A model generated the notes under the pieces. That model worked only from the letters and a program-made list of their open reading frames with translations, was not told where the DNA came from and made no database searches. Shown here piece after piece: positions 1-51,736 of a DNA stretch of 51,736 nt. The translations under genes were made by a program, and so were the position numbers. This DNA is from Nitrospirota bacterium (GTDB taxonomy: Bacteria > Nitrospirota > Thermodesulfovibrionia > Thermodesulfovibrionales > Dissulfurispiraceae), in NCBI GenBank assembly GCA_004321915.1, contig SCQE01000070.1, positions 1 to 51,736 on the forward strand, in the 5' to 3' direction. Within the stretch, counting starts at the first letter, position 1. Every line of letters begins with the position of its first letter.

Positions 1-714
1 TTCGATGATCCCTTTAAAGTCGATCGAAGAGGTGTCATGGCCTTCATGAAAATAGGCGAGCAGGGCGATTCGTCTGAGCAATTGCCGGATAAGAATATCG
101 AACTCAAGGTCAAGCACGAGGTCAGCGTTGCGAACTACTCTTGTCGGAGTTAGGAATTCGAGGGTAAGCAGGGATTTCCGGCTGCAATCATCACAAATGG
201 CTTCAAACGGTATAGCGCATGTAATTTTTGAGAACGGATCAATAACTTTGGTTTCCGAAGAGTAAATACGTTTTGAATCAGCAGACACTTTTTCAAGGAG
301 ATATTTGCCTCTGCCTTTGCCGATGCCTATTCCACCCAGTTCATTGAATGTATAAATGAAATACGGCAGGTATTCGAGCGCCCTGCCTACAAGTACCAGA
401 TTGAATTTTATGACATCGTTAGGCGTATAAGCCCGCTTGCGGTCAACTGGCGGTTCAATTATGAAGGGGTGTGGAGCCGCAGTATATTTTTTCATCACTT
501 TAGTTTCGGCGGGTGGCGGCGTTTCAAAAACATAGGAGTAGATGCATTTTTCTTTGAGCAGGCAGTCTTTGCAATCGTTTTTCTTTAAAGCGCAAACTAT
601 ACGTCGAAAGACATTCCCGAACCCGCCCCTGAATGTGGAGCCTTTGTAAGCAGGCAGAATTATATTTTCTTGAGGTTTTAGGACAAATTCAAATGACTGG
701 TAGTTGACGCGCAT
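1..714 (-). CDS. cas6: Cas6-type CRISPR pre-crRNA endoribonuclease, partial (C-terminus off left edge)
   Basis: Open for 238 codons from an ATG at 714 to the window edge with no stop. A GGGGAG ribosome site lies just upstream (721-728 region). Cas6 proteins of the PF10040 type cut CRISPR precursor RNA. What I see: an N-terminal stretch beginning MRVNYQSFEFVLKP, then PAYKGSTFRGGFG, four cysteines (residues 41, 48, 51, 57) spaced like the metal-binding knuckle in this family, an EPP turn near residue 88, and a glycine-rich loop GGIGIGKGRGK at about 127-137 typical of RAMP-fold proteins. The second ferredoxin-like half is cut off, so catalytic residues cannot be judged. No repeat array or other cas gene lies in the window; if this opens a cas operon, the rest is to the left. 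The family call rests on recognition of motifs, not a search. Confidence 0.8.
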   Translation of the reverse strand, partial: MRVNYQSFEFVLKPQENIILPAYKGSTFRGGFGNVFRRIVCALKKNDCKDCLLKEKCIYSYVFETPPPAETKVMKKYTAAPHPFIIEPPVDRKRAYTPNDVIKFNLVLVGRALEYLPYFIYTFNELGGIGIGKGRGKYLLEKVSADSKRIYSSETKVIDPFSKITCAIPFEAICDDCSRKSLLTLEFLTPTRVVRNADLVLDLEFDILIRQLLRRIALLAYFHEGHDTSSIDFKGIIE

Positions 715-741
715 AAATCTCCCCTGCCGGATATTAGGGAT

Positions 742-770
742 AGTCTAAATCACAGCAGCCTTGCTGTCAA
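742..770 (-). promoter_or_regulatory. Predicted sigma-70 promoter of cas6
   Basis: Read on the minus strand: -35 TTGACA (770-765), 17-base spacer, -10 TAGACT (747-742), about 28 bases before the cas6 ATG. A full-consensus -35 with ideal spacing supports a dedicated promoter, separating cas6 from the isomerase gene upstream on the same strand. Confidence 0.6.
752..767. promoter_or_regulatory. Palindrome overlapping the cas6 promoter, candidate operator
   Basis: ACAGCA-GCCT-TGCTGT is a perfect inverted repeat with six-base arms. It lies across the spacer and -35 of the predicted cas6 promoter, where a bound protein would block transcription. It has no T-run, so it does not look like a terminator. 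The regulator is unknown. Confidence 0.35.
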
Positions 771-817
771 CGAAAAATTAGGTGTTCTGGAAGATACGGC
801 CGGCTTACAGGTCTTAT

Positions 818-1585
818 TTATGACAGGGTGTCGGTATAGGTTTTAAGTCTCTCGATGCTTTTCATCACCCGCTCAGGATTATGGGCCTCGATGGTGTATA
901 TGCAGTCTGTCCCTTTTATCTCCGAAAAGAACCTCGTGAAATCGAAGCTGCCGTCTCCGATAGGCAAGTGCTGGTCGAAACTCTTGTCGTTATCGTGGAG
1001 ATGGAGTTCCAAGAAATATTGTTTGAGGGCAGACAGCCATTCGTCGAGCGGGACTTTTGAGAACAGGTTGAAGTGGCCGGTATCGAAGCATATCCCGAAG
1101 TTGGCGGAAGCCATCTCTTCGACGAGCATTCTAAGATTGGACGGTTCTTCTTCGAATATGTTTTCGATTGCGATTTTTACCCCTATGCTTTCGGCCCGCG
1201 TGTTGAGAGGCCCCCATGTCTCGATGCTTTTTTCGAGCCATAGCCTGACGTTCAGTGCGTATTTCCATTTTTCATAACCCGGATGAAAGACAATGCATTT
1301 GGGACGCAATACTTCCGCTATGTCGAGGACTTGGTTGAACCTCTGCATGGTTGCGGCCCTGACGCCCGAGTCAATCGCGCCCGGAGAAAGGTCGAAAAAA
1401 GGCGCATGGAATGATAAAGACGGCGAATGGACAAGGCTGTTTTTAAGTTTGTCCAAGTCTTGAACGGAGATGTTGTCCAGAGATTGTCCGCTGAAATATA
1501 TTTCAAGGTTGATCCGGTTTGCAATAATAAAGTCCAAGTATTCGCTTATTTTTTCATAAGGAGCATGGACGTGCGGATCAATCAT
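818..1585 (-). CDS. Sugar phosphate isomerase/epimerase-like TIM-barrel protein
   Basis: 255-residue protein of the xylose isomerase-like/AP endonuclease 2 superfamily, whose members use metal ions to isomerise sugars or cleave abasic DNA. Visible candidate metal ligands and active-site motifs: HPG (H101), IENI (E141), FDTGH (D168, H171), LHLHDND (H197), IGDG and IEAH (E233). The order and spacing match the isomerase/epimerase branch. I chose the ATG at 1585 (MIDPHVHAP); the frame is open further upstream, but that part is a Lys/Pro-rich readthrough of the preceding gene's tail in another frame. The start overlaps the stop of the zinc-ribbon gene by 8 bases, suggesting translational coupling. 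Substrate unknown. Confidence 0.8.
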
Positions 1586-1904
1586 TTTGTTTGGTTGATG
1601 TCGCTTCTTTGCTTGTCTTGGCTTCCGATGCGCTTTCGGATTTTGGTCCGCTTTTGGTTTCCGTGGAAGTTTCGGTCTTTTTGTCGCCCGCACACTTGTC
1701 TGTCTTATTTGTGGTCTTGTTCTTGTTGGAAGCGTAGTCGGTCACGTACCAGCCGCTTCCTTTCAGTACAAAGGAGGTGTTGGATATGAGCTTCTTCATA
1801 TCGCCACCGCATTCCTCGCAGGTAGTAATGGGCGCGTCGCTGAATTTCTGCATCACTTCAATGGCCTTGCGGCACTTTTGGCATTCGTACTCATATATAG
1901 GCAT
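1578..1904 (-). CDS. FmdB-family zinc-ribbon protein
   Basis: 108 residues starting [11 protein letters not shown], the hallmark of the FmdB/CxxC_CxxC_SSSS regulatory zinc-ribbon family (PF09723). Two CxxC pairs (C8/C11 and the CEEC pair near residue 29) would bind one zinc, and a GSGWY motif follows. The last ~50 residues are a charged, low-complexity Lys/Ser/Thr/Glu tail, probably disordered. The role is poorly known; FmdB was proposed as a regulator of formamidase-type genes. Start at 1904 is supported by AAGGAG (1917-1912). It leads a two-gene unit with the isomerase-like gene, whose start it overlaps. Confidence 0.85.
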
Positions 1905-1951
1905 AATATATCTCCTTGTGACTGACGGCTTCTTAAAAGCTGACAACCTTT

Positions 1952-1981
1952 AATATAATAAAGCCCGGATATTTAGGTCAA
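1952..1981 (-). promoter_or_regulatory. Predicted promoter of the FmdB-family gene
   Basis: Minus strand: -35 TTGACC (1981-1976), 18-base spacer, -10 TATATT (1957-1952). It is back to back with the rplU promoter; the two -35 boxes are only 5 bases apart. Confidence 0.5.
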
Positions 1982-1986
1982 TATTA

Positions 1987-2016
1987 TTGACATTTATCTG
2001 AAAAAGCTGCTTTAAT
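1987..2016 (+). promoter_or_regulatory. Predicted promoter of the rplU-rpmA operon
   Basis: -35 TTGACA (1987-1992), 18-base spacer, -10 TTTAAT (2011-2016), about 33 bases before the rplU ATG. Strong -35 and position fit a highly expressed ribosomal operon. Confidence 0.5.
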
Positions 2017-2048
2017 ATTAATTCCTAATTTTAACGGAGGTGAATACT

Positions 2049-2363
2049 ATGCACGCAGTTATAGAGACGGCAGGAAAGCAGATGAGGGTCGCTGCCGGAG
2101 ATAAAGTTGTTCTGGAAGGGAAGATCGGCGTCGGGATGAGCGAGTTGGTGATCGATAAGGTCATGGCCGTATCGGACGGCGATAATATAAAGTTCGGTTC
2201 GCCGTATCTTGCCGGAGCGAGCGTTAAAGCGGATATAGTAAGCAGGGGAAGGCTCGACAAGGTAATCGTCCTGAAGCATAAGGCCAAAAAAGCCGGAAAG
2301 AAGATGACCGGCCACAGGCAGGACACAACCACTCTGCAGATCAAAGAAATAATCGGAGGTTAA
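2049..2363 (+). CDS. rplU: 50S ribosomal protein L21
   Basis: 104-residue protein beginning [18 protein letters not shown], the conserved L21 start, with the basic [15 protein letters not shown] region near the C-terminus that contacts 23S rRNA. Length matches the family (~103). I chose ATG 2049 because ACGGAGG (2034-2040) lies 8 bases upstream; an in-frame GTG at 2040 overlaps that ribosome site and is unlikely. rpmA follows after 2 bases, the near-universal rplU-rpmA-obgE order. Confidence 0.97.
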
Positions 2364-2365
2364 TC

Positions 2366-2644
2366 ATGGCACATAAAAAAGGGGTCGGAAGCTCAAGGAA
2401 CGGACGCGACAGCGAGTCCCAGCGGCTTGGAGTAAAAAGATTCGGCGGGCAGGTAGTGCGCGCAGGCAACATACTTGTCAGGCAGCGCGGCACAAAGTTT
2501 CATCCGGGCAGCAATGTAGGCATAGGTTCCGATGATACGCTCTTCGCGCTTATTGACGGCGTGGTAACCTTCGAGAGAAAGGACAGGACACGCAAGAAGG
2601 TCAGCGTGTATCCGGCCCAGCAGGCACAGCACGCAGCGGCTTAG
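2366..2644 (+). CDS. rpmA: 50S ribosomal protein L27
   Basis: 92 residues beginning [20 protein letters not shown], the conserved glycine-rich N-terminus of L27 that reaches the peptidyl transferase centre; [18 protein letters not shown] is the conserved core. There is no N-terminal cleavage extension as in Firmicutes L27. GGAGG precedes the ATG. Followed by a strong intrinsic terminator. Confidence 0.97.
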
Positions 2645-4815
<2,171 letters not shown>

Positions 4816-4822
4816 GGTCAAT

Positions 4823-4883
4823 TTGACTGCGTCCCGTTATTTTTTTTAGCATAGATTAAGCAATAGGGAGAGGCTGTCCCTAT
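4823..4883 (+). promoter_or_regulatory. Promoter-like sequence followed by a perfect inverted repeat
   Basis: TTGACT (4823-4828), 18-base spacer, TAGCAT (4847-4852) could drive the GAF/HD-GYP pair. Just downstream ATAGGGA (4863-4869) and TCCCTAT (4877-4883) form seven-base arms around a 7-base loop that would lie in the mRNA leader. No T-run follows, so it is more likely an operator or leader hairpin than a terminator. Confidence 0.3.
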
Positions 4884-4898
4884 ATTCCCCCTCTAATA

Positions 4899-6110
4899 AT
4901 GTTTATGAAAAATGAACTGATTCCTATTTGTTCATGGTGCAAAAAGATACGCCTGAACGACGAGTCGTGGGAGCAGATAGAGAAATATCTGACGGACGAA
5001 GGCTTCGGGGTGTTCACGCACAGCATGTGTCCCGACTGCGCCGACAAGATCTTCGAAAAGAAGGTGTATCTCGAAAGCTACCAGAACATATGCAAGGCGA
5101 TAAGTTCGAGCATATCCCTGAACGAAGTATTGGACCTGATAGTGACGAACGTGGTCAAGGTCATGAACGTGAAGGCGAGCATGCTGAGGCTTTTGAACAA
5201 AGAGACCCAGAAACTCGAAGTTGCGGCCCATTACGGATTGTCCGACAGGTATGTGAACAAGGGGCCGGTAGATTATGACAAGAGCATAGAGGACGCGCTT
5301 AAGGGTAAGGCCGTATCTATATACGACATAATGTCCGATTCGGATTCGAAATACAGGGCGGATGCCGATGGGGAGGGCATAAGGAGCATACTCTCGATAC
5401 CGGTAAGGTTCAAAAAAGAGGTGATAGGCGTACTGCGGATGTACACCTCCGAGCCTGTGAAGTACAAGGACGAAGATCTGAAATTCATGGCCGCGATAGC
5501 CGAACAGGCTGCCATTGCCATAGTGAACGCCCGGACCTTCGAGAGTACGGTATCGCGGGCGAGAGAGTATCTGCGTGTATTTTATGAGGTTTCGAGCGCT
5601 GTCAGCTCGGTCTCCAATCTTGACGATTTGCTTAATCTTACGGTCCGGAAAATACCGGGAGAGATGAAACTGAAAGGGGCCGTTATAAGGTTTTTCGATG
5701 AAACAGGCACCAGTCTCGATATTGTCGCAGCCTACGGCCTGAGCGAAAAATATTTGCATAAAGGGCCTGTTGATATGGATGCCCGCAGCAAGGCAATACT
5801 GAAACAGGGGCCTATCGTGATATACGATGTTGCTTCCGATCCTCGCGTGCTTTATCCAAAGGAGGCTGTAGAAGAGGGGATAGGCAGCATGCTCACTTTG
5901 CCGATCGAAGGCAGGGGCAGGAAGCTTATAGGCATATTGAGGCTCTTTTCCGACAGGCGTAGACATTTTTCCGAGGAAGACATAACCTTTTCCGCATCGC
6001 TCGCCCATATCTGCGGACAGGCCATCGAGAACGCCCGGATGTACGAGCAGCTCAAATCCGACGGGCTTATGATGATGAACATGCTGACCGGAAGACTGAA
6101 AACAGGTTAA
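4899..6110 (+). CDS. Zinc-ribbon tandem GAF-domain sensor protein
   Basis: 403 residues, soluble. Residues 7-50 carry C11-x2-C14 and C44-x2-C47 inside the pattern IPICSWCKKIR...HSMCPDC, a cysteine module usually seen at the C-terminal end of PAS/kinase proteins in delta-proteobacteria-like genomes. Two GAF domains follow (~60-205 and ~220-395); both contain the AAHYGLS/AAYGLSEKY-KGPVD motif and a SIPV/LTLPI core, so they look like an internal duplication. There is no kinase, cyclase or HD output, so it probably acts by protein contact, perhaps on the HD-GYP protein encoded 12 bases downstream. Ligand unknown. Start could also be ATG 4905. Confidence 0.8.
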   Translation: MFMKNELIPICSWCKKIRLNDESWEQIEKYLTDEGFGVFTHSMCPDCADKIFEKKVYLESYQNICKAISSSISLNEVLDLIVTNVVKVMNVKASMLRLLNKETQKLEVAAHYGLSDRYVNKGPVDYDKSIEDALKGKAVSIYDIMSDSDSKYRADADGEGIRSILSIPVRFKKEVIGVLRMYTSEPVKYKDEDLKFMAAIAEQAAIAIVNARTFESTVSRAREYLRVFYEVSSAVSSVSNLDDLLNLTVRKIPGEMKLKGAVIRFFDETGTSLDIVAAYGLSEKYLHKGPVDMDARSKAILKQGPIVIYDVASDPRVLYPKEAVEEGIGSMLTLPIEGRGRKLIGILRLFSDRRRHFSEEDITFSASLAHICGQAIENARMYEQLKSDGLMMMNMLTGRLKTG

Positions 6111-6122
6111 GATAAACCGATT

Positions 6123-7106
6123 ATGCTCCAGAAGATAAAGACCAAAAATTTGCGGATCGGAATGCATGTGATACTTCCGGGGGCATGGATAGACCATTCT
6201 TTCCTTCGCAGCCGTTTTACCATAAGGTATAAAGACGAGATACAGAGGATAATCGAGAGCGGTTTCGACGAAATTTCGATAGACACCTCTATGGGCATAC
6301 CTTTTACCGAGGCTGAAGAAGTGGCGCACGGCAAAGAGGACATGAAGCCGCCCGAAAAATGGGAGACTAAAAATCTTGTGCCTGACGAACTGCGCGAGGC
6401 GGTCAACGATAAAAATCTTGCGCCGGAGAAAAAGGCGAAGATAGTCTATAACTCTTCGGTAGAGTTGATGAAGAGGCTGCTGGACGACCCTAAGGCTGAA
6501 AACATCAGAGAGGCAAAGAGCGGCATTACCGAGGTTGTGGACCTTGTCGTATCGGACCAAGCCACGGCCAAGCACCTGCTCAGGATTACGGCCCACGATT
6601 TTTACACTTACACACATTCGGTAAATGTGGGTGTGCTGTCCATAATGCTGTGCAAATCGATTTTCGGAAGTTCGGACAGACATGATATGCACGAACTGGG
6701 GGCGGGTTTTTTTCTTCACGATATGGGTAAGATACGCGTAGACCCCGCGATAATCAACAAGCCCGGAAGGTTGACCGACGAGGAGATGAAGAGGATGAGG
6801 ATACATCCTTATCAGAGCTACAAAATCATGAAAGAGGCCGATGCGCTCAGCGAGGAATGCAGCATTATCGCCATGCAGCACCACGAGCGCGAGGACGGCA
6901 CAGGATACCCTATGAGGCTGAAAGGCGATGAAATACACACTTACGGCAGGGTGGGGTGTATAGCGGACGTCTACGATGCGCTGACCGCGGAGCGTTCGTA
7001 CAAGGCCAAGCTCGCCCCGTTCGAGGCCCTGAAGATAATGAAGGAAAACATGATCAATCATTTTCACAGGGAAATATTCGATAAATTCGTACTGCTTTTT
7101 ATCTGA
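6123..7106 (+). CDS. HD-GYP c-di-GMP phosphodiesterase
   Basis: 327 residues. A DUF3391-like N-terminal region (1-~80, beginning with the conserved LRIGMHV pattern) precedes an HD-GYP domain: H165, H199-D200 (LHDMGK), H228, H253-H254 and GTGYP (GYP 261-263), then DVYDALTAERSYK. The intact metal ligands and GYP motif predict hydrolysis of cyclic di-GMP. No membrane segment. It is probably co-transcribed with the preceding GAF protein, making a sensor plus output pair. Confidence 0.88.
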   Translation: MLQKIKTKNLRIGMHVILPGAWIDHSFLRSRFTIRYKDEIQRIIESGFDEISIDTSMGIPFTEAEEVAHGKEDMKPPEKWETKNLVPDELREAVNDKNLAPEKKAKIVYNSSVELMKRLLDDPKAENIREAKSGITEVVDLVVSDQATAKHLLRITAHDFYTYTHSVNVGVLSIMLCKSIFGSSDRHDMHELGAGFFLHDMGKIRVDPAIINKPGRLTDEEMKRMRIHPYQSYKIMKEADALSEECSIIAMQHHEREDGTGYPMRLKGDEIHTYGRVGCIADVYDALTAERSYKAKLAPFEALKIMKENMINHFHREIFDKFVLLFI

Positions 7107-7121
7107 TGAGCGCACGCGAAA

Positions 7122-8096
7122 ATGGGACGCAAGGTCATATGTGAGCTGTGCCCGACCGAATGCGAGCTGGACAATTATCAGGTTGGAGGATGCCGCACCC
7201 GCATCAATAAAGACGGCGTTCTTTACAGTCTCGTGTACGGGAAGCCTTGCGCCGTAGCCATAGACCCCATCGAAAAAAAGCCGTTTTTTCATTTTCTGCC
7301 TGCGACCAAGGCCTTTTCCATAGCCACCGCAGGCTGCGTACTCGACTGCAAGTTTTGCCAGAACTGGCAGATATCTCAGGCCAGACCCGAAGACGTAGAT
7401 GTCCATGACCTTCAGCCCGATCAGGTTGTCAGGAGCGCTTATTCTTACGGCTGCCGTTCGATCACATACACATACACCGAGCCTGCGGTTTTTTACGAAT
7501 ACATGTACGACACAGCAGTGCTCGCGCGGCGCTACGGCATAAAGAACACGATGCACACCTGCGGATACATAAACAAGAAGCCGCTCAAAGAGCTTTCGCG
7601 GTATATGGATGCCGCTGACGTGGATTTAAAGGCTTTTACGGAAGAGTTTTACGGCAGGATATGCGGCGGCAGGCTCAGGCCTGTTCTTGATTCGCTGGTG
7701 TCCCTTAAAGAAAACGGGGTCTGGCTCGAGATAACCAATCTCGTGATTCCCACACTTAACGATGATTTAGGTAAAATAAAAGAGATGTGCGGATGGATTG
7801 TAAAGAACTTGGGCCCTGAAGTCCCGATACATTTTTCGAGGTTCCATCCTAATTACAAACTTAAAAATCTGCCGCCAACCCCCATCGAGACTTTGATGTC
7901 CGTGCGGAAAACAGCGCTCGATGCGGGGCTTAAATATGTTTATGTCGGAAACGCGCGCAGCGACGCGGAAAACACTTACTGTCCTAAATGCAACAGGCTT
8001 CTTATAGAGCGGACGGTCTATTTTATAAAGCGGAACAATATTACAAACGGCGGGTGCGGTTTTTGCGGGACAAAGATCGCGGGAGTATGGGGGTAA
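7122..8096 (+). CDS. amrS: AmmeMemoRadiSam system radical SAM enzyme
   Basis: 324 residues, cytosolic. The radical SAM cluster motif CVLDCKFC (C72, C76, C79) binds the 4Fe-4S cluster; N-terminal C7/C10/C14/C24 and C-terminal CPKC (287/290) with CGFC (312/315) are extra cysteine sites usual in this family. YGKPCAVAIDPIEKKP and the NWQISQARPED region are typical of AmrS, related to pyruvate formate-lyase activating enzymes. The biochemical role of the family is not settled. The next genes are a small membrane ORF and the AmrB-AmrA fusion, so the whole module is co-transcribed. Confidence 0.92.
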   Translation: MGRKVICELCPTECELDNYQVGGCRTRINKDGVLYSLVYGKPCAVAIDPIEKKPFFHFLPATKAFSIATAGCVLDCKFCQNWQISQARPEDVDVHDLQPDQVVRSAYSYGCRSITYTYTEPAVFYEYMYDTAVLARRYGIKNTMHTCGYINKKPLKELSRYMDAADVDLKAFTEEFYGRICGGRLRPVLDSLVSLKENGVWLEITNLVIPTLNDDLGKIKEMCGWIVKNLGPEVPIHFSRFHPNYKLKNLPPTPIETLMSVRKTALDAGLKYVYVGNARSDAENTYCPKCNRLLIERTVYFIKRNNITNGGCGFCGTKIAGVWG

Positions 8097-8098
8097 TT

Positions 8099-8224
8099 AT
8101 GACACGGCGTGATTTGGTCCTTTTCTTTGCTGTAGGCGGGTTCGCAGGTTTTTTGTTTAAAAGGTTTCTGTACGTGGAAAAGCCCGTAAAGGCGAGGTTC
8201 TGGAGGAGTACGGATGAAACTTAG
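8099..8224 (+). CDS. 41-residue putative membrane peptide within the amr operon
   Basis: Starts ATG 8099, two bases after the amrS stop, and ends 11 bases inside the amrB-amrA gene (overlap 8214-8224). The N-terminus MTRRDLVLFFAVGGFAGFLF has a twin arginine followed by a hydrophobic segment (~6-21), then a basic tail KRFLYVEKPVKARFW. It resembles a Tat-type signal anchor or a one-pass membrane peptide. No homologue is recognised. Tight packing and coding overlap favour a real gene; the small size is the main reason for doubt. Confidence 0.55.
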   Translation: MTRRDLVLFFAVGGFAGFLFKRFLYVEKPVKARFWRSTDET

Positions 8225-9623
8225 GGCCTTTTTGTTTGCGGTGATATTGCTGTTTGTGCCCGCATGTTCCGAGAGCGTAAAAGAGCCTGCAGTCGCAGGG
8301 ACCTTTTATCCCGCCGAAGAGAAAGCGCTGAGAGAGATGGTCGACGGTTTTTTAGCAAAGGCCGGAAAATTTAAAGGAGCTGGACGCCCCGTAGCGCTTA
8401 TCTCTCCGCATGCCGGTTATCAATATTCGGGGCAGGTCGCGGCCTATTCGTATAAGCAGATACAGGGCACAGATATAAATACGGTCATACTTATCGGAGC
8501 AAGCCATCACAAGCCGTATACAGGAGTTTCTGTCTATGCGAAAGGCAGCATGCGCACGCCGCTCGGCAATATAAAAATAAACGAAAAGACGGCAAAGCTG
8601 CTTCTTAACGATAAGGCGAATGTCGTCTTTGACGCAGGCGCTTTCGAAAAGGAGCATTCCCTCGAAGTGCAGCTGCCGTTTCTTCAACGCAGCCTGAAAA
8701 ATTTTACTATAGTGCCTGTGCTTGTAGGGACCCCGACGAGGGAATCATTCCGGCATCTGACGGATGTTTTGACCGGCGTTCTCCGCAAAGACCCGCGCGC
8801 AATTGTAATTGCAAGCACGGATTTGTCGCATTATCACGATGACGGGACCGCGCGAGGCATGGACAACAGCGTTATCGATTCCGTTTCAAGGATGTCTTAC
8901 GAGGATTTGGAGCAGAAGCTTCTGACCGGAAAGGGCGAGATGTGCGGAGGCTTTCCGGTAATATTCACAATGGCGGTTGCGCGTAATATGGGCGCCAACC
9001 GGGGCGAACTCTTCAAATACGCCAATTCAGGCGATGTTACGGGAGACAAAGAGCGGGTTGTCGGTTACGCGGCAATGGGGCTCTATAAAACATATCTTAC
9101 AGCCGAAGAAAAGACCCTGCTTCTCGATATCGCAAAAAAGACGGTGAACGATTATGTGTCTACCGGCAAAGCTCCTGAGGTGACCGGCGACAATCCGAAT
9201 ATGCTCGCAAACGGGGCGACCTTTGTGACCATAAAGAAACACGGCGAACTGCGCGGCTGTATCGGCAATACCCGGCCGATTATGCCGCTTTACAAATCGG
9301 TGATCGCAAACTCTATATCCGCGGCTGTCAGAGACCCCCGCTTTGGGCCGTTGACCAAGCAGGAACTTAAGGACATTAAGGTCGAGGTCACGATACTTTC
9401 TCCGATAGAGCCTCTAAATGATATTAAGGACATAGTCGTTGGAAAGCACGGCCTCGTGATCGTCAATGGAGACAGGAGCGGATTGCTGTTGCCTCAGGTC
9501 GCAGAAGAAATGAGATGGGATGTAAAGACCTTTCTCGAGCAGCTTTCACAAAAGGCGGGCCTGCCGCCGGATGCATGGAAGGATTCACAGTTGTACTCGT
9601 TCACTGCGGAGGTGGTGAAATGA
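8214..9623 (+). CDS. Lipoprotein AmrB (MEMO)-AmrA (AMMECR1) fusion
   Basis: 469 residues. A signal peptide ends in the lipobox VPAC (C18), so the protein should be exported and lipidated. A MEMO/AmrB domain follows (~25-292): SPHAGYQYSG (H66), GASHH (H98-H99), EKEHSLEVQLPFL, ASTDLSHYH and EMCGG (C244) match the dioxygenase-like MEMO metal site. An AMMECR1/AmrA domain (~300-469) has the invariant hexapeptide LRGCIG (346-351). Fused AmrB-AmrA is known, but the function is not. GGAGG precedes the ATG. The odd point is location: exported, while AmrS just upstream is cytosolic. It overlaps the thioesterase gene by ATGA. Confidence 0.9.
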   Translation: MKLRAFLFAVILLFVPACSESVKEPAVAGTFYPAEEKALREMVDGFLAKAGKFKGAGRPVALISPHAGYQYSGQVAAYSYKQIQGTDINTVILIGASHHKPYTGVSVYAKGSMRTPLGNIKINEKTAKLLLNDKANVVFDAGAFEKEHSLEVQLPFLQRSLKNFTIVPVLVGTPTRESFRHLTDVLTGVLRKDPRAIVIASTDLSHYHDDGTARGMDNSVIDSVSRMSYEDLEQKLLTGKGEMCGGFPVIFTMAVARNMGANRGELFKYANSGDVTGDKERVVGYAAMGLYKTYLTAEEKTLLLDIAKKTVNDYVSTGKAPEVTGDNPNMLANGATFVTIKKHGELRGCIGNTRPIMPLYKSVIANSISAAVRDPRFGPLTKQELKDIKVEVTILSPIEPLNDIKDIVVGKHGLVIVNGDRSGLLLPQVAEEMRWDVKTFLEQLSQKAGLPPDAWKDSQLYSFTAEVVK

Positions 9624-9994
9624 ATATCAAGATCTACTACGAAGACACGGATGCGGGCGGGGTGGTGTACTATGCGAACTATCTGCGCTATCTGGAACGG
9701 GCCCGTACGGAGTTTCTTTTTGAACACGATATAAACGTCGCAGAATTTCATGATCAGGGATTGTTTTTTGTGGTAACGCATGTCGATATACACTACCGCC
9801 GTTCGGCCAGACTGGGGGATGTGATAACGGTCACTACGGAAGTCTCGGAGCTTAAAAACGCTTCGCTTCTCCTTAAACACAAAATTTTAAAAGATGAGAC
9901 TCTCTTGATCGAAGCTGCCGTAACGATAGCGTGCATCGATACCGGCGGAAGGCCGCGCAGGCTGCCCGAGAGTTTTAAGCGTCTTGCGGTTTGA
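9620..9994 (+). CDS. ybgC: YbgC/4-hydroxybenzoyl-CoA-type acyl-CoA thioesterase
   Basis: 124 residues, single hotdog fold. The N-terminal DTDAGGVVYYANYLRYLERARTE motif carries the catalytic Asp of the YbgC family. The enzyme hydrolyses acyl-CoA or acyl-ACP thioesters and is often linked to Tol-Pal; no tol genes are here. I chose ATG 9620, which overlaps the upstream stop (ATGA) and has GGAGGTG upstream; a longer frame opening at 9515 lies inside the AmrA coding region. The family call is secure, the substrate is not. Confidence 0.9.
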   Translation: MNIKIYYEDTDAGGVVYYANYLRYLERARTEFLFEHDINVAEFHDQGLFFVVTHVDIHYRRSARLGDVITVTTEVSELKNASLLLKHKILKDETLLIEAAVTIACIDTGGRPRRLPESFKRLAV

Positions 9995-10015
9995 CCGTTT
10001 ATAGTGTTTTTTTGA

Positions 10016-10696
10016 ATGCCTGTATTTTATCTTAACGAAGAACTCGTATTTCCTCCGCCGGAACTGGCCGAAGAAGAAGGTCTGCTTGCGGTGGGCGGAG
10101 ACCTGTCGGTCGAGCGTCTGCTGCTCGCGTACTCGCAGGGTATTTTCCCTTGGTTTTCCGAAGAAAATCCTATCATGTGGTGGACGCCGGACCCTCGTCT
10201 GGTCTTGTTTCCGGACGAGTTCAAGATATCTCGGAGCCTTAGGCAGACGATAAAAAAGGGCATTTACGAGGTTACGGTCGATAAGGCCTTTCCCGAGGTG
10301 ATAGCTGCCTGCGCAAAGACAAAGCGGCGAGGTGAAAGGGGCACATGGATTACGGGAGAAATGATCGAGGCCTACACAGAGCTGCACAGGCGGGGCTACG
10401 CCCATTCGATCGAGAGCCGGCATAACGGGAAGCTCGTAGGCGGTTTGTACGGGGTCGGTCTCGGAGGGGTCTTTTTCGGAGAGTCTATGTTTTCTAAAAT
10501 GAGCGACGCTTCAAAGGCGGCGTTCGCGTTTCTTGTAGAACGCCTCAAAAAGTGCGGCTGCAAGGTGATAGACTGTCAGGTATCGACACCCCATTTGAAG
10601 AGCTTGGGGGCGCGGGAGATTTCGAGAAAGGAGTTCATGCGGCTGATTTCAGGGACGGCCAACGCGGACATTGGAGATAGTTTAAATTTACCTTAG
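10016..10696 (+). CDS. aat: Leucyl/phenylalanyl-tRNA-protein transferase
   Basis: 226 residues, the usual length. Transfers Leu or Phe from charged tRNA to proteins with N-terminal Arg or Lys, marking them for ClpS/ClpAP. Family motifs: [88 protein letters not shown] and [15 protein letters not shown]. No clear ribosome site precedes the ATG. It lies 21 bases after the thioesterase gene, so may be the last gene of that operon. Confidence 0.96.
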
Positions 10697-10707
10697 ATAA
10701 TTGTGTA

Positions 10708-10716
10708 TGGTATTAT
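10708..10716 (+). promoter_or_regulatory. Possible extended -10 promoter for carB
   Basis: TGG-TATTAT (10708-10716) is an extended -10 type element in the 103-base gap before carB; the -35 position (TTACCT at 10688) is poor. Weak evidence. I see no hairpin terminator or PyrR-like leader in this gap. Confidence 0.25.
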
Positions 10717-10799
10717 TCTCAGCCGAGTGTTCTGCTTGAATTAACGGTTTAAGCGTCGAATTCGTCCAAATAGTCAAAATTAAGGATGCGATAAAAACT

Positions 10800-13700
10800 A
10801 TGCCGAAAAGAACAGACATTAAGAAAATCCTGCTTATAGGCTCGGGGCCTATAGTTATAGGGCAGGCCTGCGAGTTCGATTATTCAGGGACCCAAGCATG
10901 TAAGGCGCTGCGCGATGAGGGTTATACGATAGTGCTGGTCAATTCAAACCCCGCCACAATAATGACCGACCCTGAAACAGCCGATGCTACCTATATCGAG
11001 CCGCTTTCGAAAGAGATAATCGAACTGATCATCAAAAAAGAGCGGCCGGACGCGCTTCTGCCGACCATGGGAGGGCAGACCGCGCTGAACCTTGCGGTCG
11101 AACTGGCCGAATCAGGCATATTGGACAAGTATAATGTGGAGCTTATAGGCGCAAAACTCCCTGCCATTAAAAAGGCCGAGGACCGGGAGCTTTTTAAGCA
11201 GGCCATGAAGGAAATAGGCCTTGAGGTGCCTGTAAGCTCTGCCGTAACGACCCTTCAGGAAGGCATGGATTTCATCGAGACCATAGGTTTCCCTGCTATC
11301 CTGAGACCTGCATTTACACTCGGGGGCACCGGCGGAGGCATCGCCTACAATATCGAGGAATATCGCGACCTGCTCGAAAAAGGCCTGAAACTCAGCCCTG
11401 TAAGTCAGGTGCTTGTGGAGGAGTCGGCGCTCGGATGGAAAGAGTACGAGCTTGAAGTCATGCGCGACAACAAAGACAATGTCGTCATAATCTGTTCCAT
11501 AGAAAATTTCGATCCTATGGGTGTGCATACAGGGGACTCGATTACCGTGGCCCCGGCGCAGACCCTGACCGACAAGGAATATCAGCGCATGAGGGACGCC
11601 TCGATAGATGTAATACGCGAAATAGGCGTCGATACCGGAGGGTCGAACATACAGTTCGCGATCAATCCGGAAAACGGCAGGATGATAGTCATCGAGATGA
11701 ACCCGCGCGTATCGAGAAGCTCTGCGCTTGCGAGCAAGGCGACCGGCTTTCCTATAGCGAAGATCGCGGCAAAACTCGCTGTAGGCTACACTCTGGACGA
11801 GATTAAAAACGACATTACGAGGGAGACACCGGCCTCTTTTGAGCCGACTATAGATTATGTTGTTACGAAGATCCCCCGCTTTACTTTCGAGAAGTTTCCT
11901 GCCGCCGATTCTACGCTGACAACACAGATGAAGTCTGTCGGCGAAGTAATGTCCATTGGAAGGACCTTTAAAGAATCCCTGCAAAAGGCGCTGCGCAGTC
12001 TGGAGATAGGCTCTGCCGGACTCGAACCTGTCGAAGCCGGAAAAGACGAAATGCTTTCGAAGCTCAAGATACCCAATGCCGAAAGGATCTGGCATGTAGC
12101 GCAGGCATTGAGAAACGGCATGACGATAGAGGAACTATACCAGATAACCGCCATAGACCCGTGGTTCCTGAAAAATATGAAGCAGCTTCTGGATATGGAA
12201 GAAGAGATAAAGCAGTCGGAGGTCGGCAGTCGACAGTCGACAGATATTTTAAGAAAGGCGAAGGAGTACGGGTTTTCTGATAAACGGATTGCGCAGCTTT
12301 CGGGTATGACCGAAAAGCGTGTCCGCGATATGAGAAAAGAGGCCGGTATAAATCCTGTTTATAAGCTTGTCGATACATGCGCCGCCGAGTTCGCGGCTTA
12401 TACGCCTTACCTCTATTCGAGCTACGAGAGGCCGTATTACAAGTTAGAGGTAGGGACTAAGAACTCAGAACTAAAGGATGAAAATTCCCTTCTAACTTCC
12501 CACTTCTCACTTTCCTCATCAATTGCCGAATGCGAAGCAAATCCGACGCAGAAAAAGAAGGTCGTTATTTTAGGCTCCGGCCCGAACAGGATAGGGCAGG
12601 GCATAGAATTCGATTACTGCTGTGTTCATGCTGTTTACGCTTTGCGGGAGTTGGGCTATGAAACTATCATGGTCAACTGCAATCCCGAAACCGTGAGCAC
12701 CGACTACGACACCGCAGACAGGCTTTATTTCGAGCCGCTCACAATAGAGGACGTCCTGAGCATTATCGAAACCGAAAGGCCTGAAGGCGTGATAGTCCAG
12801 TTCGGAGGCCAGACACCGCTTAAACTTGCCGTGCCTCTCGAACGTGAGGGGGTAAAGATCCTCGGCACATCTCCTGATTCGATCGATAGGGCCGAAGACA
12901 GAAAGCGGTTCAAAGAAGTCCTGCACAAGCTCGACCTTAAGCAGCCCGAAAGCGGCACGGCCATGTGTACGGCGGATGCTGTGGACGTCGCAAAAAGGAT
13001 CGGATATCCGGTGATGGTAAGACCGTCTTATGTTCTCGGCGGCAGGGCGATGGAAATCGTCTACGATGAGGAATCCCTTACCGATTACATGAATAGAGCG
13101 GTGAAGGCTTCCCCCGAACATCCCATACTTGTGGACAAATACCTTGAGGACGCGATAGAGGTCGATGTGGATGCGATATCCGACGGAGAGGCAGTAATAA
13201 TCGGCGGTGTCATGGAGCATATAGAAGAAGCAGGCATACATTCCGGAGATTCGGCCTGTTCCCTACCTCCGTACTCGCTTTCCGGAAATATAATCGATGT
13301 CATCAAAGCCCAATCTAGGGCCCTTGCAAGAGAGCTTAATGTTATCGGACTGATGAACGCCCAGTTTGCGGTAAAAGATAACGAGGTGTTTATACTTGAG
13401 GTCAACCCGCGCGGGTCGAGGACAATTCCGTATGTGAGCAAGGCCACAGGAATTCCGCTGGCCAAGATGGCGGCCAAAACTATGGTAGGAAAGACGCTGA
13501 AAGAGCTCGGACTGACTGCCGATAAAAAGATAAACCACGTAGCGGTCAAAGAGGCTGTGTTCCCGTTCGATAAATTCCCGGGTGTTGATACCATATTAGG
13601 CCCTGAAATGAAATCTACCGGCGAGGTCATGGGCATCGACGAGGACTTCGGCCTTGCCTACGCAAAGGCGCAGGCCGCAAGCAGCAACAAGATCCCTGTC

Positions 13701-14099
13701 GACGGCAAGATCTTTATCAGCGTAAAGGACAAGGACAAGCCCCGCACGGTTGCGATAGCAAAAAAACTCTTGGCCATGGGATTCAGCTTGGTCGCCACAA
13801 AGGGGACTGCAGGTTATCTTTCAGGGCAGGGCATAAAGCTCGATACCATAAACAAGGTTGTGGAAGGCAGGCCCCACTGCGTTGATTTGATAAAGAACAG
13901 AGAACTGAGTTTTATCATCAACACGGTTTCCGGAACTCAGGCCCAAAAAGACTCTCTTTCGATACGCAGAAGCGCCCTTCAGTTCAGGATCCCTTACACT
14001 ACGACGATTTCAGGCGCAGAGGCCGTTGTCAGGGCAATAGAGGTGTTGAGGGAAAAAGAGCTGCATATAAAATCCATTCAGGAATATCACAGGCAGTGA
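10800..14099 (+). CDS. carB: Carbamoyl-phosphate synthase large subunit
   Basis: 1,099 residues, longer than the usual ~1,070-1,080. Makes carbamoyl phosphate from bicarbonate, ATP and glutamine-derived ammonia for arginine and pyrimidines, with CarA (not in this window). Two homologous ATP-grasp halves are plain: the first begins [23 protein letters not shown], the second [20 protein letters not shown]; an MGS-like allosteric domain is C-terminal ([15 protein letters not shown]). The oligomerisation linker contains a repeat-like DNA tract (residues ~472-482), and an insertion of ~30 residues (~544-576) separates YLYSSYE from CEANPT, which are adjacent in E. coli. Both are in frame, so the enzyme should still be made. 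Confidence 0.96.
12213..12243 (+). repeat. GTCGAC-rich repeat tract inside carB
   Basis: A 31-base tract built from CAGTCGG/CAGTCGA units, with CAGTCGA repeated in tandem and two GTCGAC palindromes. It encodes [11 protein letters not shown] in the linker between the first carboxyphosphate half and the oligomerisation helices. Linker length is about normal, so it replaces rather than lengthens. No second copy was noticed in the window. Confidence 0.5.
12441..12498 (+). repeat. Palindromic insertion element within carB
   Basis: AAGTTAGA (12441-12448) and TCTAACTT (12491-12498) are perfect inverted repeats; the pairing extends inward through GGGA (12453-12456) and TCCC (12486-12489) with a 3-base bulge, around a loop containing the direct repeat AGAACT. 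The insert encodes a polar Ser/Leu/Lys-rich segment at the junction of the two halves of CarB, reminiscent of protein-coding palindromic elements described in Rickettsia. Confidence 0.65.
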
Positions 14100-14138
14100 A
14101 GCAGCGTTGCCCTATACGGGCATCACAAAGCGGGCCGA

Positions 14139-14510
14139 TCATTTCCGTATTTTCTTGGTCTTATTTTGCGCCATTGTTTTTAAAATATCTATCACGGCCC
14201 GTTTGAGCCTGTCGTCTATTTTTCTGAAATAAACGAGGAGCGTCTTTTCGTCCTCGCCTAGATCCGCATAAACCGCCGGTTCTTCGGAAACCCTATCGGG
14301 TTCGCCCTGAAACAGGCTGTTCAGGGGAAAACCTACCGCGTTGGCTATTTGCGCAAGCCTGCTCACGCTTATTCTGTTGACGCCGTGTTCGTATTTTTGT
14401 ATCTGCTGGTACGATACGCCTATCAACTCCGCCAGCTTCATCTGCGAGATGCCCTTGGCTTTTCGCAACAGCTTTATCTGCTGTCCTATCTTTAAATCGT
14501 ACTCTTTCAT
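14139..14510 (-). CDS. XRE-family transcriptional regulator
   Basis: 123 residues. A Cro/C1-type helix-turn-helix covers ~8-65 (IGQQIKLLRKAKGISQMKLAELIGVSYQQIQKYEHG...). The rest, DRVSEEPAVYADLGEDEKTLLVYFRKIDDRLKRAVIDILKTMAQ, is helical and may dimerise. It is transcribed away from the response regulator gene, with GTTGCA half-sites between them, so autoregulation and control of that neighbour are plausible. It converges with carB. No prophage genes are nearby, so a phage origin is not supported. Confidence 0.88.
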   Translation of the reverse strand: MKEYDLKIGQQIKLLRKAKGISQMKLAELIGVSYQQIQKYEHGVNRISVSRLAQIANAVGFPLNSLFQGEPDRVSEEPAVYADLGEDEKTLLVYFRKIDDRLKRAVIDILKTMAQNKTKKIRK

Positions 14511-14555
14511 ATGCCCCGAACTTTAAAATGGTGTCCCCCTAAAAAGCTACGCCCC

Positions 14556-14605
14556 TCAGGTTGCAATCAGGCTGTATTCCTTGACAAATGCAACTTTAGG
14601 TTGTA
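14556..14605. promoter_or_regulatory. Candidate XRE operator: repeated GTTGCA half-sites
   Basis: TCAGGTTGCA (14556-14565) and TTAGGTTGTA (14596-14605) are direct repeats 40 bases apart, and TGCAAC (14589-14594) is an inverted half-site facing the second one. The cluster lies between the two divergent genes and covers the spacer and -10 edge of the response regulator promoter. Confidence 0.4.
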
Positions 14606-14609
14606 TATA
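14581..14609 (+). promoter_or_regulatory. Predicted promoter of the response regulator gene
   Basis: -35 TTGACA (14581-14586), 17-base spacer, -10 TATATA (14604-14609), 30 bases before the ATG at 14640. A near-consensus sigma-70 promoter. Confidence 0.65.
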
Positions 14610-14639
14610 TTAGTTGAAATAAAAATGCCGGGGTAAGGA

Positions 14640-15023
14640 ATGTCCGTTAAAAGAAATGTACTGATCGTGGATGACGACGCGGCCTGCAGGGAGATGGTGC
14701 GCAGTATCCTCGATTTTTCCGGTTTCAGGGTCACAACCGTTGAGAACGCGATTTCCGCGCTCGGAGCCATAAAGCATGAAAATTTCGATGTGGTCATCAC
14801 CGACTATTCCATGCCCGGAATGAAAGGCACCGAGTTGACCACGCTCCTCAGGGCGCGGTATCCGGATATGCTTATAATAGGGATGAGCGGCGATGACAGC
14901 GGACGGGCTTTTTTGGCGGCCGGCACCGACGGTTTTTTGCCGAAGCCGCTCGATTTTAATGACCTAATTTCGATGGTCGGAACTGTAAGCGAAAGGGACG
15001 ACGGAGATCCGGATATCGGATGA
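14640..15023 (+). CDS. Single-domain response regulator (CheY-like)
   Basis: 127 residues, receiver domain only. Acidic pocket D11-D13, phospho-acceptor D55 (VVITDYSMPG), switch Ser83 (GMSGD) and Lys102 (LPKPLD) are all present, so it should be phosphorylated by a histidine kinase and signal by protein contact. No output domain. No cognate kinase is adjacent; the hybrid kinase at 45.8-48.5 kb is one of several possible partners. AAGGA precedes the ATG. Confidence 0.9.
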   Translation: MSVKRNVLIVDDDAACREMVRSILDFSGFRVTTVENAISALGAIKHENFDVVITDYSMPGMKGTELTTLLRARYPDMLIIGMSGDDSGRAFLAAGTDGFLPKPLDFNDLISMVGTVSERDDGDPDIG

Positions 15024-15054
15024 AAGGGGCAAGTCCGTCCTCTAAAAGCAGTTT

Positions 15055-17325
15055 TTACTCCCAGTTGAAAAAGCTCAGCACATTAGAAAAGTCGTCGGTC
15101 CATAAGCGGGCCGGAGCAAAGCCTTCTAGCCTTCTCCAGCGTTCGTCATATCTGAGATTCTGAAACGCTTCCGGCTTTTTCGCCATCAATACCCATTTGG
15201 AGCCGTACTTCATTATCTCCATGTCGTAGCCCGTCTCCTGTAAGAGCGCGGTGAGCCCTGCATCATTAGCAAGCCTTTGCAGCACGGGCTCCAGCGACAC
15301 GTATTTGTTCGTTATCTGGAAGGCGAGAATGCCGTCGTCCCTAAGCTTGGACAGATAGAGTCTCAGGGCCTCTTTGGTCAGGAGATGAACGGGTATTGCG
15401 TCGGAGCTGAACGCATCGAGGATTATTATATCGTAGCCTTTTGGCGCGGCATCCTCTATTCTCAGTCTTCCGTCGCCCAAGATTACTTCCCATTCAGCCC
15501 TGCTCTTCTCGAAGAATGTAAAGTATTCAGGGTCCGCAGCAATCTTCTTCACGGTCGGGTCTATCTCATAAAAGGTGAATTTCTGGCCCGCCTCTCCGTA
15601 GGCTATCAAGGTCCCCGCTCCGAGGCCGACAACCGCTACATGCTTTTTTGCCTTGGGCCCGCTGAACTCGGTGAAGACTTGGCCGATAGGCCCCTCCCTG
15701 TGGAAATAGGTGAAGGGCTCCTGACTGTATTCCGGGTCGAGGCTCTGTTTTCCGTGAAGGGTCGTTCCGTGAACGAGGCTTCTGAACCGTCCGTCTGCAT
15801 CGTTCATTACCGTATGGACTCCGAAAAAGCTCCGCTCTCTGTGAATGATGTCGCCCCCCCATTTGTCGGTCGCTATCCATACCGCTATAAAAACCGTTAT
15901 CGCAATACCGAAGCGCGCAGGTTTTTTTATGAACGAGACCGCATAGCAGATCAGGGCAGGGATTCCATAGGTAAAGGCTGTGTTTATGGTGTTTGTTTCT
16001 GCGTCGAAAATTTTTGAGAAGAGGGACAAGTCCATGTCCACGACAGGCCATTTTGCCATGAGCCAATATGCAAGGATCGCCAGCAATACGGGGATGGCCA
16101 GATCAAGATATTTTCTGTACCCCGAAGATTGGCCGGTTTCCGTGAACGGCAGGATTAAGGCTGCGAGGGCGAGCGCAAAAGGATATTCGAGTATGGAATT
16201 AAAAGTTATAGGGGCGATTATAGCATTGAATATTCCGCCCAAGGCGCCCCCTACGGACATCAGCAGATAGAATTCGGTGAGATATTTTACCGCAGGCCTG
16301 CTCAATGCGAGTTCTCCGTGGCAGACCATGGCCACTGCGAAGAAGGTCCCGAGATGGAGAATGAATACGGCCCACATCGGGGGTTTTAAATACGAGAACA
16401 TGATGAAAAGCAGGGCTGAAACGCCCAGCGGCAGCAGCCTTATCATTGTCTTGTGCAGAGAAGCGGGCAGCTTGGCGAATACGATAATGAAAGAGAGAAG
16501 GTAAAGCGCCAGAGGCACCACCCAGAAAAGCGGTATGGATGCTATGTCTGTCGTAAAATGTGTTGTCACGCCGAGCATGAGGCTTGAGGGTATAAAGGCA
16601 AGGACCACCCATTTTGACCTCTGCAGCATTGTCGGCGGGATTGCTGTATCTATGCAAAGTATGGAGTCCCCTTCCATGACGGCTGTTCCGCCGTTTACGC
16701 ATGCCGTGCGTTTTACGAAAAAGGCACAGAGCCCTGTCAGCAAAGCGAACAGGATGTATCCTACGGTCCACATGCCGCTCTGCCCGCCTAACGAAAGTTT
16801 GGGTTCTATTATCGTAGGATACGCCAAAAGCGCCAGCATGCTTCCCAGATTGCTTGCGCTGTATAGGAAATAAGGGTCGTTTGAGCTTTTGTGCCCTGTA
16901 GCCGCAAACCACCTTTGCAAAAGCGGCGCGCTCGACGAGAGGACGAAAAACGGCAGACTTACCGACATGAACAAAAGGCTGACAACCATCCATATGGGGC
17001 TTACGTCGAACCTTATCCATGCCTTGGAAATGCCTACGGGCAGAAAGACGCAGGCCATTACAAGCACCGCAATATGCACGGCGACCTGCCTGCCGAAACT
17101 TAACCGCCCGCTTAGAAAGTGTGCATATGCGTAACCTGCGAGCAGCGCGGCCTGAAAGAACATCATGCAGGTGTTCCAGACTGCCGGGGTGCCGCCCAGA
17201 ATGGGGAGTATCATCTTAGCTATCATGGGCTCTACAATAAAAAGCAGGCCTGCGCTCATAAAGAGCGCGACAGAAAAGAGACCGGGCAGCAGCGCATTAT
17301 ATAGTTTAGGTGAAATAAAACTCAT
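15055..17325 (-). CDS. Membrane-anchored spermidine synthase-like protein (MFS-type fusion)
   Basis: 756 residues. The N-terminal ~480 residues contain about 12 hydrophobic segments, starting GLFSVALFMSAGLLFIVEP, as in fused MFS/spermidine synthase proteins. The C-terminal part (~500-756) is a Rossmann methyltransferase-like fold with VVGLGAGTL, FYEIDP and DAFSSDAIPVHLLT, as in spermidine synthase. Whether it makes polyamines is unknown; the family may use other nucleophiles or substrates at the membrane. It is the last gene of a three-gene minus-strand unit, 11 bases after the small ATPase gene. Confidence 0.88.
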   Translation of the reverse strand: MSFISPKLYNALLPGLFSVALFMSAGLLFIVEPMIAKMILPILGGTPAVWNTCMMFFQAALLAGYAYAHFLSGRLSFGRQVAVHIAVLVMACVFLPVGISKAWIRFDVSPIWMVVSLLFMSVSLPFFVLSSSAPLLQRWFAATGHKSSNDPYFLYSASNLGSMLALLAYPTIIEPKLSLGGQSGMWTVGYILFALLTGLCAFFVKRTACVNGGTAVMEGDSILCIDTAIPPTMLQRSKWVVLAFIPSSLMLGVTTHFTTDIASIPLFWVVPLALYLLSFIIVFAKLPASLHKTMIRLLPLGVSALLFIMFSYLKPPMWAVFILHLGTFFAVAMVCHGELALSRPAVKYLTEFYLLMSVGGALGGIFNAIIAPITFNSILEYPFALALAALILPFTETGQSSGYRKYLDLAIPVLLAILAYWLMAKWPVVDMDLSLFSKIFDAETNTINTAFTYGIPALICYAVSFIKKPARFGIAITVFIAVWIATDKWGGDIIHRERSFFGVHTVMNDADGRFRSLVHGTTLHGKQSLDPEYSQEPFTYFHREGPIGQVFTEFSGPKAKKHVAVVGLGAGTLIAYGEAGQKFTFYEIDPTVKKIAADPEYFTFFEKSRAEWEVILGDGRLRIEDAAPKGYDIIILDAFSSDAIPVHLLTKEALRLYLSKLRDDGILAFQITNKYVSLEPVLQRLANDAGLTALLQETGYDMEIMKYGSKWVLMAKKPEAFQNLRYDERWRRLEGFAPARLWTDDFSNVLSFFNWE

Positions 17326-17336
17326 CTTCTTCCGTA

Positions 17337-17798
17337 TTAAATTTTTCCGATGTCGACGACTTCGGTAAATACCATCTGTGCGGTATCGGCCTTGAATCTG
17401 ACTACAACGTCCACTGCCGAGAGGAAAGGTTTCAACTCGACAAGAAAATTGGCTATCAATATTTTTTTGCCTTTGCTTTGGCTGTCCGAGATCAGTTTTA
17501 ACAGTTTTTCCTGCGCTTCGGCGCCTGCGCTGTTTATGTCGTCGGCTATAATAACATGGTTGTCGGACGTCGCGCTGTCAAGCCCCTCGAGGTTGTCGAT
17601 ATATTTTATCGATTCATCCAATTCAGGACGCTGCATATTTGCGCTGTAATAAGAGACATTACCGCTTTCTTTGGTCACTTTGAGCGCTGTCGTGGTCTTC
17701 CCTGTGCCCGGTTTTCCGACGATAAGCACATTTTTGTGTGTTTTAAGAAGGTTTCTGAGGATCTCTTCTTTGACTACGAAGGAGAAATTGAAGTCCAT
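17337..17798 (-). CDS. Small P-loop ATPase of unknown role
   Basis: 153 residues. Walker A GKPGTGKTTT (~28-37) and a Walker B-like VIIADDIN (~82-89) place it in the P-loop NTPase superfamily, resembling an isolated AAA-type or DNA-replication-clamp-loader-like core without C-terminal lid. FLVELKPFLSAVDVVVRFKAD near the end may be the sensor strand. It sits 14 bases after the HDOD-GAF gene and 11 bases before the membrane synthase gene. Function unknown. Confidence 0.75.
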   Translation of the reverse strand: MDFNFSFVVKEEILRNLLKTHKNVLIVGKPGTGKTTTALKVTKESGNVSYYSANMQRPELDESIKYIDNLEGLDSATSDNHVIIADDINSAGAEAQEKLLKLISDSQSKGKKILIANFLVELKPFLSAVDVVVRFKADTAQMVFTEVVDIGKI

Positions 17799-17812
17799 AT
17801 ATTATGCGGGTG

Positions 17813-19354
17813 TCAATATCCCTGTTTCTGTTTTACGGCGAGGACCGTCTGGTCCCTCAGTATCTTGAGGTAGTTGAGCATTCCTTTGGTCACATTCTTG
17901 AAATTGTTTTTATCGCCCTCGATATAGAAGATTCCGAGCGGTTTCGCATTTATTATTATCGGCAGTATTATTATGAAGGCCGATTGCGACACTTTGCCTT
18001 TATACCATTCGGGAAGCATGCGCATTATTTCGGGGGCGCCGATATCTTTGACCACATAATCGGCCTGCTTGTTTATCGCTATATTGAAGATGTCGGTTTT
18101 GTTGCCCACTTCGACTTTGAACCAGCTTTTCAGGCCTTCTATATCGTTGCCGAAACCGAAACGTATGCTCATCACAGGCAGTTTCGTGTCTTTTACCATA
18201 AACAAAACGCATGAAGCACCCATGCCCCTGTAAATGGTTTCTATCGCGATCCTCACTACGTCGTTGAGCGAGAAGCTGCTCACTATCGAGTGGTTTATGT
18301 CCTGAATGCCGTTTGTGAATATCGCCTCGGAGTTTTCGACATTCTCCTCTTTGAAAAGACTGTCTATAGTATCGAGCCCGTCGGAGACCGGAAAGGCTGC
18401 GTCGATCCCGTCGGCCGTCGAAATATTCTGCGACCATGCAAAAAGCTGGCTGCTGAAAGGTACGGTTTTTATGTCAACTTTCAAGGTGGAAGAGAAATCG
18501 ACCAGATCCTGTACGGAATTGTCCACAATGGCGGTGATCTTTTCCCCCAAATTTTTGTAGTGTGCTGAATAGGATTGTACGAGTTTTTTGATCTTTTCGT
18601 CTTTGTCGGACTTCTCTCCGTTAGATGCGAGAATGACCGCGATATCGTTGCTCAACGTGGCTATGCTGTTCAGCCTCTCCTGCTCATTTGGACTTTTTGT
18701 TATTTCAGAGCCCCTGAGATTGTGCATGCTCATGACTATCTTCTGCGGCAGGTTCCACTCTTTTGCCACGGTCATGCCGATTTCTTCATAAGAGACCCCG
18801 AGAACGGTTATCGCAGCCGCCCCTTCGGACTCCTTGCGCTCCGCCATGCAGGACCTTATGTCATCGAGCTTGGACGGCAGGTAAAAGGCGACCATTATTT
18901 TTCCGAACGCGTGAAGCATGGAACATATGAAGGCCTCTTCGCGGTCGGCGATCAGGGTTTCGCCTGCTATGTTCTGTGCCAGTATCCCGCTGTAATATGA
19001 CTGCATAAGCGTGTCCATGAGTCCGCTTCCCGAGTCCCGTTTCTGGAACTGCTCGAACAACATCAGGGTCAATGCGAGGTTTTTCACGTTTTCGAACCCG
19101 AGAAGTATGATGGCCCTCGAAATTGTGGTGACTTCTCCGAACTGTGAATATCCTACGCTGTTTACGATTTTGAGGAGCCTTGAAGTAAGGGCGTAATCTT
19201 TAAGGATGATATTGGCGAACTCGCTGACCGAACTGACTTCGGCGGTCTTGAATTTGTTTATGAGACTTATAGTCCCGGTCATGGCCGGAAAATCAGGGCT
19301 GTGCCGGATTTCGGACAGCAGCCGGCTTAGGGTCTCTTCTCTCTGGGTCGGCAT
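17813..19354 (-). CDS. HDOD-GAF signalling protein
   Basis: 513 residues, soluble. An HDOD domain (~15-215) has LLKIVNSVGYSQFGEVTTISRAIILLGFENVKNL and LHAFGK where true HD enzymes have LHDxGK, so it lacks the catalytic Asp and likely acts as a scaffold. A helical linker and a C-terminal GAF domain (~345-505) follow. HDOD proteins take part in chemotaxis, c-di-GMP and stress signalling. No ribosome site is visible; a TATATT box (19367-19362) lies only 7 bases before the ATG, so the message might be leaderless. Confidence 0.82.
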   Translation of the reverse strand: MPTQREETLSRLLSEIRHSPDFPAMTGTISLINKFKTAEVSSVSEFANIILKDYALTSRLLKIVNSVGYSQFGEVTTISRAIILLGFENVKNLALTLMLFEQFQKRDSGSGLMDTLMQSYYSGILAQNIAGETLIADREEAFICSMLHAFGKIMVAFYLPSKLDDIRSCMAERKESEGAAAITVLGVSYEEIGMTVAKEWNLPQKIVMSMHNLRGSEITKSPNEQERLNSIATLSNDIAVILASNGEKSDKDEKIKKLVQSYSAHYKNLGEKITAIVDNSVQDLVDFSSTLKVDIKTVPFSSQLFAWSQNISTADGIDAAFPVSDGLDTIDSLFKEENVENSEAIFTNGIQDINHSIVSSFSLNDVVRIAIETIYRGMGASCVLFMVKDTKLPVMSIRFGFGNDIEGLKSWFKVEVGNKTDIFNIAINKQADYVVKDIGAPEIMRMLPEWYKGKVSQSAFIIILPIIINAKPLGIFYIEGDKNNFKNVTKGMLNYLKILRDQTVLAVKQKQGY

Positions 19355-19412
19355 ATTTTTTAATATAACATAAAGTCCTGTAAAAGCTTAATAATTGGAG
19401 CGGTTACCCAGT

Positions 19413-19441
19413 TCCCATTTTTTAACGGATTTAGTTATACT
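19413..19441 (+). promoter_or_regulatory. Possible rplI-dnaB promoter
   Basis: TTCCCA (19413-19418), 17-base spacer, TATACT (19436-19441), about 40 bases before the rplI ATG. The -10 is good and the -35 moderate. Confidence 0.4.
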
Positions 19442-19481
19442 ATCAGTTCACCTAAACAAAACGAAAGGAGAAGTTCTCGAT

Positions 19482-19925
19482 ATGAAAGTCATTCTTAAGT
19501 CCGATGTAAAAGATCTGGGAGAGATGGGTAGCCTAGTCTCTGTAAAAGACGGTTTCGCAAGGAACTACCTTATACCAAAGAATCTTGCGGTGGAGGCGAA
19601 CGAAAAAAACGTAAAGGCGCTCGAACATGAGAGGAAGAAGATACTCGAAATGGCCCGTAAAGTTAAGGCGGGGGCCGAAGAGTTGGCAGCTAAGATCTCC
19701 GCGCTTTCGGTCACGATCAAGGCCAAGGCCGGCGACGAAGACAAGCTGTTCGGTTCCGTCACTTCCATGGACATAGCGGACGCGCTTAAAGGGCAGGGTG
19801 TCGACATAGACAAAAAGAAGATAGTCCTCGATGACCCTATCAAAAGGCTCGGCGCTTACACTATTCCCGTAAAAATCCATTCCAGCGTTTCTGCGCAGTT
19901 GAACGTAGTTGTAGCGGGCGAATAG
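19482..19925 (+). CDS. rplI: 50S ribosomal protein L9
   Basis: 147 residues, standard length. The N-terminal domain MKVILKSDVKDLGEMGSLVSVKDGFARNYLIPKNLA is diagnostic, followed by the long central helix and C-terminal RNA-binding domain (KAGDEDKLFGSVTSMDIADAL). ATG 19482 is supported by AAGGAG about 10 bases upstream; frame upstream of it is non-conserved. rpsF, ssb and rpsR, often adjacent, are absent here. dnaB follows after 19 bases, the common L9-DnaB order. Confidence 0.97.
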   Translation: MKVILKSDVKDLGEMGSLVSVKDGFARNYLIPKNLAVEANEKNVKALEHERKKILEMARKVKAGAEELAAKISALSVTIKAKAGDEDKLFGSVTSMDIADALKGQGVDIDKKKIVLDDPIKRLGAYTIPVKIHSSVSAQLNVVVAGE

Positions 19926-19944
19926 CCTGCCCTGAGAGGGACGA

Positions 19945-21318
19945 TTGAAATCCGACGCCGGAATCGACAGGCTGCCTCCTCAAAACCTCGAGGCAGAGCA
20001 GTCTGTCCTCGGCGCAATCCTTCTGGATAACGAGGCCATCTTCAAGACGGTCGACGTTGTCAGTGAAGTGGACTTTTATCGCGAGGCCCACAAACGCATT
20101 TACGGAGCGATGAGCTCTCTGTCCGAGAAAAACGAGCCTGTCGACATCATCACCCTTACGGACCACCTTAAAAAAACTAACGGACTCGACGCTGTAGGCG
20201 GTATTTCGTATCTGTCTCAGCTGGCCAATATGGTGCCGACTGCGGCCAATGTCAGATACCATGCGAGGATTGTGCGTGAGAAGGCCGTTCTTAGGGCATT
20301 GATTCAGGCCTCCACCAATATCGCGGCCATGGTCTATGAAGAATCCCGGGACGCGGACGAAATGGTGGATGTGGCGGAAAAAATAGTTTTCGATATATCA
20401 GACATACGCAATAAAAATGCCTTTGCCTCCATGCGCTCCGTCGTTATAGAAAGCATAAAGATAATCGAAAAACTTCACGAGAAGAAAGAAGAGATAACCG
20501 GCATGCCTACCGGATTCGTCGACCTTGACGCGCTTACCTCAGGTTTTCAGGCCGGTGACTTGATCATAATAGGCGGCAGGCCCGGAATGGGCAAGACCGC
20601 CTTTGCCTTGAATATTGCGCAGAATGTGGCTTTGGAAAGAAACGAGCCTGTAGCGATATTCAGCCTTGAAATGTCCAAAGAGCAGCTTGCGATGAGAATG
20701 TTGTCGGCGGAAAGCAGGCTGGACGCTTCGTTGGTCAGAAAAGGCCACATAAGCAAAGACAAATGGCCTGCGCTGACGCGCGCCGCGCAGAAACTGGCCG
20801 AGGCGCCGATCTTTATCGACGATTCTTCGGCGCTTACTGCCCTCGAAATAAGGGCCAAGGCCCGGAGGCTCAGCAAGGAGCACAAGGGCATAGGGCTTAT
20901 AGTCATAGACTATCTGCAGCTTATGCGAAGCAGGGGGAATTTCGAGAGAAGAGAGCAGGAAATATCCGACATATCGCGCTCTTTAAAGGCCTTGGCAAAG
21001 GAGCTTAAGGTCCCGGTAATTGCCCTCAGCCAGCTTAACAGGCAGGTCGAGCACAGGGGCGAAAAGAGGCCTACTCTTGCCGACCTCAGGGAATCCGGCG
21101 CTATCGAACAGGATGCGGATGTCATAATCTTCTTATACAAGGACGAGGCTCACCAAAAGGGCATGGGCCACAACAGGGACAGCAAGATAATAGTGGATGT
21201 GGCAAAGCAGAGAAACGGGCCTACCGACAGGATCAACCTGACGTTCCTTGCGAAATACACCAAATTCGAGGCCTACACCGAAATGGAATCGCTAGAGGCT
21301 GAAGAAGAGGTGTTCTGA
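19945..21318 (+). CDS. dnaB: Replicative DNA helicase DnaB
   Basis: 457 residues. The N-terminal helical domain (PPQNLEAEQSVLGAIL) binds primase; the RecA-type motor domain shows Walker A GGRPGMGKTAF, IFSLEMSKEQLAMRML, Walker B LIVIDYLQLM, and the DnaB4 motif ALSQLNRQVE...LRESGAIEQDADV. There is no intein. The start is a TTG at 19945 (GAGAGGG upstream); no nearer ATG fits the conserved N-terminus. Its stop TGA shares one base with the ATG of the amrB gene. Confidence 0.97.
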   Translation: MKSDAGIDRLPPQNLEAEQSVLGAILLDNEAIFKTVDVVSEVDFYREAHKRIYGAMSSLSEKNEPVDIITLTDHLKKTNGLDAVGGISYLSQLANMVPTAANVRYHARIVREKAVLRALIQASTNIAAMVYEESRDADEMVDVAEKIVFDISDIRNKNAFASMRSVVIESIKIIEKLHEKKEEITGMPTGFVDLDALTSGFQAGDLIIIGGRPGMGKTAFALNIAQNVALERNEPVAIFSLEMSKEQLAMRMLSAESRLDASLVRKGHISKDKWPALTRAAQKLAEAPIFIDDSSALTALEIRAKARRLSKEHKGIGLIVIDYLQLMRSRGNFERREQEISDISRSLKALAKELKVPVIALSQLNRQVEHRGEKRPTLADLRESGAIEQDADVIIFLYKDEAHQKGMGHNRDSKIIVDVAKQRNGPTDRINLTFLAKYTKFEAYTEMESLEAEEEVF

Positions 21319-22121
21319 TGAAACGCTCTCCTGTTGTTGCCGGGCAGTTCTACGAAGGTGACCGCGCAAGGCTTTCCGGGCAGGTCGGTAAATACATAGT
21401 TGACGGGACCCCGAAAGAAAAGGCGATAGGCATAATGTCGCCTCACGCCGGGCTCGTATATTCCGGCGGTGTGGCAGGCGCCGTATTTTCGTCCATAGAA
21501 TTCCCCGAAACCTTCGTGTTGCTCGGTCCTAATCACACAGGGCTGGGTTCGGACATTTCTATAATGTCGTCCGGTTCTTGGGAAGTGCCGACCGGACAGT
21601 TTGATATAGATTCCGATTTGTCCGCGAAGCTGCTCGCAAAAACATCCCGTGTTTCCGAAAATCATCAGGCGCATGCGTATGAGCATTCGCTTGAAGTGCA
21701 GCTGCCCTTTATTGCGCACTTCTCGGCTTCGGTGAAGATAGTGCCGATCACGATAATGAGGGCTTCGCTCGATGATTGCCGTGCAGTAGGCTCGGCCCTT
21801 GCGGAATGTATCGGGGACGTAAAGCATCGTGTCGTTATCGTGGCCAGTTCGGATATGAGCCATTACGTCCCGGATGAGACAGCGCGGCGGATGGACGGGC
21901 TTGCTATCAAGGAGATGCTCGATTTGGACCCTGAAGGTCTTTATAACACCGTTGCGAAAAACAGGATTTCGATGTGCGGGATACTGCCCGCAACCATAAT
22001 GCTTTATGCTGCGCTGGCGCTCGGGGCCAAAGAGGCCAAACTGATAAAATACGCCACATCAGGGGAAACGAGCGGAGATTTTGCGCATGTCGTAGGCTAT
22101 GCCGGAGTGCTGGTAAAATAG
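21318..22121 (+). CDS. amrB: Stand-alone AmrB/MEMO-like protein, cytosolic
   Basis: 267 residues, second MEMO paralogue in the window. Motifs parallel the fusion protein: RSPVVAGQFYEGD, SPHAGLVYSGG, LGPNHTG (one His where the fusion has HH), EHSLEVQLPFI, ASSDMSHYV and SMCGILP. It has no signal peptide and no AMMECR1 domain. The TGATG junction with dnaB and direct abutment with mobA make it part of a coupled run. Function unknown; candidate partner of the AmrS at 7.1 kb. Confidence 0.88.
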   Translation: MKRSPVVAGQFYEGDRARLSGQVGKYIVDGTPKEKAIGIMSPHAGLVYSGGVAGAVFSSIEFPETFVLLGPNHTGLGSDISIMSSGSWEVPTGQFDIDSDLSAKLLAKTSRVSENHQAHAYEHSLEVQLPFIAHFSASVKIVPITIMRASLDDCRAVGSALAECIGDVKHRVVIVASSDMSHYVPDETARRMDGLAIKEMLDLDPEGLYNTVAKNRISMCGILPATIMLYAALALGAKEAKLIKYATSGETSGDFAHVVGYAGVLVK

Positions 22122-22709
22122 ATGTCCTGCGAAATTACAGGGGCGATACTTGCAGGCGGCGAGAACACCAGATTTCCAAAGCTTAAAGGCTTTATCGAGA
22201 TAAACGGCTCTACGATCATAAGCAGGAACATTTCGATTCTGAGAGAGGTTTTCGGAGAGGTCATGATAAGCACCAATATGCCCGAGTCCTACCTGCATTT
22301 AGGCGAAACCATGATAGGCGATGTAATACAGTCGCGAGGGCCTATGTCAGGGATCCATGCCTGTCTTTTGAACGCGGCAGGCGACGGAATTTTTGCGGCG
22401 GCCTGCGATATGCCGTTCATTAAAAAAGAGTTGGTAGGGCTTATATTCGACGAATATAAAAAAGAGAGGCCTGTGGCTGCGATTCCGCTGTGGGACGAAA
22501 AGCCCGAGCCGTTGCTGGGCATTTACCGCAAAGAGCTGGTCCCTCTGTTCGAAAAAGCTGTTTCCGGGGGGCAAACGTCGCTGACAAGTTTCTTAAAGGG
22601 CATCGACGCATACTTTATACCTGCAGATACCCTTAGAAAAAAAGACGCGACAGGCCTTTCATTTGTTAATATAAACACTATCGAGGATTTTAAAAAAATA
22701 TCGGCGTAA
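22122..22709 (+). CDS. mobA: Molybdenum cofactor guanylyltransferase
   Basis: 195 residues. Transfers GMP from GTP to molybdopterin, giving the bis-MGD cofactor of many anaerobic oxidoreductases. Nucleotidyltransferase motif ILAGGENTRFPKLKGF (~10-25, a slightly divergent LAGGxSxRMGxxK), RGPMSGIHACL, and AACDMPFI with metal-binding Asp. The start directly abuts the amrB stop. Its presence beside tatA is suggestive because MGD enzymes are often Tat substrates. Another NTP transferase role, such as CTP:molybdopterin, is less likely but possible. Confidence 0.85.
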   Translation: MSCEITGAILAGGENTRFPKLKGFIEINGSTIISRNISILREVFGEVMISTNMPESYLHLGETMIGDVIQSRGPMSGIHACLLNAAGDGIFAAACDMPFIKKELVGLIFDEYKKERPVAAIPLWDEKPEPLLGIYRKELVPLFEKAVSGGQTSLTSFLKGIDAYFIPADTLRKKDATGLSFVNINTIEDFKKISA

Positions 22710-22751
22710 GCTTTTCTTGCAATAGCTGACGCAAAACTAAGGAGGAATATT

Positions 22752-22958
22752 ATGTTTGGTCTTGGAATGCCTGAACTGATAGTTATTCTGGTAATAGTGC
22801 TTGTTATGTTCGGAGCAAGGCGGCTTCCAGAAATCGCGGGCAGCATCGGCAAGTCTATAAAGAGTTTCAAAAAAGAGATGAGTACGCCGGAAGAGATAGA
22901 CGTGACCCCTAAAAAGACGGCGGAAACGGAAAAACCTCAGGAAGAAAAAAAGGCCTAA
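22752..22958 (+). CDS. tatA: Sec-independent translocase TatA/TatE
   Basis: 68 residues. Short N-terminal membrane segment MPELIVILVIVLVMFGARRLPEIAGSIG, containing the FGxxxLPExx hinge, an amphipathic helix KSIKSFKKEM, then a charged acidic/basic tail, as in TatA/E pore-forming subunits. AAGGAGG precedes the ATG. tatB and tatC are not in the window. Confidence 0.93.
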   Translation: MFGLGMPELIVILVIVLVMFGARRLPEIAGSIGKSIKSFKKEMSTPEEIDVTPKKTAETEKPQEEKKA

Positions 22959-22988
22959 TATTTTTATATCGGCTGGTTGAACCTTTTA

Positions 22989-24095
22989 ATGTTCAGAGGC
23001 ATTTCGGCTGAAATCAATCTTGAAGCTTTGGCCTGCAATTTAAAGACGGTCAGGAAACTTTGCGGAGACACTGCTGTCATAGCCGTCGTAAAAGCGGACG
23101 GCTACGGACACGGCGCTCCCGAGGTCTCTAAGAAACTGGTCGAATGCGGGACAGGTTGCCTTGCGGTCGCTTTCAGCGATGAGGGTAAAAACCTGAGGGA
23201 GTCCGGAATAACAGCCCCGATACTCGTCCTTTTCGACCCTGATCCGGACGATATCTTCGAATACGGTCTTACGCCTGCGGTTTCGGACATAAAGGCGGCC
23301 AAAACGCTTTCCGACGAGGCTGTAAAAAGGGCTGTCAGGCTTGCGCTGCATATTAAAGTCGATACTGGCATGGGCAGGCTGGGCCTTACCGGCAACGCGG
23401 AAAACACAATATTGGAAATAGCGGGACTTAAAAATATTTCGATAGAAGGAGTGATGAGCCATTTTTCCGAGGCCGATCTTTCCGACGCTTCGTTCGCCCG
23501 AATGCAGATAGAGAAGTTTGCGGGCCTTAAAAGCGGTCTTTCAGGAAAAGGCCTTGAGATAAAGACCTATCACCTCGCCAACAGCGCGGCCGTCCTGAAT
23601 CTGCCCGGATCATATTTCGATGCCGTGCGTCCGGGGCTTATGCTTTACGGATACGCTCCGGTCAAAAATACATCTTCGCAAAAAACGGAACTCACGCCTG
23701 TAATGACCGTAAAGGCAAAACTTTTAGCGCTTAGAAAGCTGGCAGCCGGAACTCCGATAAGCTACGGCAGGACTTTTACTACGAAGAGGGAAAGCCTCAT
23801 CGGAGTAATGTCGGCCGGGTATGCCGATGGCTTTTCGCGCAGGTTTTCGAACAATGCTCAGGCCCTTGTGCAGGGCCGAAGGGTGCCTGTCGTCGGCAGG
23901 GTATGCATGGACCTTACGATGCTGGATTTGACGGACTGCCGTGACGCAAGAGAAGGCGACGAGGTGGTGCTGTTGGGTAAGCAGGGCGCGGGATCTATAG
24001 ATGCATGCGAGAGCGCACTATGGGCGGACACTATTCCATACGAGATACTGACGTCATTCGGCAGGTCGGCGCGGAGGGTCTACACTAATGGTTAG
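22989..24095 (+). CDS. alr: Alanine racemase
   Basis: 368 residues from ATG 22989; an in-frame TTG at 22977 is an alternative start, and neither has a strong ribosome site. Makes D-alanine for peptidoglycan with PLP. AEINLEALACNLK and AVVKADGYGHG (PLP lysine) at the N-terminus, HIKVDTGMGRLGL, YGYAP, ISYGRTF, MSAGYADGFSRRF and VGRVCMDLTMLD in the C-terminal barrel domain. Overlaps mlaE by 8 bases. Confidence 0.95.
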   Translation: MFRGISAEINLEALACNLKTVRKLCGDTAVIAVVKADGYGHGAPEVSKKLVECGTGCLAVAFSDEGKNLRESGITAPILVLFDPDPDDIFEYGLTPAVSDIKAAKTLSDEAVKRAVRLALHIKVDTGMGRLGLTGNAENTILEIAGLKNISIEGVMSHFSEADLSDASFARMQIEKFAGLKSGLSGKGLEIKTYHLANSAAVLNLPGSYFDAVRPGLMLYGYAPVKNTSSQKTELTPVMTVKAKLLALRKLAAGTPISYGRTFTTKRESLIGVMSAGYADGFSRRFSNNAQALVQGRRVPVVGRVCMDLTMLDLTDCRDAREGDEVVLLGKQGAGSIDACESALWADTIPYEILTSFGRSARRVYTNG

Positions 24096-24861
24096 ACTTA
24101 TCGAACTTCTCGGCGCCTATATCATAAAGTTCACAGAGGAACTCGGAAGGGTCCTGCTTCTTTTAGGCAATACAACAAGGCTTATTCTGCTCCCCCCGTT
24201 CGAAGCAAAAAGTGTCTTGAAGCAGATGATAGAGGTAGGCATAAAATCTTTGCCGGTCGTTTTGATCACCGCTGTTTTTACCGGAATGGTCTTGGCGCTC
24301 CAAAGTTACACCGGCTTTAAAAGGTTCGGGGCTGAGTCCATGGTGGCGTCCGTAGTGGCCCTCTCTATGACGAGAGAGTTGGGGCCGGTGCTCACAGGCC
24401 TGATAGTCGCGGGCAGGGCCGGGGCCGCTATGGCGGCTGAATTAGGCACCATGCGGGTCACGGAGCAGATAGACGCGCTCGAAACCTTGGCTGCCAATCC
24501 TGTTAAATATCTTATAGTGCCGAGATTTATAGCCGGCCTGATAATGCTGCCCGCCCTCGCTGTTATCACCGACATTGTAGGGATACTCGGAGGTTATTCG
24601 GTGACTGTCGGGCTGTTCGGGACCAGCTCCACGACATACTGGAAGCGCACATGGGACTATCTTAAGATGGACGATATCTATTACGGCATACTGAAGGCCT
24701 GCTTTTTCGGGGGCTGCATAGCGCTGATAAGCTGTTACCGGGGTTTTTATTCCGAAGGCGGCGCCGAGGGCGTCGGCAAGGCCACGACGAGCGCGGTTGT
24801 TTTGTCCTCGATGACGATATTGATCTCGGACTACTTTCTTTCTGCGTGGCTGTTCAAATGA
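24088..24861 (+). CDS. mlaE: MlaE-family ABC permease, phospholipid transport
   Basis: 257 residues with about five or six membrane segments. The conserved MlaE/YrbE core is clear: GMVLALQSYTGFKRFGAE, LTRELGPVLTGLIVAGRAGAAMAAELGTMRVTEQIDALE. It forms the inner-membrane channel of the MCE lipid transporter with MlaF and MlaD, coded next with 4-base and 1-base overlaps. Overlap with alr suggests co-transcription with the preceding run. mlaB and mlaC are not seen here. Confidence 0.93.
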   Translation: MVRLIELLGAYIIKFTEELGRVLLLLGNTTRLILLPPFEAKSVLKQMIEVGIKSLPVVLITAVFTGMVLALQSYTGFKRFGAESMVASVVALSMTRELGPVLTGLIVAGRAGAAMAAELGTMRVTEQIDALETLAANPVKYLIVPRFIAGLIMLPALAVITDIVGILGGYSVTVGLFGTSSTTYWKRTWDYLKMDDIYYGILKACFFGGCIALISCYRGFYSEGGAEGVGKATTSAVVLSSMTILISDYFLSAWLFK

Positions 24862-25607
24862 TAGAGGTTTCAGGGCTGAGCAAATCTTTCGGCAAGAAGC
24901 AGGTGCTCAGGGGCGCGAACCTGCGCGTCGAAAGAGGCGAGAGCATGGTCGTTATCGGCGGCAGCGGTTCTGGAAAAAGCGTGCTTATCAAGCATATAAT
25001 AGGGCTTCTAAAACCTGACGAAGGCAGGGTGTCGGTCGAAGGCAAAGACATTACAGGTCTCGACGAAAAAGGCCTATATGAAGTCCGGCGTAAATTCGGC
25101 ATGCTTTTTCAGGGCGCGGCGCTTTTTGATTCTCTGAACGTCTGGGAGAATGTCAGTTTCGTTCTCCTGAGAGATAAGCATATGAGCAGGTCTGACGCGA
25201 GAAGGGTGGCCACCGAAAAACTCAAGATGGTCGGGCTTGCCGGAGTCGAGGACTTAATGCCTTCGGAGCTTTCGGGCGGTATGAAAAAGAGGGTGGGCTT
25301 GGCCCGCGCTATAGCCTATGAACCCGAGATATTGCTTTACGACGAGCCTACGACGGGCCTCGACCCTATAATGGCCGACGCTATTAACGATCTTATAATA
25401 GAGATGAAGAGGGAGCTTTCGGTGACGTCCATAACGATAACGCACGATATGCACAGCGCGTACAAGATCGCCGACAGGATATCTATGCTCTACTTAGGCG
25501 AGATAATAGAAACCGGAACACCCGAGCAAATAAAAAATACCGGGAACCCCATAGTGCGGCAGTTTATCAGCGGGAGCGCTGTGGGCCCGATAAAGGTGAT
25601 AGATTGA
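24858..25607 (+). CDS. mlaF: MlaF-family ABC transporter ATPase
   Basis: 249 residues. Walker A GGSGSGKS, Q-loop MLFQGAALFDSL, signature LSGGMKKRVGLARAI, Walker B ILLYDEPTTGLDP and switch His (THDMHSAY), all in order. Energises MlaE for lipid transport. ATG 24858 makes an ATGA overlap with mlaE and begins MIEVSGLSK, the usual start; a GTG four codons upstream is less likely. It ends in TGA overlapping the mlaD ATG. Confidence 0.95.
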   Translation: MIEVSGLSKSFGKKQVLRGANLRVERGESMVVIGGSGSGKSVLIKHIIGLLKPDEGRVSVEGKDITGLDEKGLYEVRRKFGMLFQGAALFDSLNVWENVSFVLLRDKHMSRSDARRVATEKLKMVGLAGVEDLMPSELSGGMKKRVGLARAIAYEPEILLYDEPTTGLDPIMADAINDLIIEMKRELSVTSITITHDMHSAYKIADRISMLYLGEIIETGTPEQIKNTGNPIVRQFISGSAVGPIKVID

Positions 25608-27100
25608 TGAAAAATTACTCGACGGAACTGAAGGTTGGAATTTTTGCGATAGTGGTGCTGTTGGTGCTTTCTTTCATGACCTTCAATGTGGGCGGTTTTA
25701 AATGGATGCAGAAGGAAGGGTATGTGATTTACGCATACTTCAGCAACGTGGTGGGTCTGGATAAAAACACGAAGGTCAAGATAGCGGGCGTCGATGCCGG
25801 GACTATCGAGGCAATAACGCTCGACGGCGGCAGGGCCAAGGTCAAAATAAAGATCTACAAGGGCATCAATGTTTACGCCAATGCCTCCGCTTCGGTAAAG
25901 ACGAGCGGTCTGCTGGGCGACAAGTTTCTTGAAATAAAGCCGGGAACTCAGGAGCCTGCGCTCAAAGACGGCGACACGATAGCCAACGCCGCCGAAGTGA
26001 CCGATGTTGACGACCTGATACGCAATATCTCAAAGGTGGCCGGAGATATAGGCGGGCTTACGTCATCAGTCAACGACGTGCTCGGTTCGGAAGCCTCCAA
26101 GAATGCGCTCAAGGAATCCATACTGGCGTTGAGGGAAATCACCGGCAATCTGAACAACGCGATAGTTTACAACGACAAGAAGCTCCGCAAGGTTCTGGAC
26201 AATATCGACGACCTCACGGCCTCTCTGGGCGAAGTCATAAAGACCAACAAGGAGCCGTTCAGGGAAACTCTGGCCAACTTCAAGGATTTCACAGGCACGC
26301 TGAAAACGGACGGGCCCTCGCTTATAAAAAGCCTCCAGACCACAACGAGCGAGCTTAAATCCATGCTCGAGGAAAACAGGCCCTCCCTGAAGAGTACTGT
26401 CGAGAACATAGACAAGATAAGCCAGAAGATCGAGAAGGGCGAAGGCACTCTCGGCAAACTGGTGAATGACGAAAGGCTTTACGAATCCGTCAACAAGGCA
26501 GCCGACGGCCTCGGCAAGACCCTCAGCGCGGTCGACAGGTTCAGGACTTTCATTACCTTTCAGGGCGATTATCTGTCCCGCCACAGCGACGCCAAAGGGG
26601 CTTTTTCCGTCACTCTTCAGCCTAAACCCGAAAAGTATTATGTGCTCGGCATAGTGAGCGATCCGGTCGGCAAGGTCACATCCACGGAAACGATCACTAA
26701 CGGCGTAAGCGTCAAGGAAGAGAAGATAGAGAAAAAAATAAAATTTTCGGCCCAGTTCGCGAGGAGACTCAAGGACCACCCCCCGTTCGAAGATACTGCG
26801 CTGAGAATAGGGCTTACGGAGAACACTCTTGGCGTAGGCGCGGACTATTTTATGATGCAGGACAAATTGAAGCTCAGCGTCGACGCTTGGGATTTCGGAC
26901 ATGAGGAGTACAGGTCCAAGAATGCCCATGTGAAGTTGGGGGCGGACTACTTTTTGTTCAAGAATATCTTCATTTCTGCCGGTTATGACAATATACTGAA
27001 CGCCAAGAACAACGGCGTATATGTAGGCGGCGGCCTGCGTTTTGAGGACGAAGATTTCAAATACCTGTTCGGCAACATGCCTAAGGTTCCCGGAAAATAA
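25607..27100 (+). CDS. mlaD: MCE-domain MlaD protein with C-terminal beta-barrel-like domain
   Basis: 497 residues, far longer than E. coli MlaD (183). One N-terminal membrane segment (~8-28), then the MCE domain (YVIYAYFSNVVGLDKNTKVKIAGVDAGTIEAI...LLGDKFLEI). A long helical stretch (~120-310), with repeated leucine heptads, would form a needle-like bundle. The last ~180 residues alternate strands such as RIGLTENTLGVGADYF and NAHVKLGADYFLFKNIFISAGYDN, ending GGGLRFEDEDFKYLFG, resembling an outer-membrane strand hairpin domain. This could span the periplasm. Start ATG 25607, overlapping the mlaF stop by one base. Confidence 0.9.
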   Translation: MKNYSTELKVGIFAIVVLLVLSFMTFNVGGFKWMQKEGYVIYAYFSNVVGLDKNTKVKIAGVDAGTIEAITLDGGRAKVKIKIYKGINVYANASASVKTSGLLGDKFLEIKPGTQEPALKDGDTIANAAEVTDVDDLIRNISKVAGDIGGLTSSVNDVLGSEASKNALKESILALREITGNLNNAIVYNDKKLRKVLDNIDDLTASLGEVIKTNKEPFRETLANFKDFTGTLKTDGPSLIKSLQTTTSELKSMLEENRPSLKSTVENIDKISQKIEKGEGTLGKLVNDERLYESVNKAADGLGKTLSAVDRFRTFITFQGDYLSRHSDAKGAFSVTLQPKPEKYYVLGIVSDPVGKVTSTETITNGVSVKEEKIEKKIKFSAQFARRLKDHPPFEDTALRIGLTENTLGVGADYFMMQDKLKLSVDAWDFGHEEYRSKNAHVKLGADYFLFKNIFISAGYDNILNAKNNGVYVGGGLRFEDEDFKYLFGNMPKVPGK

Positions 27101-27121
27101 TATCAGACGGAGGATTTGCAG

Positions 27122-28312
27122 ATGATTTCTCAGAGGGCACAAAGGATCAAACCATCGCCTACGCTCGCTATGGACGCGAAGGCCAAGGGCATGAAGGCGC
27201 AGGGTGTAGATATAGTCAACTTCGGGGTGGGTGAACCTGATTTCGATACCCCCGACCATATAAAAGAGGCTGCGATAAAAGCGATAAAGGACGGGTTTAC
27301 CAAATACACGCCTGTCGGGGGCATAGACGAACTCAAAGATGCGATCATAGACAAACTCAAAACCGACAACAACCTCGAATACTCCCGCGAAGAGGTGCTG
27401 GTATCGTGCGGCGCAAAGCATACGCTGTATAACATTGCTCAGGCCCTTTTCAATCAGGGCGACGAGGTGTTGATACCTGCGCCGTACTGGGTTTCATATC
27501 CTGATCAGGCGCTGCTGAACGATGCCTCGCCTGTTTTTGTGAAGACTTTGGAGACTGACGATTTTCTGCTCAAACCCGAAGAGCTTGCGAAAAAGATAAC
27601 TAAAAACACCAAGGCGCTTGTGCTGAATTCTCCTTCCAACCCGACGGGTCTCGCTTATGACAGGAGAAAACTGGAGGCTCTGGCCGAGGTGATACTTAAG
27701 CATGACCTTTATGTCATTTCGGACGAGATATACGAAAAGCTTGTCTATGACGGGGCGGAGCACATAAGCATAGCGTCGCTCGACAGCAGGTTAAAAGAGA
27801 AAACTATCGTGGTGAACGGCCTTTCTAAATCCCATGCGATGACGGGCTGGAGAATAGGTTACGCCGCAGGACCGAAAGACATCATAAAGGCCATGACCAA
27901 TATCCAGAGCCAGTCCACTTCAAATCCGACATCGATCTCTCAAAAGGCGGCTGTTGCCGCGCTCAAAGGACCTCAGGATTTCATTGCCGTTATGCGGGCC
28001 GAGTTCGACAAGAGGAGAAAATTCCTAGTGAACGAGCTTAACTCGATTGAGGGCATATCCTGCCTTATGCCGAACGGTGCGTTTTACGCGTTTCCCAACG
28101 TATCGGGACTTTACGGTAAAAAGGCGGGAGAGCGGCCTATAAATTCATCCCTCGACATGGCCATGTATCTGCTCGAAGAAGCTAATGTAGCGCTGGTACA
28201 CGGCGAGGCCTTCGGTGACGACAACCATATAAGGATATCCTACGCAACCTCTATGGAAAATATCGGTAAGGCGCTCGATAGGATCAAAGGGGCTGTAAAG
28301 AGGCTGAACTGA
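27122..28312 (+). CDS. Aspartate-type PLP aminotransferase (class I/II)
   Basis: 396 residues. Class I aminotransferase: NFGVGEPDFDTPDHIKEAA, KYTPVGG, APYWVSYPDQ, LNSPSNPTG, VISDEIYEKLVYDG and the PLP lysine in SKSHAMTGWRIGY. Converts aspartate with 2-oxoglutarate, possibly also aromatic amino acids; exact preference is not decidable. ATG 27122 chosen because ACGGAGGA lies 7 bases upstream; a TTG two codons earlier overlaps it. Follows mlaD by 21 bases and is possibly co-transcribed. Confidence 0.9.
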   Translation: MISQRAQRIKPSPTLAMDAKAKGMKAQGVDIVNFGVGEPDFDTPDHIKEAAIKAIKDGFTKYTPVGGIDELKDAIIDKLKTDNNLEYSREEVLVSCGAKHTLYNIAQALFNQGDEVLIPAPYWVSYPDQALLNDASPVFVKTLETDDFLLKPEELAKKITKNTKALVLNSPSNPTGLAYDRRKLEALAEVILKHDLYVISDEIYEKLVYDGAEHISIASLDSRLKEKTIVVNGLSKSHAMTGWRIGYAAGPKDIIKAMTNIQSQSTSNPTSISQKAAVAALKGPQDFIAVMRAEFDKRRKFLVNELNSIEGISCLMPNGAFYAFPNVSGLYGKKAGERPINSSLDMAMYLLEEANVALVHGEAFGDDNHIRISYATSMENIGKALDRIKGAVKRLN

Positions 28313-28393
28313 AAAGCCAAGACTTGGCCTGCCGGTCAACGTCGGAGCGGGCGCAGTCTTTAGTCCGCAGCGGAACTTATCAGGGAGTTTCGA

Positions 28394-29668
28394 ATGTCCG
28401 GTAATATTCACCAAAAGCTTATTCTACGCCTTGCTCTGGCATGGTTTGCTCTGTCCATAGTCATAGGCACTGTTATCTACTTTATCGAGCATGAGAAGAT
28501 CGATGATTTTGTCGTAGGCCTTGCCGAAAACGAGGCGAAGAAATTTCTTGCAGATGAGATAAAGTATATGACTAACCTCACCCCGTCCAATATCGACATT
28601 CTTCTCAAGAAAAGTCAGGAGCATCTTCTGTCGGGCGGTTTTTCCATAGTCGAATTTTATGACAAGGACAAAAAACAGATCATCGAGCTCTCCCGAAAGG
28701 GCATGGAAGCCCTCGAATTGAAGATGGACATCCTCAGGCATGACCGTCTTATGACAGAGACCACGCAGTACGAGAAGATACATATAGACGACCAGATGTT
28801 CGTAAGGGTGCTGACCCCGTTAAAAACTCCCGAAGGGAAGATTGTAGGCTTTTTTGAGGGGGCTTACCATGTAGAGCCAAGAATAATGAAGGACATAAGA
28901 GACCGTGTGCTTTTTTCTCTTGTTCAGGCGGTAATAACGGTCCTCATCGCCACTGTAGTCCTATACCCGATCATAATTGCGCTCAATAAAAGCCTTATCA
29001 GGTATTCGATAGACCTGTCCGACGCGAATATGGGCATGCTGGAAGTGCTCGGCAATGCGATTGCAAAAAGAGACAGCGATACGAATGAGCATAATTACAG
29101 GGTCACCATCTATGCGATCAGGCTTGCCGAGACGATGAATTTAAGCGCCGGAGAGATTAGGGAGTTGATCAAAGGCGCATTTCTTCACGATGTGGGGAAG
29201 ATTGCAATAAGCGACAGCATACTCCTTAAGCCGGGGAAATTGACCGTGGAAGAGTTTGAGGTCATGAAAACGCATGTCGTACACGGAGAGGAAATCATCG
29301 GGAGTTATGCATGGCTGCAGGATGCCGTAAAGGTTGTGCGTAATCATCACGAAAAGTATTCGGGGACCGGGTATATGAACGGGCTCAAGGGTGATGCCAT
29401 TCCGGTCACTGCAAAAATATTTGCGGTAATCGATGTCTTCGATGCCCTGACCTCCAAGCGCCCGTACAAAGAGGCTTTTTCCTTCGAGAAGTCGATGCAG
29501 ATCGTAAACGACGGGAGAGAAGAGCATTTTGACCCTGTCGTTCTGGATGCATTCGGTAAAATAGCCCAATCCCTCTACAATGAGGTACATGAAGCGGACG
29601 CAGGATATTTGAGGGCCGAGCTGCGGACATCGATAAACAAATACTTTAATACCGATCCCGGACTATGA
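28394..29668 (+). CDS. Membrane-bound HD-GYP phosphodiesterase with degenerate GYP
   Basis: 424 residues. Membrane segments ~10-30 and ~173-197 flank a periplasmic sensor loop (~31-172, no recognised family), followed by a cytosolic HD-GYP domain: H233, HD 265-266 (FLHDVGK), H294, HH 318-319, then GTGYM (324-328) in place of GTGYP. Metal ligands are intact, so c-di-GMP hydrolysis is likely but the GYP partner-binding motif is altered. GGGAG precedes the ATG. Its neighbour is the exported DUF4384 protein. Confidence 0.85.
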   Translation: MSGNIHQKLILRLALAWFALSIVIGTVIYFIEHEKIDDFVVGLAENEAKKFLADEIKYMTNLTPSNIDILLKKSQEHLLSGGFSIVEFYDKDKKQIIELSRKGMEALELKMDILRHDRLMTETTQYEKIHIDDQMFVRVLTPLKTPEGKIVGFFEGAYHVEPRIMKDIRDRVLFSLVQAVITVLIATVVLYPIIIALNKSLIRYSIDLSDANMGMLEVLGNAIAKRDSDTNEHNYRVTIYAIRLAETMNLSAGEIRELIKGAFLHDVGKIAISDSILLKPGKLTVEEFEVMKTHVVHGEEIIGSYAWLQDAVKVVRNHHEKYSGTGYMNGLKGDAIPVTAKIFAVIDVFDALTSKRPYKEAFSFEKSMQIVNDGREEHFDPVVLDAFGKIAQSLYNEVHEADAGYLRAELRTSINKYFNTDPGL

Positions 29669-29696
29669 CCTAAGATAATTTTCTTGTGTCCCTCAC

Positions 29697-29726
29697 TTGC
29701 ACCGTCTCTAGGCTATTCTGTAAACT
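29697..29726 (+). promoter_or_regulatory. Weak promoter-like sequence before the DUF4384 gene
   Basis: TTGCAC (29697-29702), 18-base spacer, TAAACT (29721-29726), 25 bases before the ATG. Both boxes are partial matches. Position fits a promoter for the DUF4384/CHAT/DUF4139 set. Confidence 0.3.
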
Positions 29727-29750
29727 GTTGCATATCTAAAAGGAGCCACA

Positions 29751-30620
29751 ATGAAGAAACCTTCGCATATAGTTTTTATATTGGTCCTGTTCCTTTTACC
29801 CTGCAGAATCGTCGACACCCCTCTTTATGCCGCACAATCGACCATAGTGGAAGCCGAAGGCTATGCCTGCATGGGGGATGATAAATCCAGAAAACAGACC
29901 GAACAGTCCGCAATGACGGACGCTAAGAGAAAGGCAGCAGAAAAGGCCTTGACTTACATTCAGAGTGAAACCCGCATAAAGGACATGGAACTCGAAAAAG
30001 ACCTTGTCTCCGCCTATGCCGACGCGCAGGTGAAAGTCATCGATGAATCGGTCGGAAAATGGTATAAGGAAGCTGCGACAGGGGAGTGTTACAAATTATC
30101 GATCAAGGCAGAGGTGATACCGGACACAAAGGCAATAGACAAAATGTCACAAGGTGACTCATACAGCCCGACAGCCCCGCTTAATGTGAGGGTGTGGACC
30201 GAAAAGAAGGACTACAAGCAGGGCGAAAAGATAAAAATTTACATCCAAGGCAACAAGCCGTTTTATGCGCGTGTGCTTTATGCGGATGTTAAGGGCGAAA
30301 TGCTCCAGCTGTTGCCTAATCCTTACAGGACCGACAATTACTTCAACGGGGGCGTGGTTTATGAAATCCCGTCCGGCGGCGATAAATATGAACTCGAAGT
30401 AAGTCCTCCGTTCGGGGAGGAGAATGTCATAATATATTCGAGCACGTCGCAGCTTGGGGACATTAATTTAAAGACAGAGGGCGGCGTTTATTATGTTGAC
30501 ACCAAGGCAAAGGACATCGGAAATAAAACGAGAAGCGTAAAGATCAAGTCGCTGTCCGACAAAAAAAGTGTGGTGTCGGAGTTCTATGAGGGAAAAGCTA
30601 CCGTTAGAACAGGGAATTAG
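29751..30620 (+). CDS. Exported DUF4384-domain protein
   Basis: 289 residues with a Sec signal peptide (~1-28). The middle (~30-125) is a Lys/Glu-rich helical LPP20-like stretch with regular AMTDAKRKAAEKAL repeats. A DUF4384-like domain (~140-245) shows RVWTEKKDYKQGEKIKIYIQGNKPFYARVLYADVKGEMLQLLPN, as in domains often attached to kinases and caspase-type proteases, where a role in binding is suspected but unproven. Good AAGGAG before the ATG. The next gene encodes a TPR-CHAT protease, so a functional link is plausible. Confidence 0.75.
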   Translation: MKKPSHIVFILVLFLLPCRIVDTPLYAAQSTIVEAEGYACMGDDKSRKQTEQSAMTDAKRKAAEKALTYIQSETRIKDMELEKDLVSAYADAQVKVIDESVGKWYKEAATGECYKLSIKAEVIPDTKAIDKMSQGDSYSPTAPLNVRVWTEKKDYKQGEKIKIYIQGNKPFYARVLYADVKGEMLQLLPNPYRTDNYFNGGVVYEIPSGGDKYELEVSPPFGEENVIIYSSTSQLGDINLKTEGGVYYVDTKAKDIGNKTRSVKIKSLSDKKSVVSEFYEGKATVRTGN

Positions 30621-30705
30621 CTGCCCGCCCCGATTACAGCCCCATTTTCAAGAAACTCGATTTTAGCGGACCCGGACCGGAAGAACTGGAATGGAGAAAA
30701 TATTC

Positions 30706-33700
30706 ATGAATAAGATAAAAATATTGTTGCTCGTTATGCTTGTCTTAGGAATTTCAGGCAACGCAACTGCTCAGGTCAAAGATGAAGCGGAGAGGTTGTG
30801 GGAACTGGGAGAAAAGGCGTTTGAGGCAGGCAGGCATAAGGAAGCGGTTTCGTATTATGAAAGGTCTTTATCGAGATGCGGCGGGAACCCGGAATGTGTG
30901 GCGTCAAATAAAAACGGACTCGGCAGGGCCAACGAAGAGTTGGGTGATTACAGAAAAGCGCTCTCGTATTATGAGGATGCGCTGAAGTCTGCCAAGCAGA
31001 TCGATCACAGGGATTTTATCGCCACAAATCTTTTTAATGCCGGGGCCATTTATGGCCAGAACATGGGACAGAATGAAAAGGCCTTTTCCATGTTCGAGGA
31101 GGCGCTGCGGATATTCAGGGAGTTGAATGACAGGGAGAGCGCGGCCATTGTCCTGTTTAATCTGGGCAAGGCCGCTAATTCCTTAGGCAGGTACGACAAA
31201 GCGCTCGCCTATTTCAATGAGTCGCTCAGGATGAACAGGGAAAAGAACAATCAGAATGCAATAGCGGGCAATCTCAATCTTATCGGCAATGTATATTCAA
31301 ACATGGGGCAGCACGATAAAGCGCTCTCATATTATCAAGAGGCGCTTGCGATAAACAGAAGAATAAATAATCAGGGTGAAATAGCCATATCGCTGCGCAA
31401 TATCGGGGACGCCTATTGCGCTTTTATAGAACACGATAAGGCCCTCGCCTATTACAACGAAGCTTTGGCCATCCAGAGGAAACAGAATTCCCGCGACGGC
31501 ATTTCCATAACCCTGACCAACATCGGGGCTTATTACAAAGACCTGAATCAATACGACAAAGCGCTTTCTTATTATCAGGAAGCCCTAAAGATCGGCCAAG
31601 AACTGGATAACCCTGCCATGAGGGCCACCAACCTCAGTAATATGGGGGACACATACGCTGCTCTGGGGAGTTCGGACGCTGCTATGTCACATTACCGGCA
31701 GGCATTGAACATCGAGAAGCAGCTTAACAGGCCCAGACAAAGAGCGATACTCCTGAATAATATCGGCATGGAATATTTCCGTCTCGGCCGATATGAAGAG
31801 GCCCTGCGCAGCCTTAACGAGGCCCTCGAAATAGAGAGGAAGCTGGACAATCCGCATAATATCGCGGCGAGACTCAATAACATCGGGGCTGTGTATCTCA
31901 GCCAGAAACGTTACAGGGAGGCAGAGGATGTGTTTCTCGAGAGAAAAGGCGTGGGAAAGAGGATCACCAAGACCAGACTGATACATGCCGGATTGGTACA
32001 GGTCTATCTTGCGGCAAAACGGTACAACGAGGCGTCCGCATTGCTCGAAGAGCTGCCTCCGACATGGAGGGACAACAGGAACCGGCGTATGGAATACCAT
32101 ACGCAATACGGTCAGGCATTGAAGGGCAGGGGCCTTTCGGTGAGGTCGGCGCAGGAGTTGTTAAAGGCGGTTGATATCGTCGAAGAGGTAAGAAGCGCGG
32201 TTGGCGATAGAAGCGGATTTTTTGCCGGCGGCGGGTACATAGGCCGTTTGACGCCTCACAGGGAGCTTGCTGCCGTTCTTGCTGAAATGGCGGTCAGGGG
32301 CGAAAGAGCGGATGAGGTCTTTCGTGTTTACGGCAAAGACGCTGCGTCGAGCGGTTTTTATTTCTCCGAGATGACAAAGGCGCGTACGCTTCTTGAAGCA
32401 ATGTCAGTCTCTGCAAGGAAATACGATGCCCCGGAAATCCCGTCAGGAATAAAAAACAGGGAGTCCCGGATACTTAAGGAGCTTTCAGACATAAAAGACG
32501 GCTGGGAAAATGCGTTTGCAAAAGGCGAGACTGCCTTAAAGAGGCTTTCGCAGAGAAAGGACGAGCTTAATAGAGAACTCGATTCTCTTATCTCCACGCT
32601 GAGAAGAGATTTCCCCCGGTATGCCGCGATAAATTACCCGAGTCCGATACATGCCGAAGATATACCTCTAAAAGAGGGTGAGGTCTTGATCGAGTTCGGG
32701 ATAAGCAGCGATTCTGTTGCCGTATTCGTGGTCAGAAAAGGCGGGGTGCATAAGATACATAAAATAAACGTTTCGGCCGAGGAGCTTTCCGTAAAGGTAA
32801 AAAAGTTTATAGAGCCATTAAACACGGGCAGAGACACCGATTTTTCTACCGGTCTCGCAAAAGAACTGTATAGTCTGCTGCTTGCCGATGCGCTGAAGGA
32901 TGTTAAGGACACCGAAAGGCTTATAATTGTTCCGGACGGGCTTCTCGGTCTGCTTCCATTCGATGCCTTGGTCATAAAGGAAGGCGGAGATTATAAAGAT
33001 AGCCTTTATGTGGGTGACAGATGGACGATAACTTATGCGCAGTCAGCAACGGCCCTTGCATTGACAAGGCTTTTGAAACCCTCGACCGCTGTAAAGCCCC
33101 TTTTTGCGATCGGCAATCCGATATACGATAAGTCCGATCCGAGGTATATTTCATATAAGCAAGGCGAAATGCAGACTGTTGCCCAAAAAGACCTGAAGCA
33201 ATATGCCTATCGCGGGATTACCGTAGTGCCTAAGCCGGACAAGACCGGAGACGTCGTTGCATGGGAGGATGTCGAGTATCCTCCGCTTCCGGAGACTGAG
33301 GATGAGATAAAGGCGATCGCAAATATCTTCGGCGTAAGACCGGAACAGCCGGATGTGCTTCTGAATGTTTCGGCATCGGAGACAGGATTCAGAAATGCCG
33401 CGCTCAAGGATTATCGCTACCTGCATTTTGCCGTGCATGCGGACCTGCCGGGGAAAGTCCAAGGACTGAAAGAGCCTTTTATCATACTCGGACAGGTCGA
33501 AAATAAGGGGCGCGACGATGGTTTTCTGACCCTTAGCGAAGTGCTCGAATTAAAGCTCAATGCGGATATGGTGGTTTTGTCGGCCTGCTCTACAGGCAGG
33601 GGAAAGATGCTCGAGGGAGAAGGCGTGGCGAATTTTGCAAGGGCATTCCAGCATGCGGGCGCAAGCAGTGTTATCGTAAGCCTATGGGAGGTTGCATCCG

Positions 33701-33852
33701 GGCCTGCCGTGGAATACATGAAGATATTTTATACTCATTTGAAGGGGGGCGCAGGCAGGGCAAAGGCCTTAAGGCTCGCAAGGAATGAGATGAAGTCAAA
33801 GTATCCCAATCCGTTTTACTGGGCCGTGTTTATGCTGCACGGAGAAGGATGA
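30706..33852 (+). CDS. Exported TPR-CHAT (caspase-fold) protease
   Basis: 1,048 residues. A signal peptide (~1-22, ending NATAQ) is followed by about nine or ten tetratricopeptide repeats of ~40 residues (~25-420; KALSYYEEAL-type motifs). A helical linker comes next. Residues ~670-1,045 form a CHAT domain. The likely dyad is H911 (LHFAVH) and C961 (VVLSACSTGRGK), the caspase-clan pair; flanking motifs IVPDGLLGLLPFDAL, EGVANFARAFQHAGASSVIVSLWEVASGPA and NPFYWAVFMLHG match. Start 30706 is preferred for its GGAGAAA site; an ATG at 30691 is in frame. It overlaps in orientation and spacing (32 bases) with a DUF4139 gene. Protein substrate unknown. Confidence 0.9.
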   Translation: MNKIKILLLVMLVLGISGNATAQVKDEAERLWELGEKAFEAGRHKEAVSYYERSLSRCGGNPECVASNKNGLGRANEELGDYRKALSYYEDALKSAKQIDHRDFIATNLFNAGAIYGQNMGQNEKAFSMFEEALRIFRELNDRESAAIVLFNLGKAANSLGRYDKALAYFNESLRMNREKNNQNAIAGNLNLIGNVYSNMGQHDKALSYYQEALAINRRINNQGEIAISLRNIGDAYCAFIEHDKALAYYNEALAIQRKQNSRDGISITLTNIGAYYKDLNQYDKALSYYQEALKIGQELDNPAMRATNLSNMGDTYAALGSSDAAMSHYRQALNIEKQLNRPRQRAILLNNIGMEYFRLGRYEEALRSLNEALEIERKLDNPHNIAARLNNIGAVYLSQKRYREAEDVFLERKGVGKRITKTRLIHAGLVQVYLAAKRYNEASALLEELPPTWRDNRNRRMEYHTQYGQALKGRGLSVRSAQELLKAVDIVEEVRSAVGDRSGFFAGGGYIGRLTPHRELAAVLAEMAVRGERADEVFRVYGKDAASSGFYFSEMTKARTLLEAMSVSARKYDAPEIPSGIKNRESRILKELSDIKDGWENAFAKGETALKRLSQRKDELNRELDSLISTLRRDFPRYAAINYPSPIHAEDIPLKEGEVLIEFGISSDSVAVFVVRKGGVHKIHKINVSAEELSVKVKKFIEPLNTGRDTDFSTGLAKELYSLLLADALKDVKDTERLIIVPDGLLGLLPFDALVIKEGGDYKDSLYVGDRWTITYAQSATALALTRLLKPSTAVKPLFAIGNPIYDKSDPRYISYKQGEMQTVAQKDLKQYAYRGITVVPKPDKTGDVVAWEDVEYPPLPETEDEIKAIANIFGVRPEQPDVLLNVSASETGFRNAALKDYRYLHFAVHADLPGKVQGLKEPFIILGQVENKGRDDGFLTLSEVLELKLNADMVVLSACSTGRGKMLEGEGVANFARAFQHAGASSVIVSLWEVASGPAVEYMKIFYTHLKGGAGRAKALRLARNEMKSKYPNPFYWAVFMLHGEG

Positions 33853-33884
33853 TTGAAAGAGATACGTCAAAGGAGGAAGTTGTC

Positions 33885-35501
33885 ATGAACAGAAATGTTT
33901 TCTCAGCCGCTATTCTGGTTTTTTCTTTTGTATTTTTTAATAATGCACCGGTCTTTTCCGCAGAGACCGTGCCTGCGCCGAAAATCCGGAGCATTGTACT
34001 CTATCCTGACAGCGCAATGATAAAGAAAGAGGCTGTAGTTGCGGTCAGAAAGGGTGAAAATATAATAACTGTTTCCGGGTTGACCGTAAATTTGACGGAC
34101 GAGTCGGTCCAAGTGAATATCAATGAAAAGGCTTCTGTCAGGATATCCGATGTCGGGGTCGAAAAGACCTATCTGCATAAGACGATGCATGATAAAATCC
34201 GGGACCTTCAAGCGAAGCTCGACAGCCTCAATGACCTCATAAATACAAACTCAAACGAAATAGCGGCCATAAAAAGCTCGATAGAATTCCTGAGGAAAAT
34301 AGTTCCGTTCCCGCAAAACCAGAAGGTCACACAGGCCGAGGTTGAAAATCATGCCAAGTTTATAGAAAAATCGTCCTCGGCAAATTACGAGAGGGTCGCA
34401 AAACTCGAAAACAACATCAAGAAGCTCACTGAGGAAAAGAAATCATTGGAGAATGAACTTAAGGGTCTGCGAGCGTCGAGGGACGAGAGCAAAACGATCA
34501 GAATCAAGCTGCTCTCGAATGTTGCTAAGGAAATCGATCTGGGGCTCTCATACATAGTTACAAAAGCGGGTTGGTCTGCTCAGTACGAGGTAAGGGCCGA
34601 CTCCGTTACAGGCAAGATCGATATTGCCTGCTATGCAACCATAATCCAAGCTACAGGAGAAGATTGGAAGAATGCGGACATAGAGATATCTACCGCAAGG
34701 CCTGTCTACGGGCCCGCTCCGGAGCTGTCGGCATGGTATGTGGATATCTTCAAGCCGAGGGTCCCGGTTTATAAATCCAAGAGGTCTATGGAGGACGCGG
34801 ACATGCAGATGATGAGCATGGAAAAGGCCTCTGCAATGGCGCCGGCGCCGGTATTCGAAGAGCCGAAGATAAAGACAGAGGCCACCTCGTTCAGTTTTAT
34901 GATACCCGGCAAGGTCGATATATCGGCGGACAACCAACCGCACAGGATATTGATCGCATCCTCGTCAAAAGAGGCGAAACTGGACTATTATGCTGCGCCT
35001 AAACTCTCGCGTTACGCGTATCTGAAGGCGGAAATAAAGAACCCGTTTTCATTTCCGATCATATCGGGACAGATGAATGTATTTCTCGACGGGCGTTTTG
35101 TGAATACGACGGCCGTTGATGAGCAGATACTTCCGGACGGTGATATGAATTTGCAGCTCGGAATCGACGAAGGGATCAAGGTCGAGAAAAAGCTGGTGAA
35201 AAAGTTCACCCAATATTCGGGAGTTGTCTCTAAGGATGCCCATATCGGCTATGAATATACTATCGATATTGCCGGCGCGAAAGACAAAGAGATAGGTATC
35301 AATATCAAAGATAATTTCCCTGTATCGAGAAACGAGCAGATAAAGGTCTTTCTCGATTCGCCAAAAAAAGAAGAGGCCAAGCTTTCTGACGACGGGATAA
35401 TATCTTGGGATTTAAAGCTCAAGCCCAATGAGAAGAAGACCCTGAAAACTAAATTCAGGATCGAATATGCCAAGAACTTGAAGATTACGGGGTTGGAATA
35501 A
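33885..35501 (+). CDS. Exported DUF4139 (mucoidy inhibitor MuiA-like) protein
   Basis: 538 residues with a Sec signal peptide (~1-28, ending FSAET). DUF4140-like N-terminal domain (YPDSAMIKKEAVVAV...TVSGLTVNLTDESVQV), a coiled coil (~100-205, KLDSLNDLINTNSNEIAAI and KLENNIKKLTEEKKSLENEL), then the DUF4139 domain with YIVTKAGWSAQYEVRADS, ATGEDWKNADIEISTARP and the late FPVSRNEQIKVFLDSPKK. Role unknown; one family member affects mucoidy in other bacteria. ATG 33885 has AAGGAGG 8 bases upstream; an in-frame ATG at 33849 is less convincing. Confidence 0.85.
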   Translation: MNRNVFSAAILVFSFVFFNNAPVFSAETVPAPKIRSIVLYPDSAMIKKEAVVAVRKGENIITVSGLTVNLTDESVQVNINEKASVRISDVGVEKTYLHKTMHDKIRDLQAKLDSLNDLINTNSNEIAAIKSSIEFLRKIVPFPQNQKVTQAEVENHAKFIEKSSSANYERVAKLENNIKKLTEEKKSLENELKGLRASRDESKTIRIKLLSNVAKEIDLGLSYIVTKAGWSAQYEVRADSVTGKIDIACYATIIQATGEDWKNADIEISTARPVYGPAPELSAWYVDIFKPRVPVYKSKRSMEDADMQMMSMEKASAMAPAPVFEEPKIKTEATSFSFMIPGKVDISADNQPHRILIASSSKEAKLDYYAAPKLSRYAYLKAEIKNPFSFPIISGQMNVFLDGRFVNTTAVDEQILPDGDMNLQLGIDEGIKVEKKLVKKFTQYSGVVSKDAHIGYEYTIDIAGAKDKEIGINIKDNFPVSRNEQIKVFLDSPKKEEAKLSDDGIISWDLKLKPNEKKTLKTKFRIEYAKNLKITGLE

Positions 35502-35516
35502 GTCCGGGAATCAGGC

Positions 35517-36008
35517 ATGAAACTTCAGCGGACCATCTTTACGGCATTTCTGATGTTTGTCGTCGATGCCTTTGTTTTTAACCAGTTCACGATTGCCGGG
35601 GCCACCCTCTTCATAGGGGCGCCTGTGCTGCTTGTAAAACTGTTCAGGGATAGGAAAGATAGAGATAGGGTAAGGCTTCTGCTGGCAAAGGCGGGTATAT
35701 ATGCCCTTATGATCATTCTTGTTTTTGCAGCATCGGCGCTTAACAATATGGTTGCGGAAGAGCGTGCAAAGGATGTTATTGCTGCCTGCGAACGGTTCAA
35801 GGACAAGAACGGACATTATCCTGCACAGCTTTCCGAACTCGTTCCGGACTTTCTGGCGAAAGTGCCGGGTGCAAAATATTCATTGGTTGGAAGCGATTTC
35901 CGCTACATTGTACGTCAGGACAGTCACTCTCTCATGTATGTCACGGTCCCTCCGTTTGGCAGGAAATATTACGGATTCGAAAAGAAAGAATGGGTGTGGG
36001 CGGATTGA
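35517..36008 (+). CDS. Small membrane protein with pseudopilin-like region
   Basis: 163 residues. Hydrophobic segments at ~9-42 (likely two) and ~60-80 precede a soluble part, VIAACERFKDKNGHYPAQLSELVPDFLAKVP, which matches the type II secretion GspG-like pattern seen in many pseudopilin and housekeeping-pilin proteins. A cleavable prepilin leader is not evident. It follows the DUF4139 gene by 15 bases. No secretion genes are near. Identity uncertain. Confidence 0.65.
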   Translation: MKLQRTIFTAFLMFVVDAFVFNQFTIAGATLFIGAPVLLVKLFRDRKDRDRVRLLLAKAGIYALMIILVFAASALNNMVAEERAKDVIAACERFKDKNGHYPAQLSELVPDFLAKVPGAKYSLVGSDFRYIVRQDSHSLMYVTVPPFGRKYYGFEKKEWVWAD

Positions 36009-36152
36009 TGACCGAAAGGCCTACAAATCCAAGACAGCAGTAGATGCAAGGTGATAAGGTTTGTAAAAACGCCAATTATGTTATATTTGATAACAAAATA
36101 AGAGGAAGCTTTTATCTTGAATGGCAACAACACAATAAATGATAGAGGCATT

Positions 36153-38054
36153 ATGACAAAGCTGAAAGAAAAAGAACAGACAATCCTGATAGCTGACGAC
36201 GAACTGCTTGTGAGGGAAGTCCTGTCCGAGATGCTGACCGCGCACGGTTATGTCGTGGATGCCGTATCTAACGGTCTGGAAGCCTATGAGCAATACAAAA
36301 AAAACAGCGACTACACTCTGATCATCTCCGATATGATCATGCCTGTCATGTCGGGTCTGGACCTGTTGAAAAAACTCCGGGAAGAAGGCAGCGATATCCC
36401 GGTGATCATTCTTAGCGGTTCGTACGATGTTTCAGCGGCCGTCGAAGCCATAAAATCCGGAGCGAGCGATTATGTGCTCAAGGGCCAAGACGCCGAAGAA
36501 GCTGTCATCATATCGATACAGAAGGCGCTCGAAAAACAGCAGATATTGAGGAGCAACAAGCGGTTGGTCGAAGACCTTGCCGAGAAATCCAAGCAGCTGG
36601 AGACCTTTAATAATGTGCTTAAAATAACCGTGGACAAACTGACCAAGGTCGGGGCCTCGCTTATGTCCGAGAGAAGTCTTGCCAAGCTTCTCGATATGAT
36701 TGTGAGGGAGTCCCGGGACGTGACCAATGCGGATGGAGGCACTCTTTATGTTCTGGAGGACGACCTGCTTCATTTCAAGATATCGCAGAACAGGTCTTTG
36801 AACATTTTCTTGGGCGGCATCGACGGTGGACCCGCGATGTTCCCGCCGCTGGCGCTGAATGAGAATTACGTTTCCGCTTATGCGGCCATGAAAAAAGAGA
36901 TCGTGAACATACCCGATGTTTACAAATCGGACCAATTTGACTTTACAGGTCCGAAGCGTTTCGATGAGTCCGCCGGTTACAATACAAAGTCCATGCTCGT
37001 GCTGCCTATGATCGACAGGCAGGGCGTGGTCATAGGGGTGCTGCAGCTTATTAACTCCATAGACCCCGATACAACTGAGATAGTGGAGTTCAACGAAAGC
37101 CTCATCGCGATTGCACAGGCGCTGGCCTGTCAGGCGGCAGTCTGTATAGAAAATGCCAAGAGCTATGAAACCATTCAGAAAAAGAATATTGCCTTCGGAC
37201 GCTTTGTACCTAACCAGTTCCTGAATTTTCTGGGTAAGGTGGAAGTCGAGCATGTTAACCTCGGCGATGCTACCGAGCAGGAACTTTCGGTACTCTTTTC
37301 GGACATCCGCCAATTCACGAGCATCTCGGAAAAACTGACTCCCGAGGAGAACTTCCGTTTTCTGAACGAATACCTCAGATACATAGGCCCCGTAATAACA
37401 GGCAACGGCGGTTTTATAGACAAATACATAGGCGATGCGATAATGGCGCTTTTCCCGGGCATACATGCCGGGGTTGCCGACGACGCGGTCATCGCAGCCA
37501 TAGGGATGCGGCGCAGACTTTCGGAATACAACGAAGAAAGAAAAAAGTCCGGACAGGCGTCCATAGATATAGGGATCGGGATCAATACAGGCACTATGAC
37601 CTTGGGCACCATAGGGTTCGAAACCAGAATGGACAGCACCGTTATAGGCGACACCGTGAACCTAGCCTCCCGTATCGAGGGAATAACGAAGAAGTACGGC
37701 ATCCCCATTGTGATATCGGAATTTACTATAAGGGAATTGAGGGGGCCCGGAAAGTTCCATATCCGTGAGATTGACATAGTCAGAGTAAAGGGCAAGGAGG
37801 AACCGATCACCGTATACGAGATTTTCGATGCGGACCCCGAAGGCGTAAAAGAAGCCAAGATAAAAAACCTGAAGGCCTACAACGAAGGCCTCTCCTTGTA
37901 CAGGGCACATAGGTGGGAAGACTCCCTTAAGGTTTTCAGCGGGCTGGACAAACTGTTGCCAGCGGATGACGTTGTCAGGCTCTACAGCGAAAGATGCAGA
38001 AATTTTATCGAAGCGCCGCCTGAAAGGTCTGACGATTTGGTAGTGAGACTGTAA
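36153..38054 (+). CDS. Receiver-GAF-class III nucleotide cyclase
   Basis: 633 residues. REC domain (~9-125; D60 in ISDMIMP, Lys in VLKG), coiled linker, GAF domain (~170-340), class III cyclase (~355-560), and a TPR-like tail. Cyclase metal residues appear in VLFSDIRQFTS and DKYIGDAIMALF, and the transition-state pair in VIGDTVNLASRIEG, so activity is predicted, making cAMP or cGMP. It may be phosphorylated by a kinase elsewhere. A TATATT box lies ~65 bases upstream. Start could alternatively be TTG 36117, which has AGAGGA upstream. It converges on the substrate-binding protein gene. Confidence 0.9.
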   Translation: MTKLKEKEQTILIADDELLVREVLSEMLTAHGYVVDAVSNGLEAYEQYKKNSDYTLIISDMIMPVMSGLDLLKKLREEGSDIPVIILSGSYDVSAAVEAIKSGASDYVLKGQDAEEAVIISIQKALEKQQILRSNKRLVEDLAEKSKQLETFNNVLKITVDKLTKVGASLMSERSLAKLLDMIVRESRDVTNADGGTLYVLEDDLLHFKISQNRSLNIFLGGIDGGPAMFPPLALNENYVSAYAAMKKEIVNIPDVYKSDQFDFTGPKRFDESAGYNTKSMLVLPMIDRQGVVIGVLQLINSIDPDTTEIVEFNESLIAIAQALACQAAVCIENAKSYETIQKKNIAFGRFVPNQFLNFLGKVEVEHVNLGDATEQELSVLFSDIRQFTSISEKLTPEENFRFLNEYLRYIGPVITGNGGFIDKYIGDAIMALFPGIHAGVADDAVIAAIGMRRRLSEYNEERKKSGQASIDIGIGINTGTMTLGTIGFETRMDSTVIGDTVNLASRIEGITKKYGIPIVISEFTIRELRGPGKFHIREIDIVRVKGKEEPITVYEIFDADPEGVKEAKIKNLKAYNEGLSLYRAHRWEDSLKVFSGLDKLLPADDVVRLYSERCRNFIEAPPERSDDLVVRL

Positions 38055-38072
38055 CGGAAAAGCTTCGTACGT

Positions 38073-38972
38073 TCAACAGCCGTGTATATCTGCGATCAGC
38101 GAAGTGTCGAATATTTCATCGGCCCCTATCTCTCGTTCTATGTATCCTAAAGTTTTCATCGCCAGCATTAACTTCATAGTGCAGTTCGTGTAAGCTTCGG
38201 TTATCCGGGCGCAATATTTTGGTGAAACGGACAGGGTCTCAAAAACGAAATCTTCATCGATGACCCCGACATTTCCGGCTATAAGGGCTGCGGCTTTACG
38301 CGGATCGTTTAGTAATAGTTCGGTCGCCAGACAGTGTGCTTTTAGAAAATCGATAACTATGTCCCTGTGGGCTTCGAGAAAAGATTTCGTTGTCAGTATG
38401 CCGTAGCTCGGATTGTCGGGCCACAGTTTTGAGGGCGGATATAATATTTTGCAGTCGGCGTAACGCCTTGCGGCAACGGCGAGCGCCGGGGTCCCGAAGG
38501 CCGCTTCGATCCTGTGTTTTACAAGGTCTTCGAGCGTCAGGTCAGACCATGGGTAGTTCACAACCTCGATAGCTTGCCTAAGGCCGTATTTTTGCAGAGA
38601 GTCCTGAAGTATCAAATCGTGGATCGAGCCCTTTCCCGGAACACCGATTTTCCCGCCTTTAAACTGGTTTAAGATCAGTTCGAGACTGTCGGTCTCAGGC
38701 AGTCCTTTGTATTTATTAAATCCTGTCATGACGGTGCCTTCGACATGGCCTCCCGCTACGCATTTGATCGGCACTCCTCTCTGTATCCCTATTATGGCCG
38801 GAGGGAGTCCGATATATGCGATGTCCAGTCCGTTTTTTTCCAAGGCGTCCACAATTGCAGGGCCTGTTCCGAAAAGCCGCCACTCAGCGTCAGCGTGAGG
38901 GCCGACAGCTCTGTCCATTAAGATTGTTGCGGTGTGATAAAAAGTGGAGAGGTGGCCGATCCTGAGCTTCAT
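38073..38972 (-). CDS. NitT/TauT-type ABC substrate-binding-like protein lacking signal peptide
   Basis: 299 residues, SsuA/THI5-like periplasmic-binding fold: LRIGHLSTFYHTATILMDRA, IAYIGLPPAIIGIQRGVPIKCVAGGH, GGKIGVPGKGSIHDLI and TLEDLVKHRIEAAFG. It starts at ATG 38972 directly with the fold, and shows no hydrophobic signal, so it is probably cytosolic or a diverged sensor. No ABC permease or ATPase is next to it. ATGA overlap with the caspase-like gene upstream implies co-expression. Ligand unknown. Confidence 0.8.
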   Translation of the reverse strand: MKLRIGHLSTFYHTATILMDRAVGPHADAEWRLFGTGPAIVDALEKNGLDIAYIGLPPAIIGIQRGVPIKCVAGGHVEGTVMTGFNKYKGLPETDSLELILNQFKGGKIGVPGKGSIHDLILQDSLQKYGLRQAIEVVNYPWSDLTLEDLVKHRIEAAFGTPALAVAARRYADCKILYPPSKLWPDNPSYGILTTKSFLEAHRDIVIDFLKAHCLATELLLNDPRKAAALIAGNVGVIDEDFVFETLSVSPKYCARITEAYTNCTMKLMLAMKTLGYIEREIGADEIFDTSLIADIHGC

Positions 38973-41050
38973 TTTCTCAGGATGAACCTGCCTGCAATTT
39001 CTTCGGGAGACGGTCTTAAAGTCGGGGTCTGGAGAACATTGCGCCTTCTCGCCTCGTCTTCGACGAGCGGCCTGATTGTCTTGTAAATTTCAGAAAGCTC
39101 TTTTTTGCCGTCTTTTATCGCCTTGAGAAAGTGGTAAGTGAACAGGCCGTGCTCTTTTTCCGAGAGCGTGGTCGAAATCTGGGGGCCTTCGGTCGATAAG
39201 ATCAGCGCGACTTTCCCGGAGGCCATCAGCGGGTCCTGCACTTTGACTACGGCGGGCCGCGCGCCTTTTGCTAGCACGCTTCTGCCGCCTGCGCCGGAAA
39301 AGCATGAATCTATGACTACTATGACCTCGTCGGCGTTAAGCTTCGAAAGCGTTTCGTAAAACCGTTTAAGAGGATAAGCCGTTGCCGTCAAATAGTTGGG
39401 GTCGCCGTCATGAGGCATAAGATAAGGCTCTCCTGTGGCCGGGTCCGGCGAGCCGTGTCCGGAATAGTAAACGAATACACGGCTCTTACGGACTGTCCTG
39501 TTTGGAAGCCAGTTTTCGAGAGACTTCACCATGCCTGACAATGTAGCCCGTTCATCGGTCATAAATTCTATGTTTCTTTCTGCAAAACCGAGCGCGCGCA
39601 GGTATCCTCTTACCGAACGGGAATCGTTGTAAGAAAATTCGGAGGACGGGAGGTTCTGATATTTTTCGATGCCTATTACGACCGCCACATCGTGTTCTCC
39701 GAACGCCTTCTGTGTATCCGCGACCGACGGGATAAGATTGACATCAGGGAGGTCGTCAGTTTTGACTCCGGTTTGAGGGGAGGCTTCCACCTTTACGGTC
39801 ATTATGTCGGGGGCTTCCTCTCCGAGCGTGAGCAGGATTTCTGGCCGTATGGAAAATTTCTCCCTCCTTTCCCTGAGCGCAAAACGTATCGGGAGCTCTT
39901 TGTCTCCGCCGTATCTCTGTGTTACCGCGAACCTGAAGGAGGCTTTTTTGTGTTCTCCGGGGGATATGGAGCCGAGTTGCACCTTGCTGCCGCTGAAAAG
40001 CTTTATGCCCTCGTGCTCCGCTTCGATTGCAGCGTAGACCCTTTTTGCTGCGCCGCTTCCCGCATTGTGGACGGTCAGCGTGGCTGTGATTTCTTTGCCC
40101 TTGCCGATGGTTTTTTTTCCATCCGCATCGACTATGTCTATTCTTGTTACCTGAAGAGCGGGAGGGGCGAGCTGTTTTGTCCTGAATACCAGTATTGCCG
40201 GTTTTGAATCGAAGCCGTTCGGTTCGGCCACCGTTGCCTTTATGCTGATTTCCGCGCCCTGCACACCCGATAAAGCCTCGATAGGCAGTTCGAATGTTTT
40301 CTCTTCCTTGGGCTGAATGGTCCCTATAGCGGTTTTATCATTGAACAGTATGTCCTTGTTCGGCTGTCCCGAGAATTCAAGCTTCAGTACCGTATCATAA
40401 GCCGTTCCGCGTCCTGCATTTTTGACGCTGACTTTTATGGAACCTTTTTCTTCGGCTTCCAGCGCGCCGTCAGCCGACTGCTCTCCCAGTCCGATGTTGC
40501 TGATGATCAGATCAGGAGGAGACCCGTACAACTGTTTTTCTCTTGCGCGCGGGGCGGCTGCGCTTGAAGCAGGCGCTTTCCGTTCCAGCACCACAACCGT
40601 GCGCGGATACCTGACTTTATCTTTCTGTATGTATTTTAATCTGACCTTGCTTCCGCTGCCCACGATTGCAGGGGATATTATCTCGTTTTTTTGTACGAAA
40701 AAGGTCCTTCCGTCCATACTGAATTCGCACTCCCTGTAACAGGAGCCCCCGATGGCCTTTGTGACCTTGATGGCCATGCTGCCGGAGGAGTTGTCGATAT
40801 AAATAATTTCTCCCTCAAGGTTATAGGACGAATAGCCCGCTTCAGGGTCTTCGTAACGGCGGTCGTTGTCTCTCCCTCTGAAATCAACCGGAGGGGCGCT
40901 TTTGAAGGAATCAGGTCTTGGCGGATATATGCCGCCTCCAAAGCCTGATTTGTCGTAAGGGGGGCCTGCATGCGCACCGGAAAAAGGGAACTGGAGCAAC
41001 AAACAAAAGGCCATCGCAACGTACAACAGTAATTTACGGAAACTGTTCAT
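38969..41050 (-). CDS. Exported caspase-like (C14) protease with Ig-like repeats
   Basis: 693 residues with a signal peptide (~1-29, ending GAHA). Middle: a SH3/OB-like strand region (~65-150), then two CARDB-like immunoglobulin domains (~165-275 and ~280-390; NAGRGTAYDTVLKLEFS and HNAGSGAAKRVYAAI). The C-terminal caspase domain (~430-690) starts DVAVVIGIEKYQNLP and holds a His-Cys dyad: H532 (YYSGHGSPD) and C583 (VVIDSCFSGAGG). These match metacaspase/paracaspase-like peptidases. No C-terminal anchor. It follows a seven-gene minus-strand run beginning with larC. A GTG five codons earlier is another start option. Confidence 0.9.
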   Translation of the reverse strand: MNSFRKLLLYVAMAFCLLLQFPFSGAHAGPPYDKSGFGGGIYPPRPDSFKSAPPVDFRGRDNDRRYEDPEAGYSSYNLEGEIIYIDNSSGSMAIKVTKAIGGSCYRECEFSMDGRTFFVQKNEIISPAIVGSGSKVRLKYIQKDKVRYPRTVVVLERKAPASSAAAPRAREKQLYGSPPDLIISNIGLGEQSADGALEAEEKGSIKVSVKNAGRGTAYDTVLKLEFSGQPNKDILFNDKTAIGTIQPKEEKTFELPIEALSGVQGAEISIKATVAEPNGFDSKPAILVFRTKQLAPPALQVTRIDIVDADGKKTIGKGKEITATLTVHNAGSGAAKRVYAAIEAEHEGIKLFSGSKVQLGSISPGEHKKASFRFAVTQRYGGDKELPIRFALRERREKFSIRPEILLTLGEEAPDIMTVKVEASPQTGVKTDDLPDVNLIPSVADTQKAFGEHDVAVVIGIEKYQNLPSSEFSYNDSRSVRGYLRALGFAERNIEFMTDERATLSGMVKSLENWLPNRTVRKSRVFVYYSGHGSPDPATGEPYLMPHDGDPNYLTATAYPLKRFYETLSKLNADEVIVVIDSCFSGAGGRSVLAKGARPAVVKVQDPLMASGKVALILSTEGPQISTTLSEKEHGLFTYHFLKAIKDGKKELSEIYKTIRPLVEDEARRRNVLQTPTLRPSPEEIAGRFILRK

Positions 41051-41095
41051 AATCAATGATAGCACACGAAATGACCGTAATCCATCCCGGTGTCA

Positions 41096-41674
41096 TTAAA
41101 GTCTTCCGCTGTTCTCGTACTCCCGGAGGTATTGTTTCAGGGCCCTCATTATAAGCCAGTCGACGGTGGTGTTATTTTCCGAAGCGATGTTCATCAGTTT
41201 GTCGATGACCTCTTTTTCGCTGCCCGAGAGCTGCTGGACGGGCGGTGCGGGTCCTTTTTCAGGAGACCCGGGCGCGGCATTCCCGGACCTTTTCAGGTAC
41301 TCTTTTTCGAGCATGGCCATAAGCTCTTTTACGTCTCCGGAGTTTACCGCTTTCACCATATCTTCGGGGACCTGAGCGTGCATTTCCCCGGTCTCGACGG
41401 GAGCGGCCGGCCCTTCGGAATCCGGCATAGGCGGCTGAGGCATGCAGCCCTGAGGCATCATCCCCGACATGCCGAGCATCATCATCGCCAGCGAGCGCGA
41501 CTGTTCGTTGTCGGGTAGTTCTTTTTTCATGAACTCCTCGATCTGTCCCGATGCCATGGCCATCGCAAGCCTGTCGGCCATCAGAGGCCCGTCAGGTTTC
41601 TCTTCGCTGAATCTGTTTTTGCCTCCGAAAGGCGTTGACGGCGGTTGGGGCAAGGGTTTTTCATTTTCTGACAT
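41096..41674 (-). CDS. Proline/methionine-rich protein with putative ribbon-helix-helix C-terminus
   Basis: 192 residues. The N-terminal ~60 residues are Pro/Lys/Glu rich, then a methionine- and proline-rich low-complexity tract (~60-92). The last ~42 residues, including IDKLMNIASENNTTVDWLIMRALKQYL, read like the two helices of a CopG/MetJ-type ribbon-helix-helix fold. No signal or membrane segment. AAGGAG precedes the ATG. It lies between the TlpA and caspase genes with gaps of 17 and 45 bases. The DNA-binding idea rests only on helix pattern; no family is recognised with confidence. Confidence 0.6.
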   Translation of the reverse strand: MSENEKPLPQPPSTPFGGKNRFSEEKPDGPLMADRLAMAMASGQIEEFMKKELPDNEQSRSLAMMMLGMSGMMPQGCMPQPPMPDSEGPAAPVETGEMHAQVPEDMVKAVNSGDVKELMAMLEKEYLKRSGNAAPGSPEKGPAPPVQQLSGSEKEVIDKLMNIASENNTTVDWLIMRALKQYLREYENSGRL

Positions 41675-41691
41675 TGCTGACTCCTTGTAAT

Positions 41692-42210
41692 TTATAAGCC
41701 GGATGACAGGGCCTTTTCTATGTCCGATCTCAGGTCGGCCTCTTCATAAGGTCTGTTGCGTTTTTTCAGTATCCTCCCGTTTTTGCCTACGAGAAATGAA
41801 ACAGGCACGTCGTTTACATTGCCGTAATCACGCGTTGCACGCTCATTCGCCTTTATGACCTGAAAAAAAGTACCTGATTTTTCTATGTCGCGCGGAGATA
41901 CGTCGTCGATGTGTATTGCTATGATATCGAAACCCTTGGCAGCGTAAGCAGCGTATATCTTCTGAAGGTCGGTAAGCTTCTCCTTGCAGGGTGGGCACCA
42001 GTCGGCCCAGAAGTAAAGCAGTACGACTTTGCCTCTGTAGTCCGCAAGGCTCAGCATCTTTCCTGTTTTGTCTGCAAGGAAGAGTTCAGGCGCCATGTCG
42101 CCTACGGCAGGCGTTCTCTTTTCGAACGGGGTCCTGTCGGTAAAGGCTATTACCGCCGAGATAAGCGCTATCAAGAAAAAGCAGATGAGCGTTATTTTAG
42201 TTTTTGTCAT
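41692..42210 (-). CDS. TlpA/ResA-like membrane-anchored thioredoxin
   Basis: 172 residues. An N-terminal hydrophobic signal anchor (~6-23) leads into a periplasmic thioredoxin fold: GKVVLLYFWADWCPPCKEKLTDL with active site WCPPC and cis-Pro in VNDVPVSFLV. Such proteins reduce cytochrome-c-type or other periplasmic disulfides. Its start overlaps the diguanylate cyclase stop by 14 bases. An exported cysteine protease is encoded two genes on, which makes a thiol-redox link conceivable. Confidence 0.9.
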   Translation of the reverse strand: MTKTKITLICFFLIALISAVIAFTDRTPFEKRTPAVGDMAPELFLADKTGKMLSLADYRGKVVLLYFWADWCPPCKEKLTDLQKIYAAYAAKGFDIIAIHIDDVSPRDIEKSGTFFQVIKANERATRDYGNVNDVPVSFLVGKNGRILKKRNRPYEEADLRSDIEKALSSGL

Positions 42211-43102
42211 CCGTTCCTTCCTCGTAAACCGCCACCCTGTTCCTGCCGCTCTCTTTTGCCCTGTAAAGCGCCTTGTCAGCCTGACCTATTATGTAGTCCG
42301 AGGTGGGCTCTTCTCCTGTGAGGTAGGTGACCCCTATGCTTATCGTGACCGGTATTTTAATGTCCTGATTACATCTGAAATCGTGTTTTTGCATTGCAGC
42401 GCGCAGGTTTTCGCCTATTTCCGCGGCGGTCTCTATGTCCGTATTCGGCAGAAGTATGATGAACTCCTCACCGCCGTAACGCGCCAACAGGTCTTGGGCC
42501 CGGAGCGTGGTAAGCATAGTATTGGCGGTCTGCTTCAGTATCTCGTCGCCGCAGCCGTGCCCGTATGTGTCGTTTATTTTTTTAAAGTGGTCTATATCGA
42601 GCATCATAAGGGAGAACGGCTCATTGTACATGATCGACCACGAAAGGTCCTCGACAAACCTTTCCATGAAGAATTTTCTATTGTACAGGCCGGTCAGATA
42701 GTCCCTCACCAGAAGCTTTTCGAACTCTTTCATTTTTTCGCGTATCTCTATGATATTCTGGAGCCGCGCAAGGACCTCTTTTTCGAAGAAAGGCTTTGAC
42801 AGATAATCATAGGCCCCGTAGTCGTAACCCTTGCTCAGTTTGATTTTTGATTTTGTAGAGGCTATGAGCAGGGTCGGGATGTCCCTTGTCGAGGGCGCGG
42901 ACTTAAGCTGCTGAAGCACCGACAGGGCAGAGGGGGTGGAGAGTTTCAGGTCGAGTATTATTATGTCCGGCGCTTCGTGGTAAACATTGCCTATTATCTC
43001 ATTGCTGTCTTCTACGATTACGCATTCGTGCCCTTTATTATTGAGGATGCTGACGAGCGTTGTCTTGGATTCCTCTGATCTGTCGGCCACAAGTATCTTC
43101 AT
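42197..43102 (-). CDS. Receiver-GGDEF diguanylate cyclase
   Basis: 301 residues. Receiver (~1-120; D54 region IIILDLK, Lys in LSKPF), then a GGDEF domain (~135-295) with GGEEF active site and an RxxD inhibitory I-site (RAQD) five residues before it. So it should make c-di-GMP when phosphorylated and be product-inhibited. ATG 43102 gives ATGA overlap with the glutaredoxin gene. It opposes the two HD-GYP enzymes elsewhere in the window. Confidence 0.93.
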   Translation of the reverse strand: MKILVADRSEESKTTLVSILNNKGHECVIVEDSNEIIGNVYHEAPDIIILDLKLSTPSALSVLQQLKSAPSTRDIPTLLIASTKSKIKLSKGYDYGAYDYLSKPFFEKEVLARLQNIIEIREKMKEFEKLLVRDYLTGLYNRKFFMERFVEDLSWSIMYNEPFSLMMLDIDHFKKINDTYGHGCGDEILKQTANTMLTTLRAQDLLARYGGEEFIILLPNTDIETAAEIGENLRAAMQKHDFRCNQDIKIPVTISIGVTYLTGEEPTSDYIIGQADKALYRAKESGRNRVAVYEEGTDDKN

Positions 43103-43347
43103 ATGCCGAGTGCTTCCCTTATCTTCTGTTCGTTGTTTCCCACTATGACCTTGTCCCCGATGATTATGGTCGGGAACGCGCATTGTGACGTAAGCCTTTT
43201 GATCTCTTCAACCGCAGCGTTCCTTTCTTCCGTGATCAGAAGGTCCACATCCGTGAATTCGTATTTTATCAGACATTCATCCAGAAATTTCTTTGCGGCC
43301 TTGCAGTGACCGCAGGTGCTCAGGGTGTAAAGTTTGACCTGTTGCAT
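43099..43347 (-). CDS. Glutaredoxin-like protein
   Basis: 82 residues. Thioredoxin fold with CGHC (C12, C15) and cis-Pro in FPTIIIGDKVIVG. Small cytosolic thiol-disulfide protein of the NrdH/glutaredoxin group. ATG 43347 has GAGGTG upstream and lies 2 bases after the larC stop. ATGA overlap with the diguanylate cyclase. Confidence 0.85.
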   Translation of the reverse strand: MQQVKLYTLSTCGHCKAAKKFLDECLIKYEFTDVDLLITEERNAAVEEIKRLTSQCAFPTIIIGDKVIVGNNEQKIREALGI

Positions 43348-43349
43348 GT

Positions 43350-44549
43350 TCAAACACCTCTTTTTTTTATGTGCGGAGCGTATTTTACGCATTCCGCACG
43401 GATGGAGTCCAAGAGTTTCTTTAGTGGAGCGCCTGTTTTGTCCGCTGTTTCTTTTGCGTCGTCGTATTCCGGAGCGACATTGACGACCTGACCGTTGAGT
43501 TTAGCGACCTTTATCCTCATCTTGCCGTAAGGCGTTGTTACGGTCTTGCTCTCCCTTTCCAGAGTGCGGCGTTCTGCGTTGTAAAATCTTATTCCTATTG
43601 TTGTGGTCTCTCGAAAAATAATATCCGAAAGCCGTTCGGCATCGCCGGTCGTGGCAAGCGTCGTAAGCTTGACGGCAGGGCGTCCTTTTTTCATTATTGT
43701 CTGTTCCATGAACACATCGAGAGCGCCCGCCGCGAAAAGTTTTTCGTAAAGATGACCGTAAATCTGCGGATTCATATCGTCTATGTTGGTTTCTATCACG
43801 GTTATGGTTTCGTCTCCGGCATTGTCATCGGTTTCACCGACCAGCAGACGGAGTATATTCGGCTTGTCCTGAAACTCTTTGTTTCCTGCGCCGCAGCCTA
43901 CGGTCTTCAGTTTGAAGCGGGGGAGGTTGGAATTTTTTGCTTCGAGACCTTTAAGCAGGGCCGCGCCTGTGGGCGTAGTCAGTTCAAAAGGCGTGGCTGA
44001 CGAATAGACCCTGTATCCGCGCATGAGTTCGGCGGTGGCCGGGGCCGGGACCGGGAGTATGCCGTGTTCCGTACGCACTGTGCCGGAGCCGAGGTTTATA
44101 TCGGAACAGAAAATCTGTTCGACGCCTAGCATTTCGAGGCCTACGATGGCGCCGAATATGTCGATAAGGCAATCTATCCCCCCGAGTTCATGAAGATGAA
44201 CATTGTCGAAGCCCTTACCGTGGACTTTCGCTTCAGCCTCGAAGAGCAGTCTGAAAACCGAAAGCCCCTTGTCTTTTATCCTAACGTCCAGAGCTGATGA
44301 GGTCACGGTTTTTTCTATGTCTTTCCACTTTGTGCCGTGGGCAGGATGTCTCTTTTTGATCATGACATCCGCTTTGGTGCATGAAATGCCGCATCTCAGG
44401 GTTTTTGCGGACGACAACGAGTAGCCGTTCAAGCGGAGGGCCTTAAGTTCTTTTTTCAAGTCCGCTATGTTTACGCCCGCATCGAGAAGCGCTCCCAGAC
44501 ACATGTCCCCGCTGATACCAGAGAAACAGTCGAAATAGGCTGAGCTCAT
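43350..44549 (-). CDS. larC: Nickel-pincer cofactor biosynthesis protein LarC
   Basis: 399 residues in one uninterrupted frame, whereas lactobacillar larC is read through a programmed frameshift. LarC inserts nickel into the pyridinium dithiocarboxylate cofactor of lactate racemase-like enzymes. FDCFSGISGDMCLGALLDAG, HLHELGGIDCLIDIFGA, TPTGAALL, ETNIDDMNPQIYGHL and KKGRPAVKLTTLA are family hallmarks. larA, larB and larE are absent from the window. First gene of a tightly spaced seven-gene minus-strand run. Confidence 0.93.
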   Translation of the reverse strand: MSSAYFDCFSGISGDMCLGALLDAGVNIADLKKELKALRLNGYSLSSAKTLRCGISCTKADVMIKKRHPAHGTKWKDIEKTVTSSALDVRIKDKGLSVFRLLFEAEAKVHGKGFDNVHLHELGGIDCLIDIFGAIVGLEMLGVEQIFCSDINLGSGTVRTEHGILPVPAPATAELMRGYRVYSSATPFELTTPTGAALLKGLEAKNSNLPRFKLKTVGCGAGNKEFQDKPNILRLLVGETDDNAGDETITVIETNIDDMNPQIYGHLYEKLFAAGALDVFMEQTIMKKGRPAVKLTTLATTGDAERLSDIIFRETTTIGIRFYNAERRTLERESKTVTTPYGKMRIKVAKLNGQVVNVAPEYDDAKETADKTGAPLKKLLDSIRAECVKYAPHIKKRGV

Positions 44550-44579
44550 GAGTTTATTTTACATTTTCGAGCGGCATAT

Positions 44580-44607
44580 TTGACAGTCCAAATAAGGCGG
44601 GTATTAT
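44580..44607 (+). promoter_or_regulatory. Predicted promoter of the cyclic-nucleotide-binding gene
   Basis: -35 TTGACA (44580-44585), 16-base spacer, -10 TATTAT (44602-44607), about 50 bases before the ATG at 44658. No equally good promoter was found for larC on the other strand. Confidence 0.6.
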
Positions 44608-44657
44608 GATATGCTATAAAAAACGAGAAATCGAACCGTGAAAATCGAGGAGGGTGG

Positions 44658-45035
44658 ATGAGGAATATCGCGGCAAAAGAGAAGTACAAAAAGGGTGATG
44701 TTATCATTAAAGAAGGCGGTTTCAGCGACGGCACCTATGTGATTATTTCGGGAAAGGTCGAGGTGGCAAAGATCGTCGGAGACAAGAAGATCGTAGTTGC
44801 CGTGTTGGTGAAGGACGATATTTTCGGCGAGATGAGTTTTCTTCAGCACGAGCCCCGTTCCGCATCCGTGACCGCGATCGAAGACTGCGAGATAGGCCTT
44901 CTGGACAAGGACTTTCTCGATAATGAGCTCAACAAGGCCTCTCAGGACTTCAGGCTTATTCTTACCCAGCTTACGGCCCGGTTGCGAAAGACCACGAGCG
45001 AACTTGCCGAACTCAAGCTAAAGGGCTGCGGATAG
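44658..45035 (+). CDS. Stand-alone cyclic nucleotide-binding domain protein
   Basis: 125 residues, a single CNMP-binding beta-barrel: YKKGDVIIKEGGFSDGTYVIISGKVEVAK, then the phosphate-binding cassette IFGEMSFLQHEPRSASVTA, with Glu and Arg placed as in cAMP binders. No DNA-binding helix-turn-helix or kinase is attached. It may sense the product of the cyclase at 36-38 kb. GAGGAGGG precedes the ATG. bioD follows after 4 bases. Confidence 0.88.
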   Translation: MRNIAAKEKYKKGDVIIKEGGFSDGTYVIISGKVEVAKIVGDKKIVVAVLVKDDIFGEMSFLQHEPRSASVTAIEDCEIGLLDKDFLDNELNKASQDFRLILTQLTARLRKTTSELAELKLKGCG

Positions 45036-45039
45036 TTTT

Positions 45040-45729
45040 TTGAAAGGTATTTTTGTAACCGGCACCGATACCGGGGTCGGGAAGACCGTTGTTTCTGCAG
45101 CTATCGTAAAGGCGCTTGCAAAGACAGGCTTGAGCATAGGCGCAATGAAGCCTGTCGAAACCGGCTGCCGTGAGGTTGCCGGGTTATTAGACCCCTCCGA
45201 TGGAATGTTTTTACGGAAAATCGCGGGCATGGATGATTCTATAGATGTTGTCACACCGGAACGATATGAAAATCCGCTTGCTCCGATGGTTGCGGCAGTG
45301 CTTGAAAACAGGCCGGTAAATCTAGAAAAGGTTTTCGAAGCTTTTAAAGGCCTTTCTCAAAGATACGAGTTTATGGTCGTGGAGGGAGTAGGGGGGCTGC
45401 TTGTTCCGATAAGCGGCGACTATTTTGTCTCTGATTTGATTAAACGCCTTGGGTTGCCCGTAGTTATCGTGGCCCGCGCCTCGCTCGGCACCATCAACCA
45501 CACGCTTCTGACGGTCAAGCACGCATCGAGAGAGGGGCTTGAAGTGAAAGGCGTGATAATCAATAACCACTGTCCGCCCGAAAACAGCCTTGCTGAAAAA
45601 ACAAACCCTGATGTTCTCAGAGGGCTCTGCCCTGTTCCGGTGCTCGGCGTTTTGCCCTATCTTGAAAACGTAACAGGGGAAGGCTTGGACAGGCTTGCAG
45701 ACTATATCGATATCGGTTTGTTAGTGTAA
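45040..45729 (+). CDS. bioD: Dethiobiotin synthetase
   Basis: 229 residues. FVTGTDTGVGKT P-loop at the N-terminus, MKPVETGC, VEGVGGLLVPI and GTINHTLLT are diagnostic. Makes the ureido ring of dethiobiotin from diaminopelargonate, CO2 and ATP. The start is a TTG (45040); no ATG fits before the P-loop. No other bio genes are in the window. Confidence 0.95.
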   Translation: MKGIFVTGTDTGVGKTVVSAAIVKALAKTGLSIGAMKPVETGCREVAGLLDPSDGMFLRKIAGMDDSIDVVTPERYENPLAPMVAAVLENRPVNLEKVFEAFKGLSQRYEFMVVEGVGGLLVPISGDYFVSDLIKRLGLPVVIVARASLGTINHTLLTVKHASREGLEVKGVIINNHCPPENSLAEKTNPDVLRGLCPVPVLGVLPYLENVTGEGLDRLADYIDIGLLV

Positions 45730-45812
45730 CAATCTCGGATCCGCGTTAAAGCTCAGAATATAGGGTACATGTGTGGTTTATCAGGATACTTCGCCGTCTC
45801 TTTAGATCATAA

Positions 45813-48494
45813 CTACTTGTCTAAAACCTCACGTATCTTTTTTGAAAAGAGGTCCGGCTTCAGCGGTTTTGATATGAAGTTGACCTCTTCGTCTATGATG
45901 TCTTTCTGTGCGAGTATGTCCGCAGTATAGCCGCTGATAAAAAGCGCTTTCAATCCCGGTTTTATCCGTTTCAGTTCGTTATATACATCTTTGCCGTTCC
46001 GTCCGGGCATTATGATGTCCGAAACAACGAGCTGCACAATGTCCCTGTTTTTCAGGAAGAGTTCGACCGCTTTCTCGCCGTCGCACGCCTCTATCACGGT
46101 ATGCCCGAAATGCTCCAGCATGGCCTTTGTCACGTTTCTGACAGGCGTATCGTCTTCGATCAGGAGTATGGTCTCATTGCCTCTCGCGAAAACTATCGGG
46201 GTTTTTTCTTCCGGATACTGCTCGCTGGAATCCGCCAAAGGCAGATATATCCTGAAAATCGTACCTTCGCCGGGCTCGCTGTATAGATTGATAAAACCGT
46301 TATGTTGTTTGATGGTCCCGTAGACCATGGCCAGACCTAGGCCCGTGCCTTTGCCGATCTCTTTTGTAGTGAAAAACGGCTCGAAAATATGCTCCTTTGT
46401 TTTTTTGTCCATGCCCGAGCCGGTGTCCGCAAATGAGATGACCGCGTACTTGCCGGCTTTGCCGTATTCGTACGCCTGAACGAACGCCTGATCGAGTTCG
46501 ACCTCGCTTGTGGTCACAGTCAATCTGCCTCCGTGCGGCATTGCGTCGCGCGCATTCGTGGCAAGATTCATAAGCACATGTTCTATCTGGCCTTTGTCCG
46601 CTTTTATGATCAAGTCCTGCGGGACTGTTTTTACGCTGACCTCGATGTCCTCCCCTATGATCCTCGCCAGTATTTTCTGCATGCGGAGTACGATATCGTT
46701 TATATTGACCGGCTTGGATTCTATCACCTGCTTCCTGCTGAAGGCGAGCAGGCTGTGCGTAAGACCGGCCGCTTTTTCGGACGCTGCGAGTATCTGTGCT
46801 ACATAATCATGCATCGGGTCTTCCGGCGTAATATTGTTTTTCAGTAAATTACCGTAACCGATAATGGCCGTGAGTATGTTGTTGAAGTCATGGGCCACCC
46901 CTCCTGCAAGGTGACCTATCGCCTCCATTTTTTGCGACTGCCGGAATTGTTCCTCGACCTTCTTGTGGTCCGTAATGTCTATGCCTATGCTTGCCGTGCC
47001 TGTTACATGCTCCTCGGAATCATGCAGGACCGTATGGTCCCATACTATAAGGCGTATGGGGCCGTTGCGGGTAATAACAGGATTTTCGCTGTGCATGGTT
47101 GTTCCTTTGGCGATGATCTCCCTGAACACCGCCTTGGCGGGACCTTTCGCTTCTTCCGGCAGAAAGATGTTAAACCAGTTTTTGTAGAGCACTTCTTCTC
47201 TGCCCCAGCCTGTCAGTCCGAGCAGGTAGTCGTTGCAGAAGGTGATGTTTCCGTCGAGGTCGAGCATTACGGCCGCGAGCTGGACGGTTTCCAGCAGGTG
47301 CCTGAATTTTCTTTCGGAAAAAAAGAGCGCCTCTTCGGCTTGTTTGCGTTCGGTGATGTCCCTGAATATCCCGTGAGTGGCGACTATCTCTCCATCCGAA
47401 AAACGCACGTTTACGTTACCTTCCACGTATACCATATGCCCGTCTTTCGCGATAAAGATGGCCTCTATATTTTTGGCCGGTTCCCCTGTCATCAGTTTTT
47501 TGAAAATGTCCATGCAGTGCGCCTTCGAGTCAGGACATATAACGTCGAAGAGGGTGATCGCTTTAAGTTCGTCCTGAGTATAGCCCATGGTTTCGAGCCA
47601 CGATCTGTTTACAAAAATGAATTTTCCGTCCAGACTTACGCTCTGTATCATGTCGTGCGCGTTTTCGAACAGATCGCGGTAACGCTCTTCGCTTTCCTGA
47701 AGCAGGTATTCGGCTTTTTTTCGTTCGGTGATGTCGCGGATTACGCTGAATAATACTCTCCGCCCGCCATAATCGATTGTTCTGGAATTCACCTCTACAG
47801 GCATGATTGTTCCGTCTTTTCTCCGATGTGCGGACTCGAAAATGGCTACGCCCGATTTTTGTATCTGGGCCAGACGTTCAGGCACGATAGCGGCGAATTT
47901 CGGAGAGTCCAGTTTGCGAATGTCCATCGACATCAGTTCTTCTTTCGTATAGCCCAACCGTTCGTAGGCGGTTTTGTTCACGTCTATGAAGTTTCCATGC
48001 TCATCGACGATAAAAACCGCATCGGTTGCGTCTTCAAAAAGCCGCCTGTAGCGCTCCTCCGCCTCCCTCAGCGCGGTTTCGGTTTTTTTTCGTTCGGTGA
48101 TATCTGTGGCGATATGGATGATCTTGCTGAGTTTTCCCTGTTCGTCAAAGATCGGGGTGCATGAGACCAGAAAGAACCCTCCGAGCGCCTCTATCTCCAT
48201 CTCTACGGTTTCGTTGTGGCCCGATTTGAGCAGCTTTTCCATGGGACAGCCTTCCGGAGGCGCTGCGGCATTCATGCCGTGAAATATCTCGTAGCATTGC
48301 CTGTCGACCATTTCATGGGCCGCTTTGCCTGTCAGCTTTATGCTGGCGTTGTTGGCTGCCAAGACTTTGTGGGAGGGGGCGAGGATAATCGCAGGATGGC
48401 CGATAGCCTGAAATATGGTTTCCCATTCTCCGTGCATCGGAGCAGGCCTTTTCCCAGTCTCTGTTTCGGAGGCTATCTGATCTTTATCGGCCAT
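45813..48494 (-). CDS. Hybrid histidine kinase with four PAS domains and C-terminal receiver
   Basis: 893 residues, no membrane segment visible. Four PAS/PAC units (~25-135, 143-262, 265-390, 395-515), each ending in a DITERKK-type PAC motif. HisKA (~525-590) carries [12 protein letters not shown] with the phosphorylation His; HATPase (~635-745) has [16 protein letters not shown] and [11 protein letters not shown] receiver (~770-890; [12 protein letters not shown] with Asp) closes the protein. Cytosolic sensing, ligand unknown. It converges with bioD and has a good promoter behind it; partner regulator unknown. Confidence 0.93.
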
Positions 48495-48511
48495 AGAAGG
48501 TGCCTGTTTTT

Positions 48512-48540
48512 ACTATATGCCTTTGGCTTGATTATTGCAA
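48512..48540 (-). promoter_or_regulatory. Predicted promoter of the hybrid kinase gene
   Basis: Minus strand: -35 TTGCAA (48540-48535), 17-base spacer, -10 TATAGT (48517-48512), 18 bases before the ATG. Short leader; no clear ribosome site. Confidence 0.5.
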
Positions 48541-48610
48541 TATCCATGTCCGCTTAGGGTTTTAGTGCGGCTAGGCCAAGGCCGTCGAAAAACAACCTAT
48601 TTTATAAGGA

Positions 48611-50044
48611 TCACGAGGATTGCAGCTTCTTCTTCAGCAGCTCATTGAGCATCTGCGGATTTGCCTTGCCTTTGGTCGCCTTCATTACCTGACCTACAAA
48701 AAAGCCCATAAGCTTTTCGTCCCCTGCTTTAAAACGCTCGATCTCGTTGGGGCTTTTTGCGAGGACTTCATCTACGGCCTTTTCGATTGCAGCCTCGTCG
48801 CTTATCTGGACAAGGCCTTTTTCCTTGACCACGGCAGCGGCCTCTTTGCCTGTCTTATACATTTCTTCGAAAACGGTCTTTGCTATCTTTCCGCTTATTG
48901 TGCCGTTGTCTATGAGTTTTAGCATTCCCGCCAGTTGTTCCGGTTTTACGGGGCAATTTTCTATAGACCTGTTTTCGTCATTCAGCATTCTGGTCAATTC
49001 GCCCATCATCCAGTTTGATACTGCCTTTGCCTGCCCTCCTGCCGAGACTGCTTCTTCGAACCAGCTTGCAACTGCCTTCTCTGTCGTGAGCATTTCCGCA
49101 TCGTATTCCGGAAGCCCGTATTCCGAAACAAAACGCTCGCGTTTTGCATCAGGAAGTTCGATAAGCGATTGCCTGATCTCTTCAAGCCATCCGGCTGACG
49201 GGACCATCGGCACAAGGTCCGGCTCAGGGAAATAGCGGTAGTCATGGGCCTCTTCTTTCGACCGCATGGACTGTGTGACGCCTGTCGATGAATCGAAAAG
49301 CCTTGTCTCCTGCGCGATCTTTCCTCCGTCTTCAAGCGTTTTTATCTGGCGCTTTATCTCATATTCGAGCGCCTTTTCGACAAACCTGAATGAATTGATA
49401 TTTTTCAGCTCTACCTTCACACCGAACTCTTTTTGTCCAACAGGCCTGACCGATACATTAGCGTCACAGCGCAGCGAACCTTGCTCCATGTTGCCGTCGC
49501 AGACTTCGAGATACCTTAGGATGGCCCTCAGTTTTTTCATGTACGCCGCAGCTTCCGCAGGCGTTCTGATGTCGGGCTCGGAAACGATCTCCATAAGGGG
49601 CACGCCAGTCCTGTTTAGGTCTACAAAGCTGTATGGTCCGCCGCCTTCATGGATGTTCTTGCCGGCGTCCTCTTCCATGTGTATTCGCGTCAGGCCGATT
49701 TTTTTTACCTCACCGTCGATCACAATCTCTATGTGTCCGCCCTCGCATATCGGCAGTTCGTACTGGCTTACCTGATAGCCTTTGGGCAGGTCGGGGTAGA
49801 AGTAATTTTTACGGGCGAAACGGCTGTAAGCGGAGATGTTCGAATGCACTGCCAAGCCGGTCTTTATCGCGCACTCGACCGCTTTTTTGTTCAGTACAGG
49901 CAGCACCCCCGGCATGCCGATGCAGACCGGGCATGTCTGCGAATTAGGCTCGGATCCGAATTTCGTGGAGCAACCGCAGAATATCTTTGTTTCGGTGGCC
50001 ATCTGCGCGTGGACTTCAAGGCCTATGACAGCTTCGTATTTCAT
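48611..50044 (-). CDS. gatB: Asp/Glu-tRNA amidotransferase subunit B
   Basis: 477 residues. [26 protein letters not shown], zinc cysteines in CGCS and [41 protein letters not shown] and a YqeY-like tail domain. Phosphorylates and amidates misacylated Glu-tRNA(Gln) and Asp-tRNA(Asn) with GatA. Follows gatA by 36 bases on the same strand. Confidence 0.97.
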
Positions 50045-50080
50045 TTAGTTAAGCCTCCGAAGTGAATGTTTTAAAAAACA

Positions 50081-51535
50081 TTAAAGTCCCGGCTTCCTTT
50101 TATGCCATTCGGTACTCTGCTCGAAGGCGTAAGCGGCTTTGAGGACCGAGGCTTCGTCGAAATGCTTGCCTATCAACTGAAGCCCGATAGGCAGGCCGTT
50201 GACTGCGAAACCGCAGGGCAGCGAGATTGCAGGGACCCCGGCGAGATTTATCGAAATGGTGAATATGTCCGAAAGGTACATCTGGAGAGGGTCGGTGGTC
50301 TTTTCGCCGAACCTGAACGCCACAGTAGGGGCTGTAGGCGTCGCTATTACATCGACCTGTTCAAAGGCTTTATCAAAATCATTTTTAAGCAAGGTCCTCA
50401 CCTGTTGCGCCTTGCGGTAGTAGGCGTCATAGTATCCCGAAGAAAGCGCAAAGGTGCCGAGCATTATTCTTCTTTTTACTTCCGGACCGAAACCCTCAGC
50501 TCTGGTTTTCATGTACATATCGAGAAGGTCTTTTCCGTCCCGCCTGAACCCGTATTTCACTCCGTCGTATCTCGCCAGATTGGACGAAGCTTCGGAGGTG
50601 GCGATGACGTAGTATGTTGCAACCGCATATTCGGTGTGCGGCAGGGATATTTCGACAGGTATGGCGCCTAGAGATTCCAATTTTTTTATAGCGTTCTTTA
50701 CCGAGGCCTCGACTTCGCTGTCCAGTCCTCCGATAAAATATTCTTTCGGGATACCTATACGCATTCCCTTGATGTCCTGTCCGATGACGCCTGCGAAGTC
50801 CGTCATTTCTGCAGGGGCCGAGGTCGAATCCTTGGGGTCATGGCCGCCGATCACCTTTAAAAGCAGCGCCGTGTCTTCGACGGTCTTTGTCAAAGGACCT
50901 ATCTGGTCGAGCGACGAAGCAAAGGCTACGAGTCCGTATCGTGAAACCGCTCCGTAAGTAGGCTTCAATCCCACCACCCCGCAAAGCGACGCGGGTTGGC
51001 GTATAGAGCCACCGGTGTCGGAGCCGAGCGCGGCAATACATTCATCGGCGGCGACTGCCGCTGCGGAACCGCCGCTGCTTCCGCCCGGCACGCATCCTGT
51101 GTCCCATGGATTTTTGGACGGATAATATGCCGAGTTTTCAGTTGACGAGCCCATAGCGAATTCGTCCATATTCGTTTTGCCGGTCAGCAGGTAATGCTGC
51201 GTTTTCATCCTTTCGGTGACCGTGCTTTCATAAGGCGGGATGAAATTATACAGGATCTTCGAGGCGCAGGTTGTGAGTATCCCTTTCGTACACATGTTGT
51301 CCTTGACCGCGACAGGGATGCCTGTGAGGAGCGAGGCCCTGTTTTCCATAATTGCGCTCTCGGCCTCTTTAGCGGATTTATATGCCTCGTCTTTCGTAGT
51401 GATAAGGTACGCTTGAACTTTGTTCTCGACCGCTTCTATTCTTGCGTAAACGGCGTCCAAGATTTCCGAAGGCCTGATCTCTCTTTTGTCGAGCATCTTT
51501 CGCAGGCCGGTTATCGTCATTTCGTTAAGCTTCAA
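50081..51535 (-). CDS. gatA: Asp/Glu-tRNA amidotransferase subunit A
   Basis: 484 residues. Amidase signature serine-rich core [33 protein letters not shown] with the Ser-cisSer-Lys triad (Lys in VAVKDNM). Supplies ammonia from glutamine to GatB. The TTG at 51535 is preferred: GGAGG lies six bases upstream and [15 protein letters not shown] is the usual GatA start; the ATG at 51550 would put the ribosome site inside the gene. gatC is not adjacent within the window; the upstream frame at the edge does not look like GatC. Confidence 0.96.
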
Positions 51536-51736
51536 GGTTTTCCTCCGCATCGATTAAGAACGAATGAAATTCTATCACTCCTATGGAATATTTGGCAAGA
51601 AAAGAGAGGTCTGAAATCAGGGCAAACGCACTATGCCGTTCCCTGTAGGTTAAGAACCTCGGCTCTGTATTGGTCATCATAGCCAGCCCGTAACCTTTTG
51701 TTTTTAACTCCAACCCTGCAGGATTTGTTTTGCTTT
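51525..51736 (-). CDS. Possible unrecognised protein, C-terminal fragment at right edge
   Basis: Open frame entering from the right edge with no start in view; 69 codons and a stop at 51525. It overlaps the chosen gatA start by 11 bases. Reads [19 protein letters not shown]...[11 protein letters not shown] at the end; no family recognised, and it lacks the hydrophobic-helical pattern of GatC. It may be a real gene whose end couples to gatA, or a chance open frame. Confidence 0.35.

Follow-up and report, generated by a model that had tools for sequence, protein, structure and literature searches.

An AmmeMemoRadiSam locus of a Nitrospirota bacterium that may supply its radical SAM protein with a twin-arginine signal in trans

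How could a radical SAM protein that looks cytosolic work with partner domains that look exported? The window analyzed here (the whole stretch of 51,736 nucleotides, contig C125 of genome G000) raises this question, since its AmrS gene is followed by a 41-residue ORF and by an AmrB-AmrA fusion with an N-terminal signal. The closest named relative is a Nitrospirae MAG, with a fusion that is 86% identical. The relevant features are as follows:

7122-8096, plus strand: AmrS, split form (TIGR04337, 379 bits, cut-off 220)
8099-8224, plus strand: 41-residue ORF, predicted twin-arginine signal and AmrS-like tail, MTRRDLVLFFAVGGFAGFLFKRFLYVEKPVKARFWRSTDET
8186-8209, plus strand: codons of the AmrS-like tail (small-ORF residues 30-37), with the conserved Ala, Phe and Trp
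8202-8206, plus strand: GGAGG, likely ribosome-binding site of the fusion gene, within the tail codons (from the sequence)
8214-9623, plus strand: AmrB-AmrA fusion with predicted N-terminal export signal (TIGR04336 and TIGR04335 above cut-off)
8256-8267, plus strand: relaxed lipobox V15-P16-A17-C18 of the fusion (from the sequence and class-wide comparison)
9620-9994, plus strand: YbgC-type thioesterase overlapping the fusion stop (TIGR02799, 143 bits)
21318-22121, plus strand: second AmrB, stand-alone and leaderless, MKRSPVVAG... (profile match, 304 bits)

The order and coordinates of the three ORFs agree with the preliminary description of this DNA. The small ORF starts 2 nt 3' of the AmrS stop, and its end overlaps the fusion start by 11 nt. 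The thioesterase is regarded as a neighbour, membership in the module not being shown.

The AmrB part of the fusion comprises residues 23-288 (TIGR04336, 279 bits, cut-off 26) and the AmrA part residues 302-467 (TIGR04335, 183 bits, cut-off 99). Its N-terminus is MKLRAFLFAVILLFVPAC, in which a hydrophobic stretch closes with VPA and C18. Fusion N-termini were compared in a set of 51, the window included, drawn from 54 fusion genomes among 230 genomes of the class; G060, G103 and G113, where this N-terminus is unreadable, were omitted. A hydrophobic stretch lies ahead of the MEMO domain in all 51 (lowest 12-residue Kyte-Doolittle mean, 2.33) and no homologue starting past residue 25 was seen among them, which bears out the earlier proposal of an export-directed fusion and argues against a spurious signal peptide. 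The hydrophobic stretch ends in a Cys in 48 fusions; the N-termini of the other three (L090, L096 and L097) are, in our reading, Sec-like or membrane-anchor. The strict lipobox ([LVI][ASTVI][GAS]C) occurs in 11 of the 51, and 34 conform to a relaxed rule (a small residue before the Cys), leaving six with neither; in L054, L056 and L057 a large residue precedes the Cys. The previously suggested lipobox VPAC therefore stands at C18 under the relaxed rule but not under the strict one. Since the hydrophobic N-terminus is universal but the strict lipobox is found in only 11 proteins, export of the fusion appears better supported than lipidation.

In a tree of AmrB, the exported fusions do not form one clade (two changes; long rows L011, L210, L090 and L010). 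In 20 loci (L045, L046, L062, L075 and others) the fusion is followed on its 3' side by a gene that we take to be similar to B12-dependent ribonucleotide reductases. The MEMO metal ligands (H, H and C) are present in each of the 50 exported fusions with an alignment of 200 residues or more, L212 included, and we equate the third of them, Cys, with C244 of MEMO1. The ligands of human MEMO1 are H49, H81 and C244 (PMC11081632). The fusion matches MEMO1 locally (PDB 7kq8 and 3bcz; E 1.5e-22) and keeps the equivalents of H49 and H81; unlike MEMO1 it is bacterial, joined to AMMECR1 and apparently exported.

The small ORF has no family match in NCBIfam or Pfam. Its twin-arginine signal, the likeness of which had been noticed before, is TRRDL at residues 2-6, and the ORF is indeed kept by relatives, at 45 of the 51 fusion loci. 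All 45 members have RR where a Tat signal would have it, and hydrophobic residues and an h-region come next. The search patterns demanded RR; an unfiltered ORF listing gives the same ORFs, and no variant lacking RR was found at the six fusion loci without a match. The L066 ORF, with no standard start near RR, was counted from the pattern-based listing. The tail is likewise conserved (Ala in 45, Phe in 43 and Trp in 44 of the 45).

It is the tail that connects this ORF to AmrS. The window AmrS matches TIGR04337 only from model position 11 onwards, being without the ~10 residues with which the family starts, and the tail of the small ORF, VKARFWRS, resembles an AmrS N-terminus. Its consensus across loci, KEAMFW[RK]K, corresponds to the first ~10 residues of ordinary AmrS: ordinary proteins start MKEAMFYEKLDEKKVRCFLC and hold a tail-like segment in cis (KEAMFYEKLD...), small ORFs end KEAMFWRKLD, and the AmrS of the module starts MSKTVQCELC. 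The TIGR04337 match starts mostly at positions 6-12 in split AmrS vs 1-7 in ordinary AmrS; the few split proteins matched from position 2-4 (G107, G173, G111, G097 and others) are explained by an open frame that extends upstream of the start codon.

A profile of the tail had its best match at the N-terminus in 42 of 45 single-chain AmrS (exactly 16 residues before the first Cys in 40 of the 45) and located the N-terminus in 38 of 39 ordinary AmrS; the misses in the first profile test were L149, L163 and L096. Column-shuffled profiles, 200 in all, never reached 42 (mean 8.6, maximum 38), and a control profile of the Tat segment scored 0. The first test used 46 rows and the second 45 (without L155 of G088, the duplicate L181 having already been skipped), with other fragments and duplicates skipped in both. 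Across the split, tail plus AmrS start gives a register of 17 residues in 17 of 40 loci and of 13-19 in 38 of them, compared with 16 residues to the first Cys in cis; two loci deviate, L067 through start choice and L085 through a longer ORF. As the tail matches exactly the residues missing from the window AmrS, the small ORF encodes, on sequence grounds, the N-terminus of AmrS in detached form and with a Tat signal.

In a tree of 92 AmrS, obtained by a quick method and with some long branches, the 46 split proteins and six export-tagged single-chain proteins fall together (SH-aLRT 100), apart from 40 ordinary ones, and the split proteins form one group (SH-aLRT 99). The single-chain proteins bear a Tat signal (G084, G085), a Tat signal with Cys (G111, G112) or a Sec-like signal (G033). 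In G111, G112 and G113 the single-chain AmrS with a twin-arginine signal (L150, L158 and L175) is an additional copy, and in the first two a Cys follows the signal (TLCPGC and TLCMGC). The radical SAM motif CX3CX2C is intact in the window (C72, C76 and C79) and kept in all 46 split, 6 export-tagged and 40 ordinary AmrS; with these cysteines and the MEMO ligands conserved throughout, nothing in the sequences suggests a dead enzyme. The preliminary description had taken AmrS to be simply cytosolic and hence in conflict with the exported fusion. This is not supported, as the small ORF bears both a Tat motif and the missing segment of AmrS and the clade includes single-chain members with export signals of their own; with a second, leaderless set also present in this genome, the topology conflict mostly dissolves.

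A split AmrS is present in all 45 small-ORF genomes, adjacent in 41 and elsewhere in four (G061, G062, G065 and G077), where the small ORF lies beside the fusion and not beside AmrS. Six fusion loci lack the small ORF: in G210, G159 and G160 every AmrS is of the ordinary kind, in G084 and G085 a single-chain Tat-AmrS accompanies the ordinary one, and in G025 an AmrS fragment is all that was found. No fusion turned up in G112, where a split AmrS and the small ORF lie at a contig end. In G271, which lies outside the class, a truncated AmrS and the small ORF accompany a fusion whose hydrophobic N-terminus lacks the Cys. TatC is encoded in the window's own genome (contig C13, E 8.4e-70) and in 46 of the 51 fusion genomes, this one included; it was not found in the remaining five, all drafts (G053, G098, G115, G149 and G188).

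We consider it probable (roughly 0.6) that this locus holds a second AmmeMemoRadiSam module, one located in the envelope, with an AmrS that is carried out by a Tat signal in trans. At the level of sequence, the segment, its register, the selection on it and its co-occurrence with an AmrS that lacks it are demonstrated. AmrS would fold and load its cofactor cluster in the cytosol; the small protein would dock on folded AmrS through the AmrS-like tail and, with AmrS as hitchhiker, cross the membrane via the Tat translocase, or else might stay as a membrane anchor of an AmrS that lies outside. There AmrS would meet the exported, probably lipid-anchored AmrB-AmrA protein, the cytosolic AmmeMemoRadiSam work presumably being left to a separate leaderless set. 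AlphaFold models of the window AmrS and of the complete AmrS L010 (pLDDT 53.6 and 54.4, from 4-row alignments) were too poor to bear on docking. By position, the small ORF goes with the fusion more closely than with AmrS, which counts against this explanation. In known Tat hitchhiker pairs, of which NiFe hydrogenases and formate dehydrogenases are examples, a tagged partner carries an untagged cofactor protein (PMC10924467); here, by contrast, the putative signal-bearer is only ~40 residues long and would be the passenger's own split-off N-terminus.

Two further proteins co-occur with the exported-type AmrS. A polytopic protein of ~700 residues with a Spermine_synth domain (Pfam PF01564) is encoded close to the module at 22 loci, one of them L096, where AmrS is a single chain with a Tat signal, and relatives adjoin the export-tagged AmrS of L133, L150 and L158. 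A search of 80 genomes found it in 43 of the 44 that have exported-type AmrS (all but G007) vs 1 of 36 others (G064), with a Fisher p of 2e-20 that ignores relatedness, and a flavoprotein with FMN_bind and Fer4_5 is present in 28 of 44 vs 1 of 36; p-values in this comparison take no account of shared ancestry, and 32 non-fusion genomes were classed from match listings, their AmrS N-termini being read in part. The counts do not cover the fusion genomes G139, G188, G115, G098 and G149, nor G156, G012, G075, G211, G198, G006, G174, G162, G179 and G203. The absence of the flavoprotein from 16 of the 44 genomes again counts against the preferred explanation. In the window's own genome the two genes overlap on contig C17 (6053-8131 and 8124-9332), away from the window. 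Within genera the parts are gained or lost together: G208 and G209 have the parts and G210 does not, G161 has them and G159 and G160 do not, and further such pairs are G056 vs G057, G222 vs G220 and G224, and G227 vs G225. In G210, G159 and G160 the fusion alone survives. Locus L244 (G064, contig C85) keeps the pair of membrane protein and flavoprotein, and no fusion was found in this genome, which is 99% complete. The window itself contains a fused MFS/spermidine-synthase-like ORF (15055-17325, minus strand; NF037959, 59.7 bits, cut-off 40); it is distantly similar to the linked membrane protein and was rejected as a candidate for it, the orthologue lying on C17.

The flavoprotein resembles carriers of the NosR/RnfG/NapH type in its FMN_bind and Fer4_5 domains but scores far below the NosR, NapH and RnfG cut-offs; its D-A-I-S-R-A-T segment is presumably a flavinylation-like motif. 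It is a candidate for supplying electrons on the outer face, and the membrane protein, with its putative spermidine-synthase-type domain, might deal with SAM or a similar nucleoside. Any radical SAM enzyme depends on SAM and on a strong reductant, and we know of no established extracytoplasmic supply of either, which is the weak point of the preferred explanation. That AmrS would be an extracytoplasmic radical SAM enzyme, with its Tat signal in trans, and work with an envelope set of flavoprotein, membrane protein and exported MEMO-AMMECR1 protein, is a tentative proposal to which we give slightly less than even odds.

SAM and reductant are available inside, and the main rival, unlikely but to be taken seriously, would leave AmrS there: the split-off N-terminus would be a single-helix anchor with a cytosolic tail, holding AmrS at the inner membrane face opposite the exported AmrB-AmrA protein. 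In our own reading, basic residues (KK/KR) follow the hydrophobic stretch in nearly all small ORFs, and the positive-inside rule would put the tail inside unless the protein is a Tat substrate; many of these ORFs, that of the window included, also have no obvious signal-peptidase site. However, the RR and hydrophobic residues of all 45 members would be needless for a plain anchor, and the Tat, Tat-plus-Cys and Sec-like N-termini of the single-chain relatives favour an AmrS body outside.

It is considerably less probable that the small ORF encodes a precursor peptide that AmrS modifies at the aromatic tail. A small conserved ORF with an A-x-F-W motif does adjoin a radical SAM gene, and PMC7159879 ties radical SAM domains related to Memo and Ammecr1 to peptide processing. 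In ordinary AmrS, however, the tail is part of the protein itself and equally far from the first Cys, and the separate tail is present exactly where AmrS lacks it. The sequence evidence thus speaks for a split enzyme over a radical SAM-modified peptide (RiPP precursor).

The chances are equally slim that two unrelated systems are involved, with the exported fusion acting alone and the operon's AmrS serving a cytosolic set. The genome has two AmrB, two AmrA and, over the cut-off, two AmrS, the second copies being scattered (AmrB at 21318-22121 of the window, AmrA on contig C39 and AmrS on C47, with the N-terminus MKEALLYNRTGDGKTQC). Across the class, the fusion query matched in 229 of the 230 genomes and the fusion itself occurs in 54 by our count of the listing, mostly as an extra match beside stand-alone copies; the fusion is therefore an accessory, paralogous copy. 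Most of 24 stand-alone AmrB, that of the window included, can by our reading start at the domain without an evident signal. Leaderless AmrB and AmrA are thus at hand, and G210, G159 and G160 keep an exported fusion without split AmrS, small ORF or membrane protein; but a second, ordinary AmrS is already available to the cytosolic set, and the split AmrS form a clade of their own, linked to the small ORF and the fusion. The separate systems suggested previously are partly borne out, as leaderless AmrB, AmrA and AmrS do exist elsewhere in the genome.

In other families of the phylum (L221-L229), leaderless AmrB-AmrA fusions without an export signal adjoin AmrS, the N-terminus of which is intact wherever it was read, and so domain fusion alone does not go with export. 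An Ideonella plasmid provides a further contrast, with a leaderless fusion and a complete AmrS. On a Segatella plasmid (NZ_CP137560, L210), a fusion with a signal-like N-terminus lies beside a leaderless AmrS that ends ahead of the C-terminal Cys region, raising the same topology question in another phylum. No AmrS relative was found among viral contigs.

Least probable of all is a role in translational coupling alone, the small ORF being a ribosome-loading device whose end carries the Shine-Dalgarno sequence of the fusion: the tail codons (TTCTGGAGG) do overlap that site in most loci, and at this junction overlaps of stop and start by 4 to 11 nt are frequent, but in L064, L071 and L076 the tail is retained although the start chosen for the fusion lies 41-55 nt away, nine pairs give a pN/pS of 0.31 in the small-ORF frame vs 0.92 and 1.25 in the others, and the match to AmrS would be left unexplained. 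The Phe codon is TTC in 41 of 44 loci, a preference that, like the purines that follow, goes back to the ribosome-binding site of the fusion. As the invariant Ala upstream is encoded by each of its four codons (GCA 14, GCC 13, GCG 10 and GCT 7), selection is for the amino acid itself. With purifying selection in its own frame, the small ORF is a real gene. Codon usage and in-frame selection count against a Shine-Dalgarno-only reading, and conservation at 45 of 51 loci together with the in-frame pN/pS against a chance ORF; both readings were rejected.

As in the AmmeMemoRadiSam system (TIGR04335, TIGR04336 and TIGR04337), all three domains score over their cut-offs, with SAM cysteines and MEMO ligands kept; unlike in that system, AmrB-AmrA is apparently exported and the N-terminal segment of AmrS is encoded separately with a putative Tat signal. 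In the open-access literature, as distinct from subscription papers and preprints, we found no account of such an exported split AmrS, and the main texts of PMC8238504 and PMC11334425, on flavinylated electron carriers, contain no mention of radical SAM, MEMO, AMMECR1 or spermidine. If the preferred explanation is true, AmrS would be an extracytoplasmic radical SAM enzyme, unusual for its kind, and the source of its SAM and low-potential electrons would become a direct question; the use of a passenger's own detached N-terminus as a Tat tag would be a new use of the Tat pathway. The function of the AmmeMemoRadiSam triad, which is related to human MEMO1 and AMMECR1, is unsettled, and an envelope paralogue with dedicated partners would narrow the possible chemistry and could be tested apart from the cytosolic copy.

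Follow-up and report, generated by a model that had tools for sequence, protein, structure and literature searches.

A conserved Nitrospirota gene cluster of predicted-exported caspase-like proteases and its reduced form next to a C14 orthocaspase gene

Introduction

Prokaryotic caspases are usually treated as death proteases that are cytosolic or anchored in the membrane and whose partners are unknown. The Nitrospirae show a high caspase density, with no more than three caspases in any operon and catalytic dyads intact in 57% (PMC3501461), and in cyanobacteria the DUF4384 and CHASE2 domains occur as accessory domains fused to prokaryotic caspases (PMC7475262). In plants and algae, metacaspases are inhibited by serpins (PMC10609998).

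Here we analysed a stretch of 51,736 nt (the window) from a Nitrospirota bacterium (contig SCQE01000070.1), carrying a TPR-CHAT protease gene and a CARDB-C14 caspase gene, and compared it with the genomes of related bacteria. The comparison revealed a previously undescribed cluster of predicted-exported caspase-like proteases distributed across one phylum, of which the window holds a reduced form.

Results

Gene order and strands were as initially annotated: five genes on the forward strand (29751–38054) converge, with a gap of 18 bases, on two genes of the reverse strand (38073–41065), and the two proteases lie 5.1 kb apart with the cyclase gene between them (Table 1). The first four forward genes form a compact block, with intergenic distances of 70, -4 and 15 bases. 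Pfam matches confirmed the TPR-CHAT, C14-CARDB, DUF4384, DUF4139 and cyclase assignments, the scores for CHAT (cut-off 24 bits), C14, CARDB, DUF4384, DUF4139 and Guanylate_cyc (75 bits) all being above the curated cut-offs, as was the TIGR02231 score of the MuiA protein (cut-off 112.6 bits). Signal peptides were judged solely by the presence of a hydrophobic N-terminal segment, which was looked for and found absent in both the cyclase and the SBP-like protein. GC content is flat throughout the window (0.48–0.52), and a genomic island was thus rejected.

Table 1. Genes of the locus, with positions in the window
Feature	Position	Strand	Evidence
FlgT_N-like N-terminus + DUF4384, predicted exported	29751–30620	+	PF14326 85 bits; hydrophobic N-terminus; nearest genomic partner of clan-CD proteases in relatives
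TPR-CHAT protease, predicted exported, dyad H916/C966	30691–33852	+	PF12770 199 bits; TPRs
MuiA family (DUF4140-DUF4139), predicted exported	33849–35501	+	TIGR02231 345 bits; PF13598 179 bits
Small membrane protein (cluster 22)	35517–36008	+	Hydrophobic N-terminal segment; homologues lie close to CHAT, caspase or MuiA genes (G018, G022, G013)
Receiver-GAF-class III cyclase, cytosolic	36117–38054	+	PF00072, PF01590 and PF00211 above cut-off
SsuA/NMT1-like SBP-like protein, no evident signal peptide	38073–38972	-	PF13379 56 bits
CARDB-C14 caspase (orthocaspase), predicted exported, dyad H537/C588	38969–41065	-	PF00656 63 bits; CARDB 40 bits

The dyad of the CARDB-C14 protein (H532/C583 in the initial annotation, shifted here by a longer ORF start) is unchanged in 8 C14 orthologues. 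The C14 domain model is a caspase, aligning to Arabidopsis metacaspase 4 with a VIA-align Z of 21.8 over 212 residues at 2.4 Å and resembling also MALT1 (Z 20.8), and the catalytic residues lie within that fold, a check that the initial annotation had itself suggested. Both His and Cys are present in 62 of the 67 C14 domains examined, the exceptions being truncated or split ORFs, and the acidic S1 residues D481 and D586, equated with the published Asp pair through motif position, are found in 63 and 62 of them, respectively. C14B enzymes with such S1 acids cut after basic residues (PMC6426788). By profile, dyad, modelled caspase fold and acidic S1 pocket, the protein classifies as an orthocaspase (peptidase C14B) with predicted activity. 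The published 57% dyad conservation had prompted us to consider pseudo-caspases, in the form of active/inactive pairs, which were ruled out, as all complete C14 domains of the cluster described below have both His and Cys.

In the TPR-CHAT protein the dyad, renumbered from H911/C961 for the same reason, is unchanged in 16 orthologues. The CHAT domain comprises 354 aa, encoded at 32788–33849. The model places the His strand at 910–918 and the Cys strand at 960–966, in a strand order that fits, at a low pLDDT of 50–65 for the CHAT part; its fold matches (VIA, Foldseek) were TPR proteins only, covering the TPRs alone, and are uninformative on CHAT. No useful match came from PDB sequence searches with DUF4384, MuiA and the two catalytic domains, C14 and CHAT.

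CHAT and caspase domains are effectors of bacterial conflict systems (PMC10907252; PMC8195603), and the cyclase domain encoded in the window matches Pycsar cyclase (PycC) profiles, both of which would accord with programmed cell death or anti-phage conflict, the proteases killing or lysing the cell upon infection or stress. However, the N-termini of both proteases indicate export, the C14 protein scores 73 bits against the EACC1-associated caspase model (NF047832), below its cut-off of 140, and the scanned neighbours included neither a NACHT/STAND, TIR or gasdermin-type protein nor a Cas protein, so that a function in death or conflict appears quite improbable. The Cas effector association that marks Csx29/Craspase was likewise missing among these neighbours, in a scan not exhaustive for Cas, and a general scan, not specific for effectors, found no Pycsar effector among them beside the PycC-matching cyclase.

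In Nitrospirota relatives, the TPR-CHAT orthologue sits in a conserved cluster of 25–45 kb together with DUF4384, predicted-exported WD40-C14 caspases, a CHASE2-adenylate cyclase, FecR, MuiA, CRP, a transglutaminase, MCE genes and, in some genomes, a serpin. The association of predicted-exported clan-CD proteases with DUF4384, MuiA and a cyclase, noted at first in the window only, recurs in the genomes of relatives. DUF4384 and TPR-CHAT could both be placed in 14 Nitrospirota genomes and are linked in 12 of these, at a spacing of 20 bp to 15 kb. Of the 38 DUF4384 genes, 26 have a C14 or CHAT gene no more than 5 kb away, where about one would be expected; the linkage counts are drawn from related genomes and hence not independent. 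DUF4384 with a protease gene, often accompanied by a CHASE2-cyclase, recurs in families f1, f2, f10, f11, f25, f28 and f35, and DUF4384 adjoins TPR-CHAT also in a Myxococcota MAG (L156); four distant TPR-CHAT loci (L157, L160, L161, L162) had no DUF4384 within up to 10 kb on each side. In a check that the initial annotation had proposed, DUF4384 was seen to co-occur with both protease types: a single cluster holds it together with CHAT and a C14 caspase in G006, G018, G051, G054, G130, G137, G193, G227 and the distant G106. MuiA genes are linked to CHAT or WD40-C14 in six genomes (G018, G054, G031, G043, G022, G013), a link for which no report was found in the literature searched. Because the linkage of DUF4384, CHAT and cluster genes is conserved in these relatives, the DUF4384-CHAT-MuiA-small membrane protein block (29751–36008) is a remnant of the Nitrospirota cluster, in the form taken by this genome. 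The MCE genes at 24088–27100, tried as the counterpart of those in the relatives' cluster, were excluded from the parts of the locus, as in the congener G001 they are near C14 and not CHAT.

The cluster also includes an SLH-domain lipoprotein, CsgG, FlgT_N proteins and a GNA1162-like TPR lipoprotein, and a C14-SLH fusion is present in G022. Such contents, with the transglutaminase and MCE genes, would suit the assembly or quality control of a surface layer that the cluster builds or matures, the proteases processing exported proteins rather than acting in signalling or death; indeed the CHAT protein HetF is a divisome component (PMC8406250). Still, no gene for an evident common substrate, for example a large repetitive surface protein, came to light within the cluster, and many caspases plus a serpin exceed the needs of simple processing. 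We regard surface assembly as unlikely, while giving it more weight than the other alternatives.

Among 60 relatives five serpins were found, four of them within the cluster, in G006, G018, G039 and G051; a further serpin, in G356, adjoins two cluster genes. The cluster serpins match PF00079 with 410–421 bits, and the inhibitory hinge EEGTEAAAAT and a Lys at P1 are present in all five aligned sequences. No serpin was found in G000 and the congener G001.

The initial annotation had tentatively joined the C14 and CHAT proteases into one system. A genomic association of this kind is supported in the relatives, where CHAT, C14 and DUF4384 share a cluster, and not supported for the window C14 gene, unlinked to CHAT in G001. 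The caspases linked to CHAT in relatives are mostly WD40-C14, not CARDB-C14. This congener has an orthologue of every gene of the set, scattered over five contigs (CHAT; DUF4384; C14 and SBP; small membrane protein; MuiA and cyclase), therefore tight linkage is not essential. Given this dispersal in the only congener, and since a C14 gene would fall within 5.2 kb of CHAT by chance with a probability of about 0.03–0.05, given the 14 C14 genes of the window's genome, a specific tie of the CARDB-C14 gene to the CHAT block is not supported. The same two observations speak for an accidental arrangement of the whole locus, in which two mutually unrelated protease genes, the cyclase gene and that for the SBP-like protein happen to be neighbours. 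This would leave the DUF4384-CHAT-MuiA-small membrane protein block unexplained, the members of which are found together in other families as well, and we consider it improbable. The SBP-like gene, which adjoins the C14 gene in G001 too, is probably incidental to the locus. The cyclase, about 2 kb from MuiA also in G001, is not of the CHASE2 type, and its placement in the window may be coincidental.

Discussion

The composition of the cluster suggests that caspase-like proteolysis takes place in the cell envelope of these bacteria and is regulated. We give about even credence to a signal-regulated envelope proteolysis carried out by exported orthocaspase and CHAT proteases, in which an envelope or intracellular signal would act on a class III cyclase (of the CHASE2 type in relatives, the receiver-GAF-cyclase in the window) and the cyclic nucleotide, presumably cAMP, on a CRP-type regulator, encoded, like the CHASE2-cyclase, in the relatives' cluster. 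This step would lead to the production of the exported clan-CD cysteine proteases, namely TPR-CHAT and the WD40-, CARDB- or ankyrin-C14 orthocaspases, whose TPR, WD40 and CARDB repeats may recognise partners or putative substrates beyond the inner membrane, cleavage being predicted after basic residues. DUF4384, the constant, predicted-exported companion of the proteases, might be an adaptor, an activator or a substrate, and in serpin-bearing relatives the P1-Lys serpin would restrain the proteases. It is in this sense that we infer the regulated activation already suggested in the initial annotation.

A more specific version, an envelope caspase cascade in which exported CHAT and C14 proteases cutting after basic residues are induced by the cyclase and CRP, assisted by DUF4384 and, in some species, checked by the serpin, seems to us rather doubtful; if true, it would represent a case in bacteria of a protease regulated by a paired serpin beyond the inner membrane. 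In any case, a cluster joining predicted-exported caspase-clan proteases with DUF4384, a cyclase and sometimes a serpin provides concrete hypotheses on how such proteases may be activated and restrained.

Among the known systems, the MuiA family (TIGR02231, mucoidy inhibitor) has the same DUF4140-DUF4139 architecture as the window protein, which scores above its cut-off. The CHAT proteases HetF and TPR-CHAT/Csx29 of type III-E CRISPR share with the window protein the combination of TPR and CHAT with His and Cys motifs, whereas the latter is exported by sequence prediction, is partnered with DUF4384 and has no Cas genes seen nearby. The plant pair of AtSerpin1 and metacaspase 9 (PMC10609998) has in common with the cluster a basic-P1 serpin beside a metacaspase-type protease; the bacterial pairing, by contrast, is putative, encoded within a single gene cluster and missing in the window's genome. 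With orthocaspases and metacaspases (C14B) the C14 proteins share the C14 domain, the His-Cys dyad, the acidic S1 positions and the WD40 fusion. In contrast to known orthocaspases, however, DUF4384, the CHASE2-cyclase and the caspases of Nitrospirota are separate genes of one cluster, which also holds CHAT and, in certain relatives, a serpin, the proteases being predicted to be exported.

Gene Organization, Catalytic Residues and Fold

Gene calls and Pfam matches confirmed the coordinates and architecture that the initial annotation had assigned to two caspase-clan proteases and their partners, on a window representing one contig of a 3.63 Mb genome (G000). Spacing among the first four plus-strand genes (70, -4 and 15 bases) fits an operon. 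N-terminal hydrophobic segments indicate that the DUF4384, TPR-CHAT, MuiA and C14 proteins are exported, as predicted from sequence.

Features of the protease locus (window coordinates)
Feature	Position	Strand	Evidence
DUF4384	29751-30620	+	Pfam match above curated cut-off; hydrophobic N-terminal segment
TPR-CHAT	30691-33852	+	Pfam match above curated cut-off; hydrophobic N-terminal segment
MuiA/DUF4139	33849-35501	+	Pfam match above curated cut-off; MuiA family above NCBIfam cut-off; hydrophobic N-terminal segment
Small membrane protein	35517-36008	+	
Receiver-GAF-class III cyclase	36117-38054	+	Pfam matches above curated cut-offs
SBP-like protein, SsuA/NMT1-like	38073-38972	-	Pfam match above curated cut-off; no evident signal peptide
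CARDB-C14 caspase	38969-41065	-	Pfam match above curated cut-off; hydrophobic N-terminal segment

Numbered from longer ORF starts (+5 with respect to the initial annotation), the catalytic dyads are H916/C966 in CHAT (unchanged across 16 orthologues that share 50-78% identity with the window protein) and H537/C588 in C14 (invariant in eight C14 proteins). Their proposed placement in a caspase fold was borne out for C14, the AlphaFold model of which (pLDDT 62 on average, mostly 65-89 across the caspase domain, poor in loop 590-613) matched Arabidopsis metacaspase 4 (Z 21.8, 212 residues, 2.4 A) and MALT1 (Z 20.8), each catalytic residue lying near the end of its strand (His, 528-540; Cys, 578-589). 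For CHAT the fold is putative, that part of the model being weak (pLDDT 50-65), with His within strand 910-918 and Cys ending strand 960-966. The dyad was present in all complete C14 domains of the fetched clusters, where the positions of D481 and D586 were conserved in 63/67 and 62/67 domains, respectively. By motif position, these would be the two conserved Asp of the pocket used by C14B enzymes cutting after basic residues (PMC6426788).

Conservation and Linkage in Nitrospirota

TPR-CHAT orthologues were found in 18/396 sampled genomes of the phylum, in most of which a large cluster surrounds the gene. In G006 (932-990 kb) and G018 (78-121 kb) the order is LarC, FecR, DUF4384, WD40-C14, CHASE2-cyclase and TPR-CHAT, followed by MuiA (G018) or a second WD40-C14 (G006), then serpin and WD40-C14, and finally MCE genes, CRP, FlgT_N, CsgG and an SLH lipoprotein; G018 additionally has small TM and FlgT_N-TPR genes. 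Many of these parts occupy 27 kb of a single strand in G193, and variants occur in G054, G051, G043, G130, G137, G227 and G013/G022. Outside the window's taxonomic order, DUF4384 was found with a WD40-C14, TPR-CHAT or C14 gene in G106, G096, G066, G120, G169, G072, G102, G255 and G375, such pairs being sometimes accompanied by a CHASE2-cyclase, and it adjoins TPR-CHAT in a Myxococcota MAG (L156).

DUF4384 and TPR-CHAT lie within 15 kb in 12/14 Nitrospirota genomes with both genes placed (G000, G006, G018, G030, G031, G051, G054, G130, G137, G193, G227 and G366). They are on separate contigs in G001 and in G072 (contig of only 13.8 kb); G059, with the genes at contig ends, is outside this count. 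Among 38 DUF4384 genes from 61 genomes, 26 have a C14 or CHAT gene no more than 5 kb away (about 1 expected). In a placement model on nine genomes, P was about 2e-10 (DUF4384) and 3e-5 (C14), and TPR-CHAT co-occurred with type-A DUF4384 (9/10 versus 7/51; Fisher P 6e-6), all values that overstate independence since the genomes are related; recurrence across families f1, f2, f10, f11, f19, f25, f28 and f35 is the sounder argument.

The TPR-CHAT tree comprises two well-supported clades, in each of which Nitrospirota sequences are joined by Thermodesulfobacteriota or Myxococcota ones; the window's family and DUF4384 linkage occur in both. Mixed-phylum clades, with the window's family in both, mean either transfer or old duplication with loss.

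The MlaF-like ABC ATPase in the cluster's MCE operon (L119:12366-13004 and homologues, protein cluster 4) is short (213 aa) and has a weak ABC_tran match (32 bits), possibly being degenerate. A stop-broken TPR-CHAT remnant, in pieces, still adjoins a shortened DUF4384 gene (G257:C82:10063-14900, L201), and an S-layer homology domain is fused to a C14 caspase at G022:C7:26236-28203 (L144).

The C14 Neighbour

The initial annotation had suggested that both proteases, DUF4384 and their other partners may form one envelope proteolytic system. The neighbourhood of caspase-clan proteases and DUF4384 does recur in relatives' clusters, but the C14-CHAT pair is unlinked in the congener G001, which has an orthologue of each window gene (68-82% DNA identity) on different contigs: CHAT on C64, DUF4384 on C50, C14 and SBP on C61, small TM on C57, MuiA with the cyclase on C41. 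In other genera, relatives of the window's CARDB-C14 are paired with a different type of DUF4384 (G059:C53; G006:C1, 973-981 kb). With 14 C14 genes in the window's genome, one would fall 5.2 kb or less from CHAT by chance with a probability of 0.03-0.05. For these reasons no specific tie between C14 and CHAT could be recognized: the CHAT block (DUF4384 to small membrane protein) is a real module, while its C14 neighbour may be a coincidence.

The scatter of orthologues of window 28394-41674 over several G001 contigs reveals strong gene-order shuffling within the genus; the SBP-like gene (38073-38972) stays beside CARDB-C14 despite the otherwise rearranged neighbourhood. Both genomes also carry a same-strand run of six C14 genes spanning about 11 kb (G000:C92:24008-35325, L135/L136; G001:C39:12138-22393, L139), all with the H-C dyad and most with lipoprotein-like N-termini; in the G000 array a PIN-like toxin and antitoxin-like pair intervenes. 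Caspase operons in an earlier survey held no more than three such genes (PMC3501461).

Putative Regulation and Known Systems

Serpins are rare (5/60 genomes; 13/396 genomes), and four of the five from the 60 genomes sit inside the cluster; a further one (G356) has DUF2330-like and TPR-PDZ genes of the cluster as neighbours. The inhibitory hinge is retained in the five serpins aligned, and counting from it places Lys at P1, which would suit a protease cutting after basic residues. Inhibition of metacaspases by plant and algal serpins is documented (PMC10609998). The presence of CHASE2-cyclase and CRP genes within the cluster suggests cyclic-nucleotide control; the window cyclase has receiver and GAF domains in place of CHASE2. 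On the basis of the C14 dyads and putative S1 acids, the serpin P1 Lys and the CHASE2-cyclase/CRP genes, we propose that the putatively exported proteases may carry out regulated proteolysis in the envelope, DUF4384 being their constant partner.

A literature search restricted to open-licence papers found no published description of this cluster. Caspase density is high in Nitrospirae (1.11 per 1000 proteins), as noted among groups with few genomes (PMC3501461). Among known systems, the CHAT protein HetF belongs to the divisome (PMC8406250), and cyanobacterial orthocaspases carry DUF4384, WD40 and CHASE2 as fused domains (PMC7475262).
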